Below are positions 1 through 64,000 of a stretch of 64,000 nucleotides of DNA, in pieces. Position 1 is the stretch's first letter. Every line of letters begins with the position of its first letter. The DNA comes from Bacillus sp. ISL-55 (lineage in GTDB: Bacteria; Bacillota; Bacilli; Bacillales; Cytobacillaceae), in assembly GCF_018613155.1 (NCBI RefSeq), contig NZ_JAGGQU010000031.1:95398-159397 (forward strand), in the 5' to 3' direction. Under the pieces are notes generated by a model. The model searched no databases. It saw only the letters and a list, made by a program, of their open reading frames with translations, and was not told the DNA's origin. A program made the translations under genes and the position numbers.

Positions 1-53
1 GTTTGGCCGATATAGCCCTTACTACATCCTATCGACACTTCTTCAAAATGAAC

Positions 54-95
54 AAAAAAACCGGCAGGATTATTATTCACATCCCACCGGTTTTT
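54..95 (-). terminator. Terminator downstream of addA
   Basis: The arms AAAAACCGG and CCGGTTTTT enclose a 22-nt loop that contains a further GGAT/ATCC pair. Read on the minus strand the stem runs into a T tract just after the addA stop. The flanking A and T tracts make it potentially bidirectional. Confidence 0.8.
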
Positions 96-104
96 AACAT
101 TATT

Positions 105-3100
105 TTATAGCTGGTCTAGTTCAAGCAGATGGCCGCCGTCGAAGAAATACAAATACTTTTCTTCAACTGGCTGCTTCCATACTTGTTCGATTGCTTTGGC
201 ATACAGGCTGATCTGGATTCGATAGCGTTCTTCCAGGATCGGCTTTGCCTGTTCAAAGCCGCCTTTGTAGCGGTCATGGATGCCATCCGTTTTAAAATCA
301 AGCAGGACTGTTCCTTTTTCATCCTGGAAGATGCAGTCGACTACCCCCTGGATGAAAATTGGCTCGTTTTCTCCCTGCCAATCTGGATATACCTTTTTTG
401 ACGGCAAAGACAGATAAAATGGAACCTCCCGGCTGACTTTTTCAGCTGTCAATAGCCGTTTGCCAACCTCCGTTTCAAAAAAGGCAAGTATCCATTTTTT
501 ATCTACAGCATCGCGTTGCTCCGGGAAAAGCAACTCTTTCTCCACCATCTTTTCCAGCTGTATCTCGAGTGAAGCTTCCGTTACTGGCTGGTTAAGATCG
601 ATATGCTGCATGACCATGTGCATCGCCGTTCCCCGTTCTGCAGGTGTTAGCTTTTTCTCCTGCATGAATCTTGGCCTGTTGAGGATTGGTTTTGAGAACC
701 TCCTGACAATCTGCGTACCGCTCTCTTCATCCCTGGTTTCATGGTTGCGCTTCAGCTCGGTAACGGACTGTTTGGAACGGTGGTTTGCTGCTTCCTTGAA
801 GTGATAAGTCCATGAAAGCTGCCTTTTCACCGTTTCTGCCAAATCTGATTCTTTATTTACAGGCTTTCCTGCTGCAACTAGGTCCATCAGGCTTTCGTGC
901 TTTTCAGTTTTTTCGTCACCATATGAAGCGATTTCCTCTGCTTTTATGGTTTTGATTTTCCAGCGGGAAGGATGGTTTTTAATCTCCTCACCCAATGCTG
1001 GATGAAGGATACCTTCACTTCCCCGTATTGAGTCACAATCCTGGTGGCGGATCACCGCTGGGCCAATCCAGTCAATATAGCCCGAAGCTGACGCCCTTAA
1101 GTATTCATCCAGCAGCCAGTCCGGATGGCTTGCCTCGTCCTGCCATTTACTGATCGTTTTTTCAGCATCCTTGACTGATCCTATCAAGTAAAGCTTTTCC
1201 TTGGCACGCGTCAAGGCAACGTATAGTACTCTCATTTCCTCTGCCAGCATTTCCATCTTATGCTTGCGCTTGAAGGCTACCTGAGGCAAGGATGGATAGG
1301 AAATTCGCTTCTCAGGATTGATATATTTTGCTGCGAAGCCAAACTCTTTGTCCAGCATGTAAAATTTCTTCAGGTCCATCGTATTGAAATTCCGAGCAAG
1401 CCCGGCAACAAAGACTACCGGGAACTCAAGGCCTTTGCTGCTGTGGATCGTCATGATCCTGACCACATCTTCCTGTTCCCCAAGAGCCCTGGCTGCGCCA
1501 AGGTCATCTCCTCGCTCTCTCATCCGCTCAATGAATCGCAAAAAGCGGAAAAGGCCGCGGAAACTCGTGGCTTCATATTGTCTCGCCCGGTCATATAGTG
1601 CACGCAGGTTTGCCTGGCGCTGCTTGCCTCCTGGCATCCCGCCGGCAAAATCGAAGAACCGTGTTTCTCTATATAATTGCCAGATCAAATCAGAAACTGA
1701 ATCCTGTCTTGCTGAAGTCCTCCAGCTCTTTAAACTTTCAAAAAAGCGACTTGTCCTCTCATGCAACCCTTCATTTTCCGGCAACGGCTTTTGAAGGCAG
1801 AACGCTGTCAGTGCTTCATAGAAGGAACCGCGTTTCTGGCTGACCCTGATGATGGCAAGCTCTTCTTCATCCAGTCCAACAATAGGGGATCTCAAGACTG
1901 CAGCGAGAGGGATGTCCTGATATGGATTGTCGATCACCTTCAACAAAGAAATCATGATCGCTACCTCTGTTGCCTGGAAATAACCAGTGGACAGGTTTGC
2001 GTAAATCGGAATCCCCTGCTGCTTGAACTCCTCCATGATTTGCGGCGCCCATGTCATCGAGCGGAGGAGGATGACGATATCACGGTAGTTGACGGGTTTT
2101 GAGGTCTTCGTCTTTGGATTGTAAACAACCCGGCGCTCTTCTACCATATCCTTGATATGCTTCGCCATCAGCCTTGCTTCGAGCTGGGATTGCTCCAGAT
2201 CATCTGCGTCGAATTCATCTGCTGCCGTTTCACTATCTTCTGGAGAATCACTTTCTGATGATGAGCCCTCGCTTTTATCAACCAGGAGCAGCTCCACAGG
2301 AAACTCGTCATCCTCAGGATAAGGCGCTCCTTTTTTCAATTCAGCATTCTCATCGTAATGGATTTCGCCAACCTTGATCCCCATGATTTGCTTGAATAAA
2401 TAATTGGTCCCATCAAGAATCTCCCTGCGGCTCCGGAAGTTCTTGGCCAGATCTATTTTCAAGCCTGTTCCTTCACCATTTGATGTGAACCTGTTGTATT
2501 TACCAAGGAACAGATTAGGCTCAGCCAGACGGAACTTGTAGATCGACTGTTTAACATCTCCAACCATGAACAGGTTTCCTGATACTTCACCTTCAGCAGT
2601 CACGAGCTGGAGGATCGCTTCCTGTACCATGTTTGTATCCTGATATTCGTCCACCAGCACTTCTTTGAATTTATTGCGATAGGCGAGTGCTGCCTCTGAA
2701 GGTTTAGATTCACCTGCAGACAATTCTTCTTCCGAATCCGATTTAGCTGTGAGAATTTCCAATGTATAATGCTCAAGATCAGAGAAATCAACGAGGCCAC
2801 GCTCCTGCTTCACTTCTCCAAACCGTTTTGAGAATTCTTTTACAAGATCAATCAGGACAGCGATCAATGGCTTCATTTCCTGCATATCCCTCAAAAAGCT
2901 TTCAGGTTTTCGTGAAAACAGTTCCCCTCTCAAATCCTGGACGATTTTCTTTGCACGGTCCCTAAGCTTGGCTGCCTTGTCGACAAAATCCTTGTTGAAG
3001 TCATCACCGCGGCATGTTTTCGCCCTGCCAAAATTGGCCAGCTGAATCGCATCATAAAGCTCTGCCCATGATCGGTCTTTTGCAGCAAGCAAAGTATCAA

Positions 3101-3905
3101 TCACATGCAGATCTTCTGTAAAATTAACCGCCCTTGGCGCAGGCCCTCCAGGCATCCTGGCAATCTCCATCCCTTTTTCCAAAAGCTGTTTCGCTCCCTG
3201 AAGCTGCAGCTCAATATCCGCAACAAGCACCTTCATGAAAGGCAGATCCTCCATTGCTGCGCTGTCTGCTGCATCATACATTGAAACAATTGAATCCAGA
3301 TATGCATCAGGAGAAGGATTGGATCTGGCGAAATCAAAAAGGTCAACAATGATATCCTTCAATCCTTCATCGCTGCGGTCATTCGTGAACGCATCCACCA
3401 GGTTGAAAAAGTCCTGGTTATCTGCCTTTCCATATTCTTCTTCAAATAAATCCTCAATCACTTCGTCACGAAGCAGCTGTCCTTCAGTTTCATCTGCAAT
3501 CCTGAAACCAGGATCTACATCGGTCAGGTAATAATATTTTCTGATCACTTCAAGGCAGAAGGAATGGAGTGTTGAAATAGACGCCCTGTTCAGCAGGCTA
3601 AGCTGCTTTTTCAAATGGGTCGAAGCCGGGTTGCTATCGATTGCTTTTTCGAGAGCTTCTCCAATCCTGTGGCGCATTTCTGCCGCGGATGCATTGGTGA
3701 AGGTCACGACGAGCAGTTCATCAACATCAATCGGATGGCTTTCCGAAGTGATTTTCTTGATGATCCGCTCGACAAGCACCGCAGTTTTACCTGAACCTGC
3801 TGCCGCTGCTACAAGGATATCCTGTCCAGAAGCCATGATCGCCTTCCACTGGTCTTCCGTCCAGGTTGCCCCTTCCGGTACTGGCGGTATATTTGTTTTA
3901 GCCAA
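105..3905 (-). CDS. addA: ATP-dependent helicase/nuclease subunit A (AddA/RexA)
   Basis: AddA is the helicase and 3'-strand nuclease subunit of the AddAB complex, which resects double-strand DNA ends for RecA-dependent repair. The 1266 residues show an SF1 UvrD-type helicase: Walker A AAAGSGKT near residues 34-41, a DEYQDT Walker B in the middle, and TIHSSKGLEFPVVF (motif V region) near residue 825. A RecB-type nuclease with the catalytic strand VLLDFKTD lies near the C-terminus. Length is close to the family norm of about 1230-1250. The start is a TTG preceded by GAGGAAGAGG, inside the end of addB, which it overlaps by 8 nt, so the two subunits are probably translationally coupled. No Chi-like or SOS site was recognised upstream. 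The assignment is secure. Confidence 0.97.
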   Translation of the reverse strand: MAKTNIPPVPEGATWTEDQWKAIMASGQDILVAAAAGSGKTAVLVERIIKKITSESHPIDVDELLVVTFTNASAAEMRHRIGEALEKAIDSNPASTHLKKQLSLLNRASISTLHSFCLEVIRKYYYLTDVDPGFRIADETEGQLLRDEVIEDLFEEEYGKADNQDFFNLVDAFTNDRSDEGLKDIIVDLFDFARSNPSPDAYLDSIVSMYDAADSAAMEDLPFMKVLVADIELQLQGAKQLLEKGMEIARMPGGPAPRAVNFTEDLHVIDTLLAAKDRSWAELYDAIQLANFGRAKTCRGDDFNKDFVDKAAKLRDRAKKIVQDLRGELFSRKPESFLRDMQEMKPLIAVLIDLVKEFSKRFGEVKQERGLVDFSDLEHYTLEILTAKSDSEEELSAGESKPSEAALAYRNKFKEVLVDEYQDTNMVQEAILQLVTAEGEVSGNLFMVGDVKQSIYKFRLAEPNLFLGKYNRFTSNGEGTGLKIDLAKNFRSRREILDGTNYLFKQIMGIKVGEIHYDENAELKKGAPYPEDDEFPVELLLVDKSEGSSSESDSPEDSETAADEFDADDLEQSQLEARLMAKHIKDMVEERRVVYNPKTKTSKPVNYRDIVILLRSMTWAPQIMEEFKQQGIPIYANLSTGYFQATEVAIMISLLKVIDNPYQDIPLAAVLRSPIVGLDEEELAIIRVSQKRGSFYEALTAFCLQKPLPENEGLHERTSRFFESLKSWRTSARQDSVSDLIWQLYRETRFFDFAGGMPGGKQRQANLRALYDRARQYEATSFRGLFRFLRFIERMRERGDDLGAARALGEQEDVVRIMTIHSSKGLEFPVVFVAGLARNFNTMDLKKFYMLDKEFGFAAKYINPEKRISYPSLPQVAFKRKHKMEMLAEEMRVLYVALTRAKEKLYLIGSVKDAEKTISKWQDEASHPDWLLDEYLRASASGYIDWIGPAVIRHQDCDSIRGSEGILHPALGEEIKNHPSRWKIKTIKAEEIASYGDEKTEKHESLMDLVAAGKPVNKESDLAETVKRQLSWTYHFKEAANHRSKQSVTELKRNHETRDEESGTQIVRRFSKPILNRPRFMQEKKLTPAERGTAMHMVMQHIDLNQPVTEASLEIQLEKMVEKELLFPEQRDAVDKKWILAFFETEVGKRLLTAEKVSREVPFYLSLPSKKVYPDWQGENEPIFIQGVVDCIFQDEKGTVLLDFKTDGIHDRYKGGFEQAKPILEERYRIQISLYAKAIEQVWKQPVEEKYLYFFDGGHLLELDQL

Positions 3906-6900
3906 GATCCTCTTCCTCCTCTCTTATTGATGCCTGAATATCCTGTTTCTTGATTTCTTCTAATCTATCATTTATACCTGGCAAGCCATCTTTCGCCTCA
4001 ATCCCTTGATCTTGGCGTAGAGATGCTAGCAAATCTTCTTTTTTTATGACCGGAAGCTTCCTGAAATCATTCGATTCCACTCCCTGGTCAAACTGGCAGA
4101 CCGGCTTGAAGGAACAGAATGTACATGGTGCCCTGTCCTTAAGCTTATACGGCGCGACATCGACGATTCCGCTGACGATCCTGTTTCCGGTCTCCACATA
4201 CTTATGGCGGACAAATTGCCGCAAATGGTCAAAATCTTCCTTGCTGGCGACTTTGGAGCTTTTCAGAAGGCTTCCATCCTTTTTAAAACCTGCGGAAATA
4301 ATCTGCGAACTGCCTGTATCCAGCCCCTTATCCATCATCCTGATGACATTCTCATCACCAAGCAGCAATCCATTCATTTTAAAACGTTTGAGGATTTCCT
4401 CTTCGATTTCATCAAGAGTCAGCATTTTCGATGCGTTGACAATAGGATTATGGACATGGAAATAAAGGACTCCCGCCGGGTCAGCAGGCTTGCCGACCAA
4501 CAATGGCGAATGAGTGATGATGATGTCCAGGTAGGTGAGCATCTGCAGGGCCACACCATGATATACCTCAGTCAAATTGACATCCTTCACGCTCGATTTA
4601 TAATCGACGACCCGCAGGTACATTCCCTGGTCATCCTCTGCTTTATCAACGCGGTCAATCCGGCCCATCAGTTCCATCCTGGTGCCATTTTTCAGCGAAA
4701 AAGCAAGCGGCGGCAGTTTTCCCTGGCGGCCGAAGCCAAGCTCCAGCCCTACCGGTGAAAATCCGCTGACCTTGGCATGCTCACTTAAAACAAGCGAAGC
4801 CCGGCTGATGATATTCTGCAGCTTCTGCCTGATATAATGATGCCTGTTCGAACTCATCAAGATCTCATTCTGCAGTTTTGGTGCCAGCTTTTGGACGGCA
4901 TCCCTTGCCAGTTCTTCAGCCTGTGCTTTTGTAAGCTGGGCCCAACTGAGGTTTTGCTGCATGACGGTCTCGGCAATTTCCTTCAAAGCAGCGTGGAAGA
5001 GATCACCGATATCCGGCGCTTCAAGACGGAAGATCTGGCGGTCACGCAGCTTTAAACCATGCTGGACATAATGCGAAAATGGGCAGCTATTGAACAATTC
5101 CATCCTTGATACACTGGCCTGAATTTCATCACCGTATAGCTCCTTCGTGACTTCTTCAGACAACTGCTTCGTCCTGTTTTCGTAAAATAGACTTGAAAGA
5201 ACCTTGCGTGCAGTATCAGCCCACAAATGATCGTTCAGATAATAATCGTACACATCCCACCAAAAATCATAGACTGGATAATTGCGCTTTTTCAATTGAA
5301 GCTGGGATGTCAGATAAGACAGAGCAACATTTTCACCAGCTGCGTACTCTATTTGCTCCTCTTCCGGCAATTCCGATGGATCCGGCAGGAAGAAATGTGT
5401 TTGATGTTCAGGGAAAAGATCAGAAATCCTTTTAATGAATGAAGATGGCATCAAGGCTTTTCCTTCTTCATTGGCGATCGGGTAACTGATATACAGTTGT
5501 TCCGATGGTGTCACAAAAGCCTTGTAGGCAATAAAGCTTTCGTCCAGCAGCTTCGTGCGGCTGCTTGGGGCAAGCTTTATGCCTTTTGACTGCAGGAGCT
5601 CCCGGTCATCATCCGCAAAAATTCCTTCCTCCGTCATTTTCGCAGGCAGGACACCTTCGTTGACGCCGATAACAAATGCGGCTTTAACGTCGGCAAGCCG
5701 TGTCTTTTCAAGGTCTGCAACCAATATTTGGTCAATCGCCGGCGGAATAAGGGAGAATCTCAGTGATTCAAGGCCAGCATCAAGAATCGTCACGAACTGT
5801 TTTGGCGCGACCTTGGTGTCACCAAGCATCTCGACGAACTGGTCAAGAAGGTTGATTACTGCATTCCAGGCTTGCTCATGCTCCCTCGCCTCTACCAGCT
5901 TTCCTTCCTGTTCAGCACCCATTCTCCATGACTCAAGCTTGGCTGGTATATCAAGCTCTTCCATGAATAGATAGACTGCTTCCGAAAGCTTCCTTCCCGT
6001 CTCAGCACGCTTCAAGCGGCGGGCCATCCGAAGCAGCGGAGAAGTAATCAACAGCCGCAGATCATTAAGTTCCTGTTCTGTCTGTTTTTCTGCATCTGTC
6101 TGGGCTAAACCGTCATACTCCAGGCCGCGGATTCTCCGGTATTTCCATCGTTCTTTTTTCGTCCATTTAACTCCCTGGATGCCATATGCAAGAACATAGT
6201 TCTCCAGCACATCCATCTGTTCACGCATCTTGTTTAGATTAACGCCATCCGGGAACAATAAGTCCGTTTTTACAGCCCGGAAAATCGGTTCATACCGCCA
6301 GTTACCCAATACCGTTTCAAGGCTGGAACGGACTAGCTCAATCAATGGATGATGGAGCATATTCCGCTTCTGATCAATAAAGTAAGGCAGGCCATAATCG
6401 TCAAATATCGTTTCAAGCACTTCACGGTATTCGCTGCCTCTCATCAGTACGGCAATATCGCGGTAACGGTAACCATGATCCCTTGCAAGTCCGATAATCT
6501 TGCGCGCAACTCCTTCAAGTTCAGCCCTTCTGTTGGCAGCCTGGGCGATATGGATGGCAGCCTCTCCGTTGTATTTGACAGCAGGTCTGGAATCGAATTC
6601 CCTTTCTAGATGCTTAAGGGAATCCTCCTGCCAGCGTCTCTGCTCGTTCAACACGATTTCTTCTTCCAGCTCATAGCCTTTTGTCCTGATCATTTCATGC
6701 AGTGTTGCACAGGTTTCTCCAGTTATCCTGAATAAATGCAGTTCGTCAGGCTGAGCATCTTTGAAACTCTGGTCGACGGGCAGGGCGATTGTCACCCGTT
6801 TACAAGTGCTCATCAACTGATCAATGATTATCATTTCAAGGGGTGTGAAACTGTAAAAACCATCGATGTATACTTCCGCATTTTTTAAATATTGCGAGGC

Positions 6901-7473
6901 AGGGATTTTCTCGGCAAGCAGTTTAAAGTAATCCTCTGAATCGATATATTTGCCGAATAGTTCATCTTCAAATTGACGATAGACTAACTCAAGATCATGG
7001 ATTTTATCCTTCAGCGCTTTATTGCCTGCGGAGCTTTCCTCCATTTTTCCAGTGAGCTCATCCGGATTGATCGCATAGCGTTTGAACTCAATCAGCATCT
7101 GCTCCATCTGCTGGACAAAACCATTCTTATCCGCTGCCTTCTGGAAGATTTTCAGCTCGTCCTTTTTATCCTCAATGATTTTTCGGATCATCATGCTGAT
7201 CCCTACGCTGTCCAAATGCTGGCGAGTGTACCCGCCTGTTTCCTGCAGGATTCTCCAGGCAAGGCGCGGAAAGCTGAATACCTGCGCCCTGATCATCCCC
7301 CCAAGCTCAGGGTCAGTGGACAATCTGTATTCGGAAAGGAATGACATTTGTTCCGGGACAAGATAAACTACCGGATCCCCCTGCGGGTCGGTTAGGAGCC
7401 TGTCCTTGATTTCATTTATGATCATCTCGGTCTTCCCGCTACCCGAGCGCCCGAGTACTAAACGTACAGACAT
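3898..7473 (-). CDS. addB: ATP-dependent helicase/nuclease subunit B (AddB/RexB)
   Basis: AddB is the 5'-strand nuclease and Chi-recognition subunit that partners AddA. The 1191-residue protein begins with a Walker A motif, GRSGSGKT (residues 8-15). It ends with a RecB-family nuclease domain containing VVDYKSS. The cysteines of the family iron-sulfur cluster are visible: one in NSCPF about two thirds along and three in CTFCSFKPVC near the C-terminus. This is the pattern of the 4Fe-4S staple that holds the nuclease fold together. It is the first gene of the addB-addA pair and overlaps addA by 8 nt. Length and domain order match B. subtilis AddB. Confidence 0.97.
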   Translation of the reverse strand: MSVRLVLGRSGSGKTEMIINEIKDRLLTDPQGDPVVYLVPEQMSFLSEYRLSTDPELGGMIRAQVFSFPRLAWRILQETGGYTRQHLDSVGISMMIRKIIEDKKDELKIFQKAADKNGFVQQMEQMLIEFKRYAINPDELTGKMEESSAGNKALKDKIHDLELVYRQFEDELFGKYIDSEDYFKLLAEKIPASQYLKNAEVYIDGFYSFTPLEMIIIDQLMSTCKRVTIALPVDQSFKDAQPDELHLFRITGETCATLHEMIRTKGYELEEEIVLNEQRRWQEDSLKHLEREFDSRPAVKYNGEAAIHIAQAANRRAELEGVARKIIGLARDHGYRYRDIAVLMRGSEYREVLETIFDDYGLPYFIDQKRNMLHHPLIELVRSSLETVLGNWRYEPIFRAVKTDLLFPDGVNLNKMREQMDVLENYVLAYGIQGVKWTKKERWKYRRIRGLEYDGLAQTDAEKQTEQELNDLRLLITSPLLRMARRLKRAETGRKLSEAVYLFMEELDIPAKLESWRMGAEQEGKLVEAREHEQAWNAVINLLDQFVEMLGDTKVAPKQFVTILDAGLESLRFSLIPPAIDQILVADLEKTRLADVKAAFVIGVNEGVLPAKMTEEGIFADDDRELLQSKGIKLAPSSRTKLLDESFIAYKAFVTPSEQLYISYPIANEEGKALMPSSFIKRISDLFPEHQTHFFLPDPSELPEEEQIEYAAGENVALSYLTSQLQLKKRNYPVYDFWWDVYDYYLNDHLWADTARKVLSSLFYENRTKQLSEEVTKELYGDEIQASVSRMELFNSCPFSHYVQHGLKLRDRQIFRLEAPDIGDLFHAALKEIAETVMQQNLSWAQLTKAQAEELARDAVQKLAPKLQNEILMSSNRHHYIRQKLQNIISRASLVLSEHAKVSGFSPVGLELGFGRQGKLPPLAFSLKNGTRMELMGRIDRVDKAEDDQGMYLRVVDYKSSVKDVNLTEVYHGVALQMLTYLDIIITHSPLLVGKPADPAGVLYFHVHNPIVNASKMLTLDEIEEEILKRFKMNGLLLGDENVIRMMDKGLDTGSSQIISAGFKKDGSLLKSSKVASKEDFDHLRQFVRHKYVETGNRIVSGIVDVAPYKLKDRAPCTFCSFKPVCQFDQGVESNDFRKLPVIKKEDLLASLRQDQGIEAKDGLPGINDRLEEIKKQDIQASIREEEEDLG

Positions 7474-7524
7474 CTGACTTCCCCTTTCTCTCTTAAAATA
7501 TCTATCTCTGTATCACTTTTAAAA

Positions 7525-7553
7525 TTGAAAAAGGCGCTTCAAATTTATGCGCC
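7525..7553 (-). terminator. Terminator-like hairpin upstream of addB, minus orientation
   Basis: AAGGCGC and GCGCCTT pair around an 11-nt loop, and the minus-strand reading continues into TTTTTC. It lies 52-80 nt upstream of the addB start, where no minus-strand gene ends. It may stop readthrough or antisense RNA from the MFS gene region, or act as an addB leader attenuator. The role is unknown. Confidence 0.45.
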
Positions 7554-7699
7554 TTCTACCTACCAAACGATTGTTCTATATATCATTCATTATACCTTTT
7601 TTTCAGGCCATTTTGGAAGCAGGAAGCCCGTTAATTTTTCCCAAAACAACCTGCAAAATCAGCGGTGTCTGCATATCTTAGTGGTGGCAGGTGATATAC

Positions 7700-8854
7700 A
7701 TGAAATCCATGTCCTTTTTTCACAAGGCTTCCATTCTTCTGACACTTTGCGCCATCATGGTCGCAAGCAATATTTATACATTGATTCCAATTTATTCAGT
7801 CCTTGCAGATGACCTGTTGATTGCTGAATCCCACGTTGTCCTCGCCGGAGGGCTATTCACTTTTTTCTATGCCTGCGGACTGCTTTCATTCGGACCGGTA
7901 TCCGATTTTACAGGCCGAAGGAAAATCCTCGTGTTCGGACTTTTGGCCTCCGCACTGACGACACTGGGCGTCGGCTTTTCTGCCGGATCTCTCAGTTTGT
8001 GGATTGCCCGTTCGCTGCAGGGGCTCACTTTGGCTACCTTCGCTTCAGTGGCTTTCGCCTACTCCTATGATGTATTCAATTTTCGCCAGAGGACCATCCT
8101 TGTTGTCCTGATCAATACCGGATTTTTAATCGCGGGAATCTTCGGGCAGGTTGCCAGTGACTTTCTTGCCGATGTTTTTTCCTGGAACAGCGTCTTCTTT
8201 TTCTTCTCAGTTGTCTATTTTATTCTATTTGCTGCTGCTTTTTTCCTGCTGAAAGAATCACCACCACAGATGGTAGAAAGCAAGCCTTTATGGAGAATAT
8301 TTTTTCAATTGCTAAAAGATTCTCGCTTGATGAAATGCTATAGTATTACATTCTCACTGTTGTTTGCGATTATCGCTTTTTATGATGCAAATGGACGTTT
8401 TTTTATCGGTCCTGAATCAGATCTTCTGATGATCCGTCTTGTTGGGTTGCTTGGCGCATCTCTTTCCCTCTTCACGGGCAAACTGATGGATCGATGGGGC
8501 GAGCTAAGAACATTGATGTTCGGATTGGCCATCGGGTCAACAAGCGCGCTCCTGTTGCTTTTCTTCCAAAGCACCGGAGCTTTGATTTTCTTCTCGATCT
8601 TTTTTGTTTCTTCGATTTCACTCGTGATCCCGACCGTCATTACCTTGATTGGTTTCTATGGAAGCAGCCAGCGAGCCAAAGCATTGTCACTTTACTCATT
8701 CATCCTCCTGACCGGTGCCAGCCTCGCTCCGCCGGTCGCGGCCCTGCTTCCCTTCAGCGAAGTCATGATTCTTTTGTCTTCACTCTTCTCTGTAAACATT
8801 GTGCTTTGTATTTTGATTCAAAAAAAGGCATTCCAGTCAGCAAACGCTGGCTGA
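7700..8854 (+). CDS. Major facilitator superfamily transporter
   Basis: This 384-residue protein is almost entirely hydrophobic, with about 12 predicted membrane segments. The MFS signature between segments 2 and 3 is present (FGPVSDFTGRRKIL), and a related loop, LMDRWGELRT, follows in the second half. It is probably a proton-coupled exporter or drug-resistance type permease of the plasma membrane. The substrate cannot be deduced. A GTG lies 9 nt further upstream, but the ATG at 7700 has the better spacing to GGCAGGTG. It stands alone between divergent addB and a convergent acyl-CoA ligase. A strong terminator overlaps its stop codon. Confidence 0.88.
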   Translation: MKSMSFFHKASILLTLCAIMVASNIYTLIPIYSVLADDLLIAESHVVLAGGLFTFFYACGLLSFGPVSDFTGRRKILVFGLLASALTTLGVGFSAGSLSLWIARSLQGLTLATFASVAFAYSYDVFNFRQRTILVVLINTGFLIAGIFGQVASDFLADVFSWNSVFFFFSVVYFILFAAAFFLLKESPPQMVESKPLWRIFFQLLKDSRLMKCYSITFSLLFAIIAFYDANGRFFIGPESDLLMIRLVGLLGASLSLFTGKLMDRWGELRTLMFGLAIGSTSALLLLFFQSTGALIFFSIFFVSSISLVIPTVITLIGFYGSSQRAKALSLYSFILLTGASLAPPVAALLPFSEVMILLSSLFSVNIVLCILIQKKAFQSANAG

Positions 8855-8865
8855 AATGCCTTTTT
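8827..8865. terminator. Bidirectional terminator between convergent genes
   Basis: A long hairpin with arms around GGCATT and AATGCC and an inner CAGC/GCTG pair is flanked by an A run on the left and TTTTT on the right. It spans the stop codon of the MFS gene and can also stop transcripts from the acyl-CoA ligase on the minus strand. Confidence 0.85.
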
Positions 8866-8957
8866 CATGTTTCTAGCTGCAGATTGGATATCCGACCGGA
8901 AAACTATATTTTGAAAGTGAGCCTTATTTCTTAAACTTATTTTCATACATCACAGTT

Positions 8958-10472
8958 TTAGCTGACTGGCTTCTGATTTTTACCTGCGATTTCCTTCAAC
9001 AGTTTTTTATCGATTTTGCCTACATGTGTCTTCGGCATCTGGCCAATGGTATGGATCACTTTCGGTACTTTATAACCGCCCAGCTTCTCCCTGCAATGCT
9101 TTTTGGCTTCCTGCTCTCCAAAATCGGCTCCTTCTTCAAGAACGATGAAGGCAGTTACGACTTCTCCCCATTTTTCATCGGGTATGCCGACCACTGCCGC
9201 CTCACGGATAGAAGGGTGGGAACAGAGCCAATGTTCAATCTCCAGCGGATACACATTTTCTCCGCCCGTGATGATCATCTCTTTTTTCCTGCCGACAATA
9301 TAGTAATAACCATCCCTATCCCTTTTTGCCAGGTCGCCTGTATAGAGCCAGCCATCCTTCAAGGTGTCTTCGGTGGCGCTCTTATTTTTCCAGTAAAATG
9401 AAAATGTATGATTCCCCAGGATGGCGAGTTCACCGACCTCATCCGATCCAGTCTCGTTGCCGTCTTCATTCAGGATCCTGATATTATGGAACAACATTGG
9501 CTTGCCGACTGAGCCTCTTTTTACATCCGCCTCTGAAGGGTCTATGTAAAAATTATTTGGGCCAGCCTCTGTCAGGCCATAACCCTCCTTGAAGGCGATG
9601 CCCTTCTGTTTGTAAGCATCATAGATTTCAAGCGGACACGGCGCCCCTCCTGATAAAAATAGCTTTATATCCTTGAATACTGCCTTTTGAAAGGAATCAG
9701 ATTTTATAAGCATATGGTGCATCGTAGGGACAAACAGGACGATTGTGCACTTATGCTCAATTAAATTATTAATCGCACTTTCCGGTGTAAAATCATTGGC
9801 CAGGACGACGGTGCCCCCTGCCATCAGGATTGGAACGGAAAGAGCATTCAGACCCCCTGTGTGGAATAATGGTAAATATGTCACCGTTCGGTCTTCATTC
9901 GTAAGATTCCAGCTGGCGATCGTGGAAATGCTATTCCAGATGATTGCCCGTTGTGACAGAACCGCTCCTTTTGGTTTGCCGGTGGTCCCGCCTGTATAAA
10001 TCATTGCCAGAGGGTCTTCTTCATCCAAATCCATTTCGCGCATTTCATGCTGGCCGGAGTCAATCAGCCTCGAGAATCGGGTACCATTTATTTGAATGCA
10101 GCGATTTTCCTCGCCCCAGATCATCGTCACTTCTTTTGTAAAACTTGAATGGAACGCAAGGATCGTGGGTTCACAATCTTTTATAATATAGGCTAATTCA
10201 TCGATAGAAAGCCTCCAGTTCAGCGGCACAAAAATTGCACCAATCTTTCCACAAGCAAACAGCAAATCAAAATAACAGATTCCATTTGGCGCGAGCAAGG
10301 CTATTCTGTCTCCCTTTTTTACCCCTTCTGTTTGCAGCCACGCTGCGATAGCTTTAGCCCGATCATTGACTTCCCTGTACGACCAGTCCTGACCTGTACC
10401 TGCATCGACAACCGCAACGGCCCCCGGGGTCAAACTCGCTCTCGCTTCAAGCCAATCGAGCTCCCACCTCAC
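8958..10472 (-). CDS. AMP-forming acyl-CoA ligase (ANL superfamily)
   Basis: This enzyme adenylates a carboxylic acid and transfers it to coenzyme A. ANL motifs occur in order: the phosphate-binding loop [12 protein letters not shown] near residue 160, GYGLTEAG near 300, YTGDLAKRD near 385, and the hinge and C-terminal lysine region GRKKEMIITGGENVYPLEIE near 400, ending with KTHVGKIDKK. An in-frame ATG lies at 10496, but the promoter -10 hexamer ends only 9 nt before it. I therefore prefer the GTG at 10472, which follows GAGGGAGAG and gives a typical N-terminus (RWELDWLEARASLTP). The upstream direct repeat is shared with livK, which ties this enzyme to the neighbouring transporter operon. The acid substrate is unknown. 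Confidence 0.9.
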   Translation of the reverse strand: MRWELDWLEARASLTPGAVAVVDAGTGQDWSYREVNDRAKAIAAWLQTEGVKKGDRIALLAPNGICYFDLLFACGKIGAIFVPLNWRLSIDELAYIIKDCEPTILAFHSSFTKEVTMIWGEENRCIQINGTRFSRLIDSGQHEMREMDLDEEDPLAMIYTGGTTGKPKGAVLSQRAIIWNSISTIASWNLTNEDRTVTYLPLFHTGGLNALSVPILMAGGTVVLANDFTPESAINNLIEHKCTIVLFVPTMHHMLIKSDSFQKAVFKDIKLFLSGGAPCPLEIYDAYKQKGIAFKEGYGLTEAGPNNFYIDPSEADVKRGSVGKPMLFHNIRILNEDGNETGSDEVGELAILGNHTFSFYWKNKSATEDTLKDGWLYTGDLAKRDRDGYYYIVGRKKEMIITGGENVYPLEIEHWLCSHPSIREAAVVGIPDEKWGEVVTAFIVLEEGADFGEQEAKKHCREKLGGYKVPKVIHTIGQMPKTHVGKIDKKLLKEIAGKNQKPVS

Positions 10473-10505
10473 CGCAATCTCTCCCTCTCTCGTCATGATG
10501 GGTTT

Positions 10506-10538
10506 ATTTTAGGAAATGGGAGTTACAGGATAGTTACA
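10506..10538 (-). promoter_or_regulatory. SARP-type direct repeat and promoter of the acyl-CoA ligase gene
   Basis: Read on the minus strand, TGTAACT, four bases, then TGTAACT (10538-10521) is followed after 9 bp by TAAAAT (10511-10506), a good -10 hexamer. No separate -35 is evident, because the second heptamer occupies that place. The layout is the same as at 19416-19448 upstream of livK. Confidence 0.7.
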
Positions 10539-10547
10539 TAAAACAAA

Positions 10548-10592
10548 ATCGCGAGCTCCCTGGTCAGCCCGTCAAGCGCTGAAGCTGGAGTA
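10548..10592. repeat. Short copy of the dispersed GCGC...CTGGAG repeat family
   Basis: The stretch contains CTGGTCAGCCCGTCAAGCGCTGAAG and GCTGGAGTAAG-type sequence (quoted here in parts: TGGTCAGCCC, TCAAGCGCTG, AGCTGGAG). These match the two ends of the larger elements at 14216 and 29160. It looks like an internally deleted copy. Confidence 0.6.
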
Positions 10593-10612
10593 AGAAACTT
10601 TCAGGTAAAATT

Positions 10613-10642
10613 CAAAAAACACCACAGCATCTGCCATGGTGT
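10613..10642 (-). terminator. Terminator downstream of the small gene at 10650
   Basis: On the minus strand ACACCA and TGGTGT pair around a loop with an inner short pair. They are followed by TTTTTTG. Confidence 0.75.
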
Positions 10643-10649
10643 CAAAAAT

Positions 10650-10985
10650 TTATATGCCTCTTAACTCTTCTTCCGTAAATAATCCCATGCTTTTTACATG
10701 GTTCCTGGCTTCAGCATCACCCAGTTTGTAGACCATCGCGTAAATCTCCTTCATCGTAAAGTCATATTCAGCATGTTCACGGTCCGGGTCCTTGAAAGGA
10801 TGAAGATGGGAATTTCCGTATGTTGCCCAGTCGGCTTTATAGTTTTCGGTGAGATACTCCCGCAAATCCTTGATTTCTTCACCTGTCGCCAGCAACGTGA
10901 ATAAATGGCCCTCAGGCTCAGCTGGTGTGTCCAGAACCTCACCGCTTTCTATATTAAAGTAGTACGTCTGCTTTGTTTCTTCCAT
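10650..10985 (-). CDS. Uncharacterised 111-residue protein
   Basis: I do not recognise this protein. It is soluble, acidic and has no membrane segment or signal peptide. It starts with METKQTYYFNIESGEV-like sequence (read as EETKQTYYF) and contains a histidine-rich patch, GNSHLHPFKDPDREHAEYD, in the middle. The ATG at 10985 is chosen because GGATGGGG sits 8 nt upstream; a GTG lies 9 nt further out. It lies between the FabG-like operon and the acyl-CoA ligase on the same strand but has its own terminator. Membership of the neighbouring regulon is therefore uncertain. Confidence 0.75.
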   Translation of the reverse strand: MEETKQTYYFNIESGEVLDTPAEPEGHLFTLLATGEEIKDLREYLTENYKADWATYGNSHLHPFKDPDREHAEYDFTMKEIYAMVYKLGDAEARNHVKSMGLFTEEELRGI

Positions 10986-11124
10986 GTATAACACCCCATC
11001 CTTTTTTAATACTATTTACCACTTTTGGAGATAGGTTAATCCTAAAGAGATAATTCGGGGAATTGAAAAGGTTGGAAGTGCCATGCATCCTTTGGTATTT
11101 TAGAGCACCTTTATACCATTCGCA

Positions 11125-11455
11125 GAGGGAACAGTTAGTTTTAACACCGGTTAGGGGAGATTTAATACCAGTTGGAACAGTTTTAATACCAGTTGACGCA
11201 TTTTTAATACGAGTGGGGTCGTTTTTAATATCAGTCGGGAGGATTTTCCAGGATTTGAGGATTTATTTTAACGGTTGTGAAGATTTATTTAACGGTTGGC
11301 TCGAATATTCATACGATTGGGATGATTTATTTAACGGTTGCAGCAAATATTCCCGGTTGGAACAATTTTATTCCCGGTTGGAGCAGATTTATTCCCGGTT
11401 GAAAGAAATTTATTCACGGTTGGAGCAGTTTTATTCCTGGTTGAATAATTTAAAC
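11125..11455. repeat. Degenerate 21-bp-period tandem repeat array
   Basis: About 14-15 imperfect units of 21 bp follow one another. The early ones are of the type TTTAATACCAGTTGGAACAGT in parts (TTTAATACCAGTTG plus variable tail). The later ones are of the type TTTATTCCCGGTTGGAGCAG. Because 21 is divisible by three, a frame stays open on the plus strand and would encode heptads such as YSRLEQI. That frame has no convincing ribosome binding site and runs into convergent fabG. It fills most of a 546-bp gap between genes. Confidence 0.8.
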
Positions 11456-11501
11456 TCCAATAGAATAGAAATCATTCCTTTCCCCATACCTACCCAAAAT
11501 A

Positions 11502-11526
11502 AAAAAGCGCAGCAAGTGCGCTTTTT
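11502..11526. terminator. Bidirectional terminator at the end of the KAS III / FabG operon
   Basis: AAAAAGCGCA and TGCGCTTTTT form a perfect 10-bp stem around GCAAG, directly after the stop of the FabG-like gene on the minus strand. Confidence 0.85.
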
Positions 11527-11530
11527 AAAA

Positions 11531-12271
11531 TCACATCATGATCCCGCCATCGACATGGAGGTTGGTGCCGTTCACGTATTTGGACTCGTCTGAGGCGAGG
11601 AATAGGTAGGCATGTGCGATATCCTCTGGCAAACCGAGCCTGCCAAGCGGGACAAGCATTTTCATTTGTTCAATCACTTTGTCTGGCACCGCTGCGGTCA
11701 TGCCCGTTTCGATGAAACCTGGCGCTACAGCGTTTACATTGATGCCTTTGCGGCCGAGTTCCTTTGCCCATGTTTTCGTCATCCCGACGACTCCGGCTTT
11801 TGTTGCTGCGTAGTTTGTCTGTCCCACGTTCCCATATATGCCGGAAACGGATGATGTATTGATGATTCTCCCTGAACCTTGCTGGACCATTGCTGGCACA
11901 ACCGCTTGAGCGCAATTGAATACGCCGGTCAGATTGACATCAACGACCTTTTGAAAGTCCTCTGCCGAAAGCTTATGAAGCATCCCATCCCTTGTGATGC
12001 CTGCATTATTTATTAAAATATCGATTTTGCCAAAGTGTCCTAAAACGTTTTGGACCAACGAGTCCACACTGGCCCTGTCAGCAACGTTCACCTGAAAAAA
12101 AGCGACTTCATAGCCCTCAGCAGACAGTTCGGCTGCTCGTTTTGATCCTGTTTCCTCATCAAAGTCCGCCATGGCAACCCTCGCGCCTTCACTAGCAAAA
12201 GTTTTAGCTGCAGCAAGCCCAATTCCGTTCGCTGCACCTGTAATAATCGCTACTTTATCTTTCAATCTCAT
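11531..12271 (-). CDS. FabG/PhaB-like short-chain dehydrogenase (3-oxoacyl reductase)
   Basis: This 246-residue classical short-chain dehydrogenase probably reduces a 3-oxoacyl-ACP or -CoA with NADPH, or works in reverse. It has the cofactor loop TGAANGIGLAAA near residues 12-23, NNAG near 87-90, the catalytic Ser of NTSSVSG, and YAATK (Tyr and Lys) near 150-154. The C-terminal NVDGG-type end (HVDGGIMM) is typical of FabG. It is the last gene of a run with an alpha/beta hydrolase 12 nt upstream, and it ends at a strong terminator. The neighbourhood suggests a dedicated pathway role rather than housekeeping fatty-acid synthesis, which is inference. Confidence 0.9.
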   Translation of the reverse strand: MRLKDKVAIITGAANGIGLAAAKTFASEGARVAMADFDEETGSKRAAELSAEGYEVAFFQVNVADRASVDSLVQNVLGHFGKIDILINNAGITRDGMLHKLSAEDFQKVVDVNLTGVFNCAQAVVPAMVQQGSGRIINTSSVSGIYGNVGQTNYAATKAGVVGMTKTWAKELGRKGINVNAVAPGFIETGMTAAVPDKVIEQMKMLVPLGRLGLPEDIAHAYLFLASDESKYVNGTNLHVDGGIMM

Positions 12272-12283
12272 AAAAACACCTTC

Positions 12284-13183
12284 CTACTCTAAAAATCCTT
12301 CAATATGCTGCAATAGCTGGTCCAGATCATCCACTAATGGCGAGTGGCCGCAATCCTTCAATTCCACAAACCTTGCACGCCCTGCAAAGTCCTCAACAAT
12401 TTCATCTGCCATCCTCTCAGTGACCACTAAATCTCTGTCACCCCGGAGCACAAGCACAGGAATCTGGATATCCTTCACCTGGCCTGTTCCATCCTTCAAG
12501 CCATTATTTAAAGCACTGATGTTGAAAGTATTAAGAGAATGGTAGACTTCAGCAAGATTGCGCTGTGTCAGCATATCATCAACATACTCGTCATAGAGAC
12601 GATCTTCCGGCTGACGATCGGTATAAATCAACATATTCCACATTGCCTTTAAAAACCCTCTATTTTCCTGGTCATAGGCCGTCTGGACGGCAATCGTTTT
12701 ACCAGCATCCGCCTTTACATCCTCATAAGTAACCAGACGGTTGTTAATATCCGGCAGACCTTCTGCACTCGTACCGAAGAACGGATACCCTCTCGTTGAT
12801 GCAGATGCGAGCAGCACAAGTTTTTCACAATAACGTGGGTAATCTGCGGCGAACTGCATCCCTACTGCTCCTCCCGTCGACCAGCCAACAAGTGCAAATT
12901 CCTTCAGCCCTATTTCATCTACAAACATTTTTACATCATCGGAAAAATCCTTGATTGACATGATCGGCTTATGATAGCTGGATCCACCGAACCCCCGAAG
13001 GTCCACCGCAAAAACTTTATATTCAGGGTCAATCGCGTCAATCAACAAGTCCCAATGCTTGGAAGATGTCATATTGCCATGGACTAAAAGAACATTTTTG
13101 GTTCCGCCATCCCGCTCCCTATAAGCGAATGTCTCCCCATTTGGCAAGCCAGCCTTCTTCATTTCCACTGCCGTTTTTTCCAT
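12284..13183 (-). CDS. Alpha/beta-fold hydrolase
   Basis: This is a 299-residue alpha/beta hydrolase. The oxyanion region is VLLVHGNMTSS, the nucleophile elbow is GWSTGG (Ser), and the catalytic His is in DCGHSPLVDD near the C-terminus. An acid residue occurs in the expected segment, VLRGDRDLVV. It could be an esterase, a thioesterase or a C-C bond hydrolase; the substrate is unknown. The ATG at 13183 overlaps the KAS III stop by one base (TAATG) with AGGGTG upstream. I therefore prefer it to the more upstream in-frame start at 13225. The overlap implies translational coupling with the KAS III-like enzyme, hence a common pathway. Confidence 0.9.
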   Translation of the reverse strand: MEKTAVEMKKAGLPNGETFAYRERDGGTKNVLLVHGNMTSSKHWDLLIDAIDPEYKVFAVDLRGFGGSSYHKPIMSIKDFSDDVKMFVDEIGLKEFALVGWSTGGAVGMQFAADYPRYCEKLVLLASASTRGYPFFGTSAEGLPDINNRLVTYEDVKADAGKTIAVQTAYDQENRGFLKAMWNMLIYTDRQPEDRLYDEYVDDMLTQRNLAEVYHSLNTFNISALNNGLKDGTGQVKDIQIPVLVLRGDRDLVVTERMADEIVEDFAGRARFVELKDCGHSPLVDDLDQLLQHIEGFLE

Positions 13184-14199
13184 TACAGCACACCCTTTCC
13201 CCAACGTATGGTTGTTGCGCCCCACGCATAGCCTATCCCTGCACTGACAAGAACTGCTACATTCCCGTCCTTCAATTTCCCTGCCTTTTCTGCCAGTTCC
13301 AGCGACAGGATCTGGTCAATCTGTCCAATATGCCCATAGTCTTCGAGGTAGATAGAGTTTTTATCTGTAAGCCCTAGCTCCCTCAATACAAAATCATGTG
13401 CCGAACGCTTCATGTGTAACATCCCGACATAGGAGATATCCTTTTTGGAAAATCCGCTTTTTTCAATGGACCGAGAGATGACCTGCAGGAAATTTGCCAT
13501 CGATTTTTGCTCGAGCCTTTCCTTCATTCCCTGTGGATCGAGAACATCAAGCTGGTACAGGCCTCGCTCCAGGGTCTCCGCAGAAATCGGATTTTTCGTT
13601 CCTCCCGCAACCACGACCACATCCTCGGAAAAAGAGCCATCCGTAATCATTTCTGTTTCCAGCAGCACATTCTCCTCATGGCCCTTTTGCAATAGAATCG
13701 CACCGCCGCCGGCCCCAAGATTATACATGAACCTTGTCCTCGGATTTTGGTAATCTATGAAATCACCATTACGATAGCCCCCAGCAAGGAGAACGGTATT
13801 GATCGCCGGGTCAGAGAGCATCATCCCTTTTGCAAGCTTCAGGGCCATCACGGTCGTTCCGCATCTTAGTGCCGTGTCAAAGGCCCAGGCATTCCTTGCA
13901 CCGATTTCCTCCTGCAGCTTGATTCCTGCTGTCCATAATGGATACTCCTTGTATTCCTCACCAATATAGATGACAAGGTCAATGTTCATTGGATCCATGT
14001 TTGCTTTTTCCAATGCCATTCTTGCAGCTCTGATTCCCATCTCACATGTATGATCATCAGGACCTGGCACCGGCTTTTTCCTGATTCCCATTTTTTCTTC
14101 CACAACTTGTTCGGGAATTCCTGCCAACCTGGCAATTTCCTCTCCTGTGATATGGTTTTCAGGAAGGTAAATTCCCGTACTGACAATGCCAATCTGCAT
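13183..14199 (-). CDS. KAS III-like 3-oxoacyl-ACP synthase family protein
   Basis: This 338-residue thiolase-fold condensing enzyme has the active-site cysteine in LRCGTTVMALK (about residue 113) and the catalytic histidine in LHMKRSAHD. The third position of the FabH triad, normally Asn in a GNTS motif, reads GHIG here, so a His appears to replace Asn. This sets it apart from housekeeping FabH and suggests a specialised acyl-transfer or condensation reaction. The start has a strong GAAGGAGG 7 nt upstream. It is followed by a hydrolase with a one-base overlap and then by a FabG-like reductase. A 240-bp repeat separates it from the upstream transporter genes. Family is certain; reaction is not. 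Confidence 0.88.
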   Translation of the reverse strand: MQIGIVSTGIYLPENHITGEEIARLAGIPEQVVEEKMGIRKKPVPGPDDHTCEMGIRAARMALEKANMDPMNIDLVIYIGEEYKEYPLWTAGIKLQEEIGARNAWAFDTALRCGTTVMALKLAKGMMLSDPAINTVLLAGGYRNGDFIDYQNPRTRFMYNLGAGGGAILLQKGHEENVLLETEMITDGSFSEDVVVVAGGTKNPISAETLERGLYQLDVLDPQGMKERLEQKSMANFLQVISRSIEKSGFSKKDISYVGMLHMKRSAHDFVLRELGLTDKNSIYLEDYGHIGQIDQILSLELAEKAGKLKDGNVAVLVSAGIGYAWGATTIRWGKGVL

Positions 14200-14215
14200 C
14201 TACTTGCCTCCTTCT

Positions 14216-14455
14216 AGAAAAGCGCAAGCGCCTTGGTCAGCCCCGACAAGCGCTGCCCGCCTAAAACGCCACGTCCTGTGGCTGGCGGGTCTAGCACATC
14301 CTGTGCCTCGGAGGGCCTGACAGTGAAGTCGTTCTTTGACTTCATTGGCAGGACTGAAGCGACCTCGAGCTGCTCAAAGCTAACGCTTCTCGCAAGATAC
14401 TCGAGGAGGCACTCACAGCGATGAAAACTGGCTAGGCGCTGGAGCTAGACACTAA
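14216..14455. repeat. Dispersed repeat element, copy A (inside the liv-KAS III operon)
   Basis: It begins AAAAGCGCAAGCGCCTTGG and ends TAGGCGCTGGAGCTAGAC, so the ends are inverted (AGCGCC / GGCGCT). In the centre (14316-14352) a 37-nt hairpin has arms CCTGACAGTGAAGTC and GACTTCATTGGCAGG. Relatives occur at 29160 and 62631, and short ones at 10548 and 54238. This copy has an extra block with GCCAC/GTGGC and GCAC/GTGC pairs. It fills the whole gap between the 59-residue gene and the KAS III gene. Confidence 0.85.
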
Positions 14456-14495
14456 TCTAAGTGCAAAAGTTTATACTTTTAAAAGAAAATCCATT

Positions 14496-14675
14496 CTATG
14501 AATCTCCAACAATTCCTTTAATAAATTCCATTGCCGACTCTATCGAATCAAACATGGCTTCCTTTTCTTCCTGCACATATGTTACTTTGACTCTCCAATA
14601 TTTTGTGCCGCTGTCCATTTCGATGTCCGCGAGCTGGAAACGAAGGACGAATGATGTAACTTGCTTTGTTTCCAT
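14496..14675 (-). CDS. Uncharacterised 59-residue protein coupled to livM
   Basis: This small soluble protein (METKQVTSFVLRFQLADIEM at its start) is not recognised. Its ATG overlaps the stop of livM by one base (TGATG), and GGGAGA lies upstream. It is therefore almost certainly translated and coupled to the permease. The sequence alternates beta-like and helical stretches, with a short amphipathic C-terminus (SIESAMEFIKGIV). A role as a small regulator or accessory of the transporter is possible, but nothing shows it directly. The dispersed repeat starts 40 nt after its stop. Confidence 0.75.
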   Translation of the reverse strand: METKQVTSFVLRFQLADIEMDSGTKYWRVKVTYVQEEKEAMFDSIESAMEFIKGIVGDS

Positions 14676-15688
14676 CACGTATCTCCCTGGCTGACAGTCT
14701 CTGATTCAACCGGAACAGATGCTTTCTTTTTCTTTCTGAATTTCAGTTTTTGCAAAGAACCGACGATGCCCATTGGGAAGAACATGACAGCGAGGATATA
14801 AATGATTCCGAAAAAGATGATCCATCTTTCGAAAATCCAGTGAACCTTTGCCAGTTCTGTCAGCCAGTGATGCGAAAACTCGATGATTCCCGCACCGATA
14901 ATCGCCCCGACAAGCGTCCCGACACCGCCAATGATTGTCATCAGCAAGGCATCAAGTGTGATATCCATGGTAAAAACACTTGTGTTCACGAATCTTAAGG
15001 AAACTGCGTATAAAATCCCCGCAATACCAGCGATGACTCCCGATACGACACTGGCAATGACTTTATATTGCAAAACGCTGAATCCAAGCGATTCTGTCCG
15101 CTGCTCATTTTCCCGAATCGCCTGCAGGACTCTTCCAAGCGGCGAATTAGTGAATCTTTTTAATAAAATAAAGACAATGACCATCGAACCAAGGCAAATC
15201 AGGTAAAAGTCAGTCCGGTCCTTAAGGAAGTCCGGTACCCTGAAAGTGAAGCCATCATTTCCATAAGTAACAGTGCGCCATTTTTCGGCTAGCACTAAAA
15301 ACAGTCCGGCGAATGCCATCGTCAGCATTGCGTAAAAATGACTTTTCAGCCGCAGTGTCAGCAGCCCGACAAAATAACTTACCACAGCAGTCAGCAGGAT
15401 CGTGACCAGGACAGCAAGCAGAAAGTAGCTCGTTTCTGGTTCGAATCTTTTCATAAAGACACCAACCGTGTAAGCCCCGATGCCAAAGAACATCGCATGG
15501 CCGAACGAGACAATGCCCGTGTATCCGAGCAGGATGTCATAGCTCATTGCCAATACAGCAAAAATGAACACCTGAGAGAGAAGAATGAGCAAGCTTCTTG
15601 AATCATAGACAAAAGGAAGCACGGCCAGGAAACCGGCGACAAGCAAATATAAGATGTTCATGCGACTCGAAACCATTCTTGTCATCAT
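14675..15688 (-). CDS. livM: Branched-chain amino acid-type ABC transporter permease LivM
   Basis: This is the second permease of a Liv/Urt-type (HAAT) ABC importer. The 337 residues contain about 9-10 hydrophobic segments and the LivM signature GYTGIVSFGHAMFFGIGAY near residue 55, with a charged cytoplasmic C-terminus. It follows livH by 4 nt and overlaps the next small gene by one base. Liv-type importers carry branched-chain amino acids, urea, short amides or other small acids. The actual substrate here probably relates to the acyl-CoA ligase, KAS III and reductase encoded downstream. Confidence 0.93.
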   Translation of the reverse strand: MMTRMVSSRMNILYLLVAGFLAVLPFVYDSRSLLILLSQVFIFAVLAMSYDILLGYTGIVSFGHAMFFGIGAYTVGVFMKRFEPETSYFLLAVLVTILLTAVVSYFVGLLTLRLKSHFYAMLTMAFAGLFLVLAEKWRTVTYGNDGFTFRVPDFLKDRTDFYLICLGSMVIVFILLKRFTNSPLGRVLQAIRENEQRTESLGFSVLQYKVIASVVSGVIAGIAGILYAVSLRFVNTSVFTMDITLDALLMTIIGGVGTLVGAIIGAGIIEFSHHWLTELAKVHWIFERWIIFFGIIYILAVMFFPMGIVGSLQKLKFRKKKKASVPVESETVSQGDT

Positions 15689-15692
15689 TTCC

Positions 15693-16553
15693 TCACCCCT
15701 TTGCCCCGAATAAGCCCTGCGGCCTGAAAATTAATACCACTGCCATCAGCAGCATGTTAGCGGCCAGCGCCAGGTCTGGCACATAATAAGCCATGAAAGA
15801 ACCTGACAATCCAACCAGAATCGCGGCCATCACCGAGCCTGTAAAGCTGCCCATTCCGCCAATAACCACTACGATGAATGCGAGGATCGCGAATTCCATC
15901 CCCATGTCGGCATAAATCACCCCGGAGTATGGCCCTAGCAGCATTCCCCCAAGGGCAGCCATGCCTGCCCCAATCATGAACACAAACATGAATACTCTCT
16001 GGATGTTGACGCCAAGAGATTGGACCATTTCCTTGTTCATGACGCCGGCGCGAACGACCAGGCCGACCTTTGTATTTTTCAGCAGGTATTGTACAGCAAG
16101 GAATACAGCAAATCCCACGGCAATAATGAAAACCCGGTATTTTATGATGATGATGCCGCCAAACTCCCAGCTGCCAGAAAGGTAATCAGGGGTTACCGCT
16201 GAAATCTGGTTAGGTCCCCAGACCACTTTTAACATTTCTGATAAAACAAGCATCAAGCCGAGCGTGATTAATATTTGCTGTACATGGTTGCCGTAAACCG
16301 GCTTGATGATCCAACGCTCGGTTACAATTCCAAGAATCATGCCAGTAAGGATGGCACCGATGATCCCAATAAAAAAACTCCCTGTAGACGTATAAATCCA
16401 AATGCCACTGTACGCACCCCAGGCAAACAAACCACCATGGGCAAAGTTTAGGACATCCATCAACCCAAATATCAAAGTAAGACCGGCTGCCAGAAGGAAG
16501 ATCAGCATTCCCGTGGCAAGGCCGTTAAGGCTCAAGTTAATCAGTACGTCCAC
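15693..16553 (-). CDS. livH: Branched-chain amino acid-type ABC transporter permease LivH
   Basis: This is the first permease of the Liv-type importer, 286 residues with about 8 membrane segments. The LivH signature LIFGLMDVLNFAHGGLFAWGAY is visible near residues 27-48, and the ABC-coupling region GVNIQRVFMFVFMIGAGMAALGG follows in the second half. The start is a GTG with GGGGGAAG upstream. It lies 17 nt after livF and 4 nt before livM, in one operon. Confidence 0.93.
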   Translation of the reverse strand: MDVLINLSLNGLATGMLIFLLAAGLTLIFGLMDVLNFAHGGLFAWGAYSGIWIYTSTGSFFIGIIGAILTGMILGIVTERWIIKPVYGNHVQQILITLGLMLVLSEMLKVVWGPNQISAVTPDYLSGSWEFGGIIIIKYRVFIIAVGFAVFLAVQYLLKNTKVGLVVRAGVMNKEMVQSLGVNIQRVFMFVFMIGAGMAALGGMLLGPYSGVIYADMGMEFAILAFIVVVIGGMGSFTGSVMAAILVGLSGSFMAYYVPDLALAANMLLMAVVLIFRPQGLFGAKG

Positions 16554-16570
16554 TCTTTCTTCCCCCTTTC

Positions 16571-17278
16571 CTACGCAATGCCGAGATATTTCCGTCTCAT
16601 TTCTTCGTCCTCACGAAGGAGGTTCATCGAGCCGTTCGAAACCGTCCTGCCATCATCGATGATGTAAAAGCTGTCGCCAATACTGCTGGCCATCATGAAG
16701 TTTTGTTCTACAAGGATGATTGTCGTTTTATCCTTCATTTGCTGGATGGATTCCATAACCTTCTCGACAACGATTGGTGCAAGGCCTTTACTCGGTTCAT
16801 CGATCAAGAGCAGTTCATTATCATTGACGTATGCTCTTGCGATAGAAAGCATCTGCTTTTGGCCTCCGCTCAAAAGCCCGCCTGGTTTTTTCCAGAACTT
16901 CTTCAAATCAGGAAAAAGATCAAGAATCCAATCCAGTCGCTGTTGGGTCTCAGCGTTCTCTTTTTTGACTGCCACCTTGATATTTTCTTCGACAGTCAGG
17001 CCGGCGAAGATCCCCTGGTCTTCTGGAACATATCCAATTCCTTTGTTTGCAATCGAATAGGTTGGCAGACTCTGTATTTCTTCTCCTTTAAATTGAACCG
17101 AACCTTTAGCAGAGGGGTTCAGGCCCATGATGGTCCTGAGTGTTGTTGTTTTACCGGCACCATTCCGGCCAAGCAGCACCGTAACTTCCCCTTTTGGCAC
17201 TTCAAATGAAATACCTTGAAGGATGTGATACTGGCCAATGAATGTTTCAACTTGTTCAAGCTTCAGCAGCGTGTTCAC
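16571..17278 (-). CDS. livF: Liv-type ABC transporter ATP-binding protein LivF
   Basis: One of the two ATPases of the importer, 235 residues. It has Walker A GRNGAGKTT, the Q-loop, the signature LLSGGQKQMLSIARA, Walker B LLLIDEPSKGLAP and the H-loop ending in EQN. LivF typically has a Gln-Asn pair here instead of a plain His, as seen (LVEQNFMMA). The start is taken as the GTG at 17278, which has GGGAGG 8 nt upstream and overlaps livG by 23 nt. An upstream in-frame start at 17317 would add an unrelated extension. Confidence 0.93.
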   Translation of the reverse strand: MNTLLKLEQVETFIGQYHILQGISFEVPKGEVTVLLGRNGAGKTTTLRTIMGLNPSAKGSVQFKGEEIQSLPTYSIANKGIGYVPEDQGIFAGLTVEENIKVAVKKENAETQQRLDWILDLFPDLKKFWKKPGGLLSGGQKQMLSIARAYVNDNELLLIDEPSKGLAPIVVEKVMESIQQMKDKTTIILVEQNFMMASSIGDSFYIIDDGRTVSNGSMNLLREDEEMRRKYLGIA

Positions 17279-18029
17279 TATGCAAACCTCCCAAATAGGC
17301 AGACTGAACCGTTTCATTTTTCATGATCTCCTCTGGCGTACCATCAGCAAGCAGTGCGCCATTGAACAGAACCATGATGGAATCAGAAAGGTCCATGATC
17401 ATATCCATTTTGTGTTCAATCAAAATGATCGTCCGGTCGCCGCGTTGTTTGATTTTCCTGATTACCTCGAGGATTGCCGGAACCTCTTCCAGTGACATGC
17501 CTGCCGTCGGTTCATCGAGCAGCAGCACCTCTGTGTTCAAAGCAAGCAGCATGGCGATCTCCAGCTTCCTTTTCTCACCATGTGCAAGGTTCCTTGCAAG
17601 TGCATCCTTCTTGTCATCGAGCAACACCAGCTTCAACCACTCTTCTGCCTGCTCCTCAAATTTTTTAAAGGAACGAAAATGCCTGAGCATCTTGTAGCGG
17701 ACTCCTTCATGAGACTGTACCGCAAGACGGACATTTTCCATCACTGTCAGATTGGGGAATACATTGGTAATCTGGAAGGACCGTCCAATTCCCGCCCTTG
17801 TTCTTTTAGTCGGAGAGAGCTTTGTGATATCAATGCCTTTATACATGACCTGTCCTTTCGTCGGCGCGAGCTGCCCGCTCAACAGGTTGAAGAAAGTCGT
17901 TTTCCCGGCACCGTTCGGACCGATGATTGATTTAAAATGATTATGCGGGACTGAGATGCTGACAGAGTCTACCGCGGTATGGCCGCCAAATGTAATGCTA
18001 AGCTCTTTCGTCTCGATAATTGCCGTCAT
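17256..18029 (-). CDS. livG: Liv-type ABC transporter ATP-binding protein LivG
   Basis: This is the second ATPase, about 257 residues. It shows Walker A GPNGAGKTTFFNLLSG, LAHGEKRKLEIAMLLA in the signature position (the Liv/LptB-type LxHGEKR variant of LSGGQ), Walker B VLLLDEPTAGMS and the H-loop LIEHKMD. The ATG at 18029 has AAAGGTGG upstream and gives the canonical N-terminus TAIIETKELSITFGG. The longer frame to 18116 would translate the intercistronic hairpin and is rejected. Confidence 0.93.
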   Translation of the reverse strand: MTAIIETKELSITFGGHTAVDSVSISVPHNHFKSIIGPNGAGKTTFFNLLSGQLAPTKGQVMYKGIDITKLSPTKRTRAGIGRSFQITNVFPNLTVMENVRLAVQSHEGVRYKMLRHFRSFKKFEEQAEEWLKLVLLDDKKDALARNLAHGEKRKLEIAMLLALNTEVLLLDEPTAGMSLEEVPAILEVIRKIKQRGDRTIILIEHKMDMIMDLSDSIMVLFNGALLADGTPEEIMKNETVQSAYLGGLHSEHAAEA

Positions 18030-18073
18030 GTACTTCACCACCTTTGATTGGATTACATTCGATTCAGTAAAAG

Positions 18074-18111
18074 CATAATGAACTTCGGCTGAGTTACCGA
18101 AGTTCATTATG
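18074..18111 (-). promoter_or_regulatory. Perfect intercistronic hairpin between livK and livG
   Basis: CATAATGAACTTCGG and CCGAAGTTCATTATG form a perfect 15-bp stem with an 8-nt loop, 5 nt after the livK stop. No T tract follows on the minus strand. It is more likely an mRNA-stabilising or partial-termination element that keeps binding protein in excess over the membrane complex than a full terminator. Confidence 0.7.
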
Positions 18112-18116
18112 AACAC

Positions 18117-19364
18117 TTAGTTCCGGATTGGAGGAGCTGTTTCTTCTGGAGAGAGCTCGCGGATCAGGACAGGGACTGGATAGTCGACTCCTTCTTTTTT
18201 CTCCAGCTTGATTGCGTATAATGCCTGGAGTGCCTGATGGTCCTCTTCACGGAATGTCATTTTTCCTTTTGGTGATTCAAAGCTCATTCCTTCCATCGTT
18301 TCAATCAGCTTTTTGGAATCAGTGTCCCCTTCTGTTTTCTTCAATGCTTCGACGATCGCCATCGCAGCTGTCATGCCTCCTGGTGTAAATAGATCTGGCA
18401 GCTCACCGTTAAAGCGCTTTTTATGTTCATCAACAAGCCATTTATTGATGTCATTTTGCGGGAGATCATGATAATAAACAGTGAAGCCTTCCATGCCGAC
18501 AAGCGGCTCCATCGTGGCAAGTGCAGCGATATCTGGTGCACCAGTAGAGATTTTGATGCCTTTTTCCTGGACCTTCATATCTGAAATCTGGTTCCATGGC
18601 GAATTCGCGCCCGCCCAGACAACAAATAAGTAATCAGGCTTTTGGTCGATGATTTTCTGGATGTTCGAAGTGAAGTCAGTTGCAGCTGGATCTGCATATT
18701 CTTCGTGGATGATTTCGGCGCCAAGTTTTTCGGCTGCTTCTTTAAACGCTGCAACGCCATCACGTCCAAAAGAATAATCCGGAGCAAGAGTCGCGATTTT
18801 CACACCATCCTTCGCGATTGCAGCAGCACCCGCAACAGCATCCTGTGATGAGTTACGCGCCGTACGGAAGATGTATTCATTGAATTCAGAGCCTGTGATG
18901 CTGTCTGCTACAGCTGGCTCGACGATCATGATTTTTTCATATTCCTCGGCAAGCGGCAGGACTGCCAGCGTGTCACCTGAGCTTGAAGATCCGACCAGGA
19001 AATCTACTTCATCCTCTTCCAGAAGTTTCGTCGCTTTCTGGACCGCTACCTCAGGTTTGGTTTCTGTATCTTCCACAATGAATTCAATTTTTCGGCCCGC
19101 GACTTCATTTGTTCCATTAGTGGCGTATTCAAGGCCGAGCTCGAACCCGCGAAGAGTCTGCTTCCCATAAGCTTCAAGACCGCCTGTCTGCGAAGCCAGC
19201 ACACCAATTTTAATCGGTTCTGAGTTCTTCGGTTCTGAGTTCCCTTCTTTCTTCCCTTCAGTGCCTCCTGACTTCTCAGTTCCCGATCCACTGCAGGCAC
19301 TTGTAAACAACAGTACCAAAATGAGCATAAATGATAAAACAAAATTCCGCTGACCAGCTTTCAT
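18117..19364 (-). CDS. livK: Liv-type ABC transporter substrate-binding lipoprotein
   Basis: This 415-residue extracytoplasmic receptor has a lipoprotein signal peptide with lipobox FTSAC (Cys24) and a low-complexity Ser/Gly/Lys linker. The mature part is a periplasmic-binding-protein type I fold (family 5/6, Leu/Ile/Val and amide-like): IKIGVLASQTGGLEAYGKQ at the start and an LVGSSSSGDTLAVLPLAEE segment in the first lobe. It is the first gene of the liv operon and is preceded by the TGTAACT direct-repeat promoter. The ligand is not deducible from sequence alone; the downstream enzymes point to an acid destined for CoA activation. Confidence 0.92.
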   Translation of the reverse strand: MKAGQRNFVLSFMLILVLLFTSACSGSGTEKSGGTEGKKEGNSEPKNSEPIKIGVLASQTGGLEAYGKQTLRGFELGLEYATNGTNEVAGRKIEFIVEDTETKPEVAVQKATKLLEEDEVDFLVGSSSSGDTLAVLPLAEEYEKIMIVEPAVADSITGSEFNEYIFRTARNSSQDAVAGAAAIAKDGVKIATLAPDYSFGRDGVAAFKEAAEKLGAEIIHEEYADPAATDFTSNIQKIIDQKPDYLFVVWAGANSPWNQISDMKVQEKGIKISTGAPDIAALATMEPLVGMEGFTVYYHDLPQNDINKWLVDEHKKRFNGELPDLFTPGGMTAAMAIVEALKKTEGDTDSKKLIETMEGMSFESPKGKMTFREEDHQALQALYAIKLEKKEGVDYPVPVLIRELSPEETAPPIRN

Positions 19365-19415
19365 TTCCTTTCCCCCTTTAAAATGTTGATTCCAAAGCCC
19401 ATTAGCTTTGACATC

Positions 19416-19448
19416 ATCTTAAAAAATGCCAGTTACAAATGAGTTACA
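19416..19448 (-). promoter_or_regulatory. SARP-type direct repeat and promoter of the liv operon
   Basis: On the minus strand TGTAACT, four bases (CATT), TGTAACT lie at 19448-19431. They are followed after exactly 9 bp by TAAGAT (19421-19416) as -10. The layout matches the acyl-CoA ligase promoter at 10506-10538 in heptamer, spacer and distance. The 11-bp period places both heptamers on one DNA face, as in promoters bound by SARP-family activators. Confidence 0.7.
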
Positions 19449-19553
19449 TCATGCAGAAAATTAGTTGTTGAAGTTCTAAAAATGAATGAAAAGTGAAACC
19501 CAAAAGAGGCGTATTCCGTATAGAGAGATACATAAAAAAGGGGGACAACTTCG

Positions 19554-19811
19554 ATGGATTCCGTATTTTTGTTTATCCTGATCCTTTTCACACTTCCATG
19601 GATCATTACAACCATCATCATGACGCCGATCCAGTACAGATATATCAAAAGAATGGAAGAAATAAAGAAACAGAAGCAGCTTTCACAAAGTCAAATGTAC
19701 GAGGAAATGCCTGTGCAGGAAGAAATCCTTCATATGAACCTGCAATCGAATATTTTGTTCATTCCGGCAAATATCATTGCAGGATTAATTTATAAGTACC
19801 GGCAACGGTAA
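19554..19811 (+). CDS. Small two-segment membrane protein, unknown function
   Basis: This 85-residue protein has an N-terminal hydrophobic helix (about residues 3-24) and a second one (about 65-80, NILFIPANIIAGLIYKY). A charged, Lys/Glu/Gln-rich linker lies between them (RYIKRMEEIKKQKQ). The start follows AAAGGGGG with good spacing. It is not recognised. It is divergent from livK and precedes another small gene on the same strand. Confidence 0.7.
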   Translation: MDSVFLFILILFTLPWIITTIIMTPIQYRYIKRMEEIKKQKQLSQSQMYEEMPVQEEILHMNLQSNILFIPANIIAGLIYKYRQR

Positions 19812-19840
19812 AACACTAAATCTTCCAAATAAAAAAGTAT

Positions 19841-19894
19841 CCCCTCCAACTTTTATGGCAATAACGTTACTAAATTGCCAAAAACATGGAGGGG
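19841..19894 (+). promoter_or_regulatory. Leader hairpin that sequesters a ribosome binding site
   Basis: CCCCTCCA (19841-19848) is the perfect complement of TGGAGGGG (19887-19894), which is the ribosome binding site of the gene at 19901. Between them a second perfect stem forms (TGGCAAT 19856-19862 with ATTGCCA 19874-19880). In the folded state the start region would be closed. Confidence 0.65.
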
Positions 19895-19900
19895 ATTTCT

Positions 19901-20218
19901 ATGATGGGAATCTATTTGATCAATGAAAAGATTCATATAAATGGACACGTCCAGGATGAAAGTGTTGAAATTCAGCAAAGCCTGCTGCTTGATTTCATGA
20001 AGAAAGAGAATATTCAGCCTGTAAAATTGAATCCATACCAGCTGAACGAGCATTATACGATTCCACATGCACTGCTTTATGATTTAAAACTCCATAGAAA
20101 GCAGATTGATTGCCTGCTGATGTACTCCAATGAATCTATCGAAGATTTCGCTGCAACCTATCCTGCAAGATGGCTGATCCTGAAGAGTTATTTTGACACC
20201 GTTCTAACTGTCGCCTAA
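19901..20218 (+). CDS. Uncharacterised 105-residue protein with a folded leader
   Basis: This soluble protein starts MMGIYLINEKIHINGHV, has no membrane segment and is not recognised. The ATG at 19901 is 6 nt after GGAGGGG; an upstream in-frame ATG at 19886 would itself lie inside the hairpin arm. The ribosome binding site is fully paired in a predicted two-stem leader, so translation may be controlled by temperature, an RNA or a ligand. It ends 24 nt from the convergent glyoxalase-family gene. Confidence 0.72.
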   Translation: MMGIYLINEKIHINGHVQDESVEIQQSLLLDFMKKENIQPVKLNPYQLNEHYTIPHALLYDLKLHRKQIDCLLMYSNESIEDFAATYPARWLILKSYFDTVLTVA

Positions 20219-20242
20219 GGCAGTAATAGCATCAGTTCCAAG

Positions 20243-20644
20243 TCAAAAGCCGTCTGTCCCGCCAAAAGCGATGCAGTAGCCATCAAGATCTTTGACTGCA
20301 AACTCTTTCCAAGGGCCATTATTTTCATCAACCCATGGATCGATGGCGATTTGCGCACCCTTTTCCTTGAATTCTCGATATAACTCATCAAGCGAATTCC
20401 AGTCTTCCACATAGCAATAAAGGTCGAACCCTTGCTGCTCCCCTGATGCCGGCGGATTAGGCCTCACTTCCTTGGGGTCGCTGGCTTCCAGCAGTTTTAT
20501 TGCCAGTCCTGAAAATCCATCTCGGATGGCCCACCAGTCGGTCACCTCACAGCCTAGTACATCACTGTAAAACTTCCGCGATTTTGCCAGGTCCGATACC
20601 AATAAAACCTTCAATGAACTGTGAATCTGTCTTTTTGTTTCCAT
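20243..20644 (-). CDS. VOC (glyoxalase/bleomycin-resistance) family protein
   Basis: This 133-residue protein has the paired beta-alpha-beta-beta-beta modules of the vicinal-oxygen-chelate fold: SLKVLLVSDLAKSRKFYSDVLG at the N-terminus and FDLYCYVEDWNSLDELYREFKEKG in the second half, ending FAVKDLDGYCIAFGG. Possible roles are an isomerase, a dioxygenase or an antibiotic-binding protein. It begins 18 nt after the large SARP-like regulator gene with AGGAGG upstream, so the two are probably co-transcribed. Confidence 0.85.
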   Translation of the reverse strand: METKRQIHSSLKVLLVSDLAKSRKFYSDVLGCEVTDWWAIRDGFSGLAIKLLEASDPKEVRPNPPASGEQQGFDLYCYVEDWNSLDELYREFKEKGAQIAIDPWVDENNGPWKEFAVKDLDGYCIAFGGTDGF

Positions 20645-20661
20645 TCCATCCTCCTGTAAGT

Positions 20662-23600
20662 CTATTGATTTTGTCCTTCAATAATCATTTCATACATATG
20701 CTTGGTTGGATCGAGCGGAGTGACTCCAAGTTCTTCCTCCAGCACTTCACTGCATTTATTATACCAGCGGATGGCTTGCGGGCGATTGTTCTTCCGATAA
20801 TAGCAAAACATCAGCAATCGATAGGCTTCCTCCCATGTTCTGTCTCTGTGGAGGATTTTTTGGCACCAATGAATGGCAGCATCATAGTTTTCACGCCTTA
20901 CATTTAGCTGCGCCAGTTTCTCTGCACTTCGCAAAAAGTAAACAAGCAGCCTTTCTCGCTCATTGAGGCACCAGTCCTCATATCGTCGTTCAGGAAGATA
21001 ATCCCCATTATACAAATTCAATGCACGCTCTAGTTCTTCCATTGATTTTTCCGTATTCTTCTCTTCAAGGCCGGCTTCTGCCCATTCTTCAAATATACGC
21101 GAATCCAGTTCGATTGCTGCCTGGGGGTTAACTCCGTATCCCGCTCCTTCCCTGATAATGAAAAATGGGGCGGATCTCGCTTTGCGCGAAGGCTCCAGGA
21201 CATTATTCAAGGCATTCAGGGCAACTTTAAAATCTCTGTCTGCATTCTTTTCCTCATGGGTCGGCCAGAGAATCTGGAAAATATCCTCCTTCATCAGGAA
21301 CTGGTTCCTCCTTGTCAAGAAAAGCTGGAACAGCTCTTTTGCCTTTCCCCTCTGCCAATCCCTGTCCTCCACTTCCCTGTCCCCCAGCCAGAGCCGGAAC
21401 TGGCCAAGCGTTTGCACCCTTAATGTATAGCCAGGATGAGTACTCAGGCGATGAATCTTCAAATCCTCCAACAGCTTCTCTGCATATCCTGGCACAATGG
21501 ATTGCTTTACCGCTTCAATGAGCATAGGTATGAACATTTGCAAGTCCCGCGGCCCAAATGTCGTCCGCTTCTTCAGGAAAAATTCATATCCGCCTGTCTT
21601 CATCAATTTTAAAAAGCTTGAAAATGCTGATCTGAATTCCTCTTCTTCATTCAATGAAAAATAATAATAGGACTTCCAAAACGACAGCAGCATCCTGCCA
21701 TATTCATCACCACACTGGTTGATCAGCCCCTCTGCTTTATGAAGGTTCTCGCACGCCTCCTTGTGCCTGTCATTATAAATTGACGCAATCGCCAGGCAAA
21801 GCGTTATAAGTGCTGAAAGCCAGACATCCTTCACCTGTTCTGTTTCAAGCAGCGCCTTTCGTCCAGCCTCAGCAGCCCGCTCATATTCACGCCTTGAGCC
21901 GTAAAGAATACACAATCCCATCAGCGGCTCTGCCTTCCCTCGTTCGATGCTCAGACGTCCCATGATTTCAAGTGCCGTTTCATAGCATTTTTCAGCCAGG
22001 GTCAGATCGTACTGTTCAATGAGTTGAACGGCATGCCCCATCCTGATCCATCCGCAAGCCTCCACAAACGGAGCTTGGATATCAATCCCATACTGTATCC
22101 CTGATTGTGATAAAGTTTTTGCCTTCATGCCATTGCCTGTAAAAGCTTCAATCAATGCCAGAAGAAGATCTGTCTCCCTGTGTGATTGCGGCAAATGCAG
22201 TTTTTCATCCAGATGGCCAATCGCCTTTGCATCCGTTAAAATCCTTCTCGTTTCTTGAAATCGGCCGGTCCTCAAATATAACCGGGCTTCCAGGTTTCCA
22301 TCCTCTATAAGAACCCCCATCGACCTTGCCCGTTCAATCCACCTTTCTGCCTTCAATGCCTGCCCGGAATTGATCAGGTTTTCAGCAAGCAGGCGATAGA
22401 GCCTTCCCGTTTCCTCCGCGGCATCTTCAAGCATCTCCGCTTCCCGAAGCTCAATTGCCTGAGCTAAGATGCGCTCAGCTTTAAGCGGCTGGATTGTATC
22501 AAGATAAATTTTTGCTTTGCCCTCAAGTGCCTTGCTTTTCCAAACTGCATTTCCCATCCTGTCAGCTGTCTGTATTGCCTGTTCATAGCATGCTTCCGCT
22601 TGCTTGTACAATGAGCGATAGCGGTACACTTCTCCCTCAAGAAATAAAAGGGAACAATAGCGGCTTTTGTCTTCCAGTGGGATTCTCGCTAGCCGCTCCT
22701 GCAGATTCTCGAGCTTCCCCATTTCGAGAAGCTCCATCCCCTGTTCGTCCATTATCGCTGCAGCAGCGCTGTATTGGCCAATTTTCTCATAACAGTATAA
22801 TGCCTCTTCCCACTGCCCCTTTTTTTCAAAATAATGGGCACTGTTCATCATTAATCCTTTGTATTGACCAGGCTGGCTAGTAATCAGCCTGTTCTCGAGG
22901 AATTCTCGAAAAAGCGCATGATACCTGAACTGGCTGTCGCCTATCTGCTGGATGAAAAGATTTTTCGCATTCAGCTGCTGCAGCATCTGGATGGAACCGT
23001 TCATACCGAGGATGTGATCGCAGATATCCGTACTTATTTCCTCAAAGATACTTGTCTGTTCAAGGAATTGCTGGATCATTGGAGGCTGTTTCGAAAACAC
23101 TTCATGAACCAGGTATTGAAACAGGTCCTCAAGCGACTTTGCCGGCTCTGCCAGGAGATCATCCAGGCTTTGCAGGTGAGGAAGCTGCTGAGCGATCATT
23201 CCAATGGCAATGACCCATCCTTCTGTAATTTGATACAACTGGTCGATCTGTTCGTCACTGATAGCAAGCTGATAATAATCAGAAAGGAGCAGTTCAATTT
23301 CTTCTTTGCCAAAAATCAAATCTATCTTTGATATCTCATTCAATTCATTTTTAGCCCTTAACTTAGCCAGCACTTTCCAGCCGGGCTTCGTCCTCGTCGA
23401 AATAACAAGATGGAGATGTCCCGGCATGTGCTCCAGCAGTTTTTCTATCCAGACGTTGATATGGTAGGAATGTTCGATTGCGTGGAAATCATCCAGGATG
23501 ACAACGATCTGTTCAGGTATTTGGAGTACCTCATTGATGAAAAGCGAAGAGAGCATGCTAAGTTCCTCTTCTCTTATATAACGGTCCATTTTTTTCATAT

Positions 23601-23904
23601 AAGAGATTAACTCATGGCCAAAATCCGGGAACAAGGTTTGAATCGAGGCTGTCAAATAGGATAGAAACGGGAGAATATCGTCATCCGAAGAAGTGATTGT
23701 ATACCAGCAGCATGACTGGTTCTGATCCTTGACATGCAATGCGAGAGCTGTGCTCTTTCCATAACCGGCACCTGCCTGGATGATGGTCAGCGGCTTTTGA
23801 GTAATCGCTTTCATTTTTTTCGATAATCTGGCCCTTCTGATCCATTGATCCTGTAAGCCAGGAACAATTAATTTTGTTTTGATCAATGGCAATGTTCCCT
23901 GCAT
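20662..23904 (-). CDS. Large STAND-ATPase transcriptional regulator with TPR and C-terminal SARP (winged-helix + BTAD) domains
   Basis: This 1080-residue regulator has three parts. Residues about 1-330 are a MalT-like STAND/NTPase domain with Walker A QAGAGYGKST (about 43-52) and Walker B VVILDDFH. Residues about 350-810 are helical repeats of TPR type (for example ALYCYEKIGQYSAAAAI, AEACYEQAIQTADRMG). Residues about 828-1080 are an OmpR-type winged helix (LRVQTLGQFRLWLGDREV, RGKAKELFQLFL) followed by a BTAD domain, the order found in SARP/AfsR activators. LuxR-type MalT proteins carry a different DNA-binding domain. SARPs bind direct heptamers spaced 11 bp apart, and exactly such repeats occur at two nearby promoters. 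It probably senses a metabolite and activates the liv/acyl-CoA block. Confidence 0.88.
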   Translation of the reverse strand: MQGTLPLIKTKLIVPGLQDQWIRRARLSKKMKAITQKPLTIIQAGAGYGKSTALALHVKDQNQSCCWYTITSSDDDILPFLSYLTASIQTLFPDFGHELISYMKKMDRYIREEELSMLSSLFINEVLQIPEQIVVILDDFHAIEHSYHINVWIEKLLEHMPGHLHLVISTRTKPGWKVLAKLRAKNELNEISKIDLIFGKEEIELLLSDYYQLAISDEQIDQLYQITEGWVIAIGMIAQQLPHLQSLDDLLAEPAKSLEDLFQYLVHEVFSKQPPMIQQFLEQTSIFEEISTDICDHILGMNGSIQMLQQLNAKNLFIQQIGDSQFRYHALFREFLENRLITSQPGQYKGLMMNSAHYFEKKGQWEEALYCYEKIGQYSAAAAIMDEQGMELLEMGKLENLQERLARIPLEDKSRYCSLLFLEGEVYRYRSLYKQAEACYEQAIQTADRMGNAVWKSKALEGKAKIYLDTIQPLKAERILAQAIELREAEMLEDAAEETGRLYRLLAENLINSGQALKAERWIERARSMGVLIEDGNLEARLYLRTGRFQETRRILTDAKAIGHLDEKLHLPQSHRETDLLLALIEAFTGNGMKAKTLSQSGIQYGIDIQAPFVEACGWIRMGHAVQLIEQYDLTLAEKCYETALEIMGRLSIERGKAEPLMGLCILYGSRREYERAAEAGRKALLETEQVKDVWLSALITLCLAIASIYNDRHKEACENLHKAEGLINQCGDEYGRMLLSFWKSYYYFSLNEEEEFRSAFSSFLKLMKTGGYEFFLKKRTTFGPRDLQMFIPMLIEAVKQSIVPGYAEKLLEDLKIHRLSTHPGYTLRVQTLGQFRLWLGDREVEDRDWQRGKAKELFQLFLTRRNQFLMKEDIFQILWPTHEEKNADRDFKVALNALNNVLEPSRKARSAPFFIIREGAGYGVNPQAAIELDSRIFEEWAEAGLEEKNTEKSMEELERALNLYNGDYLPERRYEDWCLNERERLLVYFLRSAEKLAQLNVRRENYDAAIHWCQKILHRDRTWEEAYRLLMFCYYRKNNRPQAIRWYNKCSEVLEEELGVTPLDPTKHMYEMIIEGQNQ

Positions 23905-23956
23905 ATAATCTCCGCCCTGGTTTTATTATAATGATGCAAGTCTAACATAAATGAAT

Positions 23957-23988
23957 TAAAAAAAGACTCGAAAATTGACGAGTCTTTT
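23957..23988 (-). terminator. Terminator downstream of the signal peptidase gene
   Basis: AAAAGACTCG and CGAGTCTTTT form a perfect 10-bp stem with an 8-nt loop. On the minus strand it is followed by a T run. Confidence 0.85.
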
Positions 23989-24007
23989 CACTTCTCTATA
24001 TGTATAG

Positions 24008-24562
24008 TTAGAAAGATACATCCATTTCCTCGAGCGGCCAATACCTCAGATTCACTTTGCCGACGACCTGCTCTTCTGAAATGAACCCAAACTGCCTGCT
24101 GTCCCAGCTGCCCAGACGGTTATCGCCAAGGACGAACAATTTCCCTGCCGGCACTCTTTCAACCCCGGTCAAATCCTCAAGGGTAAAGTCGCCGGTCAAA
24201 TAGCCGCCGGGTGATTGCTCGCGGTAATGCTTCAAAAAAGGTTCCTTCAATTGTTTGCCATTGATGAATAACATGTCTTCACGATATTCAACTTTATCGC
24301 CTGGCAGACCGATGACGCGTTTCACAAAGTCTTCCTCTTCATTCGCATGGAATACGATTACGTCAAACCTTTCGAGATCTTCTGTTTCGTATCCCAGCTT
24401 ATTGACAACGACCTTATTCCCATCTTCCAGTGTAGGAAGCATGGATTCTCCTTCAACAACATAATTGGAAAAAAAGAAAATCCTAATAAAGACAAATATG
24501 ATCATTCCGAGAGCAAAAGCCTTGATCCATTCGAGCCCTTCCCTTTTCACGATTTCTCTCAT
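24008..24562 (-). CDS. sipT: Type I signal peptidase (SipS/SipT family)
   Basis: This membrane-anchored serine protease cleaves signal peptides of exported pre-proteins. The 184 residues have one N-terminal membrane helix (about 15-33). The catalytic Ser follows in VEGESMLPTL (about residue 40) and the catalytic Lys in DFVKRVIGLPGDKVEY (about 80). The box E motif LGDNRLGSWDSRQFG lies near 145-160. This is the short, single-helix type of bacilli. It begins 28 nt after the TVP38-family gene, probably in one operon. The symbol is by family; sipS/T/U/V paralogues cannot be separated with certainty here. Confidence 0.9.
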   Translation of the reverse strand: MREIVKREGLEWIKAFALGMIIFVFIRIFFFSNYVVEGESMLPTLEDGNKVVVNKLGYETEDLERFDVIVFHANEEEDFVKRVIGLPGDKVEYREDMLFINGKQLKEPFLKHYREQSPGGYLTGDFTLEDLTGVERVPAGKLFVLGDNRLGSWDSRQFGFISEEQVVGKVNLRYWPLEEMDVSF

Positions 24563-24589
24563 TGACTTCCTTCACCACCTGTTTTCCTG

Positions 24590-25207
24590 CTATCTGTCAT
24601 TATCGTCTTTTCCAACACTCATATTCATTTTTACTTCAATTCTTTTGCCGATATACCACAAGATAGCGATTACTGCCAGAACGATAGCCGTTCGCGCGGG
24701 ATTAGTGATTAAAGACCTAATATCATAACCTACAAAGCTGATAGTAAAAATCATCACCATTTTTCCCGTTATCACTGCAAGCATATACTGTGCCATGCTG
24801 ATTTTTGAAAGCCCTGCTACAATATTAACGAGGGCAGATGGAGTGAAAGGGAAGCACAGCATCAGGAAGATCGGTCCAAAACCATGGCGTTCAATCCAGT
24901 TCATCCCTTTCTGGACTTTTGGATGGCGCTGTAAAAACCTTAGGATCCGTCCCTGGCCGTACCGTCGGAAAATCAAAAAGACAATCAACGCCCCGAGAAC
25001 AGCACCAATCCAGGAAAAGAGAAACCCAAGCCACAGCCCAAACGCATTCGCATTTGCCATAACAAATAAGAACAACGGCAGGAACGGCAAAAACGCCTCA
25101 AGCATGGGCAGAAGAATGCCGGGAATCGGTCCAAAAGAACGATATTGATTGAGCAAATCCATAATGTTTTCGGTTGTAAACCATTCTTTCAATAATTCAA
25201 CATCCAT
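24590..25207 (-). CDS. TVP38/TMEM64 (DedA-superfamily) membrane protein
   Basis: This 205-residue integral membrane protein has the SNARE-associated/VTT domain: a central GLWLGFLFSWIGAVLGALIVFLIFRRYG segment and FGPIFLMLCFPFTPSALVN, with the Phe-x-Pro-x-x-Pro type turn of the DedA/VTT family. Members are thought to act in lipid scrambling or membrane homeostasis. The ATG at 25207 has AAGGAGA 5 nt upstream, so the 14-residue upstream extension is rejected. It precedes the signal peptidase gene in the same direction. Confidence 0.87.
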   Translation of the reverse strand: MDVELLKEWFTTENIMDLLNQYRSFGPIPGILLPMLEAFLPFLPLFLFVMANANAFGLWLGFLFSWIGAVLGALIVFLIFRRYGQGRILRFLQRHPKVQKGMNWIERHGFGPIFLMLCFPFTPSALVNIVAGLSKISMAQYMLAVITGKMVMIFTISFVGYDIRSLITNPARTAIVLAVIAILWYIGKRIEVKMNMSVGKDDNDR

Positions 25208-25336
25208 TGAGATCTCCTTGTCCAAAAACACTCGGCAACCAGAATTCAACAGAGTTCTGATTACCTTATCCTATTTACCTCTTAGAGATAATTGTACACC
25301 TCTAATTCTTAATTTGGGTAATTTTTAACAAGCTGT

Positions 25337-26275
25337 CTATTTAGTCAAAAAATTCTGGAGCGCGGTACTGTTTTCTTCAAAATCTATCGCCAGTACTGCT
25401 CCTGCACCGCTCACTCTCTGGTTCTCGAATGATCCTTCAACTGGTATCCTCATTGTTTCGATATTCCGATTATCCTTTGAAATCAGACCTTTTCCCATAA
25501 ATAAGATATCGCCTGTATCCATATTGGTATTAATAAACGGCGTAACTACTCCAACCAATTTAGGAAGCTTCGGCAAAGTCTGGATGCTGGCGAATTCCTT
25601 TCCAACCTCCTTTATGACTTTTTGCTGGCGTTCAACACGGCCAAAATCACCGACTGCATCCTGACGGAACCGGACATACCCAAGAAGATGTTTCCCATCC
25701 AGTCTTTGAACACCCGGTTCGAGTGTGACACCTATTCCCTCGGACATTCTCTTTTCAACGTCGACTTCCACACCTTCTGGGAATGCTTCATCAATCAGAC
25801 GGACGAACCCCTCAAAATCAACGATTGAATAATATTGAAGGCTCACATCAAAGTTTTGCTTTATTGTCTGCCTCAACAATTCCGGTCCGCCAAGCGCAAA
25901 TGCAGCATTGATTTTATTCATCCCGTGTCCCGGAATCTCCACATACGTATCCCTCATGATTGAGGTCAATTTATATGACTCTGTATCTGGATTATAGCTG
26001 GCGATCATGATCGTATCTGAGCGCGAGGTTTCCTTCCCTCTTGCATCACTGCCAATCAACAGGATATTCGTCAGGCCATTGCGGTCGCTCTCGCCATTGA
26101 AATGGTATTCCTGCTTGTTTTCTTCCGTTGCCTTTTCAGATTTATTGACACCTGACCGGAACTGCATGAAGGAATATAACGCAACAGCTCCGACCAGAAG
26201 GAACAGCAGTAAAAAGATACTCGACCACCTGATCCTCTTTTTTCTTTTTTTGTGTTGATGCCTATCAGATCTCAT
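25337..26275 (-). CDS. LytR-CpsA-Psr (LCP) family glycopolymer ligase
   Basis: LCP enzymes transfer undecaprenyl-linked wall teichoic acids or other glycopolymers to peptidoglycan on the outer face of the membrane. The 312 residues have a basic N-terminus (HQHKKRKKRIRW), one membrane helix (about 20-40) and the LCP domain. Signature motifs are NILLIGSDAR near residue 70, RSDTIMIASYNP, SIMRDTYVEIPGHGMNKINAAF, and LGYVRFRQDAVGDFGRVERQQ with the conserved arginines. Closest in type to TagT/TagU/TagV; which one cannot be decided here. Monocistronic. Confidence 0.92.
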   Translation of the reverse strand: MRSDRHQHKKRKKRIRWSSIFLLLFLLVGAVALYSFMQFRSGVNKSEKATEENKQEYHFNGESDRNGLTNILLIGSDARGKETSRSDTIMIASYNPDTESYKLTSIMRDTYVEIPGHGMNKINAAFALGGPELLRQTIKQNFDVSLQYYSIVDFEGFVRLIDEAFPEGVEVDVEKRMSEGIGVTLEPGVQRLDGKHLLGYVRFRQDAVGDFGRVERQQKVIKEVGKEFASIQTLPKLPKLVGVVTPFINTNMDTGDILFMGKGLISKDNRNIETMRIPVEGSFENQRVSGAGAVLAIDFEENSTALQNFLTK

Positions 26276-26528
26276 TCGAAAAACCCTTCCGGTTTATAGA
26301 TATTGATACAACATGATTTTATTAAGTCCTTTTTGTTAACTTGTTTCTTTTTCATTATTTTGATTCATGAGCGTGCTGGATGATGTCCTTCTTAAGTCCA
26401 ATTCAGCCACATAAGGGAACGGTACAAGCGAAAACGAACCCAAAAGCAACATCTAAATATAACTTCATTCCTCTATTACTATTTTCCTTCTTTACCTATA
26501 ACCTTAAACTTCTCTGGAGAAATTTTCA

Positions 26529-26561
26529 AAAAATAAACCCACGGCAGTGCATGCCGTGGGT
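26529..26561 (-). terminator. Terminator downstream of the S9 peptidase gene
   Basis: ACCCACGGCA and TGCCGTGGGT form a perfect 10-bp stem with a 5-nt loop. On the minus strand TTTATTTTTTG follows. Confidence 0.85.
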
Positions 26562-26568
26562 AAGGATG

Positions 26569-28563
26569 TTACAGATGGCTATTGAACCAATCAACAATGG
26601 ATGCCAGCCTGCTGAGTCGCAGATTAGGCTTACCGCTTCTTGAAAGCTCGTGGTTGGACTCTGGGAAGCGAATGAACTTCGTTTCCTTTCCCTGTCTCTT
26701 CAAGGCAATAAACAGCTGTTCAGCCTGTTCGATCGGGCAGCGATAGTCCTTTTCGCTGTGAAGAATCAGTAATGGTGTATTGATCTTATCCACATAGGCG
26801 AGAGGTGAATGCTTCCACAATCTTTCCAAGTCGCCGAGGTCAGCTTGAATCTGCCATTCTGTAAAATAGTAGCCGATATCGCTGACACCATAAAAACTGA
26901 TCCAGTTTGAAATCGAACGCTGTGTGACGGCTGCCTTGAATCTGTCCGTATGGCCGACAATCCAGTTTGTCATGAACCCGCCATAGCTGCCGCCGGTCAC
27001 TCCCAATCGATCCTTGTCGATGAAATCGAAATTTTCCAGCGCGTAATCAATAGCGTCCATTACATCCTGGTAGTCTCCGCCGCCATAATCGCCTCGCACG
27101 GCATTGACGAATTGCTGTCCGTAGCCATGGCTGCCACGCGGATTAATGTAGAGGACTCCATATCCTTCAGCCGCCAAAACCTGAAATTCATTGAAATACG
27201 AGTTCGCATACATGGCGTGCGGTCCCCCATGGATTTCAAGAATCAACGGATATTTCTTGCACTCTTCATATCCCGCCGGTTTCATGATCCAGCCGTGCAG
27301 TGGTGTACCGTCACTGGCCTCGAAGGAAATTGGCTGTGGCTCTGATAAAGTGACCGATTCCAAAACCTTCTCATTCACGGACGTCAGCTGTTTCATTTCA
27401 CCAGTGGTGACTTTAAGCTGGAACAATTCTCCTGGAAGGACTGGATTGCTTATGGCCGCTATAATCCTCTGGTTTTTGCGGTCCAATGTGTACCCATATA
27501 CATGCTGCTGGTCAAGTAGTGCCGGGTACACTTCGCCAGCAAGGTTTGCAAAATATATAACAGTATTGCCCTGGTCGGTCGCAAGGAAATAAAAGCTCTC
27601 ACTATCTTCGCCCCAGATTAACCCAGGACTGTGCGCTCCCTGATGGAAATCTGCGGCAACAGCGTCTCCTGCAAGGATATCCATATTTTCTGTTACACAT
27701 TGGATGTTTCCAGAATTGAGCTCCTGAATCCAAACCTGGGTTAACGTTGCATTTTCAAACTCTCTTTCATGCCCCGTATAGCCAAGGTATTTTCCATCAG
27801 GTGAGAATACAGCATTGCCAAAGTAGCCAGTTCCGTTTGTGAGCTTCGTTTTGTTCCCTGTCTCAATATCCATCAGCCATAAATCACTTTTGAATGAGAA
27901 ATCGCGTTCAGGTGACTCATCAGCCGACAATACAAGACTTTTGCCATCAGGAGACCAGCACTGCAGGTGGTAATCCACTTCGCCTTTTGCGACTACTTCT
28001 GCCTTGCCATCTGCAAGATTCACAATGGCAGTCTGTCGATACTTTCCGTCCCAGAAACCAGATGCATCTGATTTATATTTCATTTCCTGTGCTGCGAATG
28101 GTTCCAGTTTCTTGTCATCCTTCTTCTCTTCTTCTTTTTCAAGCAAATCTTCATCCGGCTTCAAGGATACGGAGCAGGCGATTCTTTCCCCATTTGGAGA
28201 CCAAACGGGACCATTCGCACCATTCTTGAAATCAGTAGCCTGCCTTGCTTCTCCGCCAGCAGCATCCAGTACAAATATCTGGTTCTTGCCACTGCGGTTT
28301 GAAACGAAAGCAAGCTTCGTTCCATCCGGTGACCATCTTGGGGAATGATTGCGATCTTCACCGTAAGTCCATTGCTTCGGCTCTCCGCCATCTTCAATGT
28401 CAATTATGTATAAATTAGAGGCATAATCATTCTTTTTCTCCAGCATCTCTGTCTGGACAAACACACACTTCTTTCCATCAGGTGAAAACTGTGGGTCCGT
28501 AACGGACTTTAATTCAAATAAATCCTCTGCTTTTATAAATCTTTTTTCCATTTTGGGAGCCAT
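26569..28563 (-). CDS. S9-family prolyl oligopeptidase / acylaminoacyl peptidase (YuxL-like)
   Basis: This 664-residue cytoplasmic serine peptidase has an N-terminal beta-propeller with repeated SPDGKxxxF/Y blades (FSPDGKKCVFVQ, WSPDGTKLAFVS, WSPNGERIAC, WSPDGKSLVL, FSPDGKYLGY) and a C-terminal alpha/beta hydrolase domain. The catalytic Ser lies in GGSYGGFMTNW (about residue 508), the Asp near SEKDYRCP and the His in ESNHELSRSG. The propeller limits substrates to short peptides. Start and length fit the family. It is followed by a terminator. Confidence 0.92.
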   Translation of the reverse strand: MAPKMEKRFIKAEDLFELKSVTDPQFSPDGKKCVFVQTEMLEKKNDYASNLYIIDIEDGGEPKQWTYGEDRNHSPRWSPDGTKLAFVSNRSGKNQIFVLDAAGGEARQATDFKNGANGPVWSPNGERIACSVSLKPDEDLLEKEEEKKDDKKLEPFAAQEMKYKSDASGFWDGKYRQTAIVNLADGKAEVVAKGEVDYHLQCWSPDGKSLVLSADESPERDFSFKSDLWLMDIETGNKTKLTNGTGYFGNAVFSPDGKYLGYTGHEREFENATLTQVWIQELNSGNIQCVTENMDILAGDAVAADFHQGAHSPGLIWGEDSESFYFLATDQGNTVIYFANLAGEVYPALLDQQHVYGYTLDRKNQRIIAAISNPVLPGELFQLKVTTGEMKQLTSVNEKVLESVTLSEPQPISFEASDGTPLHGWIMKPAGYEECKKYPLILEIHGGPHAMYANSYFNEFQVLAAEGYGVLYINPRGSHGYGQQFVNAVRGDYGGGDYQDVMDAIDYALENFDFIDKDRLGVTGGSYGGFMTNWIVGHTDRFKAAVTQRSISNWISFYGVSDIGYYFTEWQIQADLGDLERLWKHSPLAYVDKINTPLLILHSEKDYRCPIEQAEQLFIALKRQGKETKFIRFPESNHELSRSGKPNLRLSRLASIVDWFNSHL

Positions 28564-28753
28564 CCTTCCAAAGTTAAGTTGTTACTTTATATTTCGATAA
28601 CAGAAATAAATATCCTGCTTTTACTTAAATGTTTTTCTGAAGAAAGCCTACAATCCAACAGCACTGCAAGTTTCCTTTTATTTTGGAGAAGATAGTGAGA
28701 GGAAAATTTTTTAACCCTCTTGAAATCCTCCCAAAAATCCAGTACGATAATTA

Positions 28754-28767
28754 CGAACAGATGTTCT
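28754..28767 (+). promoter_or_regulatory. LexA (SOS) operator
   Basis: CGAAC-AGAT-GTTCT matches the Bacillus LexA consensus CGAAC-N4-GTTCG at all but the last position. It lies just upstream of a TATAAT (28771-28776), so LexA would cover the promoter of the following gene. Confidence 0.75.
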
Positions 28768-28794
28768 TATTATAATTTGAAGGGACAGAGCAAA

Positions 28795-29226
28795 ATGACA
28801 AGGATTCCTGAAAAAGACCGCGATATTATGGAGCAGGCCATCTATTTGCCGATGGTACTGGTCGTGCTCAATCGGGATCTTTCTGTCGTTGAAAATAGTC
28901 CATTTAAACTGAAGAAGCCTTATTTGGAACTAATTGAAGAAACAATGAAAGCAGTCCAGAAAGAACTCGCCATCGTGAAAAGCTACCTCAAAAAGAATAA
29001 CCTTAAGGTTGAAGAAGTAAAACGGGACGACGCCTTCACCATGTTCCTCTTTATCTACAAAGGCTACGAAGAACAGCATAACTACTTCAATCCCCGTATC
29101 CGCAATAAAGTCCAGGAATTGATGGTCCACTACCTTTTCAAGCGGTTTAAAGCAGAACAAAAAGCGCAAGCGCCTCGTTCAGCCCCGACAAGCGCTGGAG
29201 GGCCTGACAGTGAAGTCGTTCTTTGA
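28795..29226 (+). CDS. yhjD: YhjD-like SOS-controlled small protein with a repeat-derived C-terminus
   Basis: This 143-residue soluble protein begins MTRIPEKDRDIMEQAIYLPM and resembles, from memory, the approximately 120-residue YhjD of B. subtilis, a LexA-regulon member of unknown function. The ATG at 28795 follows AAGGGA and sits 19 nt after the -10 of a promoter containing a LexA box. The conserved part ends near FKRFKAEQ (about residue 122). The remaining 21 or so residues (AQAPRSAP...SEVVL) are encoded by the dispersed repeat element starting at 29160, so an insertion seems to have replaced the original stop. The family call rests on recall; the SOS box supports it independently. Confidence 0.8.
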   Translation: MTRIPEKDRDIMEQAIYLPMVLVVLNRDLSVVENSPFKLKKPYLELIEETMKAVQKELAIVKSYLKKNNLKVEEVKRDDAFTMFLFIYKGYEEQHNYFNPRIRNKVQELMVHYLFKRFKAEQKAQAPRSAPTSAGGPDSEVVL

Positions 29227-29397
29227 CTTCATTGGCAGGACCGAAACCGAAATGTGTAGCCGACTGCCCAGAAACGCAGAAACTGGAGACTCCGACAAAG
29301 AAGCGCTTTTTGCTTCTGCCGGCGGAGTTGAAGTTTCGGAGTTTCTAGGAGGCAAAACTAGACAAGCGTCTCGAGGGGCTAGGCGCTGGAGCTGGAT
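29160..29397. repeat. Dispersed repeat element, copy B (fused to the yhjD 3' end)
   Basis: It begins AAAAGCGCAAGCGCCTCG and ends TAGGCGCTGGAGCTGGAT. The 37-nt central hairpin (29203-29239) is identical in sequence to that of copy A. A second inverted region surrounds GAAGCGCTTTTTGCTTC. The first 67 bp are read as the C-terminal codons of the upstream gene. Confidence 0.85.
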
Positions 29398-29443
29398 TAA
29401 GAAAACTTTATATAAAATCATTTAATAATTCTGGACAGCAATT

Positions 29444-29476
29444 GAAAAAGAATCCGGCTGAAAAACCGGATTCTTT
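29444..29476 (-). terminator. comK terminator
   Basis: AAAGAATCCGG and CCGGATTCTTT form a perfect 11-bp stem with an 8-nt loop. On the minus strand TTTTTC follows. Confidence 0.85.
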
Positions 29477-29479
29477 GAT

Positions 29480-30058
29480 TTAGTCTTTATATACCTCACT
29501 GACGAGACTGGCATGAGGATATCCTTGTGAGTCATTGTATCTTGGACCATGGAGAAGGTATAGAGCTTTTCGTTCGGTTTCTTTCATCCGCTGCATGAAT
29601 TTGGTGCGCAGCATGGAAGTCCTTAGCAGCTGGTTTTCAAATGAATGATGGGATACTGGCAGAATCATGGATTTCTTATTCCTGAAGGTAACCTCTGTAC
29701 TGTGGGCATCCACCTTCTTATGGAATAATACATGCTCATGTGAAACCCATATGCAGTCCGGTTTTGTAGGCGAGCTTGTAGGCATGAAATATATGGAGCT
29801 TATAGGGTCAACAATGATCGGGGTTTTATGGGTAATCCCGGTAAGCTGTTTTGTTCCTTCTTTCCTGCCTTCGTAGCTGCTTCCAAAATACTTGCAGCTT
29901 TTCTTGATAATATCTATTGGTCTGAATGGGGATAAATACTCCTCCTCCAGCTCGATCACCCTGGAGTATATCCTGCTGCCGTATTCTTCAGGAATAATTA
30001 TCATGGTAAAAGGATTTATTTCGTACTCTTCTACTAAGTTCCTTGTGTTTCCTGTCAT
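29480..30058 (-). CDS. comK: Competence transcription factor ComK
   Basis: ComK is the master activator of DNA-uptake genes in bacilli; it binds paired AAAA-N5-TTTT boxes. The 192-residue protein keeps the recognisable core: KKSCKYFGSSYEGRK near residues 52-66, GITHKTPIIVDP near 73-84, TKPDCIWVSHEHV near 98-110, and TEVTFRNKKSMILPVSHHSFENQLLRTSMLRTKF towards the C-terminus. Length equals the B. subtilis protein (192). The neighbour on the opposite strand encodes a YhzC-like IDEAL protein, as in B. subtilis. Its own upstream region contains a near-K-box, consistent with positive autoregulation. The protein appears intact. Confidence 0.95.
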   Translation of the reverse strand: MTGNTRNLVEEYEINPFTMIIIPEEYGSRIYSRVIELEEEYLSPFRPIDIIKKSCKYFGSSYEGRKEGTKQLTGITHKTPIIVDPISSIYFMPTSSPTKPDCIWVSHEHVLFHKKVDAHSTEVTFRNKKSMILPVSHHSFENQLLRTSMLRTKFMQRMKETERKALYLLHGPRYNDSQGYPHASLVSEVYKD

Positions 30059-30125
30059 TCCTTCACCTCCTAAAATACCTTATACCCTATTTTACCATAA
30101 GTGTTTAAATTTTCTTTACTTATAG

Positions 30126-30141
30126 AAAAAGTTCTATTTTT
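30126..30141. promoter_or_regulatory. Candidate ComK box upstream of comK
   Basis: AAAAA, six bases, TTTTT lies 68-83 nt upstream of the comK start. The consensus spacer is five. A further A/T-rich stretch at 30165-30190 could be the partner half. The surrounding DNA is very A/T rich, so chance matches are possible. Confidence 0.4.
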
Positions 30142-30192
30142 AGCCACAATTATTGTCCTAATATAAATTTTCTAAAAATTATAAAAATTTAG

Positions 30193-30221
30193 TTGATTAT
30201 CTTTTCAATAATCCATATAAT
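30193..30221 (+). promoter_or_regulatory. Promoter of the yhzC-like gene
   Basis: TTGATT and TATAAT are separated by 17 bp, 28 nt upstream of the chosen start codon. This is a SigA-type promoter. Confidence 0.65.
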
Positions 30222-30248
30222 ATAAAAAAGGTCTAAGAGGTGAGGTCA

Positions 30249-30485
30249 GTGAAAGAAAAACCGTATTCTGAAATCATGAAGGCCAGTGTGATGAAACGCA
30301 TTAAAGCCAAGGAATCTTTTGTTCTGGACCTGTATGTTGACATGCTTATTTCCGAAATACAGCTGAATACTAAAAAAGAAAAACTGATGTCAAAAATTGA
30401 TAAAGCAATCGATGACCGCGACAAAATTCTCTTTTTAACATTGACAGAGGAATTGAAGGATCTCAACAAACAATTCGGCACTTAG
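30249..30485 (+). CDS. yhzC: YhzC-like IDEAL-domain protein
   Basis: This is a 78-residue acidic/basic helical protein. The C-terminal half holds an IDEAL-type motif, SKIDKAIDDRDKILFLTLTEELKDL. IDEAL domains occur in small Bacillus proteins and at the C-terminus of ComK-degradation-related and other regulatory proteins; they are thought to mediate protein interactions. It is divergent from comK with about 190 bp between. GTG 30249 is chosen (GAGGTG 6 nt upstream); a GTG at 30240 is an alternative. Confidence 0.8.
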   Translation: MKEKPYSEIMKASVMKRIKAKESFVLDLYVDMLISEIQLNTKKEKLMSKIDKAIDDRDKILFLTLTEELKDLNKQFGT

Positions 30486-30492
30486 ATGAGTG

Positions 30493-30517
30493 ATATCCCC
30501 TATATAGGGGATATTTT
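30493..30517 (+). terminator. Terminator of the yhzC-like gene
   Basis: ATATCCCC and GGGGATAT form an 8-bp stem around TATATA, followed by TTTATT. Confidence 0.75.
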
Positions 30518-30615
30518 ATTATTCCGAAATAAAGACAGCTATCGATTTGACTTTAAATGATTTTTACCAGCAGCCGAGTATGTATTGAATAAATCTGATT
30601 TGAAATTAGTTGCTG

Positions 30616-30649
30616 GCAAAAAAGAAAGCCCTCCTAGTCGAGGGCTTTC
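30616..30649 (-). terminator. Terminator of the M48 peptidase gene
   Basis: GAAAGCCCTC and GAGGGCTTTC form a perfect 10-bp stem. On the minus strand the hairpin is followed by TTTTTTG. Confidence 0.85.
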
Positions 30650-30653
30650 CTGC

Positions 30654-31940
30654 TTAATATTCATCTTCCTGTTCATTCCTCTTCTCAACTTCATAATCTT
30701 CGAGTCGTGAAATCCGTTCCAGCATCGTCGGATGTCCATAACGGAAAATTTTCACCAGCCATGGTGGATTTACCTGACTGAGCCCAGCCTTGGTCAATTC
30801 CTGGAAAGCAGAAATTGCCGCATTGGTGTTATCCGTCATTTCAATGGCATATCGGTCAGCCCTTGTTTCCTGGTAGCGGGACACGAGGTTCGACACAGGG
30901 CTTGCCGCAAACATGATCATCGACAGGAACATCAGGAACAACGGAAGCGATCTTAAGTCACCAGGGTGCTGCAGCTTGAATTCCTTGCCCCAGCGGCTGA
31001 TTGCCCAGTTCATCAGTCTCGAGACAAAGTACAGGCCGAACAAGGACAGGACCAGGTAACCGGCAATTCCAATATACAAATGCTTCTCCACATAATGAGC
31101 CATCTCATGTGCCATGATGAACAGGATCTGGTCATCGTTCAACCTGTTCAATGTCGTATCCCAGAGAACGATCCTCGAATTGGAGCCAATCCCCGTAACA
31201 TAAGCATTAAGAGCGTTTGTTTTTTCAGCCATATCCACTTCAAATACATGCTCAGCCGGAATATTGGCCTGCCCCGCGATATCAAGGATCTTAGACTCCA
31301 ACTCTTTATTTTTCAAAGGAGAAAAATCATTGTACAGCGGGTCGATCACAACAGGCTGCAGGAACATGATAAATAAAGTGAACGGTACAGAGAGCATCCA
31401 CGCAAACAGCCACCAGAATCTTTTGAATTTGTTCATCAGCCAGTAAAGGACAATGACAATAACGAACATCATCGCATAATTGATCCAGAAATCAATTAGC
31501 TCATCCTTCATCCACGAGGCGAATGACTGTGTTGATATATTATAGGTCTTGGACAGCGTATAACTGATGTAACTTAGAGGGAAGGTCGCGATATAAGCAA
31601 AGAATGAGAGCCAAATCAAATAAATCGCTGTTTGGCCATACTTATTTTTCGCCGTATCTTCTCCCCATTTCTTAAAAGCTTTTGATAGTCCCAGGAGTAG
31701 TATTAAAAAGTAAAACAGCCATTCAAAAGGTGTCGACAGGAAAAATAATAAATTTCTAACTTTTGAGTATTCTTCGCTCAGCATTAATTCTCTTCCGTTC
31801 AAAAACGTTGCCGGGTCAGCCTTCGAACCTTCGAACTCAAATGGAAGACTACTATCTGCAAAGTAAAATAAATACCAGTAAACCGCGAAACCATAGAGCA
31901 CATAGGCGATCACACCATAAAAACCCATCTTTCTCGCCAT
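30654..31940 (-). CDS. M48-family membrane zinc metallopeptidase (YhfN/CAAX-protease-like)
   Basis: This 428-residue membrane peptidase is of the Ste24/HtpX type. It has several N-terminal membrane segments and the zinc site HEMAHYVEKH (HExxH, near residue 270). The third ligand Glu lies in ETRADRYAIEMT, the usual ExxxD context. It probably degrades or processes membrane proteins. B. subtilis YhfN is the nearest remembered relative and lies in the same chromosomal neighbourhood. The ATG at 31940 has GGGGGAG 5 nt upstream; the 8-residue upstream extension is rejected. Confidence 0.9.
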   Translation of the reverse strand: MARKMGFYGVIAYVLYGFAVYWYLFYFADSSLPFEFEGSKADPATFLNGRELMLSEEYSKVRNLLFFLSTPFEWLFYFLILLLGLSKAFKKWGEDTAKNKYGQTAIYLIWLSFFAYIATFPLSYISYTLSKTYNISTQSFASWMKDELIDFWINYAMMFVIVIVLYWLMNKFKRFWWLFAWMLSVPFTLFIMFLQPVVIDPLYNDFSPLKNKELESKILDIAGQANIPAEHVFEVDMAEKTNALNAYVTGIGSNSRIVLWDTTLNRLNDDQILFIMAHEMAHYVEKHLYIGIAGYLVLSLFGLYFVSRLMNWAISRWGKEFKLQHPGDLRSLPLFLMFLSMIMFAASPVSNLVSRYQETRADRYAIEMTDNTNAAISAFQELTKAGLSQVNPPWLVKIFRYGHPTMLERISRLEDYEVEKRNEQEDEY

Positions 31941-32041
31941 AGCTTCTCCCCCTTTTACGTACAACCATGTCTATAACTATTTTAATCCTTTGTCCTAAAA
32001 ATAGAACAAGTTATTGATGAGGCTGGGGAAATGCTTAGCAC

Positions 32042-32560
32042 GTTTATGTGACCTTTAACTAGGTTCCGGCACTTCCAAGGTCACATTATACCCTTTAACG
32101 TGACCTTTAACTGACTTTCGGTGCTGCTAAAGGCACATTAATCCCTTTTATGTGACCTTTAACTGACTTTCGGCACTGCAAAGGTCACATTATACCCTTT
32201 TATGTGACCTTTAACTGAGTTTCGCTTGCGCTAAAGGCACATTAAGCCCTTTTATGTGACCTTTAACTGAGTTTCGCTTGCGCTAAGGGCACATTATACC
32301 CTTTTATGTGACCTTTAACTGGGTTTCGGCACTGCAAAGGTCACATTATACCCTTTTATGTGACCTTTAACTGAATTTCGCTTGCTCTAAGGGCACATTA
32401 ATCCCTTTTATGTGACCTTTAACTGAGTTTCGCTTGCGCTAAGGGCACATTATGCCCTTTTATGTGACCTTTAACTGGGTTTCGGCACTGCAAAGGTCAC
32501 ATTATAATCTTTAATGTGACCTTTAACTAACTTTCGGTGCTGCAAAGGTCACATTGAGCT
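32042..32560. repeat. Array of ten 52-bp hairpin repeats
   Basis: Ten consecutive units keep an exact 52-bp period (ATGTGACC starts at 32046, 32098 and so on to 32514). Each has TGTGACCTTT near its left side and AAAGGTCACA or AAGGGCACA near its right, so each unit can fold into a hairpin with up to 10 bp. Two classes of loop alternate: one with TTTCGGCACTGC and one with TTTCGCTTGCGCT. It fills most of the 710-bp gap between the M48 peptidase and ABC transporter genes. No gene is visible in it. Confidence 0.92.
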
Positions 32561-32606
32561 CCGTATTCTGTATCCTAAGTATCTCCACCTAAATTAGTAT
32601 TAACAA

Positions 32607-32641
32607 CAAATAAGGTACCAGGAAATCTGACTCCTGGTACC
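32607..32641 (-). terminator. Terminator of the SsuA-like binding-protein gene
   Basis: GGTACCAGG and CCTGGTACC pair perfectly around a 10-nt loop. On the minus strand TTATTTGTTG follows. Confidence 0.75.
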
Positions 32642-32649
32642 CTGTGGCT

Positions 32650-33648
32650 TTAATTTAGAAAGCTATCATCAATCAGTGTTTTGAAATCTGGCTTATCCTT
32701 AAGGAACTTCAATGCGTAAGATGAATCCGAGAAGTCCTGGATTGACTGTGCATCGACTTCATGTGTAAAGCCAATTCGTTCCCATGCCAGCTCGACTACA
32801 TCTTTTTCAAGCTCTTGCCCTGTTGTTTCTTTGATGTCTTTAATCGTAATTTCCTGTGCTTCAGCTGGGTTTTCGTTAATGAATTTCACAGCATCTTTAT
32901 GTGCGTCAATAATCTTTTGGACAGTTTCCGGGTTTTCCTCAATCATTTTTCCGGAAGTGACCATTACGGATGCAGGAAGCGTTTCGCCAAAGGACACTTC
33001 ATCCCAGCCGATGACGACTTCTGCTCCTGTTTCTTTTTCAATTACCGCTGCCCATGGTTCAGGTGCTACAGCAATATCCACCTTACCTGCCTTCAGCATA
33101 GCAGCGTATTGTGCCGGCTGGCCAGTAAGGTGTTTCATTGTTCCGCCAATCCGCTGCGATGTGATGCCCTCAGCTTCAAGATATGTTTCGTACTGAACAT
33201 CATGTGTGCAGCCTACGCCAGGTGTAATGAATGTCTTGCCAGCGAAATCTTCGACTGAGTTAATCTCGACTCCTTTTCTTGCTAAAACAACTGTCCCGCC
33301 TGTTGATGCGCCTGCAATAATTTTAACGTCCGCGCCTGTTGAGTAGTTGTTCATCGCTGGTCCCGGTCCAACAAGACCTGCATCAATCTCACCCGTTTTC
33401 AGTGCAGTCATGAATGAACCGCCTTCAGCGAAGGTTTTGTATTCGATGGTTGTTCCATCACCAAGCTGCTGTTCAAAATAACCTTTGTCTTTTGCCACCA
33501 TCGCAGGTACGTGGTTGATGTTCGGGAAGTAGCCGATGACGATTTTTTCCTTGCCTGCTGAAGTAGATGTTGAGCTGCTTGAACCGCAAGCGGCGAGTAC
33601 CATTGCAGCTGTAAACAACATTGTTAAAATTAAAATGGCCTTTTTCAT
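32650..33648 (-). CDS. ABC transporter substrate-binding lipoprotein, SsuA/YtlA type
   Basis: This 332-residue binding protein has a lipoprotein signal peptide (lipobox VLAAC, Cys21) and an NMT1/SsuA-like periplasmic-binding fold: IGYFPNINHVPAMVAKDKGYFEQQLG at the start, followed by EGGSFMTALKTGEIDAGLVGPGPAM and KVDIAVAPEPWAAVIEKE. Such proteins carry aliphatic sulfonates, nitrate, taurine or thiamine precursors. It is the third gene of an ATPase-permease-receptor operon. A sulfur source is likely from resemblance to YtlA and from the operator-like sequence upstream of the operon. Confidence 0.9.
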   Translation of the reverse strand: MKKAILILTMLFTAAMVLAACGSSSSTSTSAGKEKIVIGYFPNINHVPAMVAKDKGYFEQQLGDGTTIEYKTFAEGGSFMTALKTGEIDAGLVGPGPAMNNYSTGADVKIIAGASTGGTVVLARKGVEINSVEDFAGKTFITPGVGCTHDVQYETYLEAEGITSQRIGGTMKHLTGQPAQYAAMLKAGKVDIAVAPEPWAAVIEKETGAEVVIGWDEVSFGETLPASVMVTSGKMIEENPETVQKIIDAHKDAVKFINENPAEAQEITIKDIKETTGQELEKDVVELAWERIGFTHEVDAQSIQDFSDSSYALKFLKDKPDFKTLIDDSFLN

Positions 33649-33693
33649 GAGTTTTTCCTCCTTTTTTTATAATTCCTGTTTTCGTGAAAAATC

Positions 33694-34449
33694 CTATGAA
33701 TCAAGTCCCCATCGATTGAGCACTGATTTTTCGATACGCTGGAAAATTAACTGATCTACAATTGTTCCAATGACACCAATAATGATCATGACCCCGATTA
33801 CAAGACCCATATTACCGAAATCCGAAGCGTATCGAAGGGTATATCCGAGACCGGGCCCCGTACTTAAAAGTTCCCCTGCCATCAGGGCCCTCCAGGCAAA
33901 TGCCCATGCCAGTCTTGAGCCGGTTACCACATAAGGGATCGCTGCCGGAAAAATAACCCTCTTATATAAGTTCCATCCGGTCACTCCCATCGTTTTTGCC
34001 GCCTTTATGAATAAAGGTGAAACATTTTTAATGCCCACTCTGATATTAAGTGTCATCACAAATGTTCCTCCTAGAACCACCACGAAAATAACAGCTTTTT
34101 CATTCATACCGAACCACATGATCGCTAGCGGAAGCCAAACAATGCTCGGTACACTTTGAAACGCGAGGACGATAGTTCCAAGTGTTTCATCCGCCGTTTT
34201 TGACTTAGCGAGCAGGACTCCAAGTCCAGTTCCGATTACCAGGGAAAGACCGAGACCAATCGCGAGTCGTTTGAAGCTGGCAATCAGGTCATAGATCAGT
34301 GTTTTATCCTCAAAGCCTGTTATAAGTGCCTCGAGGACTTTTTCCGGGGACGGAAGGATGATGGGCATCCACCATTCGAGCTTGCTTCCGGTGTACCAGA
34401 ATGCGATGATGGCAGCGAAAAATATAATTCTCTTAATGTGCGGATTCAT
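33694..34449 (-). CDS. ABC transporter permease, SsuC/TauC type
   Basis: This permease of about 251 residues has six membrane segments and the BPD_transp_1 coupling loop (IKAAKTMGVTGWNLYKRVIFPAAIPYVVTG, the EAA motif). It is the membrane component for the receptor encoded 45 nt downstream. The ATG at 34449 has GAGGAG 7 nt upstream and lies within the end of the ATPase gene; a TTG two codons earlier is an alternative. Confidence 0.9.
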   Translation of the reverse strand: MNPHIKRIIFFAAIIAFWYTGSKLEWWMPIILPSPEKVLEALITGFEDKTLIYDLIASFKRLAIGLGLSLVIGTGLGVLLAKSKTADETLGTIVLAFQSVPSIVWLPLAIMWFGMNEKAVIFVVVLGGTFVMTLNIRVGIKNVSPLFIKAAKTMGVTGWNLYKRVIFPAAIPYVVTGSRLAWAFAWRALMAGELLSTGPGLGYTLRYASDFGNMGLVIGVMIIIGVIGTIVDQLIFQRIEKSVLNRWGLDS

Positions 34450-35221
34450 CTGCAAGCTCCTCCCTGATGACTTTATCGATCTCCTTCTTCAGATAACTCA
34501 TAATATATTCTTCCAGTTCCACCATCTCTTTTTTATGCTCATGGCGAGGTCTTGGGATCGCTACTTTAATATCCTTAAGGATCACTCCCGGCTTCGTTCC
34601 CATCACAATGATCCGGTCTGATAGTTTGATGGATTCAGAGATGCTGTGAGTGACGAACAAGATCGTTTTCTGTGTTTCTGCCCAGATCGTCTCCAGCTGC
34701 TCATGTAATCGCGAACGCGTTTGTTCGTCCAGAGCGCCGAATGGTTCATCCATCAAAAGGATCTCCGGATTCATCGCAAGCGCCCTCGCAATCGCGACCC
34801 GCTGCTGCATTCCTCCTGATAGCTCGTGAGGATAGTGGGAAAGGTATTTGCTAAGCTGAACCTTTTGCAATTGTTTTTTCGCTTCCGCTTCAGCCTGTTT
34901 CTTCGGCATTTCCTGTTTTAGCGGGAAAAGAACATTCTCGAGGACGTTCAGCCATGGAAACAGCGCTGCCTGCTGGAAAACCATCCCCCTGTCCTTTCCC
35001 GGTTTATCTATCTTTTTGCCAGAGACAATTATTTCGCCGCTACTTGCGGGAGTTAGTCCAGCCACAATCGAGAGAAGCGTCGATTTACCGCAGCCTGATG
35101 GACCAAGAATCGAAACAAATTCCCCTTTATTCACTCCTAGATTAATATCTTTTAAAACATCAACCTGGTGATTATTTTTGTCTCCATACTGTTTGTGTAT
35201 ATTGATGATGTCTATAAACAA
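34433..35221 (-). CDS. ABC transporter ATP-binding protein, SsuB/TauB type
   Basis: This ATPase of about 262 residues has Walker A GPSGCGKSTLLS, the signature LSGGMQQRVAIARALA, Walker B ILLMDEPFGALD and the H-loop FVTHSISESIKLSD. These are typical of nitrate/sulfonate/taurine importers. It is the first gene of the operon and overlaps the permease gene. The likely start is the TTG at 35221, 5 nt after AGGGTGG; a GTG at 35230 lies inside that ribosome binding site. Confidence 0.9.
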   Translation of the reverse strand: MFIDIINIHKQYGDKNNHQVDVLKDINLGVNKGEFVSILGPSGCGKSTLLSIVAGLTPASSGEIIVSGKKIDKPGKDRGMVFQQAALFPWLNVLENVLFPLKQEMPKKQAEAEAKKQLQKVQLSKYLSHYPHELSGGMQQRVAIARALAMNPEILLMDEPFGALDEQTRSRLHEQLETIWAETQKTILFVTHSISESIKLSDRIIVMGTKPGVILKDIKVAIPRPRHEHKKEMVELEEYIMSYLKKEIDKVIREELADESAH

Positions 35222-35240
35222 TTTAACCACCCTATTCTCA

Positions 35241-35267
35241 TAAAACTTATTAGTTTAGTCGGAATTA
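35241..35267 (-). promoter_or_regulatory. Candidate sulfur-regulator (CymR-like) operator
   Basis: TAAAACTTATTAGTTTAGTC followed by GGAATTA (read on the plus strand) resembles the A/T-rich CymR site that ends in GGAATTT. It lies 10-36 bp downstream of the -10 hexamer, a repressor position. The match is partial and the assignment tentative. Confidence 0.35.
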
Positions 35268-35276
35268 ATAAAGTTA

Positions 35277-35304
35277 ATTATAATGTATTCTGTCATCTTG
35301 TCAA
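35277..35304 (-). promoter_or_regulatory. Strong SigA promoter of the SsuBCA-like operon
   Basis: On the minus strand a perfect TTGACA (35304-35299) and a perfect TATAAT (35282-35277) are 16 bp apart, about 55 nt upstream of the first start codon. Confidence 0.85.
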
Positions 35305-35394
35305 CATTTCATTCTTTTATAAAATCTGGCAGCCCTTTTTTCCTCAGCTGCTTTTCGCGAGCTTCAATTTTTCGGCCCAACCACTCTTGCAAAA

Positions 35395-35423
35395 GAAAAT
35401 AGACCCGCATGTTTGCAGGTCTA
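35395..35423 (-). terminator. Terminator of azlCD
   Basis: TAGACC and GGTCTA, with an inner GCA/TGC pair, form a hairpin directly after the azlD stop. On the minus strand TATTTTCTTTT follows. Confidence 0.7.
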
Positions 35424-35726
35424 GAAAAAATATGAATATAAAGTTAAAACGGAAATGGAGCCAATGACGACAACAATGACGTTAGCTCCCATAAAAGCAA
35501 CGATGAATGCTGCGGCAGCCCCGATAAGCCCATACCAGATATCTTCCTGGATAAAAAGGATTGCAGGAAAGATCAGCGCTCCGAGAGTGGCATAAGGAAC
35601 ATTTTTCAGGACACCCTGGAGGAATGGCGGCAGTTCTTTTCCCCGAAACATCACAAACGGCAGCATCCTCGGAATGTAGGTTACGATTGCCATACCTATG
35701 ATCATGATGACAATTTCTTTACTCAT
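35421..35726 (-). CDS. azlD: AzlD-family branched-chain amino acid export subunit
   Basis: This is a protein of about 101 residues with three to four membrane segments (IVIMIIGMAIVTYIPRMLPFVMF at the N-terminus). AzlD works with AzlC as a two-part exporter of branched-chain amino acids or analogues. The ATG at 35726 overlaps azlC by 8 nt with AGGGGG upstream; the longer frame is rejected. Confidence 0.87.
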   Translation of the reverse strand: MSKEIVIMIIGMAIVTYIPRMLPFVMFRGKELPPFLQGVLKNVPYATLGALIFPAILFIQEDIWYGLIGAAAAFIVAFMGANVIVVVIGSISVLTLYSYFF

Positions 35727-36447
35727 CTGTTTCTGTCCCCCTGCCCTTCTTGAATGTTTCAACTGCTTCTACGAGAATCGCTGATAGCAGTGTTGCCAGC
35801 ACGATAGCCCAGCCAGTGGACATAAGTTCAGCCATCGTAAAAATCGAATTGAATGCCGCTGCGAGTACGGCAAGGTATACAACTTTCACATTGCCTTTCA
35901 TCGACGGAACTAGCAATCCCACAAACATGGCATACAAAGCGACTGACATACTTTCCTGAAGGGTCTGCGGTAATCCTGCTCCAATGATGAAGCCTAACCC
36001 CGAGAAAACAACCCAGCTTGAGTAAGCAGTAAGGTTCAAGCCGAACATATAACGGGCATTGATTGTACCATCGCGTGTCGCTGCGACTGAAAATGTCTCA
36101 TCCGTGATCCCGAATGAATAGCCCATTCTCGCTCCCAAGGTATCCTCTTCTGCTTTTTCATTCAAGGACGCAGACATGAGAAAATGGCGGATATTCACGA
36201 TAAATGTGGTAAGTATGACCTCAAATATCCCGATTCCCTGGGCGAGGAGACTTAACGAAATATATTGTGCGGCTCCCGCAAACACCAGCAAGCTCATCAT
36301 GACCGTCTCGCTAAGTGCAAGTCCCGTTGTTTTGGCAATCAAGCCAAAGGTAAGCGCAATCGGCATATAGCCTATCGCAATACTGATGCCCGATTGAACC
36401 CCTCTTTTAAAATCCGTTGCCTGCTTAACAGCCAATGTGCTTTCCAT
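35719..36447 (-). CDS. azlC: AzlC-family amino acid exporter subunit
   Basis: This 242-residue protein has the AzlC domain with about seven membrane segments (GVQSGISIAIGYMPIALTFGLIA at the start, then SLLVFAGAAQYISLSLL and FGITDETFSVA). In B. subtilis AzlCD exports leucine analogues and is controlled by AzlB; no azlB-like gene is next to it here. It is transcribed with azlD. Upstream, to 36744, lies a 297-bp gap in which I see no gene. Confidence 0.9.
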   Translation of the reverse strand: MESTLAVKQATDFKRGVQSGISIAIGYMPIALTFGLIAKTTGLALSETVMMSLLVFAGAAQYISLSLLAQGIGIFEVILTTFIVNIRHFLMSASLNEKAEEDTLGARMGYSFGITDETFSVAATRDGTINARYMFGLNLTAYSSWVVFSGLGFIIGAGLPQTLQESMSVALYAMFVGLLVPSMKGNVKVVYLAVLAAAFNSIFTMAELMSTGWAIVLATLLSAILVEAVETFKKGRGTETDE

Positions 36448-36712
36448 TCGCTTCCCGCCTTTCTATCACTATGTAAAAAACAGATTCCTTTAATCAATTA
36501 AAATATATTATACATACTTCCAGCACCTTGGAAAAGTATTTCTTTTACCGAAATAATTAGTTGAGTGAAAAGGTTTATGCATGGAGGCTGCTAATAAAGC
36601 AGTTGGTCGAATTATTGTTAATACCGTAAATTCCACAGTCAATAGTGATAGATAATAATAGATATTTGCTTTATTTCGGGTCAGGCAACATCAATCTTGG
36701 CTGCATAAATCA

Positions 36713-36740
36713 ACAAAAAAAACACGGCCGCGGCCGTGTT
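36713..36740 (-). terminator. Terminator of the enoyl-CoA hydratase gene
   Basis: AACACGGCCG and CGGCCGTGTT are contiguous inverted arms. On the minus strand TTTTTTTTG follows. Confidence 0.85.
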
Positions 36741-36743
36741 CAG

Positions 36744-37520
36744 TTACTTTCCTTTAAAATTCGGCTTCCGTTTTTCACTGAAGGCGGCCAGTGCTTCGAG
36801 GCGGTCTTCTGTTGGGATTGTGACTTCGTATGCTTTGCGCTCGATTTGCAATCCTGTCTGCAGGTCTGCGTTCATCCCCTGCTTGACGGCGTATTTTGCC
36901 TGCTGCAGGGCCACTGGGCCATTTGCCAGCATCATGTCAGCAAATTTCATGCATTCATCAAGCAAGCTTTCTTTTTTGACGACAGCTGTGACGAGTCCGT
37001 ATTCAAGCGCTTCCTCAGCTTTCAGCCGGCGTGCGGTCAAAATCAGCTCAAGTGCTTTTCCTTGCCCGATCAACCTTGGCAGCCGCTGTGTGCCTCCTGC
37101 ACCCGGGATAATCGCCAGGCTTGTTTCTGTCAATCCCATCTGTGTACCTGCAGCGGCAACACGGAAATCGCAGGCAAGGGCAAGCTCCATTCCGCCCCCG
37201 AAGGCAAATCCATTGATGGCGGCGATTGTCGGCTGTGGAAGCTGGTCAACCATCGTGAAGACTTCGCCGATTTTATAAATATTCCGCTTTACGTCCTCGT
37301 CGGATAAAGTACGGCGCTCCTTTAAATCAGCTCCGACACTGAATGCCTTTTCACCAGCTCCAGTAAAAATGACGACCCTGGCATCACGGTTAGACCTGAT
37401 TTTTTCAATAATTAGCTGTAATTCTCCGAGTGTATCATAGTTAAAGGCATTTAATGCGTCCGGACGATTCAGCGTGACAATTGCCGTATGCCCCTCTAAT
37501 TGAAAATCGATGTTTCCCAT
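36744..37520 (-). CDS. Enoyl-CoA hydratase/isomerase family protein
   Basis: This 258-residue crotonase-fold enzyme hydrates trans-2-enoyl-CoA in beta-oxidation or a related pathway. It shows the oxyanion-hole segment FSVGADLKER near residue 65 and AINGFAFGGGMELALACDFRVAA near 100-122. The two catalytic glutamates of the hydratases lie in the GGGMELALA region and in GLTETSLAIIPGAGGTQRL. The ATG at 37520 has AAGGAG 9 nt upstream and gives the usual family length. It follows the long-chain acyl-CoA ligase gene inversely (the ligase lies upstream) but is separated from it by a terminator. Confidence 0.92.
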   Translation of the reverse strand: MGNIDFQLEGHTAIVTLNRPDALNAFNYDTLGELQLIIEKIRSNRDARVVIFTGAGEKAFSVGADLKERRTLSDEDVKRNIYKIGEVFTMVDQLPQPTIAAINGFAFGGGMELALACDFRVAAAGTQMGLTETSLAIIPGAGGTQRLPRLIGQGKALELILTARRLKAEEALEYGLVTAVVKKESLLDECMKFADMMLANGPVALQQAKYAVKQGMNADLQTGLQIERKAYEVTIPTEDRLEALAAFSEKRKPNFKGK

Positions 37521-37580
37521 AATGATCAACTCCTTCTCCATTGACATTCTAGTCAAAAGTGCAAATATCCTCCCATTTAA

Positions 37581-37612
37581 GAAAAAAGAGGCAGGCATGG
37601 GCGCCTGCCTCT
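37581..37612 (-). terminator. Terminator of lcfB
   Basis: AGAGGCAGGC and GCCTGCCTCT form a perfect 10-bp stem. On the minus strand a T run (TTTTTTC) follows. Confidence 0.85.
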
Positions 37613-37617
37613 CATCA

Positions 37618-39180
37618 TTAGGATTGTTGTCCCTGTAATACCTGATTTTTCAGCGCTCTTCTTAAAATCTTTCCGGTTGTGTTTTTCGGAAGTTCTTCGA
37701 GGAACTCGATCGCACTTGGTACCTTGTATTTGGCCAGGTGTTCGCGGCAATATTCGAGCAGCTGCTCTTCTGTCAGGTCAGGATTCTTGCTGACTACATA
37801 GCACCTTACTGCTTCACCGAGATTTGGATCCGGAACCCCAAGAACTGCTACCTCGACAATGTCAGAATGGTTATATAAGACTTCCTCTACTTCACGTGGA
37901 TATACATTATATCCGCCCACAATAATCATATCTTTCTTGCGGTCGACAATGTAAAAATATCCTTCTTCGTCCATGCGGGCGAGATCTCCTGTATACAGCC
38001 AGCCATCCTTTATCGTGGCAGCTGTCTCTTCTGGCATCTTATAATAGCCTGCCATAACATTCGGACCGCGGACGATCAATTCACCAACTTCACCAGGAGC
38101 TACTTCATCTCCCATTTCATTGACAACCTTGTTCTCTACATTCACGATTGAAGTTCCGATTGAACCAGCCTTGCGCGGACGGTCAAGTGGATTGAAGCAT
38201 GTAACTGGTGCTGCCTCTGACAAACCGTATCCCTCTGAAACCATTACATTGAATTTACGCTCAAAATTTTGAAGAAGCGCAACCGGAAGTGAAGCACCGC
38301 CAGAAATACACAGTCGAAGTGACTTAAGGTCATCCGGATTTCCTTCTGGATACTGGATCAGGAAATTGTACATTGTTGGTACCCCGGCAAATACAGTAGC
38401 CTCGTATTCCCGCGCAATCCTGAACACTTCCGCCGGGCTGAATCTTGGAACAATCAACAGTGTTCCACCATTCATCAATGGCGCATTAAGGGCAACGGTC
38501 AAGCAGAAAACATGGAACATCGGCAAGGCAGTGATCACCTTATCATCTTCGTTCATTTTAAGGTAATCGCTTACATCTTTAGCGTTGCTGTAAAGATTTT
38601 TGTGTGTAAGCATGGCCCCTTTAGGCTTGCCTGTTGTTCCAGACGTATAAAGAATGATTGCTACATCATCATCGCTCAGCTCAGGGCCCTTGAAATCAAG
38701 ATCTCCGGAACCAACGACATGTGTAAACGGTTTCAATTTTGAGCCTAAAGAAAGCTTGGACATTTCTTCTTCAGACATCTGGTTCTGGCCTGTCTCCGCA
38801 ATTACGAAGTGTTCGACCTTTGGCAGATGCTGATGCATTTTTTCTGCAAGCGGCAGCATTAAATCCAGTCCAACGACAAGTTTTACATCGCCGTTATTCA
38901 GGATATAGCCGATTTCATCTGCGGTGTAAATTGGATTGATGGGAATGACTGTTGCACCGAGTCTAAGGGCTCCGTACAAACTGATGACAAAATGTGGAGA
39001 GTTTCCTAGCAACAATGCGATATGATCGCCTTTTTTTACCCCTAATTTCTCAAGACCAGAAGCAAACTTTGTTACTGCAGCATCAAGCTCTGCATAGGTA
39101 CTTGCTTTGTCCATGAAAAAATATGCCGGCTTATCGCCCAGCATTGAGGCAGTGTGATGAAGCTGTGATGAAAGATTCAT
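37618..39180 (-). CDS. lcfB: Long-chain fatty-acid-CoA ligase (LcfB/YhfL)
   Basis: This 520-residue ANL enzyme activates long-chain fatty acids to acyl-CoA for beta-oxidation. Motifs in order are [18 protein letters not shown] near residue 170, GYGLSEAAP near 300, [13 protein letters not shown] near 385, and [21 protein letters not shown] near 405, ending [12 protein letters not shown]. The ATG at 39180 is preceded by GGGGAAGGGAG; the 39-residue upstream extension crosses the promoter leader and is rejected. The neighbourhood (lplJ, yhfI, yhfH) matches lcfB in B. subtilis. Confidence 0.93.
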
Positions 39181-39200
39181 TAACTCCCTTCCCCCTTTGC

Positions 39201-39272
39201 GGTGACAAGAGTCACCAAACTTTGAATAAAGTTTTCTAAATATATTATATTGAAAGAAAATTATGGATTCAA
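39201..39272 (-). promoter_or_regulatory. lcfB promoter with two leader inverted repeats
   Basis: On the minus strand TTGAAT (39272-39267) and TATAAT (39249-39244) are 17 bp apart. Just downstream lies the inverted repeat AAACTTT-GAAT-AAAGTTT (39217-39234) at an operator position. Next to the ribosome binding site lies a GGTGAC-AAGA-GTCACC hairpin (39201-39216). The repressor is not known; the sequence is not the usual FadR box. Confidence 0.6.
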
Positions 39273-39311
39273 GGAAAATATGTCGGAATTCTAACAATTT
39301 TACTTTTAGTA

Positions 39312-39342
39312 AATTAAAAACGCGGTGTCATCAACACCGCGT
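39312..39342 (-). terminator. Terminator of lplJ
   Basis: ACGCGGTGT and ACACCGCGT form a 9-bp stem with a 5-nt loop. On the minus strand TTTTTAATTT follows. Confidence 0.85.
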
Positions 39343-39350
39343 CCATTTGT

Positions 39351-40340
39351 TTAATATATTAAGTTAATGAAATCTTCTTTAGAAATATTTCCAAAATAAT
39401 GTTGGAAATCTACATCTTTCAATGCAGCGGCAATTTGGGACTTCTCATATTTAAGCCCTGTAAGTTTGTCCTCGATTTCGGTAACATCGCCAACACCGAA
39501 GAAATCTCCATAGATTTTGCAGTTTTCGATGATTCCTTTATTGACCTCAAAACGCACATCAATTTGCCCCACTGGGAATCGATGTGAATGCTGCAGGTTG
39601 AATTTAGGCGACTTTCCATAATTCCAATCCCAGTTCTGGTATCTTTCCTTTGATAGCTCGTGGATTTTTTCCCAGTCCTGCTCTGTTAAAACATACTCAG
39701 GAATTTCATCCAGTCCCTCAAAGATGTTTTTTAACAGAAGCGACCGGAATTGCTCAATTGTAACTTTTTCTGAGAGAAACTCGGAGATATTCGCAACCCG
39801 GCTGCGGATTGACTTGATGCCTTTAGATTCTATTTTGTCTTTTTTTACGTTAAGCGCAGACACTACGCTCTCGATTTCTGAAGCAAACAATAAGGTACCA
39901 TGGCTAAACATCCGCCCTTTTGTGGAAAATTGAGCGTTTCCGGATATTTTTCTTCCCTCAGCCATCAGGTCATTCCTTCCGCTCAATTCGGCATTGACTC
40001 CCAGTTTCCTTAAAGCATTCACCACTGGCTCGGTAAACTTCCTGAAATTGTGGAAGCTTTCTCCGTCGTCCTTTGTTATAAAGCTGAAATTCAAATTGCC
40101 AAGGTCGTGGTACACGGCTCCGCCTCCGGATAAACGGCGGACGACATGAATCCCATTCTTTTCTACATATTCAGTATTGATTTCTTCAATTGTGTTCTGG
40201 TTCTTGCCAATGATGATGGATGGTTCGTTTATATAGAAAAGAAGGTAGGTTTCATTGATATCCAGATTCTTCAAGGCATATTCTTCGTTTGCCAGGTTGA
40301 TCCTCGGATCCGTAATACCTTTATTATCGATAAATAACAT
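39351..40340 (-). CDS. lplJ: Lipoate-protein ligase LplJ
   Basis: LplJ activates free lipoate with ATP and attaches it to the E2 and GcvH proteins. The 329-residue protein has the biotin/lipoate ligase fold with IIGKNQNTIEEINTEYVEKNGIHVVRRLSGGGAVYHDLGNLNFSF near residues 48-90 (the RRxSGGGAVYHD nucleotide-binding loop) and SGNAQFSTKGRMFSHGTLLF near 135-155. The C-terminal accessory domain is present. It starts 15 nt after the yhfI-like gene, in one transcript. Confidence 0.94.
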   Translation of the reverse strand: MLFIDNKGITDPRINLANEEYALKNLDINETYLLFYINEPSIIIGKNQNTIEEINTEYVEKNGIHVVRRLSGGGAVYHDLGNLNFSFITKDDGESFHNFRKFTEPVVNALRKLGVNAELSGRNDLMAEGRKISGNAQFSTKGRMFSHGTLLFASEIESVVSALNVKKDKIESKGIKSIRSRVANISEFLSEKVTIEQFRSLLLKNIFEGLDEIPEYVLTEQDWEKIHELSKERYQNWDWNYGKSPKFNLQHSHRFPVGQIDVRFEVNKGIIENCKIYGDFFGVGDVTEIEDKLTGLKYEKSQIAAALKDVDFQHYFGNISKEDFINLIY

Positions 40341-40354
40341 GGTTGATTCTCCTT

Positions 40355-41089
40355 TTATAAGGTTATTTCAAGACCTTCCCTGGCCAGGGTGACCGGGCCG
40401 GAAAATAGTGTTGAAGCTTCGGAAACGAGCTGATCGATTTCACCATAATGAGGCAGGTGAGTCAATACCAGCTGCTTCACTCCCGCCTGGTTAGCGAGCT
40501 TTCCATTATCATAGCTGTTCATATGCCCTGCACCCTTGCCGTCCTGGTTACCATAGAAATTGCATTCTGAAAGCAATAAGTCAGCACCGGAAGCAAAAGG
40601 AATGAACTCTTCCTTAAAGGATGTATCAGCTGTATACACCAAAGACTTGCCGCCAGCTTCGATTCGCATTGCATAGCATGGAACTGGATGGACTGCAGGG
40701 ATAAAGGAGATGGTGAAAGGTCCGATTTCAAGTTTTTTTGCCGGGTCGTAGACCACTCCCTTTGTGATGTTTTTATATGTAAGTTTTGCGAACTCCTGCT
40801 TGTCCAGTGCATGACCGTAAATCGGCAGCTGAGGCGATTTCTTTCCCAAAAACCCCTGGATCAGGCGTGCATGCTGCAGTACGCCGATGTCGGCAACATG
40901 ATCAGGATGATAATGTGACAGCACCATCGCATCCAGTTCTTCAGGCTGCACGAAATTTTGGAGCTTCGCGAGCACGCCGCTGCCAAAGTCTATCATGAGT
41001 TTAAAACCTTCATGTTCAAGCAAATATCCTGTGCTGGCTTCATTCACTTTGGGATATCCGCCCCAGAATCCTATTATTGTCAGCTTCAA
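40355..41089 (-). CDS. yhfI: MBL-fold metallo-hydrolase, YhfI-like
   Basis: This 244-residue metallo-beta-lactamase-fold hydrolase has the metal-binding motif LSHYHPDHVAD near residue 58 and further ligands in IPAVHPVPCYAMR and LVYTADTSF; the final His lies in LVLTHLPHYG. It resembles RNase Z-type small hydrolases and, from memory, YhfI. The substrate is unknown. A TTG at 41089 follows AGGAGGG by 7 nt and gives the family N-terminus KLTIIGFWGGYP; the longer ATG frame to 41143 is less likely. It is the first gene before lplJ. Confidence 0.87.
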   Translation of the reverse strand: MKLTIIGFWGGYPKVNEASTGYLLEHEGFKLMIDFGSGVLAKLQNFVQPEELDAMVLSHYHPDHVADIGVLQHARLIQGFLGKKSPQLPIYGHALDKQEFAKLTYKNITKGVVYDPAKKLEIGPFTISFIPAVHPVPCYAMRIEAGGKSLVYTADTSFKEEFIPFASGADLLLSECNFYGNQDGKGAGHMNSYDNGKLANQAGVKQLVLTHLPHYGEIDQLVSEASTLFSGPVTLAREGLEITL

Positions 41090-41260
41090 TGAATGCCCTC
41101 CTAAAATCACACGTTTTCTTTCACTATACTTCATTTTGCCCATTTTTTCACTTTAGTCGTTTTTTCAGAAAATTATGATTGACTCTTTCCAGACTGTTAT
41201 AATACAATATAGTAAATAATAAGTCTGTACCAAAACAACTACTCAATTGGAGGGAACATC

Positions 41261-41395
41261 ATGATCGAAAATGTTGTAGAATTCTTTCGTAATTTGCCAA
41301 AGAAGCAGTGCATGGAGTGTGGAGAAACAATTGATGAACAGCATGAATGCTATGGAAATAAGTGCGATGGATGCATGGACCCTGGCAAACTATAA
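41261..41395 (+). CDS. yhfH: YhfH-like 44-residue zinc-ribbon protein
   Basis: This small gene follows GGAGGG by 6 nt. It encodes MIENVVEFFRNLPKK, then a CxxC pair (CMECG), a short linker, and CYGNKCDGCM with a second CxxC, so a single zinc knuckle is likely. It is divergent from yhfI, as in B. subtilis. Function unknown. Confidence 0.8.
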   Translation: MIENVVEFFRNLPKKQCMECGETIDEQHECYGNKCDGCMDPGKL

Positions 41396-41471
41396 AAACT
41401 GAATCGTTTTCCTTCCCCGGTAATCCGGGTGTAATACAATCCCTTTCCCGCAGTTCCTAAACTGCACATGA

Positions 41472-41507
41472 AAAGCCAGCTCGTTCATTGAACGGCTGGC
41501 TCTTTTT
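41472..41507. terminator. Bidirectional terminator between yhfH and yhgE
   Basis: AGCCAG, with inner CGTTC, pairs with GAACG and CTGGCT. TTTTTT follows on the plus strand and an A-rich flank lies on the other side. It serves the two convergent genes. Confidence 0.75.
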
Positions 41508-41510
41508 TCA

Positions 41511-43712
41511 TTATTCCTGCACTAAAACAGCAAATCTTCGCTTAAACATCCAATGAAAATAAACTGCTGTGCCTGCAGCCAGGACTGCAATATATCCGCC
41601 TAAAATTGCTGCATTTTGCCACATGAAACCGAAATCCCCGCTTGAGATGACAGCTTTGAATCCTTGGACTGAATAAGTCATTGGCAAGTATGCGTTAAAC
41701 TTCTGCAGGAAGCCCGGAATCAATTCCAATGGGAATGTTCCTGCGCTTGTCGTAAGCTGTAAAATCAGGATGACGATGGCAACAAAACGGCCAGGGTCTC
41801 CTAACAATGTCACAAGGAACTGAATCAGTGCGATAAAAGTCAGGCTTGTGATAATGGAGAAGACCACGAAAAGCGGAACACTTTCTACGTCTAGTCCCAG
41901 CCCCTTGAGAAGGATGGCATCAGCTGCAAGTGCCTGCAATATTCCAATCCCTGTAAGGATGCCGAATTTGCTGAAGAACCAGCTTGCACCGCTTGAAGGG
42001 ACTCCAGCCGGTTCCCTTAATGGGAATACGATCGAAAGCAGCAATGCACCGACAAATAACCCAAGAGATAAGAAATATGGTGCAAATCCTGTTCCATAGT
42101 TCGGAACTCCCTTGAATGTTTCATTCGCCAGCTTTACTGGTGCAGCAAGCATATTGTAGGTTTCCTCATCTGGGTTCACCTTTGCTTTTTCTGCTCCATC
42201 CTTAAGCTTTTCAGCAAGCTCGGAGGTTCCATCCGCCACCTTGGTGTTTCCTTCAGACAATTTTCCGGCACCAGATGCCAGTTTGTCTGCTCCGTCGGTC
42301 ATGGCTGCAGAACCAGCTGCCAGCTGATCGATTCCGCCAACAAGTTTGGAACTTCCATTCGCCAGCTCAACAGAACCCGCTTTCGCCTCACTCAGCTTGT
42401 CACCGAACAGCTGAAGACCCGAATGGAATTCTTCTTGGCCGGCTGCCAGTTTTGCAGCACCAGTTTCCACTTGTCCGCTACCTGCTGCAAGCTTCGAGAC
42501 TCCCTGCTGCAGCTCACCCTGTCCAGCAATGACTTTATTCAAGCCGGCTGATAATTCCCCAGAACCTGCAGCCAGTTTACCCGCTGAGTCTGAAAGTTGC
42601 GATGTCCCATTCTCAACATCTGCACTGCCTGCTTCAAGTTTGGCAAGCGCTGCGGCAAGCTCATTTTGTTTTTCAGGATAGGCACTTAATAAAGGCGCCA
42701 TTGCCACCAATTGTTTTTGCAGCTCTTGAATGCCGGCATGAACTTGAGCTGCTCCGCCAGACGCCTTGTCAGCCCCTGCTTTCCAGGCTGTCAGATTTTG
42801 GCCAAGATTCTCTGATCCCTGTTCGATTTGTTTAGTACCCTCAATCAATTCTGGGATCTTGCTGTTTGCCTGGTCTAAACCTGCTTTTACTTGTGAAGCA
42901 CCTGCCTGTAAATCTTTCTGGCCTGCCAGAAGTTGGCCCGAAGCATCCTCGAGCTTCGTTTCTCCTTCTTCCAATTGACCAAGTCCACCAGCGAGCTTTG
43001 CTGCTCCATTTGCCAACTCTTTGGCACCGGAATCAGCTGAGTTCATTCCCTGATTGAAGTCAATCGACTTGCTGGCTAGCACGGATAGATTGTCATAAAG
43101 CTCCTGGCTTCCATCCTTAAGCTTCACCGCACCGTCATTCAGTTCGGAAGCTCCGTCGCTCGCCTGGCCAAGTCCATCTGCCAGTTCGCTGATTTTGTCA
43201 AACATCGTTTCCGCATACGTTTCAGAAACCTTTTCGGACACGGAAGCCTTGATTTTTTCTGCTGCTGTTCCGCCAATCTGAGCAGATAGGAAGTTGAAGC
43301 TTTCATTAGGAATATAAACGAGTTCAAGCTTTTCTGGATGTTCATCCATCAAAGTTGTTGCATTTTCAGAGAAATCTTTCGGGATTCTGATGAGCATATA
43401 ATATTTTTGCTGCTCAAGTCCTTTTGTCCCTTCTTCCTCCGATACAAAGTCAAAACCAAAGTCGTTGCTTTCCCTCAGTTTTTCTACAAGGTCATTACCG
43501 AGGTCAAGCTTCTCGCCGTCAATCGCTGACCCTGAATCACTGTTGACAACAGCTACAGGAAGATCGGAAAGGTGTTCATACGGATCCCAAAATGCCCATA
43601 GGAACATTCCACTGTAAAGAACCGGAATGAACAAGACGGCAATGATTGGAATGAGAAGCTTCTTATTTCGAAAAATAGAAAGCAATTCTTGGGTGAATAG
43701 ATTTTTTTTCAT
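41511..43712 (-). CDS. yhgE: YhgE/Pip-family membrane protein
   Basis: This 733-residue membrane protein has one N-terminal membrane segment (about 17-38) followed by an extracellular region of more than 450 residues, and a C-terminal ABC-2-like block of about five segments. The extracellular part contains many 7- to 11-residue repeats such as KLAGGLGQLEEGETKLEDAS (x-L-x-x-G-x type), predicted as a long coiled coil or beta-roll. YhgE relates to the phage-infection protein Pip of lactococci and to ESX/type VII accessory proteins (YueB type). It is downstream of the TetR gene yhgD and has a matching operator in its leader. Confidence 0.92.
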   Translation of the reverse strand: MKKNLFTQELLSIFRNKKLLIPIIAVLFIPVLYSGMFLWAFWDPYEHLSDLPVAVVNSDSGSAIDGEKLDLGNDLVEKLRESNDFGFDFVSEEEGTKGLEQQKYYMLIRIPKDFSENATTLMDEHPEKLELVYIPNESFNFLSAQIGGTAAEKIKASVSEKVSETYAETMFDKISELADGLGQASDGASELNDGAVKLKDGSQELYDNLSVLASKSIDFNQGMNSADSGAKELANGAAKLAGGLGQLEEGETKLEDASGQLLAGQKDLQAGASQVKAGLDQANSKIPELIEGTKQIEQGSENLGQNLTAWKAGADKASGGAAQVHAGIQELQKQLVAMAPLLSAYPEKQNELAAALAKLEAGSADVENGTSQLSDSAGKLAAGSGELSAGLNKVIAGQGELQQGVSKLAAGSGQVETGAAKLAAGQEEFHSGLQLFGDKLSEAKAGSVELANGSSKLVGGIDQLAAGSAAMTDGADKLASGAGKLSEGNTKVADGTSELAEKLKDGAEKAKVNPDEETYNMLAAPVKLANETFKGVPNYGTGFAPYFLSLGLFVGALLLSIVFPLREPAGVPSSGASWFFSKFGILTGIGILQALAADAILLKGLGLDVESVPLFVVFSIITSLTFIALIQFLVTLLGDPGRFVAIVILILQLTTSAGTFPLELIPGFLQKFNAYLPMTYSVQGFKAVISSGDFGFMWQNAAILGGYIAVLAAGTAVYFHWMFKRRFAVLVQE

Positions 43713-43735
43713 TTTTAGTCCTCCATGATGTAATT

Positions 43736-43762
43736 AATGACCATTTCGTTCATTTGGTCATT
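43736..43762. promoter_or_regulatory. TetR-type operator upstream of yhgE
   Basis: AATGACC, 13 bases, GGTCATT (27 bp in all) lies 24 nt upstream of yhgE, in the gap after yhgD. The identical 7-13-7 arrangement recurs upstream of yhgD at 44377. Confidence 0.75.
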
Positions 43763-43787
43763 TTATTGTTAAAAATAAGGACTATCC

Positions 43788-44360
43788 TTAATCAGACAAT
43801 CCTTTGAAGATATAAAACTCAAACAAATCAGAGATTTTTTCTTTTTCGATTGGTTCGTTCTTCTTTTCCCAGTCAAAAATCAGTGCGATATAAAGCTTCA
43901 TCATGATAAACGATGTGATTTCCGGGTCGCATTCCTTTATTTCGCCCTTTTCGATTGCCTGGATGACTTTATCCTTAATGAAACCGAGGATGGCAGATTC
44001 AAGCTTATCCATGACTTCCACAACAGCAGGGGTACCGATGTCCCGTGCTTCCTGGGAAAGCTTGATCGTCAGCTGATGTTTCTTACGGAACTCCAACAGC
44101 CGATATAAAGCTCTGTGGACATTTTCATAAAAAGAATCTGCTGGATTCACAGCCTCATTTGCAACCTCTCTCATTTCTTTGATCAGACCATTAATAATTT
44201 CATCAAAAAGCTGTTCCTTATTTTTAAAAAAAGTATAGATTGTGCCTTTCCCGACATTCGCCAGCTTTGCGACCTGATCTATCGTTGTTGCTTTATAGCC
44301 GTAGAGCGAAAAAGAATTATTGGCTGCCTCAATAATCTGCTGCCTCCGGTCGATTGCCAT
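43788..44360 (-). CDS. yhgD: TetR/AcrR-family repressor YhgD
   Basis: This 190-residue regulator has an N-terminal helix-turn-helix (AANNSFSLYGYKATTIDQVAKLANVGKGTIYTFFKNKEQLFDEII, about residues 11-55) and an all-helical ligand domain of the FadR/YsiA-like class. The ATG at 44360 has TGGAGGTG 6 nt upstream. It lies between hemY and yhgE, as in B. subtilis. The same inverted repeat occurs in its own promoter and before yhgE, so it probably represses both. Confidence 0.9.
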   Translation of the reverse strand: MAIDRRQQIIEAANNSFSLYGYKATTIDQVAKLANVGKGTIYTFFKNKEQLFDEIINGLIKEMREVANEAVNPADSFYENVHRALYRLLEFRKKHQLTIKLSQEARDIGTPAVVEVMDKLESAILGFIKDKVIQAIEKGEIKECDPEITSFIMMKLYIALIFDWEKKNEPIEKEKISDLFEFYIFKGLSD

Positions 44361-44376
44361 GACTACACCTCCATAA

Positions 44377-44403
44377 AATGACCGAATGAGAAAAATGGTC
44401 ATT
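44377..44403. promoter_or_regulatory. TetR-type operator upstream of yhgD
   Basis: AATGACC (44377-44383), 13 bases, GGTCATT (44397-44403) has the same arms and spacing as the site before yhgE. It lies 17-43 nt upstream of the yhgD start, consistent with autorepression. Confidence 0.75.
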
Positions 44404-44455
44404 TCGTCACAAATTAATTTATCACATCTTTTACACTGTGGCAAGTGTGTAAAAT

Positions 44456-44482
44456 AAAAAAACCCTTAAAAAGGGTTTTTTA
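44456..44482. terminator. Terminator at the end of hemY
   Basis: AAAAACCCTT and AAGGGTTTTT form a 10-bp stem with a 3-nt loop. It overlaps the hemY stop codon and works in both directions. Confidence 0.85.
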
Positions 44483-45907
44483 TTGATTAAGCTGTAAAAA
44501 TCCAAGAATTTTTTCGACCGCGGCTTCTCCCTGGTCTATGCAGTCAGGAAGCCCGACTCCTTCAAAAGAGCTACCTCCAACAAAAATGCCGGGAAGTTCC
44601 CTTTCAAGGTCACTCTTCAGATTGGCCACTCTCTGCTTATGTCCGACCGTATACTGCGGCATTGCCTCTTTCCAGCGGGAAACAACGGCAAATTCTGGTT
44701 GCGCCTGGATATCCATTGTTTTATTTAAATCCACAAGTGCGATTTTGATGATTTCATCGTCCGAAAGCTCAACAATCGCCTCATCACCTGGCCTGCCGAC
44801 ATAAAGACGGAGCAATACTTTTCCTTCCGGAGTAGTATGCGGCCATTTTTTATGTGTCCAGGTGCAGGCAGTGATTGTATAATCACTATTCCGTGATACA
44901 ACGAATCCAGTACCGTCAATATCTTCTTTTATGACACTTTCCGGAAATGCCATCGCAACTGTCGCCACGGATGTTGAAGGCATATTTCGGAATGGATCAA
45001 AAATATGTTCATGATCTGAGAACATATGAAGTGCAGCTTCATGTGGTGCAGATACGAGGATACTATCGGCATCCACTGTTTCCCCGCTGCTCAGCCTCAT
45101 ACGGTAGCCATTTTCCTGCTTGCTTACTTTATCGACCCGGATCCCTTTTATCACAGAACCTGGTTCAAGTTTCGACTCAATTGCATCGACAAAAGATTGC
45201 AAACCTGAAGTTACCGTCAGGAACATTCCCTTTTTCTTGGCCTGCCCGGTTTCAGCAGGTTTCTTTTTCGCCGAGGGAGTCGTTTTCTTTGTACCAAGAA
45301 TCAGGCTCCCGTATTTCTGCTCGACCTGATAGAATTGCGGAAAGGTTGATAATAGACTCATGTTATCAATGTCCCCGGCATAGATTCCGGAGAGCAGAGG
45401 CTCGATCAGATTTTCAACGACTTCATCGCCAAGCCTGCGGCGGAAAAATTCACCTAATGACTGATCGCCTTCCACCTTGGAAGGCGGCATAAAGAAGTCC
45501 CCTGCAGCCCGGAACTTACCTGGCCATGAAAACAGACCGGTTGTAACAAAAGGGGCGATTTGTGTAGGAATCCCCATCACTGATCCTCCAGGCATAGGGT
45601 GGAGCTTGTCCTTCACTAACACATATGATTTCCCCGTACTGTTATTGACTAATTTATCTCCTAGTCCTACTTCCCTGGCCAGTCGTCCTGCACTCTCTTT
45701 TCTTTCCAGGAAAGAATCCGGTCCTCTTTCAATGACAAAGCCATCTTTAACATACGTTTGCATTTTCCCGCCAACACGATGAGAGGCTTCGACCAGTTTC
45801 ACATCAAGCGGAAGCTGGTTCTCCCTGGCATGCTTTTGCAAATAATATGCAGCCGCCAAACCAGTTATGCCCCCACCTACGATTACAACTTTCTTCTTTT
45901 CTGTCAC
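44480..45907 (-). CDS. hemY: Coproporphyrinogen III oxidase HemY/CgoX
   Basis: This FAD enzyme oxidises coproporphyrinogen III to coproporphyrin III in the Gram-positive coproporphyrin pathway. The 475 residues begin with a dinucleotide-binding motif (VVIVGGGITGLAAAYYLQ, about residues 6-23). They continue with ERGPDSFLERKES and end with the FAD-contact segment GIFVGGSSFEGVGLPDCIDQGEAA. It is last in hemE-hemH-hemY, 25 nt after hemH. Confidence 0.95.
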   Translation of the reverse strand: MTEKKKVVIVGGGITGLAAAYYLQKHARENQLPLDVKLVEASHRVGGKMQTYVKDGFVIERGPDSFLERKESAGRLAREVGLGDKLVNNSTGKSYVLVKDKLHPMPGGSVMGIPTQIAPFVTTGLFSWPGKFRAAGDFFMPPSKVEGDQSLGEFFRRRLGDEVVENLIEPLLSGIYAGDIDNMSLLSTFPQFYQVEQKYGSLILGTKKTTPSAKKKPAETGQAKKKGMFLTVTSGLQSFVDAIESKLEPGSVIKGIRVDKVSKQENGYRMRLSSGETVDADSILVSAPHEAALHMFSDHEHIFDPFRNMPSTSVATVAMAFPESVIKEDIDGTGFVVSRNSDYTITACTWTHKKWPHTTPEGKVLLRLYVGRPGDEAIVELSDDEIIKIALVDLNKTMDIQAQPEFAVVSRWKEAMPQYTVGHKQRVANLKSDLERELPGIFVGGSSFEGVGLPDCIDQGEAAVEKILGFLQLNQ

Positions 45908-45932
45908 GGTAAATCGCCTTCTTTTACTAGAT

Positions 45933-46871
45933 TTAGCTTGAAGATGACAGCTTCTTTAAAATGACATCTGCCATTGCGTCAATAAATTCCGGCTCTGCAT
46001 TCGGCATTGGCGGTCTGTAATAGCTGGCCCCGATTTCATCCGTCACGACCTTGCATTCATAGTCATTGTCATACAGTACTTCAAGATGTTCGGACACAAA
46101 TCCAGCCGGCACATAAACGAATGCTTTATAGCCATGCTCCTCGAACAGCTCTCTCGTCAAATCCTGGACATCCGGCCCAAGCCATGGTTCCGGTGTGTTA
46201 CCGGCGCTTTGCCAGCCTACTGCGTAATTCTTTACACCGGCCTGCTTGGCGATCAAGTCAGCTGTTTCCTTTAATTGTTCAGGGTATGGATCGCCCATCT
46301 GGAGGATTTTCTCCGGAAGGCTATGGGCAGAAACGATCAAAACTGACTTTTCCTTCTCATCAGCAGGCATCTCTGCAAACGTTTTTGCCACACGGTCAGA
46401 CCAGTACTTGATGAATTTCGGTTCATCATACCAGCTTTCCACGGAGACGATCTCAGGTCCGCCAAGTTTGGCAGCTTCTTCCTTCGCCCGGCCATTATAG
46501 GACTTCACACTGAAGGTTGAAAAATGCGGAGCTAGGACGATGCTGACCGCCTCTTCAATTCCGTCTTCATGCATTTGCTTAACAGCGTCTTCGATAAAAG
46601 GCTCAATATGCTTCAATCCTAAATACATTTTGAATTCCACTTCATCCTGGATACTGTTCAAATGCTGTTCCAGTTTCTCGCCTTGTTCCACCGTGATTTT
46701 CGCAAGCGGAGAAATGCCGCCAATCGCTTCATACCGATTTTGCAGGTCTTCAAGCATTTCCGGTGCCGGCGGACGTCCGCGGCGGATATGTGTATAGTAA
46801 CGTTCAATATCTTCTTCTTTGTAGGGTGTGCCATACGCCATCACAAGCAAACCCATCTTTTTCTTCGTCAT
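45933..46871 (-). CDS. hemH: Coproporphyrin ferrochelatase HemH/CpfC
   Basis: This 312-residue monomeric enzyme inserts iron into coproporphyrin III. It shows [27 protein letters not shown] at the N-terminus (with the porphyrin-contact tyrosine), the metal-site histidine in [13 protein letters not shown], and SAHSLPEKI with the second conserved His and the Glu region. Length equals that of the soluble bacillus enzymes. It sits between hemE and hemY. Confidence 0.95.
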
Positions 46872-46961
46872 GATTGCACCTCTTCTTCCAGTCTCTAAGC
46901 TTTTATTCTGCCAAAAACAGCTCTAATTTACCAAATCTAATGCTCTGATAGGGAATAGAAA

Positions 46962-48008
46962 CTATTTGCCCAGCTTTGAAGCAGAATACTCATGGATAAA
47001 TGCAGTCAATTTTTTCAGCGTATCAGGGTTCACCGATGGGAAGACACCATGTCCCAGGTTGAAGATGTAGCCTGGCTGTGCCATACCCTGATCAAGGATT
47101 GCTTTCGCCTTTTCTTCAATTACGTCCCAAGGTGCAAGCAGGATCGCCGGATCGAGATTTCCCATGACCGTTTTATTAATGCCTAGCTCACGGGCTTCGC
47201 TTATCTGCAAGCGCCAATCAAGGCCTACTACATCAAGTGGAAGGTCATGCCATTCCATGGCAAGGTGGCTTGCACCCACACCAAACATGATCAAAGGCAC
47301 ATTCTCGTTTCTCAACTCAGAGAAAATTCTGTTCATGACTGGTTTGATGAATGTGCGGTAATCCTGGACATTCAATGCGCCAACCCATGAGTCAAAGATC
47401 TGGATTGCTTTAGCTCCAGCCTTGACTTGGGATTTGACATAGGTAATCACCATATCGCCAAGCTTGTCCATCAGTGCGTACCATGCTTCCGGCTGGGCAT
47501 ACATGAAAGCCTTTGTCTTATTGTAGTTCTTTGAAGGTCCGCCTTCGATCATATAGCTCGCAAGTGTGAATGGCGCTCCGGAAAAACCGATCAATGGAAC
47601 AGACAGCTGCTCTTGTGTAAGAAGCTTGATTGTATCAAGAACATACGGAATGTCAGACTCAGGATTAATGGTGCCCAATTTCTCCACATCCGACAGTGAT
47701 GTGATTGGATTTGAGATTACTGGCCCGATGCCTGATTTGATTTCAACGTCAACACCCATCGCAGGGAGCGGAGTCATGATATCTTTATAAAGGATGGCAG
47801 CATCAACGCCATACTGTTCTACCGGCAGCCTTGTGACATAGGCGCAAAGTTCAGGCTGATGGGTGATCTCGAACAGGGAATATTTTTCTTTGATTTCTCT
47901 ATATTCAGGCTGGGAACGGCCAGCTTGTCTCATATACCATACAGGGACATGGTCCGTTTTTTCCCCTCTGGCTGCTTTTAGGAAAGTATCATTGATTATC
48001 TTGCTCAT
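46962..48008 (-). CDS. hemE: Uroporphyrinogen decarboxylase HemE
   Basis: HemE removes four carboxyl groups from uroporphyrinogen III. The 348 residues contain the signature [23 protein letters not shown] near 22-44 (catalytic arginines), [16 protein letters not shown] with the essential Asp, and IFDSWVGAL. It is the first gene of the hem operon, with AAGGTGG 9 nt upstream of the start. Confidence 0.96.
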
Positions 48009-48269
48009 TAAGTGTGGTCCACCTTTCAGTAATGTCTGTATTCCATTGTAATATAAAAAGATTCAAATAAAAAACACCTATTTTCCAATGAGAAAACAGA
48101 CTTCTTCATTTTTATAAAAAAACAAACTATATACACTATATCGTTTTTACGCTCCTATTTCATAGCAAACGCTTTAAATTGTTGAAAATTAGACGTTTTT
48201 TTGTTTTTAGCTTCTCTAAAAGAGGGAAAATAGATTAAGGTGTGAAATCAATATAATAGAAGGAAGTCA

Positions 48270-48568
48270 GGCTCTGTTGAACAAGGCTGTTGATTTTCGT
48301 TCCAGGCGCTTCGCTTTCCGCAGGAAGAATATGAAAAAGACCAACTACCGTCTTTTTCATAATCAATTCTTCCTCGGGGCTGGCGCTGAGCCTCCTCGTC
48401 GCTTTGCTCCTGCGGGGTCTCACCTGACCAGCTGCGCCCGCAGGACATTGATTTGGCTTCCTTGAACCTGCCCACGCACGAAGGAAATGCGTTGGCATTT
48501 TCGAGGAGTCTACGCGCCTTCCACTACAATCAACAGGCGTAAAAACAACATTTGGCTTTAACAGAGCC
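48270..48568. mobile_element. MITE-like element with GGCTCTGTT terminal inverted repeats
   Basis: GGCTCTGTT (48270-48278) and AACAGAGCC (48560-48568) bound 299 bp that have no gene. The interior has several inverted parts, for example GAAAAAGAC / GTCTTTTTC. It also has stretches such as GCGCTTCGCTTTCC and CGAGGAGTCTACGCGCC that I recall from dispersed elements in other Bacillaceae. No clear target-site duplication flanks it. It occupies most of the gap between hemE and hmoB. The reading frames inside it are shadows. Confidence 0.7.
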
Positions 48569-48591
48569 AATAATTTAAATGAGGTGAAAAG

Positions 48592-49101
48592 ATGAATCTA
48601 TTCATTACATCAGGAACAGCAGATTTTCTATTGAAATTAAAAGAGAAGCACCAGGGCGAAAAAATGGTCCTGATGAACAACAACGAATCATCCATCCTTG
48701 TCCATGAGACTGAAGGGAAGACTTTATTCAGTTCGCCAAGGAAATATGAAGTGATCGATTCTGCCGGCACTCTCGGCCATGAAGGATTTGCTGTCTTTAA
48801 TAATATCCCTGTAACGGATGAGGGAAGGCCGCTTTTTGAGGACCGATTTTTGAACCGGCCAAGGATGATTGAGAACGAACCGGGATTTGTGGCCATACGC
48901 GTACTGCGGCCATTGAGCTCCAATACCTACATCATCATGACCATCTGGGATAAAGAGAGCTCATTTGAAAACTGGCAAAAATCAAAGGCCTATGCCCATG
49001 CACATAAGAATCGCGGTACAGAGGCTGGAATTGATGGTGCAAAGCCAAATATTTTTGAGAGCGCATCGTATGTATCAAAATATTATATTGAAGGCGAATG
49101 A
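48592..49101 (+). CDS. hmoB: Heme-degrading monooxygenase HmoB (YhgC-like)
   Basis: This 169-residue protein has an N-terminal extension and a C-terminal antibiotic-biosynthesis-monooxygenase (dimeric ferredoxin-like) domain: NRPRMIENEPGFVAIRVLRPL, YIIMTIWDKESSFENWQKSKAYAHAHK. HmoB from B. subtilis has this length and layout and opens the haem ring to release iron. The gene lies next to the hem operon, as in B. subtilis. GAGGTG precedes the ATG. The MITE-like element ends 23 nt upstream, so its promoter may lie within the element. Confidence 0.9.
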   Translation: MNLFITSGTADFLLKLKEKHQGEKMVLMNNNESSILVHETEGKTLFSSPRKYEVIDSAGTLGHEGFAVFNNIPVTDEGRPLFEDRFLNRPRMIENEPGFVAIRVLRPLSSNTYIIMTIWDKESSFENWQKSKAYAHAHKNRGTEAGIDGAKPNIFESASYVSKYYIEGE

Positions 49102-49112
49102 TGTTGCCTTTT

Positions 49113-49148
49113 GGCGCCTCCATTTATGTGATGGATGGCGCTTTTTTT
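49113..49148 (+). terminator. hmoB terminator
   Basis: GCGCC and CCAT pair with ATGG and GGCGC, followed by seven T on the plus strand. Confidence 0.8.
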
Positions 49149-49234
49149 ATTCCCTGCTCCTTTTCATTCCTAAATCACAGCTGAGAATAGGCCCCATAAT
49201 AAAGAGGATGCCATTTCATGACACCCTCCCCTCC

Positions 49235-49876
49235 TTATGGCATCTTGATCAATCCGTTTCGATTCGCATAAACGGCAGCCTGCGTCCTGTCTGTTAAACC
49301 TAATTTTCCTAGTATGTTTGAAACATGAGTTTTTACTGTTTTCACGCCGATGAATAATTCTTCGCTGATTTGCTGGTTTGTCATGCCTTCACCAATACAT
49401 TTCAGGACATCTAGCTCCCGTTCTGTCAGTTCATCGTGGGGCTTGCGTTCCTGCGGTCTTAGTCTTTTCATCATCCTATTGGCCACTTTTGGTTCAATGA
49501 CGGTTTCCCCTCTGGACGCTTTTTCAATCGCCATGATGACTTCAGAAGCGGACGCTGTTTTTAGCATATAGCTGAATGCTCCTGCTTCGATGGCCGGAAA
49601 AACCTGTTCATCGTCATAAAAGCTTGTGATGATGATAATTTTGCATTCTGGATAAAAGCTTAAAATCTCCCTGGTTGCATCAATACCCGATCCATTCTCC
49701 ATTAACAGGTCCATCAGGACAACATCCGGTTTCGTTTCCTTTACAAGTGAAACTGCCTTATTACCACCATCCGCCTCCCCGACAATCTCGATTGCTGGTT
49801 CAGTCTCCAAATAGGAAATGATGCCTTTTCTGACCATTTCATGATCATCTACTACCACAACCCTAATTTTCCCCAT
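49235..49876 (-). CDS. liaR: LiaR/VraR-type response regulator
   Basis: This 213-residue NarL-family regulator has a receiver domain with acidic pocket DD (10-11) and phospho-acceptor Asp56 (VVLMDLLMENG), and Lys in the LKTA segment. The C-terminal LuxR-type helix-turn-helix is LTERELDVLKCIGEGMTNQQISEELFIGVKTVKTHVSNIL. It is encoded last in liaF-liaS-liaR and overlaps liaS by one base (TAATG). It mediates the cell-envelope stress response in relatives. A GATGCCAT/ATGGCATC hairpin spans its end. Confidence 0.92.
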   Translation of the reverse strand: MGKIRVVVVDDHEMVRKGIISYLETEPAIEIVGEADGGNKAVSLVKETKPDVVLMDLLMENGSGIDATREILSFYPECKIIIITSFYDDEQVFPAIEAGAFSYMLKTASASEVIMAIEKASRGETVIEPKVANRMMKRLRPQERKPHDELTERELDVLKCIGEGMTNQQISEELFIGVKTVKTHVSNILGKLGLTDRTQAAVYANRNGLIKMP

Positions 49877-50910
49877 TACTCTTCCCTCCTCAAAGCCGGT
49901 ATCCGTATTTCAATATATGTTCCTTCGTTTGCTTTTGAACGAATATTATATGTACCGCCAATTTGTTCGCATCGTTCCCTCATCGTCTTAAGACCGTAAG
50001 AAGCCATCTTTTCTTCGTGGATGTCAAAGCCTTTGCCGTCGTCACCAATATACAGATGAATATATTGATTCTCTTCTGCAAGCACCAATTTCACTTTTGT
50101 CGCATCAGCATGGCGCAGTATATTAGATAGCGCTTCCTGGACAATCCGGAAAATATGCTCCTCTGCAGCTTGCGAAAGATTTTCGATTTCATCGACACTT
50201 GCTTCGAATGCGAGGTTCGTTTTTTGCTTCAGTTCCCTGATCAGTTTAATGATACCTTCACATAAGCTTTCCCCGCTCAACTGGACAGGCCTGAGGTGAA
50301 GAAGGAGGGCCCTCATTTCCCCCTGTGCTTTGCCGGCTATCTCAGATATTTGCTCCAGCTGCTTCCTGGCCTTCTCTGGATCCTGGTCAAACCATCTTAG
50401 TGAAGCAGATGACATCATGCTCAGCGCGAATAGCTGCTGGCTGACTACGTCATGCAGATCCCTGGCGAGCCTTTGTCTTTCCTCCATGGTCGCGGCGGAC
50501 TTTGCCGTCTTTGACAGCTCCGTTTTTTCTTCTGCAAGCCGCTGCAATGAATGAACCTGGTCCTGGAGATATTCAGATAACTGATTGAGTTCCTCGGAAA
50601 TAAGCCCGATTTCATCTTTTTCATCCGTTTCAATTCTTTCCGTGAACTTACCTCTGCGCAAAGTAGCGATGAATAGTAATATATCGCCAAGGCGCCCTTT
50701 GATTACGTAGCTTCCTCGTAAACTGAAATAAAATCCGACCGCTGCCATAATGACAAAGCTATACAGCCAAAACCAGAAGGTCATTGAAGTAGAAAGACCA
50801 CTGTCGGGCACAATGAATATAAATATCTGAAGCCCGATGAAGAGGATGAGAGAAGTTATGAAAGCCATCATCAAGAACGTTTGAATGAACCATAATCGGA
50901 TACTTGTCAT
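49876..50910 (-). CDS. liaS: LiaS/VraS-type sensor histidine kinase
   Basis: This 344-residue kinase has two N-terminal membrane segments (about 10-32 and 43-65) with a very short outside loop (intramembrane-sensing type), a HAMP region, a HisKA_3 domain with phospho-acceptor His in ERQRLARDLHDVVSQQLFAL, and a C-terminal HATPase domain with DDGKGFDIHE. It is controlled by LiaF in relatives and phosphorylates LiaR. It is co-transcribed with both neighbours. Confidence 0.93.
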   Translation of the reverse strand: MTSIRLWFIQTFLMMAFITSLILFIGLQIFIFIVPDSGLSTSMTFWFWLYSFVIMAAVGFYFSLRGSYVIKGRLGDILLFIATLRRGKFTERIETDEKDEIGLISEELNQLSEYLQDQVHSLQRLAEEKTELSKTAKSAATMEERQRLARDLHDVVSQQLFALSMMSSASLRWFDQDPEKARKQLEQISEIAGKAQGEMRALLLHLRPVQLSGESLCEGIIKLIRELKQKTNLAFEASVDEIENLSQAAEEHIFRIVQEALSNILRHADATKVKLVLAEENQYIHLYIGDDGKGFDIHEEKMASYGLKTMRERCEQIGGTYNIRSKANEGTYIEIRIPALRREE

Positions 50911-50924
50911 TTCCTTCTCCCCTC

Positions 50925-51692
50925 CTACACTCGATCAATCCTGACAGAACCGATCTTCAATTCAATAGTAATATTCAACTTTCTTACTGCCTGGTCATAA
51001 TCATCGGATTTATAAGCGACGACATGTTTTATTTGTTCCTGAGCATAATCAAAGAGCTTCACTTCACCGACACCAATGACAGCATCAATCTTTACAGGCA
51101 CATCCTCGGGAATGAGCATTTTCACTTCACCAACCCAGCCTCGCACCCTTATTGGCGTCTCCCTGTCAGGAATGAAGCCTTTGCTGAAGTCGATAAAATA
51201 TTCTCCTACCATATTGTATAAATCCATCGGTTCGACTGCCCAGTTTTGCTTTTTGAATGTCACTTTTCCAATCGATACCCCTCGGATCTTCTTCAAGGTA
51301 GTTTCGGCACCCGGGGTATTATCAATCTGCTGCGCTGATGGAAAATCCGATTGGTAAATCACTTTAATTTTTTTATTCCTAAACAGCATCGCGAATCCAA
51401 AATAAATCAGCAATAGAGGCCAAAGCTTCCATACATCAAGAAAATGAAAATCTATCACATTAAACCGGTCCAGGATCAGCAAGGATGAAAATAGGACGAT
51501 GAATCCCCCCCAGCCAAACTGGCTCTTCAGTAAGACTACTAATCCATACACTATTAATAAAAATGGATAGGTTACGACAAAAAGTTCTTTTATTTCCAAG
51601 GAAATGACACCTAAATTGACTAACAGAAGAATAACTCCTAAACCTGATAGTATGACAGCCGCAGCTATCTGATTCATCGATCGTGTACGCAA
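50925..51692 (-). CDS. liaF: LiaF-type membrane inhibitor
   Basis: This is a protein of about 255 residues with four N-terminal hydrophobic segments and a C-terminal cell-wall-active-antibiotics-response (DUF2154-like) beta domain: GVSIGKVTFKKQNWAVEPMDLYNMVGEYFIDFSKG, WVGEVKMLIPEDVPVKIDAVIGVGEVKLF. LiaF keeps the LiaS kinase off in unstressed cells. The TTG at 51692 follows GGGGG; an ATG lies at 51677 and an upstream frame reaches 51725. No liaI, liaH or liaG is nearby. Confidence 0.88.
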   Translation of the reverse strand: MRTRSMNQIAAAVILSGLGVILLLVNLGVISLEIKELFVVTYPFLLIVYGLVVLLKSQFGWGGFIVLFSSLLILDRFNVIDFHFLDVWKLWPLLLIYFGFAMLFRNKKIKVIYQSDFPSAQQIDNTPGAETTLKKIRGVSIGKVTFKKQNWAVEPMDLYNMVGEYFIDFSKGFIPDRETPIRVRGWVGEVKMLIPEDVPVKIDAVIGVGEVKLFDYAQEQIKHVVAYKSDDYDQAVRKLNITIELKIGSVRIDRV

Positions 51693-51991
51693 AAGTTCCC
51701 CCTTCTTTCTTCCTATCATATTCACTTATTCTTTTCCTGCTGGGAAAATCCCTTTTTTAAGGTTAAACATGCTGTTACTCCAGATATGAATTATAACTTC
51801 ATATTAAAATATGGCTCGGCATTTTACGCCCCTCTGGAGAAGCTTTTCCCCTCCGTCTCCAGACCGAGAAAAAATTTCCCGATACCGCTCACACCTTTCC
51901 CCGGCCATCATATCCTGTAGTACTCAATTAGGAAATTTGCCTATATAAAGCAAACGGACACAGCATGTCATTTAGAGAGGAGGATTATTCC

Positions 51992-52874
51992 ATGGTCATA
52001 GAATTAACGGCACTTCATTGGATATATGTTTTATTCATTTTCCTGATTATCGGTTTCATGGTCATGAAAAGGGACACAACCCTTATATCAATTATCGGTA
52101 TCTTTTTACTGGCAATTGTCGCAACCGGATCTTTGAGTGGATCGGTCAGCAGTATATTCAATAGTTTCATATATGCGATTACCGAGCTTTTGCCTACTAT
52201 TCTTGTTATTTCAATCATCGTAGCGATGAGCAGGACACTTACAGTGACAGGGATCAACGATGCGATGATCTCCCCGTTTGCAAAGCTTATCAAAACACCG
52301 GCCCTTGCTTATTGGACGATTGGTATTGTCATGATGGTCATATCCTGGTTCTTCTGGCCTTCCCCGGCGGTGGCCCTGATGGGAGCAGTGCTTTTACCGG
52401 TTGCTGTCAGAGTCGGACTGCCTGCGTTAGGGGTAGCCGTCGCAATGAATCTTTTTGGGCACGGAATTGCGCTGTCAGGTGACTTCGTTATCCAGGCTGC
52501 TCCAAAACTTACAGCGAAATGACCTCGGCGTGGCGCTGGCTTCTGTCGTCCCACTCAGTGCTGAAGTTGGAGCCGTGACCCTCACTGCTGTCGGGGCAAT
52601 TACGGGTCTCGACGGGTCGGGCTTTTCCGGAATCTCCCTTGCAGGATCGGTAGCGGGGATTTTCTCGGCTGCCATAGGTGCAGGAGCCGCTACTCTGACC
52701 GCTCTTGGTCAAATTGCTGCCATATGGGTCGGCGGCGGTACCCTTGTTCCATGGGCATTGATTCCCGCAGCCGCAATTTGCGGAGTCGATCCGTTTGAAC
52801 TAGCCAGAAGGAATCTGCTTCCGGTTACAATCGGCCTGATTGTCACCACAATTGTGGCAATGTTCCTGATTTAA
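51992..52874 (+). pseudogene. Membrane-protein gene broken by an internal deletion and frameshift
   Basis: An open frame from the ATG at 51992 (RBS GAGAGGAGG, 8 nt) encodes about five to six membrane segments and reads ...SGDFVIQAAPKLTAK before a TGA at 52520. From there the sequence continues in another frame, DLGVALASVVPLSAEVG...VGGGTLVPWALIPAAAICG, to a TAA at 52874. Both parts look like pieces of one transporter-like family of about 12 segments; together they have about 290 residues. The abrupt joint LTA/NDLGVAL suggests loss of a middle section plus a frame change, not a single-base indel. A collapsed assembly is an alternative. The exact family is not named. Confidence 0.7.
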
Positions 52875-52910
52875 AATACTGGTTGCCTATACATGGCTCC
52901 ATTTATATAC

Positions 52911-52936
52911 GAAGCTCCCTTTTGGGAGCTTCTTTT
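52911..52936 (+). terminator. Terminator downstream of the broken membrane-protein gene
   Basis: GAAGCTCCC and GGGAGCTTC form a perfect 9-bp stem around TTTT, followed by TTTT. Confidence 0.8.
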
Positions 52937-53020
52937 GCTATCAAGCTAAAATGTTATTATTCTATTTATGTGCTATAATTATCCCAATTATCAAACTATT
53001 TTACATAAGGAGTGAATCAA

Positions 53021-54229
53021 TTGCAGGATCAGCTTTTTAAAAAAATCGAAAACCTTTATCCGGAAATGGTAGAAATCCGCCGTTATATGCACCAACATCC
53101 TGAATTGTCTTTCCAGGAAGTGAACACAGCACAATATATCCAATCGTATTACGAAAAACTTGGGGTTGAGGTCCGCGCCAATGTAGGTGGAAATGGTGTA
53201 GTCGCAAAAATTCACGGTGCCCTACCGGGAAAAACGGTCGCACTTAGAGCTGATTTTGATGCCCTGCCGATCCAGGACGAAAAGGACGTTCCATATAAAT
53301 CATTAGTTCCAGGTGTGATGCATGCATGCGGCCATGACGGACACACAGCGACATTATTAGTGCTTGCAAAGGTATTGTATGAAGCAAGGGGGTATTTGCA
53401 GGGAACTTATGTGATGATTCACCAGCACGCTGAGGAGTACGCTCCAGGCGGCGCGATCTCGATGATCGAAGATGGCTGTCTTGAAGGCGTAGATGTGATT
53501 TTTGGCACCCACCTGTGGGCTACTGAACAGACAGGCACCATCCAATACCGGATTGGACCAATCATGGCAGCTGCTGACCGATTTGAAATCGCGATCCAGG
53601 GAAAAGGCGGGCACGGCGCGCAGCCACATAAGACAAAGGACGCCATAGTTGCTGGAGCACAGCTTGTTTCAACTTTACAGCAAATAGTCAGCAGACGTGT
53701 TGATCCAGTCGATTCCGCCGTTGTGACCGTAGGTTCATTCGTAGCAGAAAATGCCTTCAATGTAATTGCCGATAAAGCAAAACTGATTGGCACAGTCAGG
53801 ACATTCAACGAATCAACCCGGGATTTCATCGCAGCTGAAATTGAAAAAGTAGTCAATGGCACCTGCCTGGCAACAGACTGCACCTATGATTACCTGTATG
53901 AAAAAGGCTATCCAGCCGTTGTCAACCATGCTGCAGAAACAGAATTCCTGATTGACTGTTTAACAAAAGTACCGGAAGTGACAAAGATTGAAGAAAGTGA
54001 TCTTCAAATGGGCGGCGAGGACTTTGCCTACTACCTTCAGCATGTAAAAGGAACCTTCTTTTTCACCGGTGCGAAGCCAGAAACAGAAGGGTCGTACCCA
54101 CACCATCACCCTAGATTCGATTTTGACGAAAAAGCGATGGTCATAGCGGCAAAAACTCTTTGCGCAGCAGCACTGAACTTTCAAAACCAGGAACAGTATA
54201 AACAAGAAAAACGTGAAACATTAGCATAA
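53021..54229 (+). CDS. M20-family amidohydrolase / N-acyl amino acid hydrolase (YhaA-like)
   Basis: This 402-residue dinuclear-metal hydrolase removes acyl groups from N-acylated amino acids or related amides. Motifs are RADFDALPI near residue 77 (metal Asp), VMHACGHDGHTA near 102, HQHAEE near 135 with the catalytic Glu, GKGGHGAQPH near 195, and GGEDFAYY near 350. The TTG at 53021 is 8 nt after AAGGAG; the GTG at 53012 is inside that site. By position next to ecsABC it corresponds to yhaA of B. subtilis. Confidence 0.9.
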   Translation: MQDQLFKKIENLYPEMVEIRRYMHQHPELSFQEVNTAQYIQSYYEKLGVEVRANVGGNGVVAKIHGALPGKTVALRADFDALPIQDEKDVPYKSLVPGVMHACGHDGHTATLLVLAKVLYEARGYLQGTYVMIHQHAEEYAPGGAISMIEDGCLEGVDVIFGTHLWATEQTGTIQYRIGPIMAAADRFEIAIQGKGGHGAQPHKTKDAIVAGAQLVSTLQQIVSRRVDPVDSAVVTVGSFVAENAFNVIADKAKLIGTVRTFNESTRDFIAAEIEKVVNGTCLATDCTYDYLYEKGYPAVVNHAAETEFLIDCLTKVPEVTKIEESDLQMGGEDFAYYLQHVKGTFFFTGAKPETEGSYPHHHPRFDFDEKAMVIAAKTLCAAALNFQNQEQYKQEKRETLA

Positions 54230-54237
54230 AAAACAAT

Positions 54238-54286
54238 AATCACCAGCGCCTTGTTCAGCCCCTGGAGCCGCTGGAGCCAGATTAAG
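54238..54286. repeat. Short copy of the dispersed repeat family
   Basis: CAGCGCCTTGTTCAGCCCC and GCTGGAGCCAGATTAAG match the outer ends of the larger copies at 14216 and 29160, without the central hairpin. Confidence 0.55.
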
Positions 54287-54329
54287 AACACCCTAAAAAG
54301 TCACCCATAACATAATTATTTAATCATGC

Positions 54330-54366
54330 AAAACACCTCCGCAGCTTATAGTTGCGGAGGTGTTTT
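54330..54366. terminator. Bidirectional terminator between the amidohydrolase gene and ecsC
   Basis: AAAACACCTCCGCA and TGCGGAGGTGTTTT form a perfect 14-bp stem with a 9-nt loop. The ecsC stop codon lies in the loop, so one arm is also the end of ecsC. Confidence 0.9.
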
Positions 54367-55068
54367 CAGGATCCTGATCCTATAGGCGTTCATCGCTGTT
54401 TCACCTAGCTGGTCGAGCAGATTGTAATTTGCGTAAGCTCCTACAACAGCCCCAATACCTGGCATTAGCTGCAGCATTTTGGCAAAGTCGATATAGTCTC
54501 TGTATTCCTGCTGAAATTGCTGCCAATCCAGCTCCGACAATTCAGCTTTTCTTGCTTCCCAGTTCTCAATCAAGTCCAGCGTCTGCTTTCGATGCTCATC
54601 ACTTGAAAAAGCCAGCTGGAAAACATAAAGGATAAAAAGCCTTTCTTCATATCTTGAAGGGTCATAACCATATACAGATGCAGCCTCGAAAAGAAATTTC
54701 ATTTTAATCGATAAAAGCAATGGAAAATCCGCCATTCCGAGCAGTATGCCCCCGGCTCCAGTTCCGGCCCCTTCCACAGCCGCCGTCCTCTTATATGCAG
54801 ACAGCTTTTTATGAAGCTCCTGGTCTTTCTCAGCAAGTGAAAGCCCTGTTCCCTGCTGCTTTTTCGTCGTGTAATTTGATCCCGCCAGAGTCGCCTTGAC
54901 CATGTTCTTAATACTTTCCGTCAAGAATTGATGTACTCTGTCTGGAATCAACTGATTCACTTTCGTCTGCGCTTTCTTTGAAGCACGAGCCAAAAGGCTT
55001 GAACGTTTATTCAGCTTTCGCTTCCAGGTGAGAACCTCTTCATAAGCCTTCAGTTCATAATCATTCAA
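54346..55068 (-). CDS. ecsC: EcsC family protein
   Basis: This protein of about 240 residues is of the EcsC family: TLNDYELKAYEEVLTWKRKLNK at the start and a glycine-rich hydrophobic centre, GAGTGAGGILLGMADFPLLLSIKMKF. Function unknown; it is linked to the Ecs transporter by gene order. The TTG at 55068 follows AAGGGG by 8 nt. A long upstream frame to 55227 overlaps ecsB and is rejected. A terminator-like hairpin precedes it. Confidence 0.85.
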   Translation of the reverse strand: MNDYELKAYEEVLTWKRKLNKRSSLLARASKKAQTKVNQLIPDRVHQFLTESIKNMVKATLAGSNYTTKKQQGTGLSLAEKDQELHKKLSAYKRTAAVEGAGTGAGGILLGMADFPLLLSIKMKFLFEAASVYGYDPSRYEERLFILYVFQLAFSSDEHRKQTLDLIENWEARKAELSELDWQQFQQEYRDYIDFAKMLQLMPGIGAVVGAYANYNLLDQLGETAMNAYRIRILKTPPQL

Positions 55069-55119
55069 TGTTTTCACCCCTTGTTTTTTACTATTACGTC
55101 TCAAACACAAAAACGATTC

Positions 55120-55166
55120 AAAAAAATCCTTTTCATAAAAGCTTAAAGCGATTACGAAAAGGATTT
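55120..55166 (-). terminator. Terminator-like hairpin between ecsB and ecsC
   Basis: GAAAAGGATTT and AAATCCTTTTC form a perfect 11-bp stem with a 21-nt loop. On the minus strand a T run follows. It would end most ecsAB transcripts before ecsC. Confidence 0.75.
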
Positions 55167-55171
55167 CCAAA

Positions 55172-56383
55172 TTATGATTTAAGCTTGCTCTTACTGTAAA
55201 AATAAACAAAAAATAGTGAAAATGCAATTCCAGAAGCTAATACAATCGCTCCTAATATCAGTTCCCCTTTAATGAAAACTGTCCCTGAAAAAACAGCTGC
55301 CTGAAAAATCATGATTCCCAATAGCAAGCTCGTAAAGGATTTTTTTCTTGCATTCTCCGGCACAGGGTACAGACGGACCCATAGCTTGTTTTCGTGATGG
55401 TTCCATAACGGCAAAAGCTGAAACCCTGTCAAATACATGAAAAGCAAAGCAAACAAAATTTGTCCTGGCCCATACGATAGGAAATACAGCGCTGCTCCTC
55501 CTATTAACGTAAGGCGGACAAGCAAACCGAAATAATCCCCGGATCTTGTGAAGGTCCTTAAGTAAAGATGGCTGAAGGCTAGGTCCTGCTTGTATGGAAT
55601 GATGTTAACGAGCCAATCAAGCCATTTCCTTCTTTTCGTGCGGACCCGCAGCTTTGGAACATCCGTAAACATATTAGCCACACGGTAAAAAGCATTCATC
55701 CGTCTTTCTTCGTCCTCGATCAACCGCTCCCACTTCAACCCTTTTTCCTTTGTCTGCTTTTTATAGTAAAAATACAGCATGATTAAGACAGCAGCTGGGA
55801 CTGCTGCAAAAATCAGCTGAGCTCCAGTAAAGACAAAATACAAAAGCACAACATTGATACAAAAACGAATGATGCTATCCGTCAATTTTACATTTTTCTC
55901 GATAAAGTACTGCACATTCCAGCGTATCAATATATTGATCCATTTTATCAGGATGACTGCGATTAAAAGCACGAAAAACGATTTGAAATCGGCACCGTGT
56001 ATTTTTACATGAAGCGGCATGAGCACGGCTAGTATAAGCAGCAATAAATAGGACTGCAGGCTCAGGCTGTATGTGATTGATTTCCGGAAATAATCATCCA
56101 ATCTGGTTTCAAGCGGCAATAAGAATATTTTATCCGCCTCGGTCAAGAATGTCTGAATTGGACTATATGTAAGCACGGCAGCAAGAACCAAGGCGATGAT
56201 CCACGCTGCCGGGAAGTCCGGCTTTAGCGTCTGTATCCACTCTTGATAGTAAAAAGCCGCTGTTCCTAATAAAAATAGGACGACAATCACTAAATGGCCG
56301 TTAAAAATGTAGCGCAGGTAGCTTCCGGTTTCCTTGGCAAAAGTACCGAAACGCTCCTTCCATAAATGCTGCGAATTAAACAT
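55172..56383 (-). CDS. ecsB: Ecs ABC transporter permease EcsB
   Basis: This 403-residue membrane protein has about eight to ten segments, with a basic loop (FYKKQTKEKGLKWERLIEDEERRM) and a C-terminal hydrophobic block. EcsB is the membrane part of the Ecs transporter, which affects secretion, intramembrane proteolysis by RasP and competence in B. subtilis. It overlaps ecsA by 8 nt. Confidence 0.9.
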   Translation of the reverse strand: MFNSQHLWKERFGTFAKETGSYLRYIFNGHLVIVVLFLLGTAAFYYQEWIQTLKPDFPAAWIIALVLAAVLTYSPIQTFLTEADKIFLLPLETRLDDYFRKSITYSLSLQSYLLLLILAVLMPLHVKIHGADFKSFFVLLIAVILIKWINILIRWNVQYFIEKNVKLTDSIIRFCINVVLLYFVFTGAQLIFAAVPAAVLIMLYFYYKKQTKEKGLKWERLIEDEERRMNAFYRVANMFTDVPKLRVRTKRRKWLDWLVNIIPYKQDLAFSHLYLRTFTRSGDYFGLLVRLTLIGGAALYFLSYGPGQILFALLFMYLTGFQLLPLWNHHENKLWVRLYPVPENARKKSFTSLLLGIMIFQAAVFSGTVFIKGELILGAIVLASGIAFSLFFVYFYSKSKLKS

Positions 56384-57116
56384 AGTCTTCTTCCTTTGTC
56401 AGCTGGATATACAGGTCATCCAGTGTTGCGCCAGGCATCTTGAACTGGTCCCTCAACTCTTCAAGGGTCCCGTGTGCCCTTACCTCTCCATTATGAAGAA
56501 TGACGAAACGATCGCAATAACGTTCTGCCGTTGCGAGGATATGCGTCGACATTAAAATGCCAGCCCCATTTTTCTTCATCTTGTCCATCAGATCCAACAA
56601 AGATTGAATCCCGAGTGGATCAAGACCGACAAATGGTTCATCGACGATATAAAGTGAAGGTTGAACCAAAAATGCGCACATGATCATTACCTTCTGCTTC
56701 ATTCCCTTTGAAAAATGAGCAGGGAACCATTTCAGCCTTTTGCTCATCCTGAATTCTTTTAATAAAGCATCAATTCGCTGCTCATATTCTTTTTCCTCAA
56801 GGCCATAGGCCATCGCTGTCAGCCGCAGATGCTCTTCAAGAGTCAGTTCATCATAAAGAATAGGGGTTTCAGGCACAAAGGTGAACTGCTTCCTATATTC
56901 CTCCTTGCCTTCCAAGAAGGTCCTGCCATTAATTTTTATATCGCCCTTATGAGGTTCCATCAAGCCGATTACATGTTTGATCGTTGTACTCTTTCCAGCA
57001 CCGTTGAGGCCAATCAAACCAACGATTTCATTTTTATTAACGGTGAAACTTACATTTTTTAAAACCGGATTCCTCGTATATCCGCCGGTTACCTGGTTAA
57101 TTTCCAATAAAGACAT
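56376..57116 (-). CDS. ecsA: Ecs ABC transporter ATP-binding protein EcsA
   Basis: This 246-residue ATPase has Walker A GLNGAGKSTTIKHV, the signature FSKGMKQKVMIMCAFL, Walker B LYIVDEPFVGLDP and the H-loop LMSTHILATAERYCD. The FSKGMKQK signature is typical of the Ecs/YhaQ class. The ATG at 57116 has AAGGGCG upstream. It is the first gene of ecsABC, divergent from hit across a 600-bp region with a tandem element. Confidence 0.94.
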   Translation of the reverse strand: MSLLEINQVTGGYTRNPVLKNVSFTVNKNEIVGLIGLNGAGKSTTIKHVIGLMEPHKGDIKINGRTFLEGKEEYRKQFTFVPETPILYDELTLEEHLRLTAMAYGLEEKEYEQRIDALLKEFRMSKRLKWFPAHFSKGMKQKVMIMCAFLVQPSLYIVDEPFVGLDPLGIQSLLDLMDKMKKNGAGILMSTHILATAERYCDRFVILHNGEVRAHGTLEELRDQFKMPGATLDDLYIQLTKEEDYV

Positions 57117-57243
57117 GAACAACGCCCTTCCAGTTCGTATTCTGTACCGTTATTTTAACAAATCCAACTCATTTAGGAAAAGCTTCACCTTTTAATAAAA
57201 CTTTTTTGCATATAACCCGATAATCGGGGCATCATAATTTTTG

Positions 57244-57632
57244 AAGGGGCAACAAGCAATAATTCGAAATGAGGTGTCTGTTAAAGACATATTATTCGAT
57301 TTATAAGCACACTGATTTCAACGTTCATACAAGGGGATGGTTGCATTGCGTTACGTAAATGTTAACCCAGCCGTTCAGTAACATCACTCCACATTTTGAA
57401 ATGAGGTGTGTGTCGCAGATCACTTCCCGCTTTATAAGTTGTGAAACCGATTAAAGCTGATAAGGGGATGGTCCGATTGAACCAGGTACTGAATAACCCA
57501 TCATTTTTATAATTCAAATGAATTGAAAATGAGGTGTTTATCAAAGGTAAACCTGCTAAAGAACGTCAATGAACAGTAATTAGTTCCCCTTCAGGGACAG
57601 GATTCCAAGCGGATCCTGTCCTTTCTTTCTTT
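57244..57632 (+). other. Tandem element of about 130-nt units with Shine-Dalgarno-like boxes (candidate structured RNA or leader)
   Basis: Between ecsA and hit, GAAATGAGGTGT-like boxes recur at 57266, 57398 and 57525. TTTATAAG recurs at 57300 and 57431, AAGGGGATGG at 57331 and 57462, and TAACCCA at 57363 and 57494, giving unit lengths of 128-132 nt. Short stems follow several boxes. After each AAGGGGATGG box, at 9 nt, a TTG opens a frame of exactly 11 codons (57346-57381 and 57477-57512). The block ends at a plus-strand terminator. I do not recognise it. It is either non-coding RNA, a leader of hit, or a set of very short peptides. Confidence 0.6.
57594..57632 (+). terminator. Terminator after the tandem element, upstream of hit
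   Basis: GGACAGGAT and ATCCTGTCC pair around a 10-nt loop and are followed by TTTCTTTCTTT. This shows that the tandem element is transcribed on the plus strand or that hit has an attenuated leader. Confidence 0.8.
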
Positions 57633-57726
57633 ATGTTTATTGGCAAAATGTGATAAAATACCATAAAAAAGCGCAGAGTCCTGGAGTTGCACGGGGCAAA
57701 AGCGAATTCTAGGAAGGGTGAAAGAA

Positions 57727-58146
57727 ATGAGTGATTGCATTTTTTGCAAAATCATCAATGGCGATATCCCCTCAGCAAAGGTGTATGAAGATGAGAACGT
57801 CCTAGCATTTCTCGATATTAGCCAGGTAACGAAAGGACATACTCTTGTCATCCCAAAGGTACATAAAGAAAATGTCTATGAACTAACTGACGAAATTGCC
57901 GCGAACGTCTTCAAGGCAGTCCCAAAAGTCGCTAATGCAATCAAGGCTGCATATAATCCAATCGGCCTGAACGTGCTTCAAAACAACGGCGAAGCAGCTG
58001 GCCAATCAGTCTTCCACTTCCACATGCATTTGATTCCGCGCTATGGCAATGGTGACGGCTTCGGCGCTGTGTGGAAAACCCACCAGGATCAATATACATC
58101 CGACGATTACCAAAAAATCGCCGCAGAAATCAATAGCAAGATATAG
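57727..58146 (+). CDS. hit: HIT-family nucleotide-binding protein Hit
   Basis: This 139-residue histidine-triad hydrolase (HINT/HinT branch) begins SDCIFCKIINGDIPSAKVYED with the zinc-type CxxC. It contains the triad HFHMHLIP near residue 98. It hydrolyses AMP-lysine or related phosphoramidates in vitro. The ATG at 57727 is 6 nt after AAGGGTG; the GTG at 57718 lies in that site. Position next to ecsA is as in B. subtilis. Confidence 0.93.
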   Translation: MSDCIFCKIINGDIPSAKVYEDENVLAFLDISQVTKGHTLVIPKVHKENVYELTDEIAANVFKAVPKVANAIKAAYNPIGLNVLQNNGEAAGQSVFHFHMHLIPRYGNGDGFGAVWKTHQDQYTSDDYQKIAAEINSKI

Positions 58147-58172
58147 ACTTCCGCCTTAGCGGGAGTTTTTTT
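58147..58172 (+). terminator. hit terminator
   Basis: CTTCCGC and GCGGGAG pair (one G-T) around CTTA and run into seven T. Confidence 0.8.
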
Positions 58173-58236
58173 CTTTATGCTAATATCAGAAGCCGCATTA
58201 GGTATTTGTTGCACCATAAAAATTGGCATTTTGGCC

Positions 58237-58638
58237 ATTTTGACTGCTTCTGCTCATCGAAATGTCCATTAAACCCAACTTATTAGACATTTTGACTCCT
58301 CTTGCTCAACGAAATGTCCATTAAACTCATCTTATTAGACATTTTGCCTTCGCCTTCTACTCAAAATGTCTATTAAATCCATCTTTTTAGACATTTTGAC
58401 CCCTCTTGCTCATCGAAATGTCCATTAAACCCATTTTATTAGACATTTTGCCTTCCCCTTCCCCTCAAAATGTCTATTAAACCCATCTTATTAGACATTT
58501 TGACTCCTCTTGCTCATCGAAATGTCTATTAAACTCATCTTATTAGAAATTTTGCCTTCCCCTTTCCTTCGAAATGTCCATTAAACTCCTCTTATTAGAC
58601 ACTTTGGCTTCTTATGCACCTCAAAATGTCTATTAAAT
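58237..58638. repeat. Array of about eight 52-bp repeats
   Basis: Units of the type ATTTTGACTCCTCTTGCTC plus ATCGAAATGTCCATTAAAC plus CATCTTATTAGAC repeat with a 52-bp period from 58237. AAATGTC in one unit pairs with GACATTT at the joint with the next. Two unit versions alternate roughly: GACTCCTCTTGCTCATCG and GCCTTCCCCTTCCCCTCA. It fills most of the 630-bp gap between hit and serC. No gene is seen in it. Confidence 0.9.
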
Positions 58639-58776
58639 CGGGACTTACCTAGAGAACTCCCTCAAACTAATTTAATTTTTCTGAAAACATTAGAATAATG
58701 CTTGAATTTCTGGCAGCATGATGATAACTTTAACACATTAAAGACATACCGCAATTAATCTTTCGGGGGGATCCAA

Positions 58777-59859
58777 ATGAAACGAGCTCTCAATTTTAAT
58801 GCTGGTCCGGCTGCATTGCCTAAGGCAGTTTTAGCAAAAGCGGAAAACGAAATGATGAATTACCAGGGCAGCGGCATGGGTGTGATGGAGCTAAGCCATC
58901 GCAGCAAGGAATTCGAAGAAATTAATCAACGTACAAAAAACCTTCTCAGGAATCTGCTCACCATTCCTGATGAATATGAAATTCTATTCCTCCAGGGTGG
59001 TGCAAGTCTGCAGTTTTCAATGGTACCAATGAACCTGCTTGAGGAAGGAGCGACGGCGAGCTATATCTTGACCGGAACATGGTCTGAGAAAGCACTAAAG
59101 GAAGCTCAGAAAGTTGGAAATGCTGTGATAGCCGCATCTTCCAAAAATGCCAACTATAGATTTATCCCCTGTCCATCAGAATTTGACATTCCAGCTGAAT
59201 CTTCCTATCTCCACATCACGACGAATAATACCATTTACGGAACCCAGTGGCATTCTATTCCAGAGCGTCTGTCAGTTCCACTTATTGCTGACATGTCCAG
59301 TGACATTCTCAGCCGGCCGCTAAATCTATCATCATATGGACTCATTTATGCCGGTGCGCAGAAAAATCTGGGCCCATCCGGTGTCACGGTCGTCATCATC
59401 CATAAAGATTTGCTAAAACGTTCTAGACCAGAACTGCCTTCCATGCTCAATTATCGGGTCCATGCTGATTCCCAATCGCTTTATAACACTCCCCCTACTT
59501 TATCGATTTATTTTCTGATGCTGGTTCTAGAATGGGCCGAAGAGCTGGGCGGGGTAAAACAGCTTGATTTGCTGAGCAAGCAGAAATCGGCACTGCTTTA
59601 TGATGCGATAGACAGAAGCGAAGGGTTTTATACCGGTCATGCCGAAAAAGGAAGCCGTTCACGAATGAATGTCACCTTTACACTCGAAAATGACAGCCTG
59701 GCTTCGTCCTTCCTACATGAGGCGGAGGAAACCGGCTTTATCGGGCTTGCCGGCCACAGATCCGTCGGGGGCTGCCGAGCATCGATCTATAACGCCGTTC
59801 CACTTGAAGACGTTGAGAAACTTGCTGACTTTATGAATTCATTCAGGAGCAGAAATTAA
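58777..59859 (+). CDS. serC: Phosphoserine aminotransferase SerC
   Basis: SerC transfers the amino group from glutamate to 3-phosphohydroxypyruvate in serine synthesis and also serves pyridoxal phosphate formation. The 360 residues begin LNFNAGPAALPKAVL, have FLQGGASLQFSMVPMNLL near 70 (cofactor phosphate site) and the PLP lysine in YAGAQKNLGPSGVTVVI near residue 197, with C-terminal GLAGHRSVGGCRASIYNA. The ribosome binding site is GGGGGG. It lies between hit and trpP, as in B. subtilis. Confidence 0.96.
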   Translation: MKRALNFNAGPAALPKAVLAKAENEMMNYQGSGMGVMELSHRSKEFEEINQRTKNLLRNLLTIPDEYEILFLQGGASLQFSMVPMNLLEEGATASYILTGTWSEKALKEAQKVGNAVIAASSKNANYRFIPCPSEFDIPAESSYLHITTNNTIYGTQWHSIPERLSVPLIADMSSDILSRPLNLSSYGLIYAGAQKNLGPSGVTVVIIHKDLLKRSRPELPSMLNYRVHADSQSLYNTPPTLSIYFLMLVLEWAEELGGVKQLDLLSKQKSALLYDAIDRSEGFYTGHAEKGSRSRMNVTFTLENDSLASSFLHEAEETGFIGLAGHRSVGGCRASIYNAVPLEDVEKLADFMNSFRSRN

Positions 59860-59870
59860 CATATTAATCA

Positions 59871-59898
59871 TTTACTCCATTAAAATATGTGTTATAAT
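59871..59898 (+). promoter_or_regulatory. trpP promoter
   Basis: TTTACT and TATAAT are separated by 16 bp, about 85 nt upstream of trpP, leaving room for the TRAP-binding leader. Confidence 0.6.
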
Positions 59899-59925
59899 TG
59901 GAGAAAGCTTTTCGCTGCAGGCACA

Positions 59926-59978
59926 GAGAGCACTGCAGGAGGAGTACTAGTTAGCTAGAATAGCAGAGGAGAGATGAG
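59926..59978 (+). promoter_or_regulatory. TRAP-binding (G/U)AG repeat leader of trpP
   Basis: GAG or TAG triplets occur at 59926, 59939, 59942, 59948, 59952, 59956, 59961, 59966, 59971 and 59976, mostly 1-3 nt apart. They cover the ribosome binding site of trpP. This is the pattern bound by the tryptophan-activated TRAP protein, which blocks translation of trpP in B. subtilis. Confidence 0.8.
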
Positions 59979-59980
59979 AA

Positions 59981-60499
59981 ATGAATACGAAGAATCTTGT
60001 AGCATTGTCACTTTTAGTGGGGATGGGAGCAGTCTTGCATGTGGTCGTACCCGGTTTTTTTCTAGGGATGAAGCCAGATATGATGCTGACAATGATGTTC
60101 CTTGGAATCATCCTGTTTCCTGACAAAAAGAGTGTATTATTGGTTGGAGCCGTAACTGGGCTGATTTCAGGATTAACTACTACTTTCCCAGGAGGCCTTG
60201 TTCCGAACATCATTGATAAGCCTGTTACTGCGTTTGTCTTTTTCGGAATCCTGCTGGCACTGAAAAAATTCAAGTTTTCGATTTATACTGCAGCTGGCCT
60301 TACAGCGATTGGAACCATAGTTTCAGGAATTGTTTTCCTTGGTTCTGCCTATTTCCTTGTCGGCCTGCCGGGACCGTTCACTGCATTATTCGCAGCGGTT
60401 GTCCTTCCAGCAGCAGCATTTAACGCTGTTTTCATGGGCATTCTTTATCCTGTGGCAACGAATATTTTTAAAAGAGCAAAGCTCGCTGAAATCCATTAA
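59981..60499 (+). CDS. trpP: Tryptophan transporter TrpP
   Basis: This 172-residue membrane protein has five to six segments (LVALSLLVGMGAVLHVVVPGFFLGMKPD at the start). It belongs to the TrpP/ECF S-component-like group and imports tryptophan. The leader has about ten (G/U)AG triplets running into the start codon, so TRAP should control translation. It ends at a strong terminator. Confidence 0.92.
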   Translation: MNTKNLVALSLLVGMGAVLHVVVPGFFLGMKPDMMLTMMFLGIILFPDKKSVLLVGAVTGLISGLTTTFPGGLVPNIIDKPVTAFVFFGILLALKKFKFSIYTAAGLTAIGTIVSGIVFLGSAYFLVGLPGPFTALFAAVVLPAAAFNAVFMGILYPVATNIFKRAKLAEIH

Positions 60500-60508
60500 A
60501 AAATATCT

Positions 60509-60543
60509 GCCCCTGTCTATTACTGACAGGGGCTCTGTTTTGT
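60509..60543 (+). terminator. trpP terminator
   Basis: GCCCCTGTC and GACAGGGGC pair perfectly, followed by TCTGTTTTG. Confidence 0.8.
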
Positions 60544-60759
60544 CTATTGGAATGTGTAAAAGATAATCCCGATCAATAAGAAAATTGCTCCTCCCCCTGC
60601 CAGAGTTCCTGCTCTCTTCCGCAGAAGCGCCTTGGGAGGATACATACCTGGCTTCTTTAACGCAAGGAGATGATGGACAGCCCCCACAAAGAAAGCAACG
60701 CTGATGAGAAATATCACACTTGTAAAAATCTCGACTCCCCTCCTCTCCTTCCTGAACAT
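60544..60759 (-). CDS. Small two-segment membrane protein, unknown function
   Basis: This protein of up to 71 residues has two hydrophobic segments (FTSVIFLISVAFFVGAVHHLL and AGGGAIFLLIGIIFYTFQ) with a basic loop between them (PPKALLRKRAG). The upstream ATG has only a weak AAGG close by. A strong AGGAGAGGAGGGGAG lies inside the first codons, so the real start may be further in. Not recognised; convergent with trpP. Confidence 0.6.
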   Translation of the reverse strand: MFRKERRGVEIFTSVIFLISVAFFVGAVHHLLALKKPGMYPPKALLRKRAGTLAGGGAIFLLIGIIFYTFQ

Positions 60760-60909
60760 GACCTTACTACATTTTTATGCCTGTTAATTTAAGGCTATGA
60801 AGCTAATAACGTTTATTTGTGCGAGAATAGGAAATTAAATATAGAAGAAAAGAGGAATCGCGATTCATTTGGAGAACTTATACAGAAAAATTGATGAGGT
60901 GGTCAAAGC

Positions 60910-61281
60910 ATGAATGCGAAGAAAGTTTTATCAGGAATGGTTATAGGTGGTGTTGTAGCAGGTATTGCAACACTGCTGGCAGCTCCAAAATCAGGATATG
61001 AAACGAGAAGAACTCTTTTAGCCAATAAAAATGAATACATTGGATCCATTAAGGATATCAAGGATTCCGCTGTTGAATTGAAAAACACAGTGGCCACTGC
61101 TTCAAAAGAAGGAAAAGAATCTATCCAAACATTTATCACCGATGTAAAGACGGCTATCTTTGAGTGGAAGCTTGCAACCGAAGAAAACAAGAAAGGTCTT
61201 CAGGCAGATGTATTGGAACTTGAAGATACAATTAAAGACCTGGAAACTGAATTGGCGGCAGCTAATTCAAAAGAAAAGTAG
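60910..61281 (+). CDS. yhaH: YtxH-domain protein YhaH
   Basis: This 123-residue protein has an N-terminal glycine-rich membrane helix (VLSGMVIGGVVAGIATLLAAPKSGYETRR, the YtxH signature with the GxxxG pattern). Long helical coiled-coil stretches follow, ending in DVLELEDTIKDLETELAAA. YtxH proteins are stress or sporulation-linked membrane proteins of unclear role. The ATG at 60910 follows GAGGTGG. It lies before hpr, as in B. subtilis. Confidence 0.87.
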   Translation: MNAKKVLSGMVIGGVVAGIATLLAAPKSGYETRRTLLANKNEYIGSIKDIKDSAVELKNTVATASKEGKESIQTFITDVKTAIFEWKLATEENKKGLQADVLELEDTIKDLETELAAANSKEK

Positions 61282-61290
61282 TCAGGAACA

Positions 61291-61340
61291 ATCCTTCCCC
61301 TTAAGTAAAATTTTTCCGGCGGGAAGGATTTTCTTTTTTT
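61291..61340 (+). terminator. yhaH terminator
   Basis: ATCCTTCCC and GGGAAGGAT pair around a 21-nt loop and are followed by a T-rich tract (TTTTCTTTTTTT). Confidence 0.75.
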
Positions 61341-61522
61341 ATCCAGAAAGATATATTATGCAAATGGCGTTTTTGTATTGATAATGGAAAAATTACATAA
61401 AAAAATGCCCGACTTTAGATGGAATTTAACAAATTCAAAAAATTTTGTAAATTTATATCTTTATTAATTTTTGTTTTATTGGCATAATGAAAATAGAAAC
61501 AATAAAGTAGGTGAATATGAGA

Positions 61523-62098
61523 ATGGGAGATAAAAATTATTCTATGAAAGAAGCAATGATATTTAGCCAGAGAATTGCCCAGTTGAGTAAGGCCCTTTGG
61601 AAGTCTGTTGAGAAGGACTGGCAGCAATGGATCAAACCATTCGACCTGAATATCAATGAGCACCATATTTTATGGATTGCTTATCATTTGAATGGAGCTT
61701 CGATTTCCGATGTGGCAAAATTTGGTGTCATGCATGTTTCCACTGCTTTCAACTTTTCCAAAAAGCTTGAGGAACGTGGTTATTTGAAGTTTTCCAAGAA
61801 GGAAAGCGACAAGAGAAATACGTATATCCAGCTTACTGAAGAAGGCGAACGTATATTGCTCGCTTTAATGGAAAACTATGAGCCAGATTCTAATGCCGTT
61901 TTTTCAGGAGCCATGCCACTGAAGGAACTATATGGAAAGTTTCCGGACATCATTGAAATCATGGCCATTGTCCGTAATATTTATGGCGATGACTTTATGG
62001 AAATATTCGAAAAGTCTTTTTCGAATATCGACAGCAAGTTTTCTGACCAAGACGGTACGCTTAAAAAAATAGATCCAGCCGAAAAGGAGTATGCTTAA
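61523..62098 (+). CDS. hpr: MarR-family transition-state regulator Hpr (ScoC)
   Basis: Hpr/ScoC represses extracellular protease, sporulation and peptide-uptake genes during growth. The 191 residues have a winged helix close to the B. subtilis protein: [90 protein letters not shown] (quoted regions are contiguous; key parts are [18 protein letters not shown] and [20 protein letters not shown]). The ATG at 61523 is 8 nt after AGGTGA; a GTG (61511) and an ATG (61517) lie upstream. Confidence 0.95.
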
Positions 62099-62214
62099 TA
62101 CTATATGTATAATGCAACTTCAACAATAGAGGAAGGATAACCCCTAAGTGCTGCCAACTTGTCCACTTCCTCTGGCTGTAGCTTTTGGCTGGAGTTCAGC
62201 TAAAATCATCTTAT

Positions 62215-62250
62215 AAAGCGGAAGAATGAACATAAACCCCTCCGCTTTTT
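62215..62250 (+). terminator. hpr terminator
   Basis: AAAGCGGA and TCCGCTTT pair around an 18-nt loop and run into TTTTT. The rest of the 338-bp gap after hpr shows no gene. Confidence 0.65.
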
Positions 62251-62435
62251 GTTCTTCCCATGGTTTGCTCATTCCCTCACATTTCTAAGCTCGCTCATAG
62301 TTTGGCAAATCTGATTTTCCTTTCAACCCTCCTGCAACAAATAACTAGCTATATGCCTTATCAAATAACTATCTTTTTCTTAAAATATTTGTTATTGTAT
62401 TTAAGATAAAAAGATTGCTAAGGAGGGATTCTTCG

Positions 62436-62624
62436 ATGATCTCCATTTTATTCGTGTTTGTTCTTTTTGCTACTTTCATTCTTTTCTATATAAATAAGCT
62501 TACAGATTCCCTCTGCATCCAGAAGGAAATACCTGAAGACAAACATGCGAAAATATTCAGGACGATCAATATTTTAGTTACAATTCTGCTAATTTCATCA
62601 TTCGTTGAAATTTTGTATACGTGA
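62436..62624 (+). CDS. Small membrane protein, unknown function
   Basis: This 62-residue protein has two hydrophobic segments (ISILFVFVLFATFILFYI and INILVTILLISSFVEILY) and a charged loop with two prolines (QKEIPEDKHAK). The ATG at 62436 is 8 nt after a strong AAGGAGG, which supports translation. Not recognised. A dispersed repeat follows directly after its stop. Confidence 0.68.
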   Translation: MISILFVFVLFATFILFYINKLTDSLCIQKEIPEDKHAKIFRTINILVTILLISSFVEILYT

Positions 62625-62630
62625 CTACAT

Positions 62631-62823
62631 AGAAAAGCGCAAGCCTCTTGGTCCGCTCGACAAGCGGTGGAGGTCCTGATGGTGAAGTCGCTCTTTTACT
62701 TCACCGCCAGGACTGAAATAGAAATGTATAGCTGACTGCTCTGAAGGACCCTGAACAAAACGTCTCGAGGAGTTGAGACGCAGCTAGACGAGCGACTCAA
62801 GGGTTTTAGCGCTGGAGCTGGAC
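62631..62823. repeat. Dispersed repeat element, copy C
   Basis: It begins GAAAAGCGCAAGCCTCTTGG and ends TAGCGCTGGAGCTGGAC. The central 37-nt hairpin (62675-62711) has arms CCTGATGGTGAAGT and ACTTCACCGCCAGG. It differs from copies A and B at several paired positions and keeps the pairing. Most of the 335-bp gap is this element plus the following terminator. Confidence 0.85.
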
Positions 62824-62864
62824 ATTTCTCGAAGCAGAAATAAGAAAATACTATTACATAAATT

Positions 62865-62894
62865 AAGCGGTGAGGCTTCCCTCACCGCTTTTTA
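62865..62894 (+). terminator. Terminator after the small membrane-protein gene
   Basis: AAGCGGTGAG and CTCACCGCTT form a perfect 10-bp stem with a 6-nt loop, followed by TTTATT. It might also serve the convergent YjcZ-type gene, though the T tract on that side is weak. Confidence 0.75.
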
Positions 62895-62958
62895 TTATCA
62901 GAATTGATGAAGCATTTTTAATGATTAAGGCATGCAGAAAGCATCGCCTCATTGATGC

Positions 62959-63051
62959 TTACAGCCAAGATGCACCGATGATGATTAACAGAATGAACAA
63001 GACCACGACCAATGCAAAGCCGCCGCCGTATCCATGTCCTCCTCCAGACAT
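62959..63051 (-). CDS. YjcZ-family tiny membrane protein (copy 1)
   Basis: This is a 30-residue peptide starting [16 protein letters not shown] and ending IIIGASWL: a glycine-rich head and a single membrane helix. It resembles the YjcZ / SscA (YhzE) sporulation and spore-coat assembly peptides of bacilli. GGAGGAA lies upstream of the ATG. It is one of three tandem, similarly sized genes on this strand. Confidence 0.85.
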
Positions 63052-63145
63052 TGAGGTTCCTCCTTTCTGCTCTAGGAACTTGCCTTAAAATCGTTGTTCA
63101 GAAGCATGGGGGGGCCAAATGTCCCCCATGCTCTTTACTCAGAGA

Positions 63146-63229
63146 TTAAAGCCAAGCTGCACCCACGATGATTAACAGAATGAATAACACGACAATTAAC
63201 GCGAAGCCGCCGCCGTATCCTGCACCCAT
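63146..63229 (-). CDS. YjcZ-family tiny membrane protein (copy 2)
   Basis: This is a 27-residue peptide: [19 protein letters not shown] and then IIVGAAWL. It has the same glycine-rich head and single helix as its neighbours, with GGAGGTG upstream of the ATG. A GCATGGGGG / CCCCCATGC hairpin (63104-63131) follows its stop. Confidence 0.85.
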   Translation of the reverse strand: MGAGYGGGFALIVVLFILLIIVGAAWL

Positions 63230-63322
63230 ATTAACACCTCCTTCCAAAGTGGTTATGGTATCTTATTCAAGTAATGTCGTTTCCGCATAGGCAACTATCC
63301 TGCATTCCTTGCATTTTGTTGA

Positions 63323-63403
63323 TTACAGGTATGCTGCACCTACAACGATCAGCAAGATAAACAGGACAACGATTAACGCAAAGCCTGAATTATAGTGGCC
63401 CAT
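63323..63403 (-). CDS. YjcZ-family tiny membrane protein (copy 3)
   Basis: This is a 26-residue peptide, MGHYNSGFALIVVLFILL and then IVVGAAYL. The head is shorter and less glycine-rich than in copies 1 and 2, but the helix is nearly identical. GGAGGTAG lies upstream of the ATG. It is the first gene of the trio in the direction of transcription. Confidence 0.82.
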   Translation of the reverse strand: MGHYNSGFALIVVLFILLIVVGAAYL

Positions 63404-63512
63404 TATCAACTACCTCCTTTTTTCTCTTCTCTACATCGTATGCACAGTCGAACAAACGGTATAGATATTAGCCCATCTCAATAAATAACCAGTAATATCC
63501 ATTAGTTATTTT

Positions 63513-63540
63513 TTGTGGAATATTGAAATTATGTTATAGT
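63513..63540 (+). promoter_or_regulatory. Probable prsA promoter
   Basis: TTGTGG and TATAGT are 16 bp apart, about 55 nt upstream of prsA. Confidence 0.45.
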
Positions 63541-63595
63541 AGAGTTTGTGGATTAAAAACGGCCACTAGAATTTTCTGTTTAGGAGATGTTCACC

Positions 63596-64000
63596 ATGAA
63601 AAAAATGATAATTTCCCTCACGGTTGCAGCCGGAGTAATGGGACTAGGTGCATGCAGCAACGATAATGCTGATTCTTCAGAAGTCATCGTTGAGTCGAAG
63701 GCAGGCAACATTACTAAAGAAGAGCTTTACCAATCCATGAAGGAAAAGTATGGAGAGCAAGCACTTCAAGAATTGCTTTACCAAAAGGTACTTGCGGAAA
63801 ATTATGAAGTGACTGATAAAGAGGTTGAGGAAAAAGTGGCCGAGCTTAAGGAAGAACTTGGAGAGAACTTCGAGCTAGTCCTACAGCAGAACCAGCTTAA
63901 AGACGAGGAAGAATTAAAAGAAGTCCTTAAAGACCAGCTTTTAATGGAAAAAGCTGCGCTTAAAGATGTAAAGGTCAGCGAAGAAGAAGTTAAGAAGCGT
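63596..64000 (+). CDS. prsA: Foldase lipoprotein PrsA, 5' part (cut by the window end)
   Basis: PrsA is the extracytoplasmic lipoprotein that helps exported proteins fold. The first 135 residues are present: a lipoprotein signal with lipobox LGAC (Cys20), then the N-terminal SurA-like helical domain (VIVESKAGNITKEELYQSMKEKYG, LYQKVLAENYEVTDKEVEEKV). The parvulin domain would follow beyond the window. The ATG has TAGGAG upstream. Position downstream of hpr agrees with B. subtilis. Confidence 0.92.
   Translation, partial: MKKMIISLTVAAGVMGLGACSNDNADSSEVIVESKAGNITKEELYQSMKEKYGEQALQELLYQKVLAENYEVTDKEVEEKVAELKEELGENFELVLQQNQLKDEEELKEVLKDQLLMEKAALKDVKVSEEEVKKR

Follow-up and report, generated by a model that had tools for sequence, protein, structure and literature searches.

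Many Bacillus-like bacteria appear to turn on genes for the uptake and use of PHB fragments via a sensor that ends in a SARP module and acts at paired heptamers. In the window (the whole 64,000-nucleotide stretch of Bacillus sp. ISL-55 DNA analyzed here), we consider it likely that a 1080-residue protein is the one-component sensor-activator of such a PHB-scavenging regulon, acting through TGTAACT-N4-TGTAACT. With somewhat less assurance, we lean toward an undescribed, order-wide Bacillales regulon in which a MalT-type sensor with a C-terminal SARP module responds to 3-hydroxybutyrate or its oligomers by driving depolymerase secretion, Liv-type import, and CoA activation. A search of the full-text literature, in which subscription papers are mostly outside scope, found no description of the regulator, the repeat, or the regulon. 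The initial annotation proposed that the regulator activates both transcripts preceded by the repeat; this reading is supported, although we infer the binding, activation, and ligand response that it entails.

Table 1. Features of the regulator, promoters, and target genes in the window
Feature	Position	Strand	Support or remark
Acyl-CoA ligase (AMP-binding)	8958..10496	-	start probably GTG 10472
Ligase promoter -10, TAAAAT	10506..10511	-	9 nt past operator
Ligase candidate operator, TGTAACT-ATCC-TGTAACT	10521..10538	-	exact; kept in relatives
FabG-type short-chain dehydrogenase (SDR)	11531..12271	-	319 bits, cut-off 296
PhaZ-like intracellular short-chain PHA depolymerase (predicted)	12284..13225	-	NF050089, 455 bits, cut-off 300
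KAS III-like enzyme	13183..14199	-	NF005308, 529 bits, cut-off 315
livM, permease	14675..15688	-	
livH, permease	15693..16553	-	
livF, ATPase	16571..17317	-	
livG, ATPase	17256..18116	-	
livK, substrate-binding protein	18117..19364	-	Peripla_BP_6
livK promoter -10, TAAGAT	19416..19421	-	9 nt past operator
livK operon candidate operator, TGTAACT-CATT-TGTAACT	19431..19448	-	exact; kept in relatives
Regulator, 1080 aa: MalT-like STAND ATPase, TPRs, C-terminal winged helix and BTAD	20662..23904	-	
SARP module, residues 827-1076	20677..21426	-	
MalT-like STAND region, residues 7-410	22675..23886	-	8BOB, E 1.1e-24

Paired heptamers and promoter geometry

The exact repeat is not randomly distributed: the 4,519,545-base genome of the window strain holds two copies, both in the window and both where the initial annotation had placed them, before livK and before the ligase gene. 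With up to two mismatches allowed, the repeat occurs at 25 places (the two exact ones included) versus 60 for the reversed pattern; the signal therefore lies in the exact form only, and the two-mismatch places were rejected as regulon members. The distance of 9 bp from repeat to -10 hexamer was read at both window promoters, as annotated, and the -10 lies at 9 nt in 157 of the 158 distinct promoters of the family set (83/84 livK and 74/74 ligase promoters), while spacer and flank vary. Sites with at most one mismatch were present in the upstream regions of 83 of 84 livK genes and 76 of 79 ligase genes. Matches to a classical -35 at 16-18 bp spacing were no better in the family promoters than in shuffled sequence, in agreement with the earlier remark that no other -35 is visible.

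The available text of one account describes SARP sites as direct repeats with an 11-bp pitch that overlap the -35, the 3' repeat lying about 8 bp from the -10 (PMC10936776). The promoters analyzed here have this SARP operator geometry, with a heptamer pitch of 11 bp and the -10 at 9 nt; the spacing from repeat to -10 is 9 bp and not "about 8", with a single divergent promoter at 8. SARP-type activation would gain a precisely defined operator and regulon in Bacillales, outside antibiotic control; the 158 distinct natural promoters would form a test set for how a SARP replaces the -35, and the regulon promoter is a compact candidate inducible promoter. Autoregulation through a TGTAACT repeat was rejected (0 of 79 regulator upstream regions carry one), as was a livK leader hairpin as a conserved element, which is found in the genus and is inconsistent beyond it.

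A probable MalT-like sensor with a C-terminal SARP module

Residues 2-402 of 8BOB align to residues 7-410 of the regulator (E 1.1e-24), confirming that the protein starts with a STAND ATPase, and Pfam matches were obtained to TPR_12 and BTAD (E 1.1e-21). The winged helix is weak by Pfam (PF00486, E 0.013); the predicted model of the SARP module shows an AfsR/EmbR fold across 241-246 residues, and this model together with the BTAD match bears out the assignment of a winged helix plus BTAD to the C-terminus. Like MalT of Escherichia coli, the regulator combines an N-terminal STAND region with TPRs. MalT ends in a LuxR-type HTH, whereas none was detected in the regulator by Pfam at E <= 0.001 and BTAD stands in its place; the MalT model NF003420 gave 234 bits, under its cut-off of 537. 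As in the SARP family, an OmpR-type winged helix is followed by BTAD, but the module is C-terminal, whereas SARPs carry it at the N-terminus with additional domains C-terminal, according to the text available (PMC10936776).

SARP-type DNA-binding ends are known mainly from antibiotic-producing actinomycetes. AfsR of Streptomyces coelicolor, a "large" SARP that also has NOD and TPR domains, contacts bases through T88 and R92; no alignment of AfsR to the SARP module came from narrower queries, nor was there one among the matches listed otherwise. Relative to AfsR, the domain order here is reversed, the ATPase is MalT-like rather than AfsR-like by sequence match, the heptamer differs, the host belongs to Bacillales, and the targets are catabolic. 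PimR/SARP-LAL resembles the regulator in joining a SARP domain to a large ATP-binding protein and in using heptamers with 4-nt spacers, two of which are needed for binding; as far as the accessible account goes, its SARP domain is N-terminal, it controls antibiotic production, and the pimM promoter has three CGGCAAG repeats that, unlike those here, do not overlap the -35 (PMC5930380). DnrS of Thermus thermophilus is likewise a nonactinomycete activator with a C-terminal BTAD, but in the excerpt available it has an N-terminal GAF domain and acts in denitrification, and no operator is described there (PMC5748679). PhaR/AniA are PHB-binding regulators and share the link to PHB metabolism; the partial descriptions at hand present them as PHB-granule-associated regulators of storage, and it is by description, not sequence, that we set them apart.

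Co-occurrence with the regulator and depolymerase targets

The repeat is retained in relatives with regulator and operon and nearly absent elsewhere: the exact form was found in 80 of 88 family genomes with the regulator versus 2 of 105 without it (G018 and G044), and the repeat with a -10 in 93 of 99 order genomes with the regulator versus 5 of 298 without it (G459, G478, G479, G519, and G555), shared ancestry being uncorrected in both comparisons. Reversed-pattern controls gave 2 sites in the order (with a -10) and 7 sites in 6 of 193 family genomes. The repeats travel with the cluster, the regulator and promoters usually being linked.

Seven exact family sites lie beyond the cluster, plus an eighth in G044, which is at the expected position of the ligase gene, with the regulator absent, and is read as a remnant. 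Four of the seven precede a depolymerase-like gene (G001, G011, G073, and G191, the last truncated); the sites in G018, G024, and G158 were judged to be chance, given the reversed control, and were not taken as regulon members. Among the cases examined, 22 of 28 depolymerase genes in regulator-bearing genomes have a site at <=2 mismatches versus 1 of 27 in genomes without the regulator, counts that cover 30 of the 38 depolymerase-bearing order genomes; the other eight include two with the regulator, G244 and G389. The siteless genes in regulator-bearing genomes are 5 of 12 in the family (the 43-46% type) and 1 of 16 in the order. All four secreted esterases scanned scored 323-329 bits on the type-1 short-chain PHA depolymerase model NF050058 (cut-off 150), and by sequence the target genes in relatives are predicted to encode secreted enzymes of this type. 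The PHB/3-hydroxybutyrate theme and this third target class, secreted PHA depolymerase genes in relatives, go beyond the initial annotation.

Proposed mechanism, alternatives, and the ligase start

We propose that the MalT-like STAND ATPase and TPR region senses a small molecule, probably 3-hydroxybutyrate itself, one of its oligomers, or the CoA ester. The SARP module would then bind the repeat as a side-by-side pair, one protomer per heptamer, occupying the -35 place, with 9 bp between it and the downstream -10, and recruiting the housekeeping RNA polymerase. Its targets would be livKGFHM-KASIII-phaZ-SDR, the acyl-CoA ligase gene and, only in species possessing one, the secreted depolymerase gene. 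The secreted enzyme would cut extracellular PHB, the Liv-type transporter import 3-hydroxybutyrate or its oligomers, PhaZ hydrolyze the oligomers, and the ligase activate and the SDR oxidize the monomer. No PHA synthase scored over cut-off and no Esterase_PHB protein was found in the window genome; beside the core, KASIII, PhaZ, and SDR are absent in L098-L100. If the proposal is true, strains without a PHA synthase and a secreted depolymerase, such as the window strain, would scavenge PHB fragments freed by others; it also predicts a sensor, importer, and enzymes for extracellular PHB use in Gram-positive bacteria, which bears on bioplastic breakdown.

The same regulator and operator might instead serve an aromatic or other carboxylic acid, such as a hydroxycinnamate freed by a secreted esterase, taken up by Liv and activated with CoA. 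Among solved structures, the ligase is closest to 8WEU and 8WEV, which are annotated as fatty-acyl-/feruloyl-CoA synthetases, and Esterase_PHB families also include feruloyl esterases; we nevertheless regard this as unlikely, given the depolymerase-model scores of all four secreted esterases and an operon that holds an independent predicted intracellular PHA depolymerase and a FabG-type SDR. It is very improbable that another factor encoded elsewhere binds the repeats while the regulator only co-travels with the cluster. Linkage by itself could yield the co-occurrence, and in G519 a site precedes a depolymerase gene with no regulator at E <= 1e-60, but in genomes with the regulator the site also precedes depolymerase genes that are not linked to it, 0 of 7 livK-like genes in regulator-lacking genomes have a site, and the repeat geometry fits SARP-domain targets as far as these are described (PMC10936776). 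Slightly less probable still is a repressor relieved by ligand: a protein bound in the -35 place could block polymerase, yet there is no -35 better than shuffled sequence to repress, and AfsR and MalT act as activators in the available text (PMC10936776).

The ligase promoter also bears on its gene's start: GTG at 10472 is probably the true start, since only 9 nt separate the ATG at 10496 from the -10, and 13 of the 19 promoters compared within the genus lack this ATG.

Repeats and promoters in the window genome and its relatives

The initial annotation had placed exact TGTAACT-N4-TGTAACT repeats before livK and the acyl-CoA ligase gene; both are where it put them, each with a -10 nine bases downstream, and the whole-genome scan it proposed found the exact form just twice in the 4.52-Mb genome, both times in the window. 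The form with ≤2 mismatches is noise in this genome, because it occurs at 25 places versus 60 for the reversed pattern.

Features of the candidate regulon in the window
Feature	Position	Strand	Remark
Ligase start region	10470-10496	-	GTG at 10472, ATG at 10496
Repeat before ligase	10521-10538	-	exact
livK leader	19370-19415	-	directly past the -10; carries a CAAAGC...GCTTTG hairpin
Repeat before livK	19431-19448	-	exact
Regulator	20662-23904	-	1080 aa

From loci of the family Cytobacillaceae and the window, we compiled 85 livK-side and 76 ligase-side sites with ≤1 mismatch. Heptamer conservation is inflated in this set because the sites were picked on the heptamers; at the other, unselected positions, information (livK and ligase side, respectively) was 1.44 and 1.57 bits in the -10 hexamer, 0.52 and 0.42 bits in the N4 spacer, and on average 0.17 and 0.11 bits in the 30 nt upstream of the repeat. 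The -10 begins 9 nt past the repeat in 83/84 distinct livK promoters (8 nt in locus L174 of genome G050) and in all 74 distinct ligase promoters, and no -35 element better than shuffled sequence was found in them. When upstream regions were taken without selection on the site, one with ≤1 mismatch was present in 83/84 for livK (in the exception, L119, a site is present further up), in 76/79 for the ligase (the misses being L138, which has a two-mismatch site, L172, and L174), and in 0/79 for the regulator itself.

When the -10 is assigned positions -12 to -7, the pair of 11-bp units covers about -39 to -18, at most one base from the afs box at -40 to -19 that AfsR binds (PMC10936776). The proposed SARP membership holds for fold and operator geometry but not for the usual N-terminal position of the module, which here is C-terminal. 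The regulator is predicted to bind the repeat, activate transcription, and respond to a ligand.

Among the genus loci listed, the energy predicted for the livK leader hairpin ranges from -6.8 to -11.2 kcal/mol; the TCAAAGC-like letters at its start are kept beyond the genus, but the pairing is not. A further regulatory element may lie here, or the transcript start may constrain the sequence. The ligase ATG is lacking from 13 of the genus's 19 promoters, and the GTG behind AGAGGGAGAG is the likelier start.

Co-occurrence of repeat and regulator

Among 193 family genomes, 94 had regulator matches (E ≤ 1e-30); six (G023, G047, G093, G115, G147, and G182) were dropped, their matches being merely 25-31% and to the N-terminal part, leaving 88 orthologue-bearing genomes, a count that takes in fragments and broken copies. 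The exact repeat occurs in 80 of these 88 versus 2 of the 105 others (G018 and G044; Fisher p = 4e-42, ignoring shared ancestry); as a control, the reversed pattern yielded 7 sites, spread over 6 genomes. Seven of the eight regulator-bearing genomes missing it (G002, G097, G114, G153, G179, G181, and G185, but not G163) have a site with a -10 under a slightly looser pattern, that of G153 being counted by pattern alone, irrespective of genomic context. Overall, the looser pattern with a -10 was found in 86/88 regulator-bearing genomes (all but G050 and G163) versus 1/105 others (G044).

The co-occurrence that had been named as a check was also borne out across 397 genomes sampled from the order Bacillales, a set that includes 16 members of the window's own family: 99 carry the regulator (E ≤ 1e-60), 98 the repeat with a -10, and 93 both (Fisher p = 2e-76, again ignoring shared ancestry), and the reversed control gave 2 sites. 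The regulator occurs without the pattern in G163, G244, G253, G265, G389, and G453; G244, G253, G265, and G453 scored negative because the pattern excluded CATAAT and TATAAA, one of which lies at 9 nt from a repeat with 0-1 mismatches directly after the regulator. The pattern occurs without the regulator in G459, G478, G479, G519, and G555. When 20 order loci were read as regions, both sites were present in 19, with the -10 at 9 nt in 38/38; the remaining locus, L233, is interrupted by a contig end.

As a natural control, we chose 30 family genomes with no regulator orthologue. There was no livK match at E ≤ 1e-80 in 23; the other seven have a livK-like gene (67-75%, tblastn), and none of the seven is preceded by a site (the best candidate within 400 nt has 5 mismatches). 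These livK-livG-livF clusters (L354-L360), adjoined in five cases by a KAS III-like gene (42-43%), probably represent a related system that is controlled in another way. All genomic tests run came out in favor of the candidate regulon.

Some loci depart from the usual layout. In locus L125 (G044:C7:65800-73800) of regulator-lacking G044, one exact repeat with a -10 lies between the PhaZ/SDR and MFS/AddB genes, a place occupied in relatives by the ligase; a glyoxalase-like gene comes next instead, and the repeat looks like a decaying remnant. In L148 and L160 the regulator is 13-15 kb from the livK operon, with the repeat still beside livK. In L132 (G015) the repeat precedes the KAS III gene, adjoining a split regulator match, and no livK genes were detected in the region.

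Operon content and secreted depolymerase genes

The operon runs from livKGFHM through a KAS III-like enzyme and a match to intracellular short-chain polyhydroxyalkanoate (PHA) depolymerases, well above cut-off, to a FabG-type reductase; livM and the KAS III gene are 475 bases apart, and a single transcript is assumed for the operon. The ligase carries its own predicted promoter. The steady core of the system is regulator, Liv importer, and ligase, since KAS III, PhaZ, and SDR were undetected within the regions of L098-L100.

Genes for secreted Esterase_PHB proteins directly follow off-cluster exact sites in G001, G011, G073, and G191 (where the gene is truncated) and, in G050, a site with one mismatch. 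Using the G001 protein as query, we collected 25 family genes in 19 genomes and, for the order, the best gene in 30 of 38 matching genomes, leaving out second copies and G244, G251, G257, G286, G389, G447, G506, and G544. A site (≤2 mismatches, ≤350 nt upstream) precedes 7/12 family and 15/16 order genes in regulator-bearing genomes (the order exception is G562), and 0/13 and 1/14 (G519) in genomes without the regulator. Those family genes in regulator-bearing genomes that lack a site, five in all (G065, G066, G102, and two in G157), belong to a remoter type that matches the query at 43-46%. Secreted PHA depolymerase genes are a putative third target; four of the proteins whose genes carry a site reached 323-329 bits against the model for type-1 extracellular short-chain PHA depolymerases, where the cut-off is 150. 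The candidate regulon is wider than the two promoters first described and has a likely function.

In the window genome we found no Esterase_PHB protein and no PHA synthase over the TIGR01836 cut-off, a class III model that may under-score class IV; an "intracellular" depolymerase without a synthase would fit the hydrolysis of oligomers after their import. Least certain of all the steps is the substrate, because the ligase's closest solved relatives are fatty-acyl- and feruloyl-CoA synthetases and those of LivK are substrate-binding proteins whose names give no ligand. Between regulator and livK, about 0.75-0.9 kb past the regulator, L316, L318, L320, L322, L325, and L348-L350 have a second AMP-ligase-like match; in L224-L226 it is a KAS III-like match (42%) that lies between these genes.
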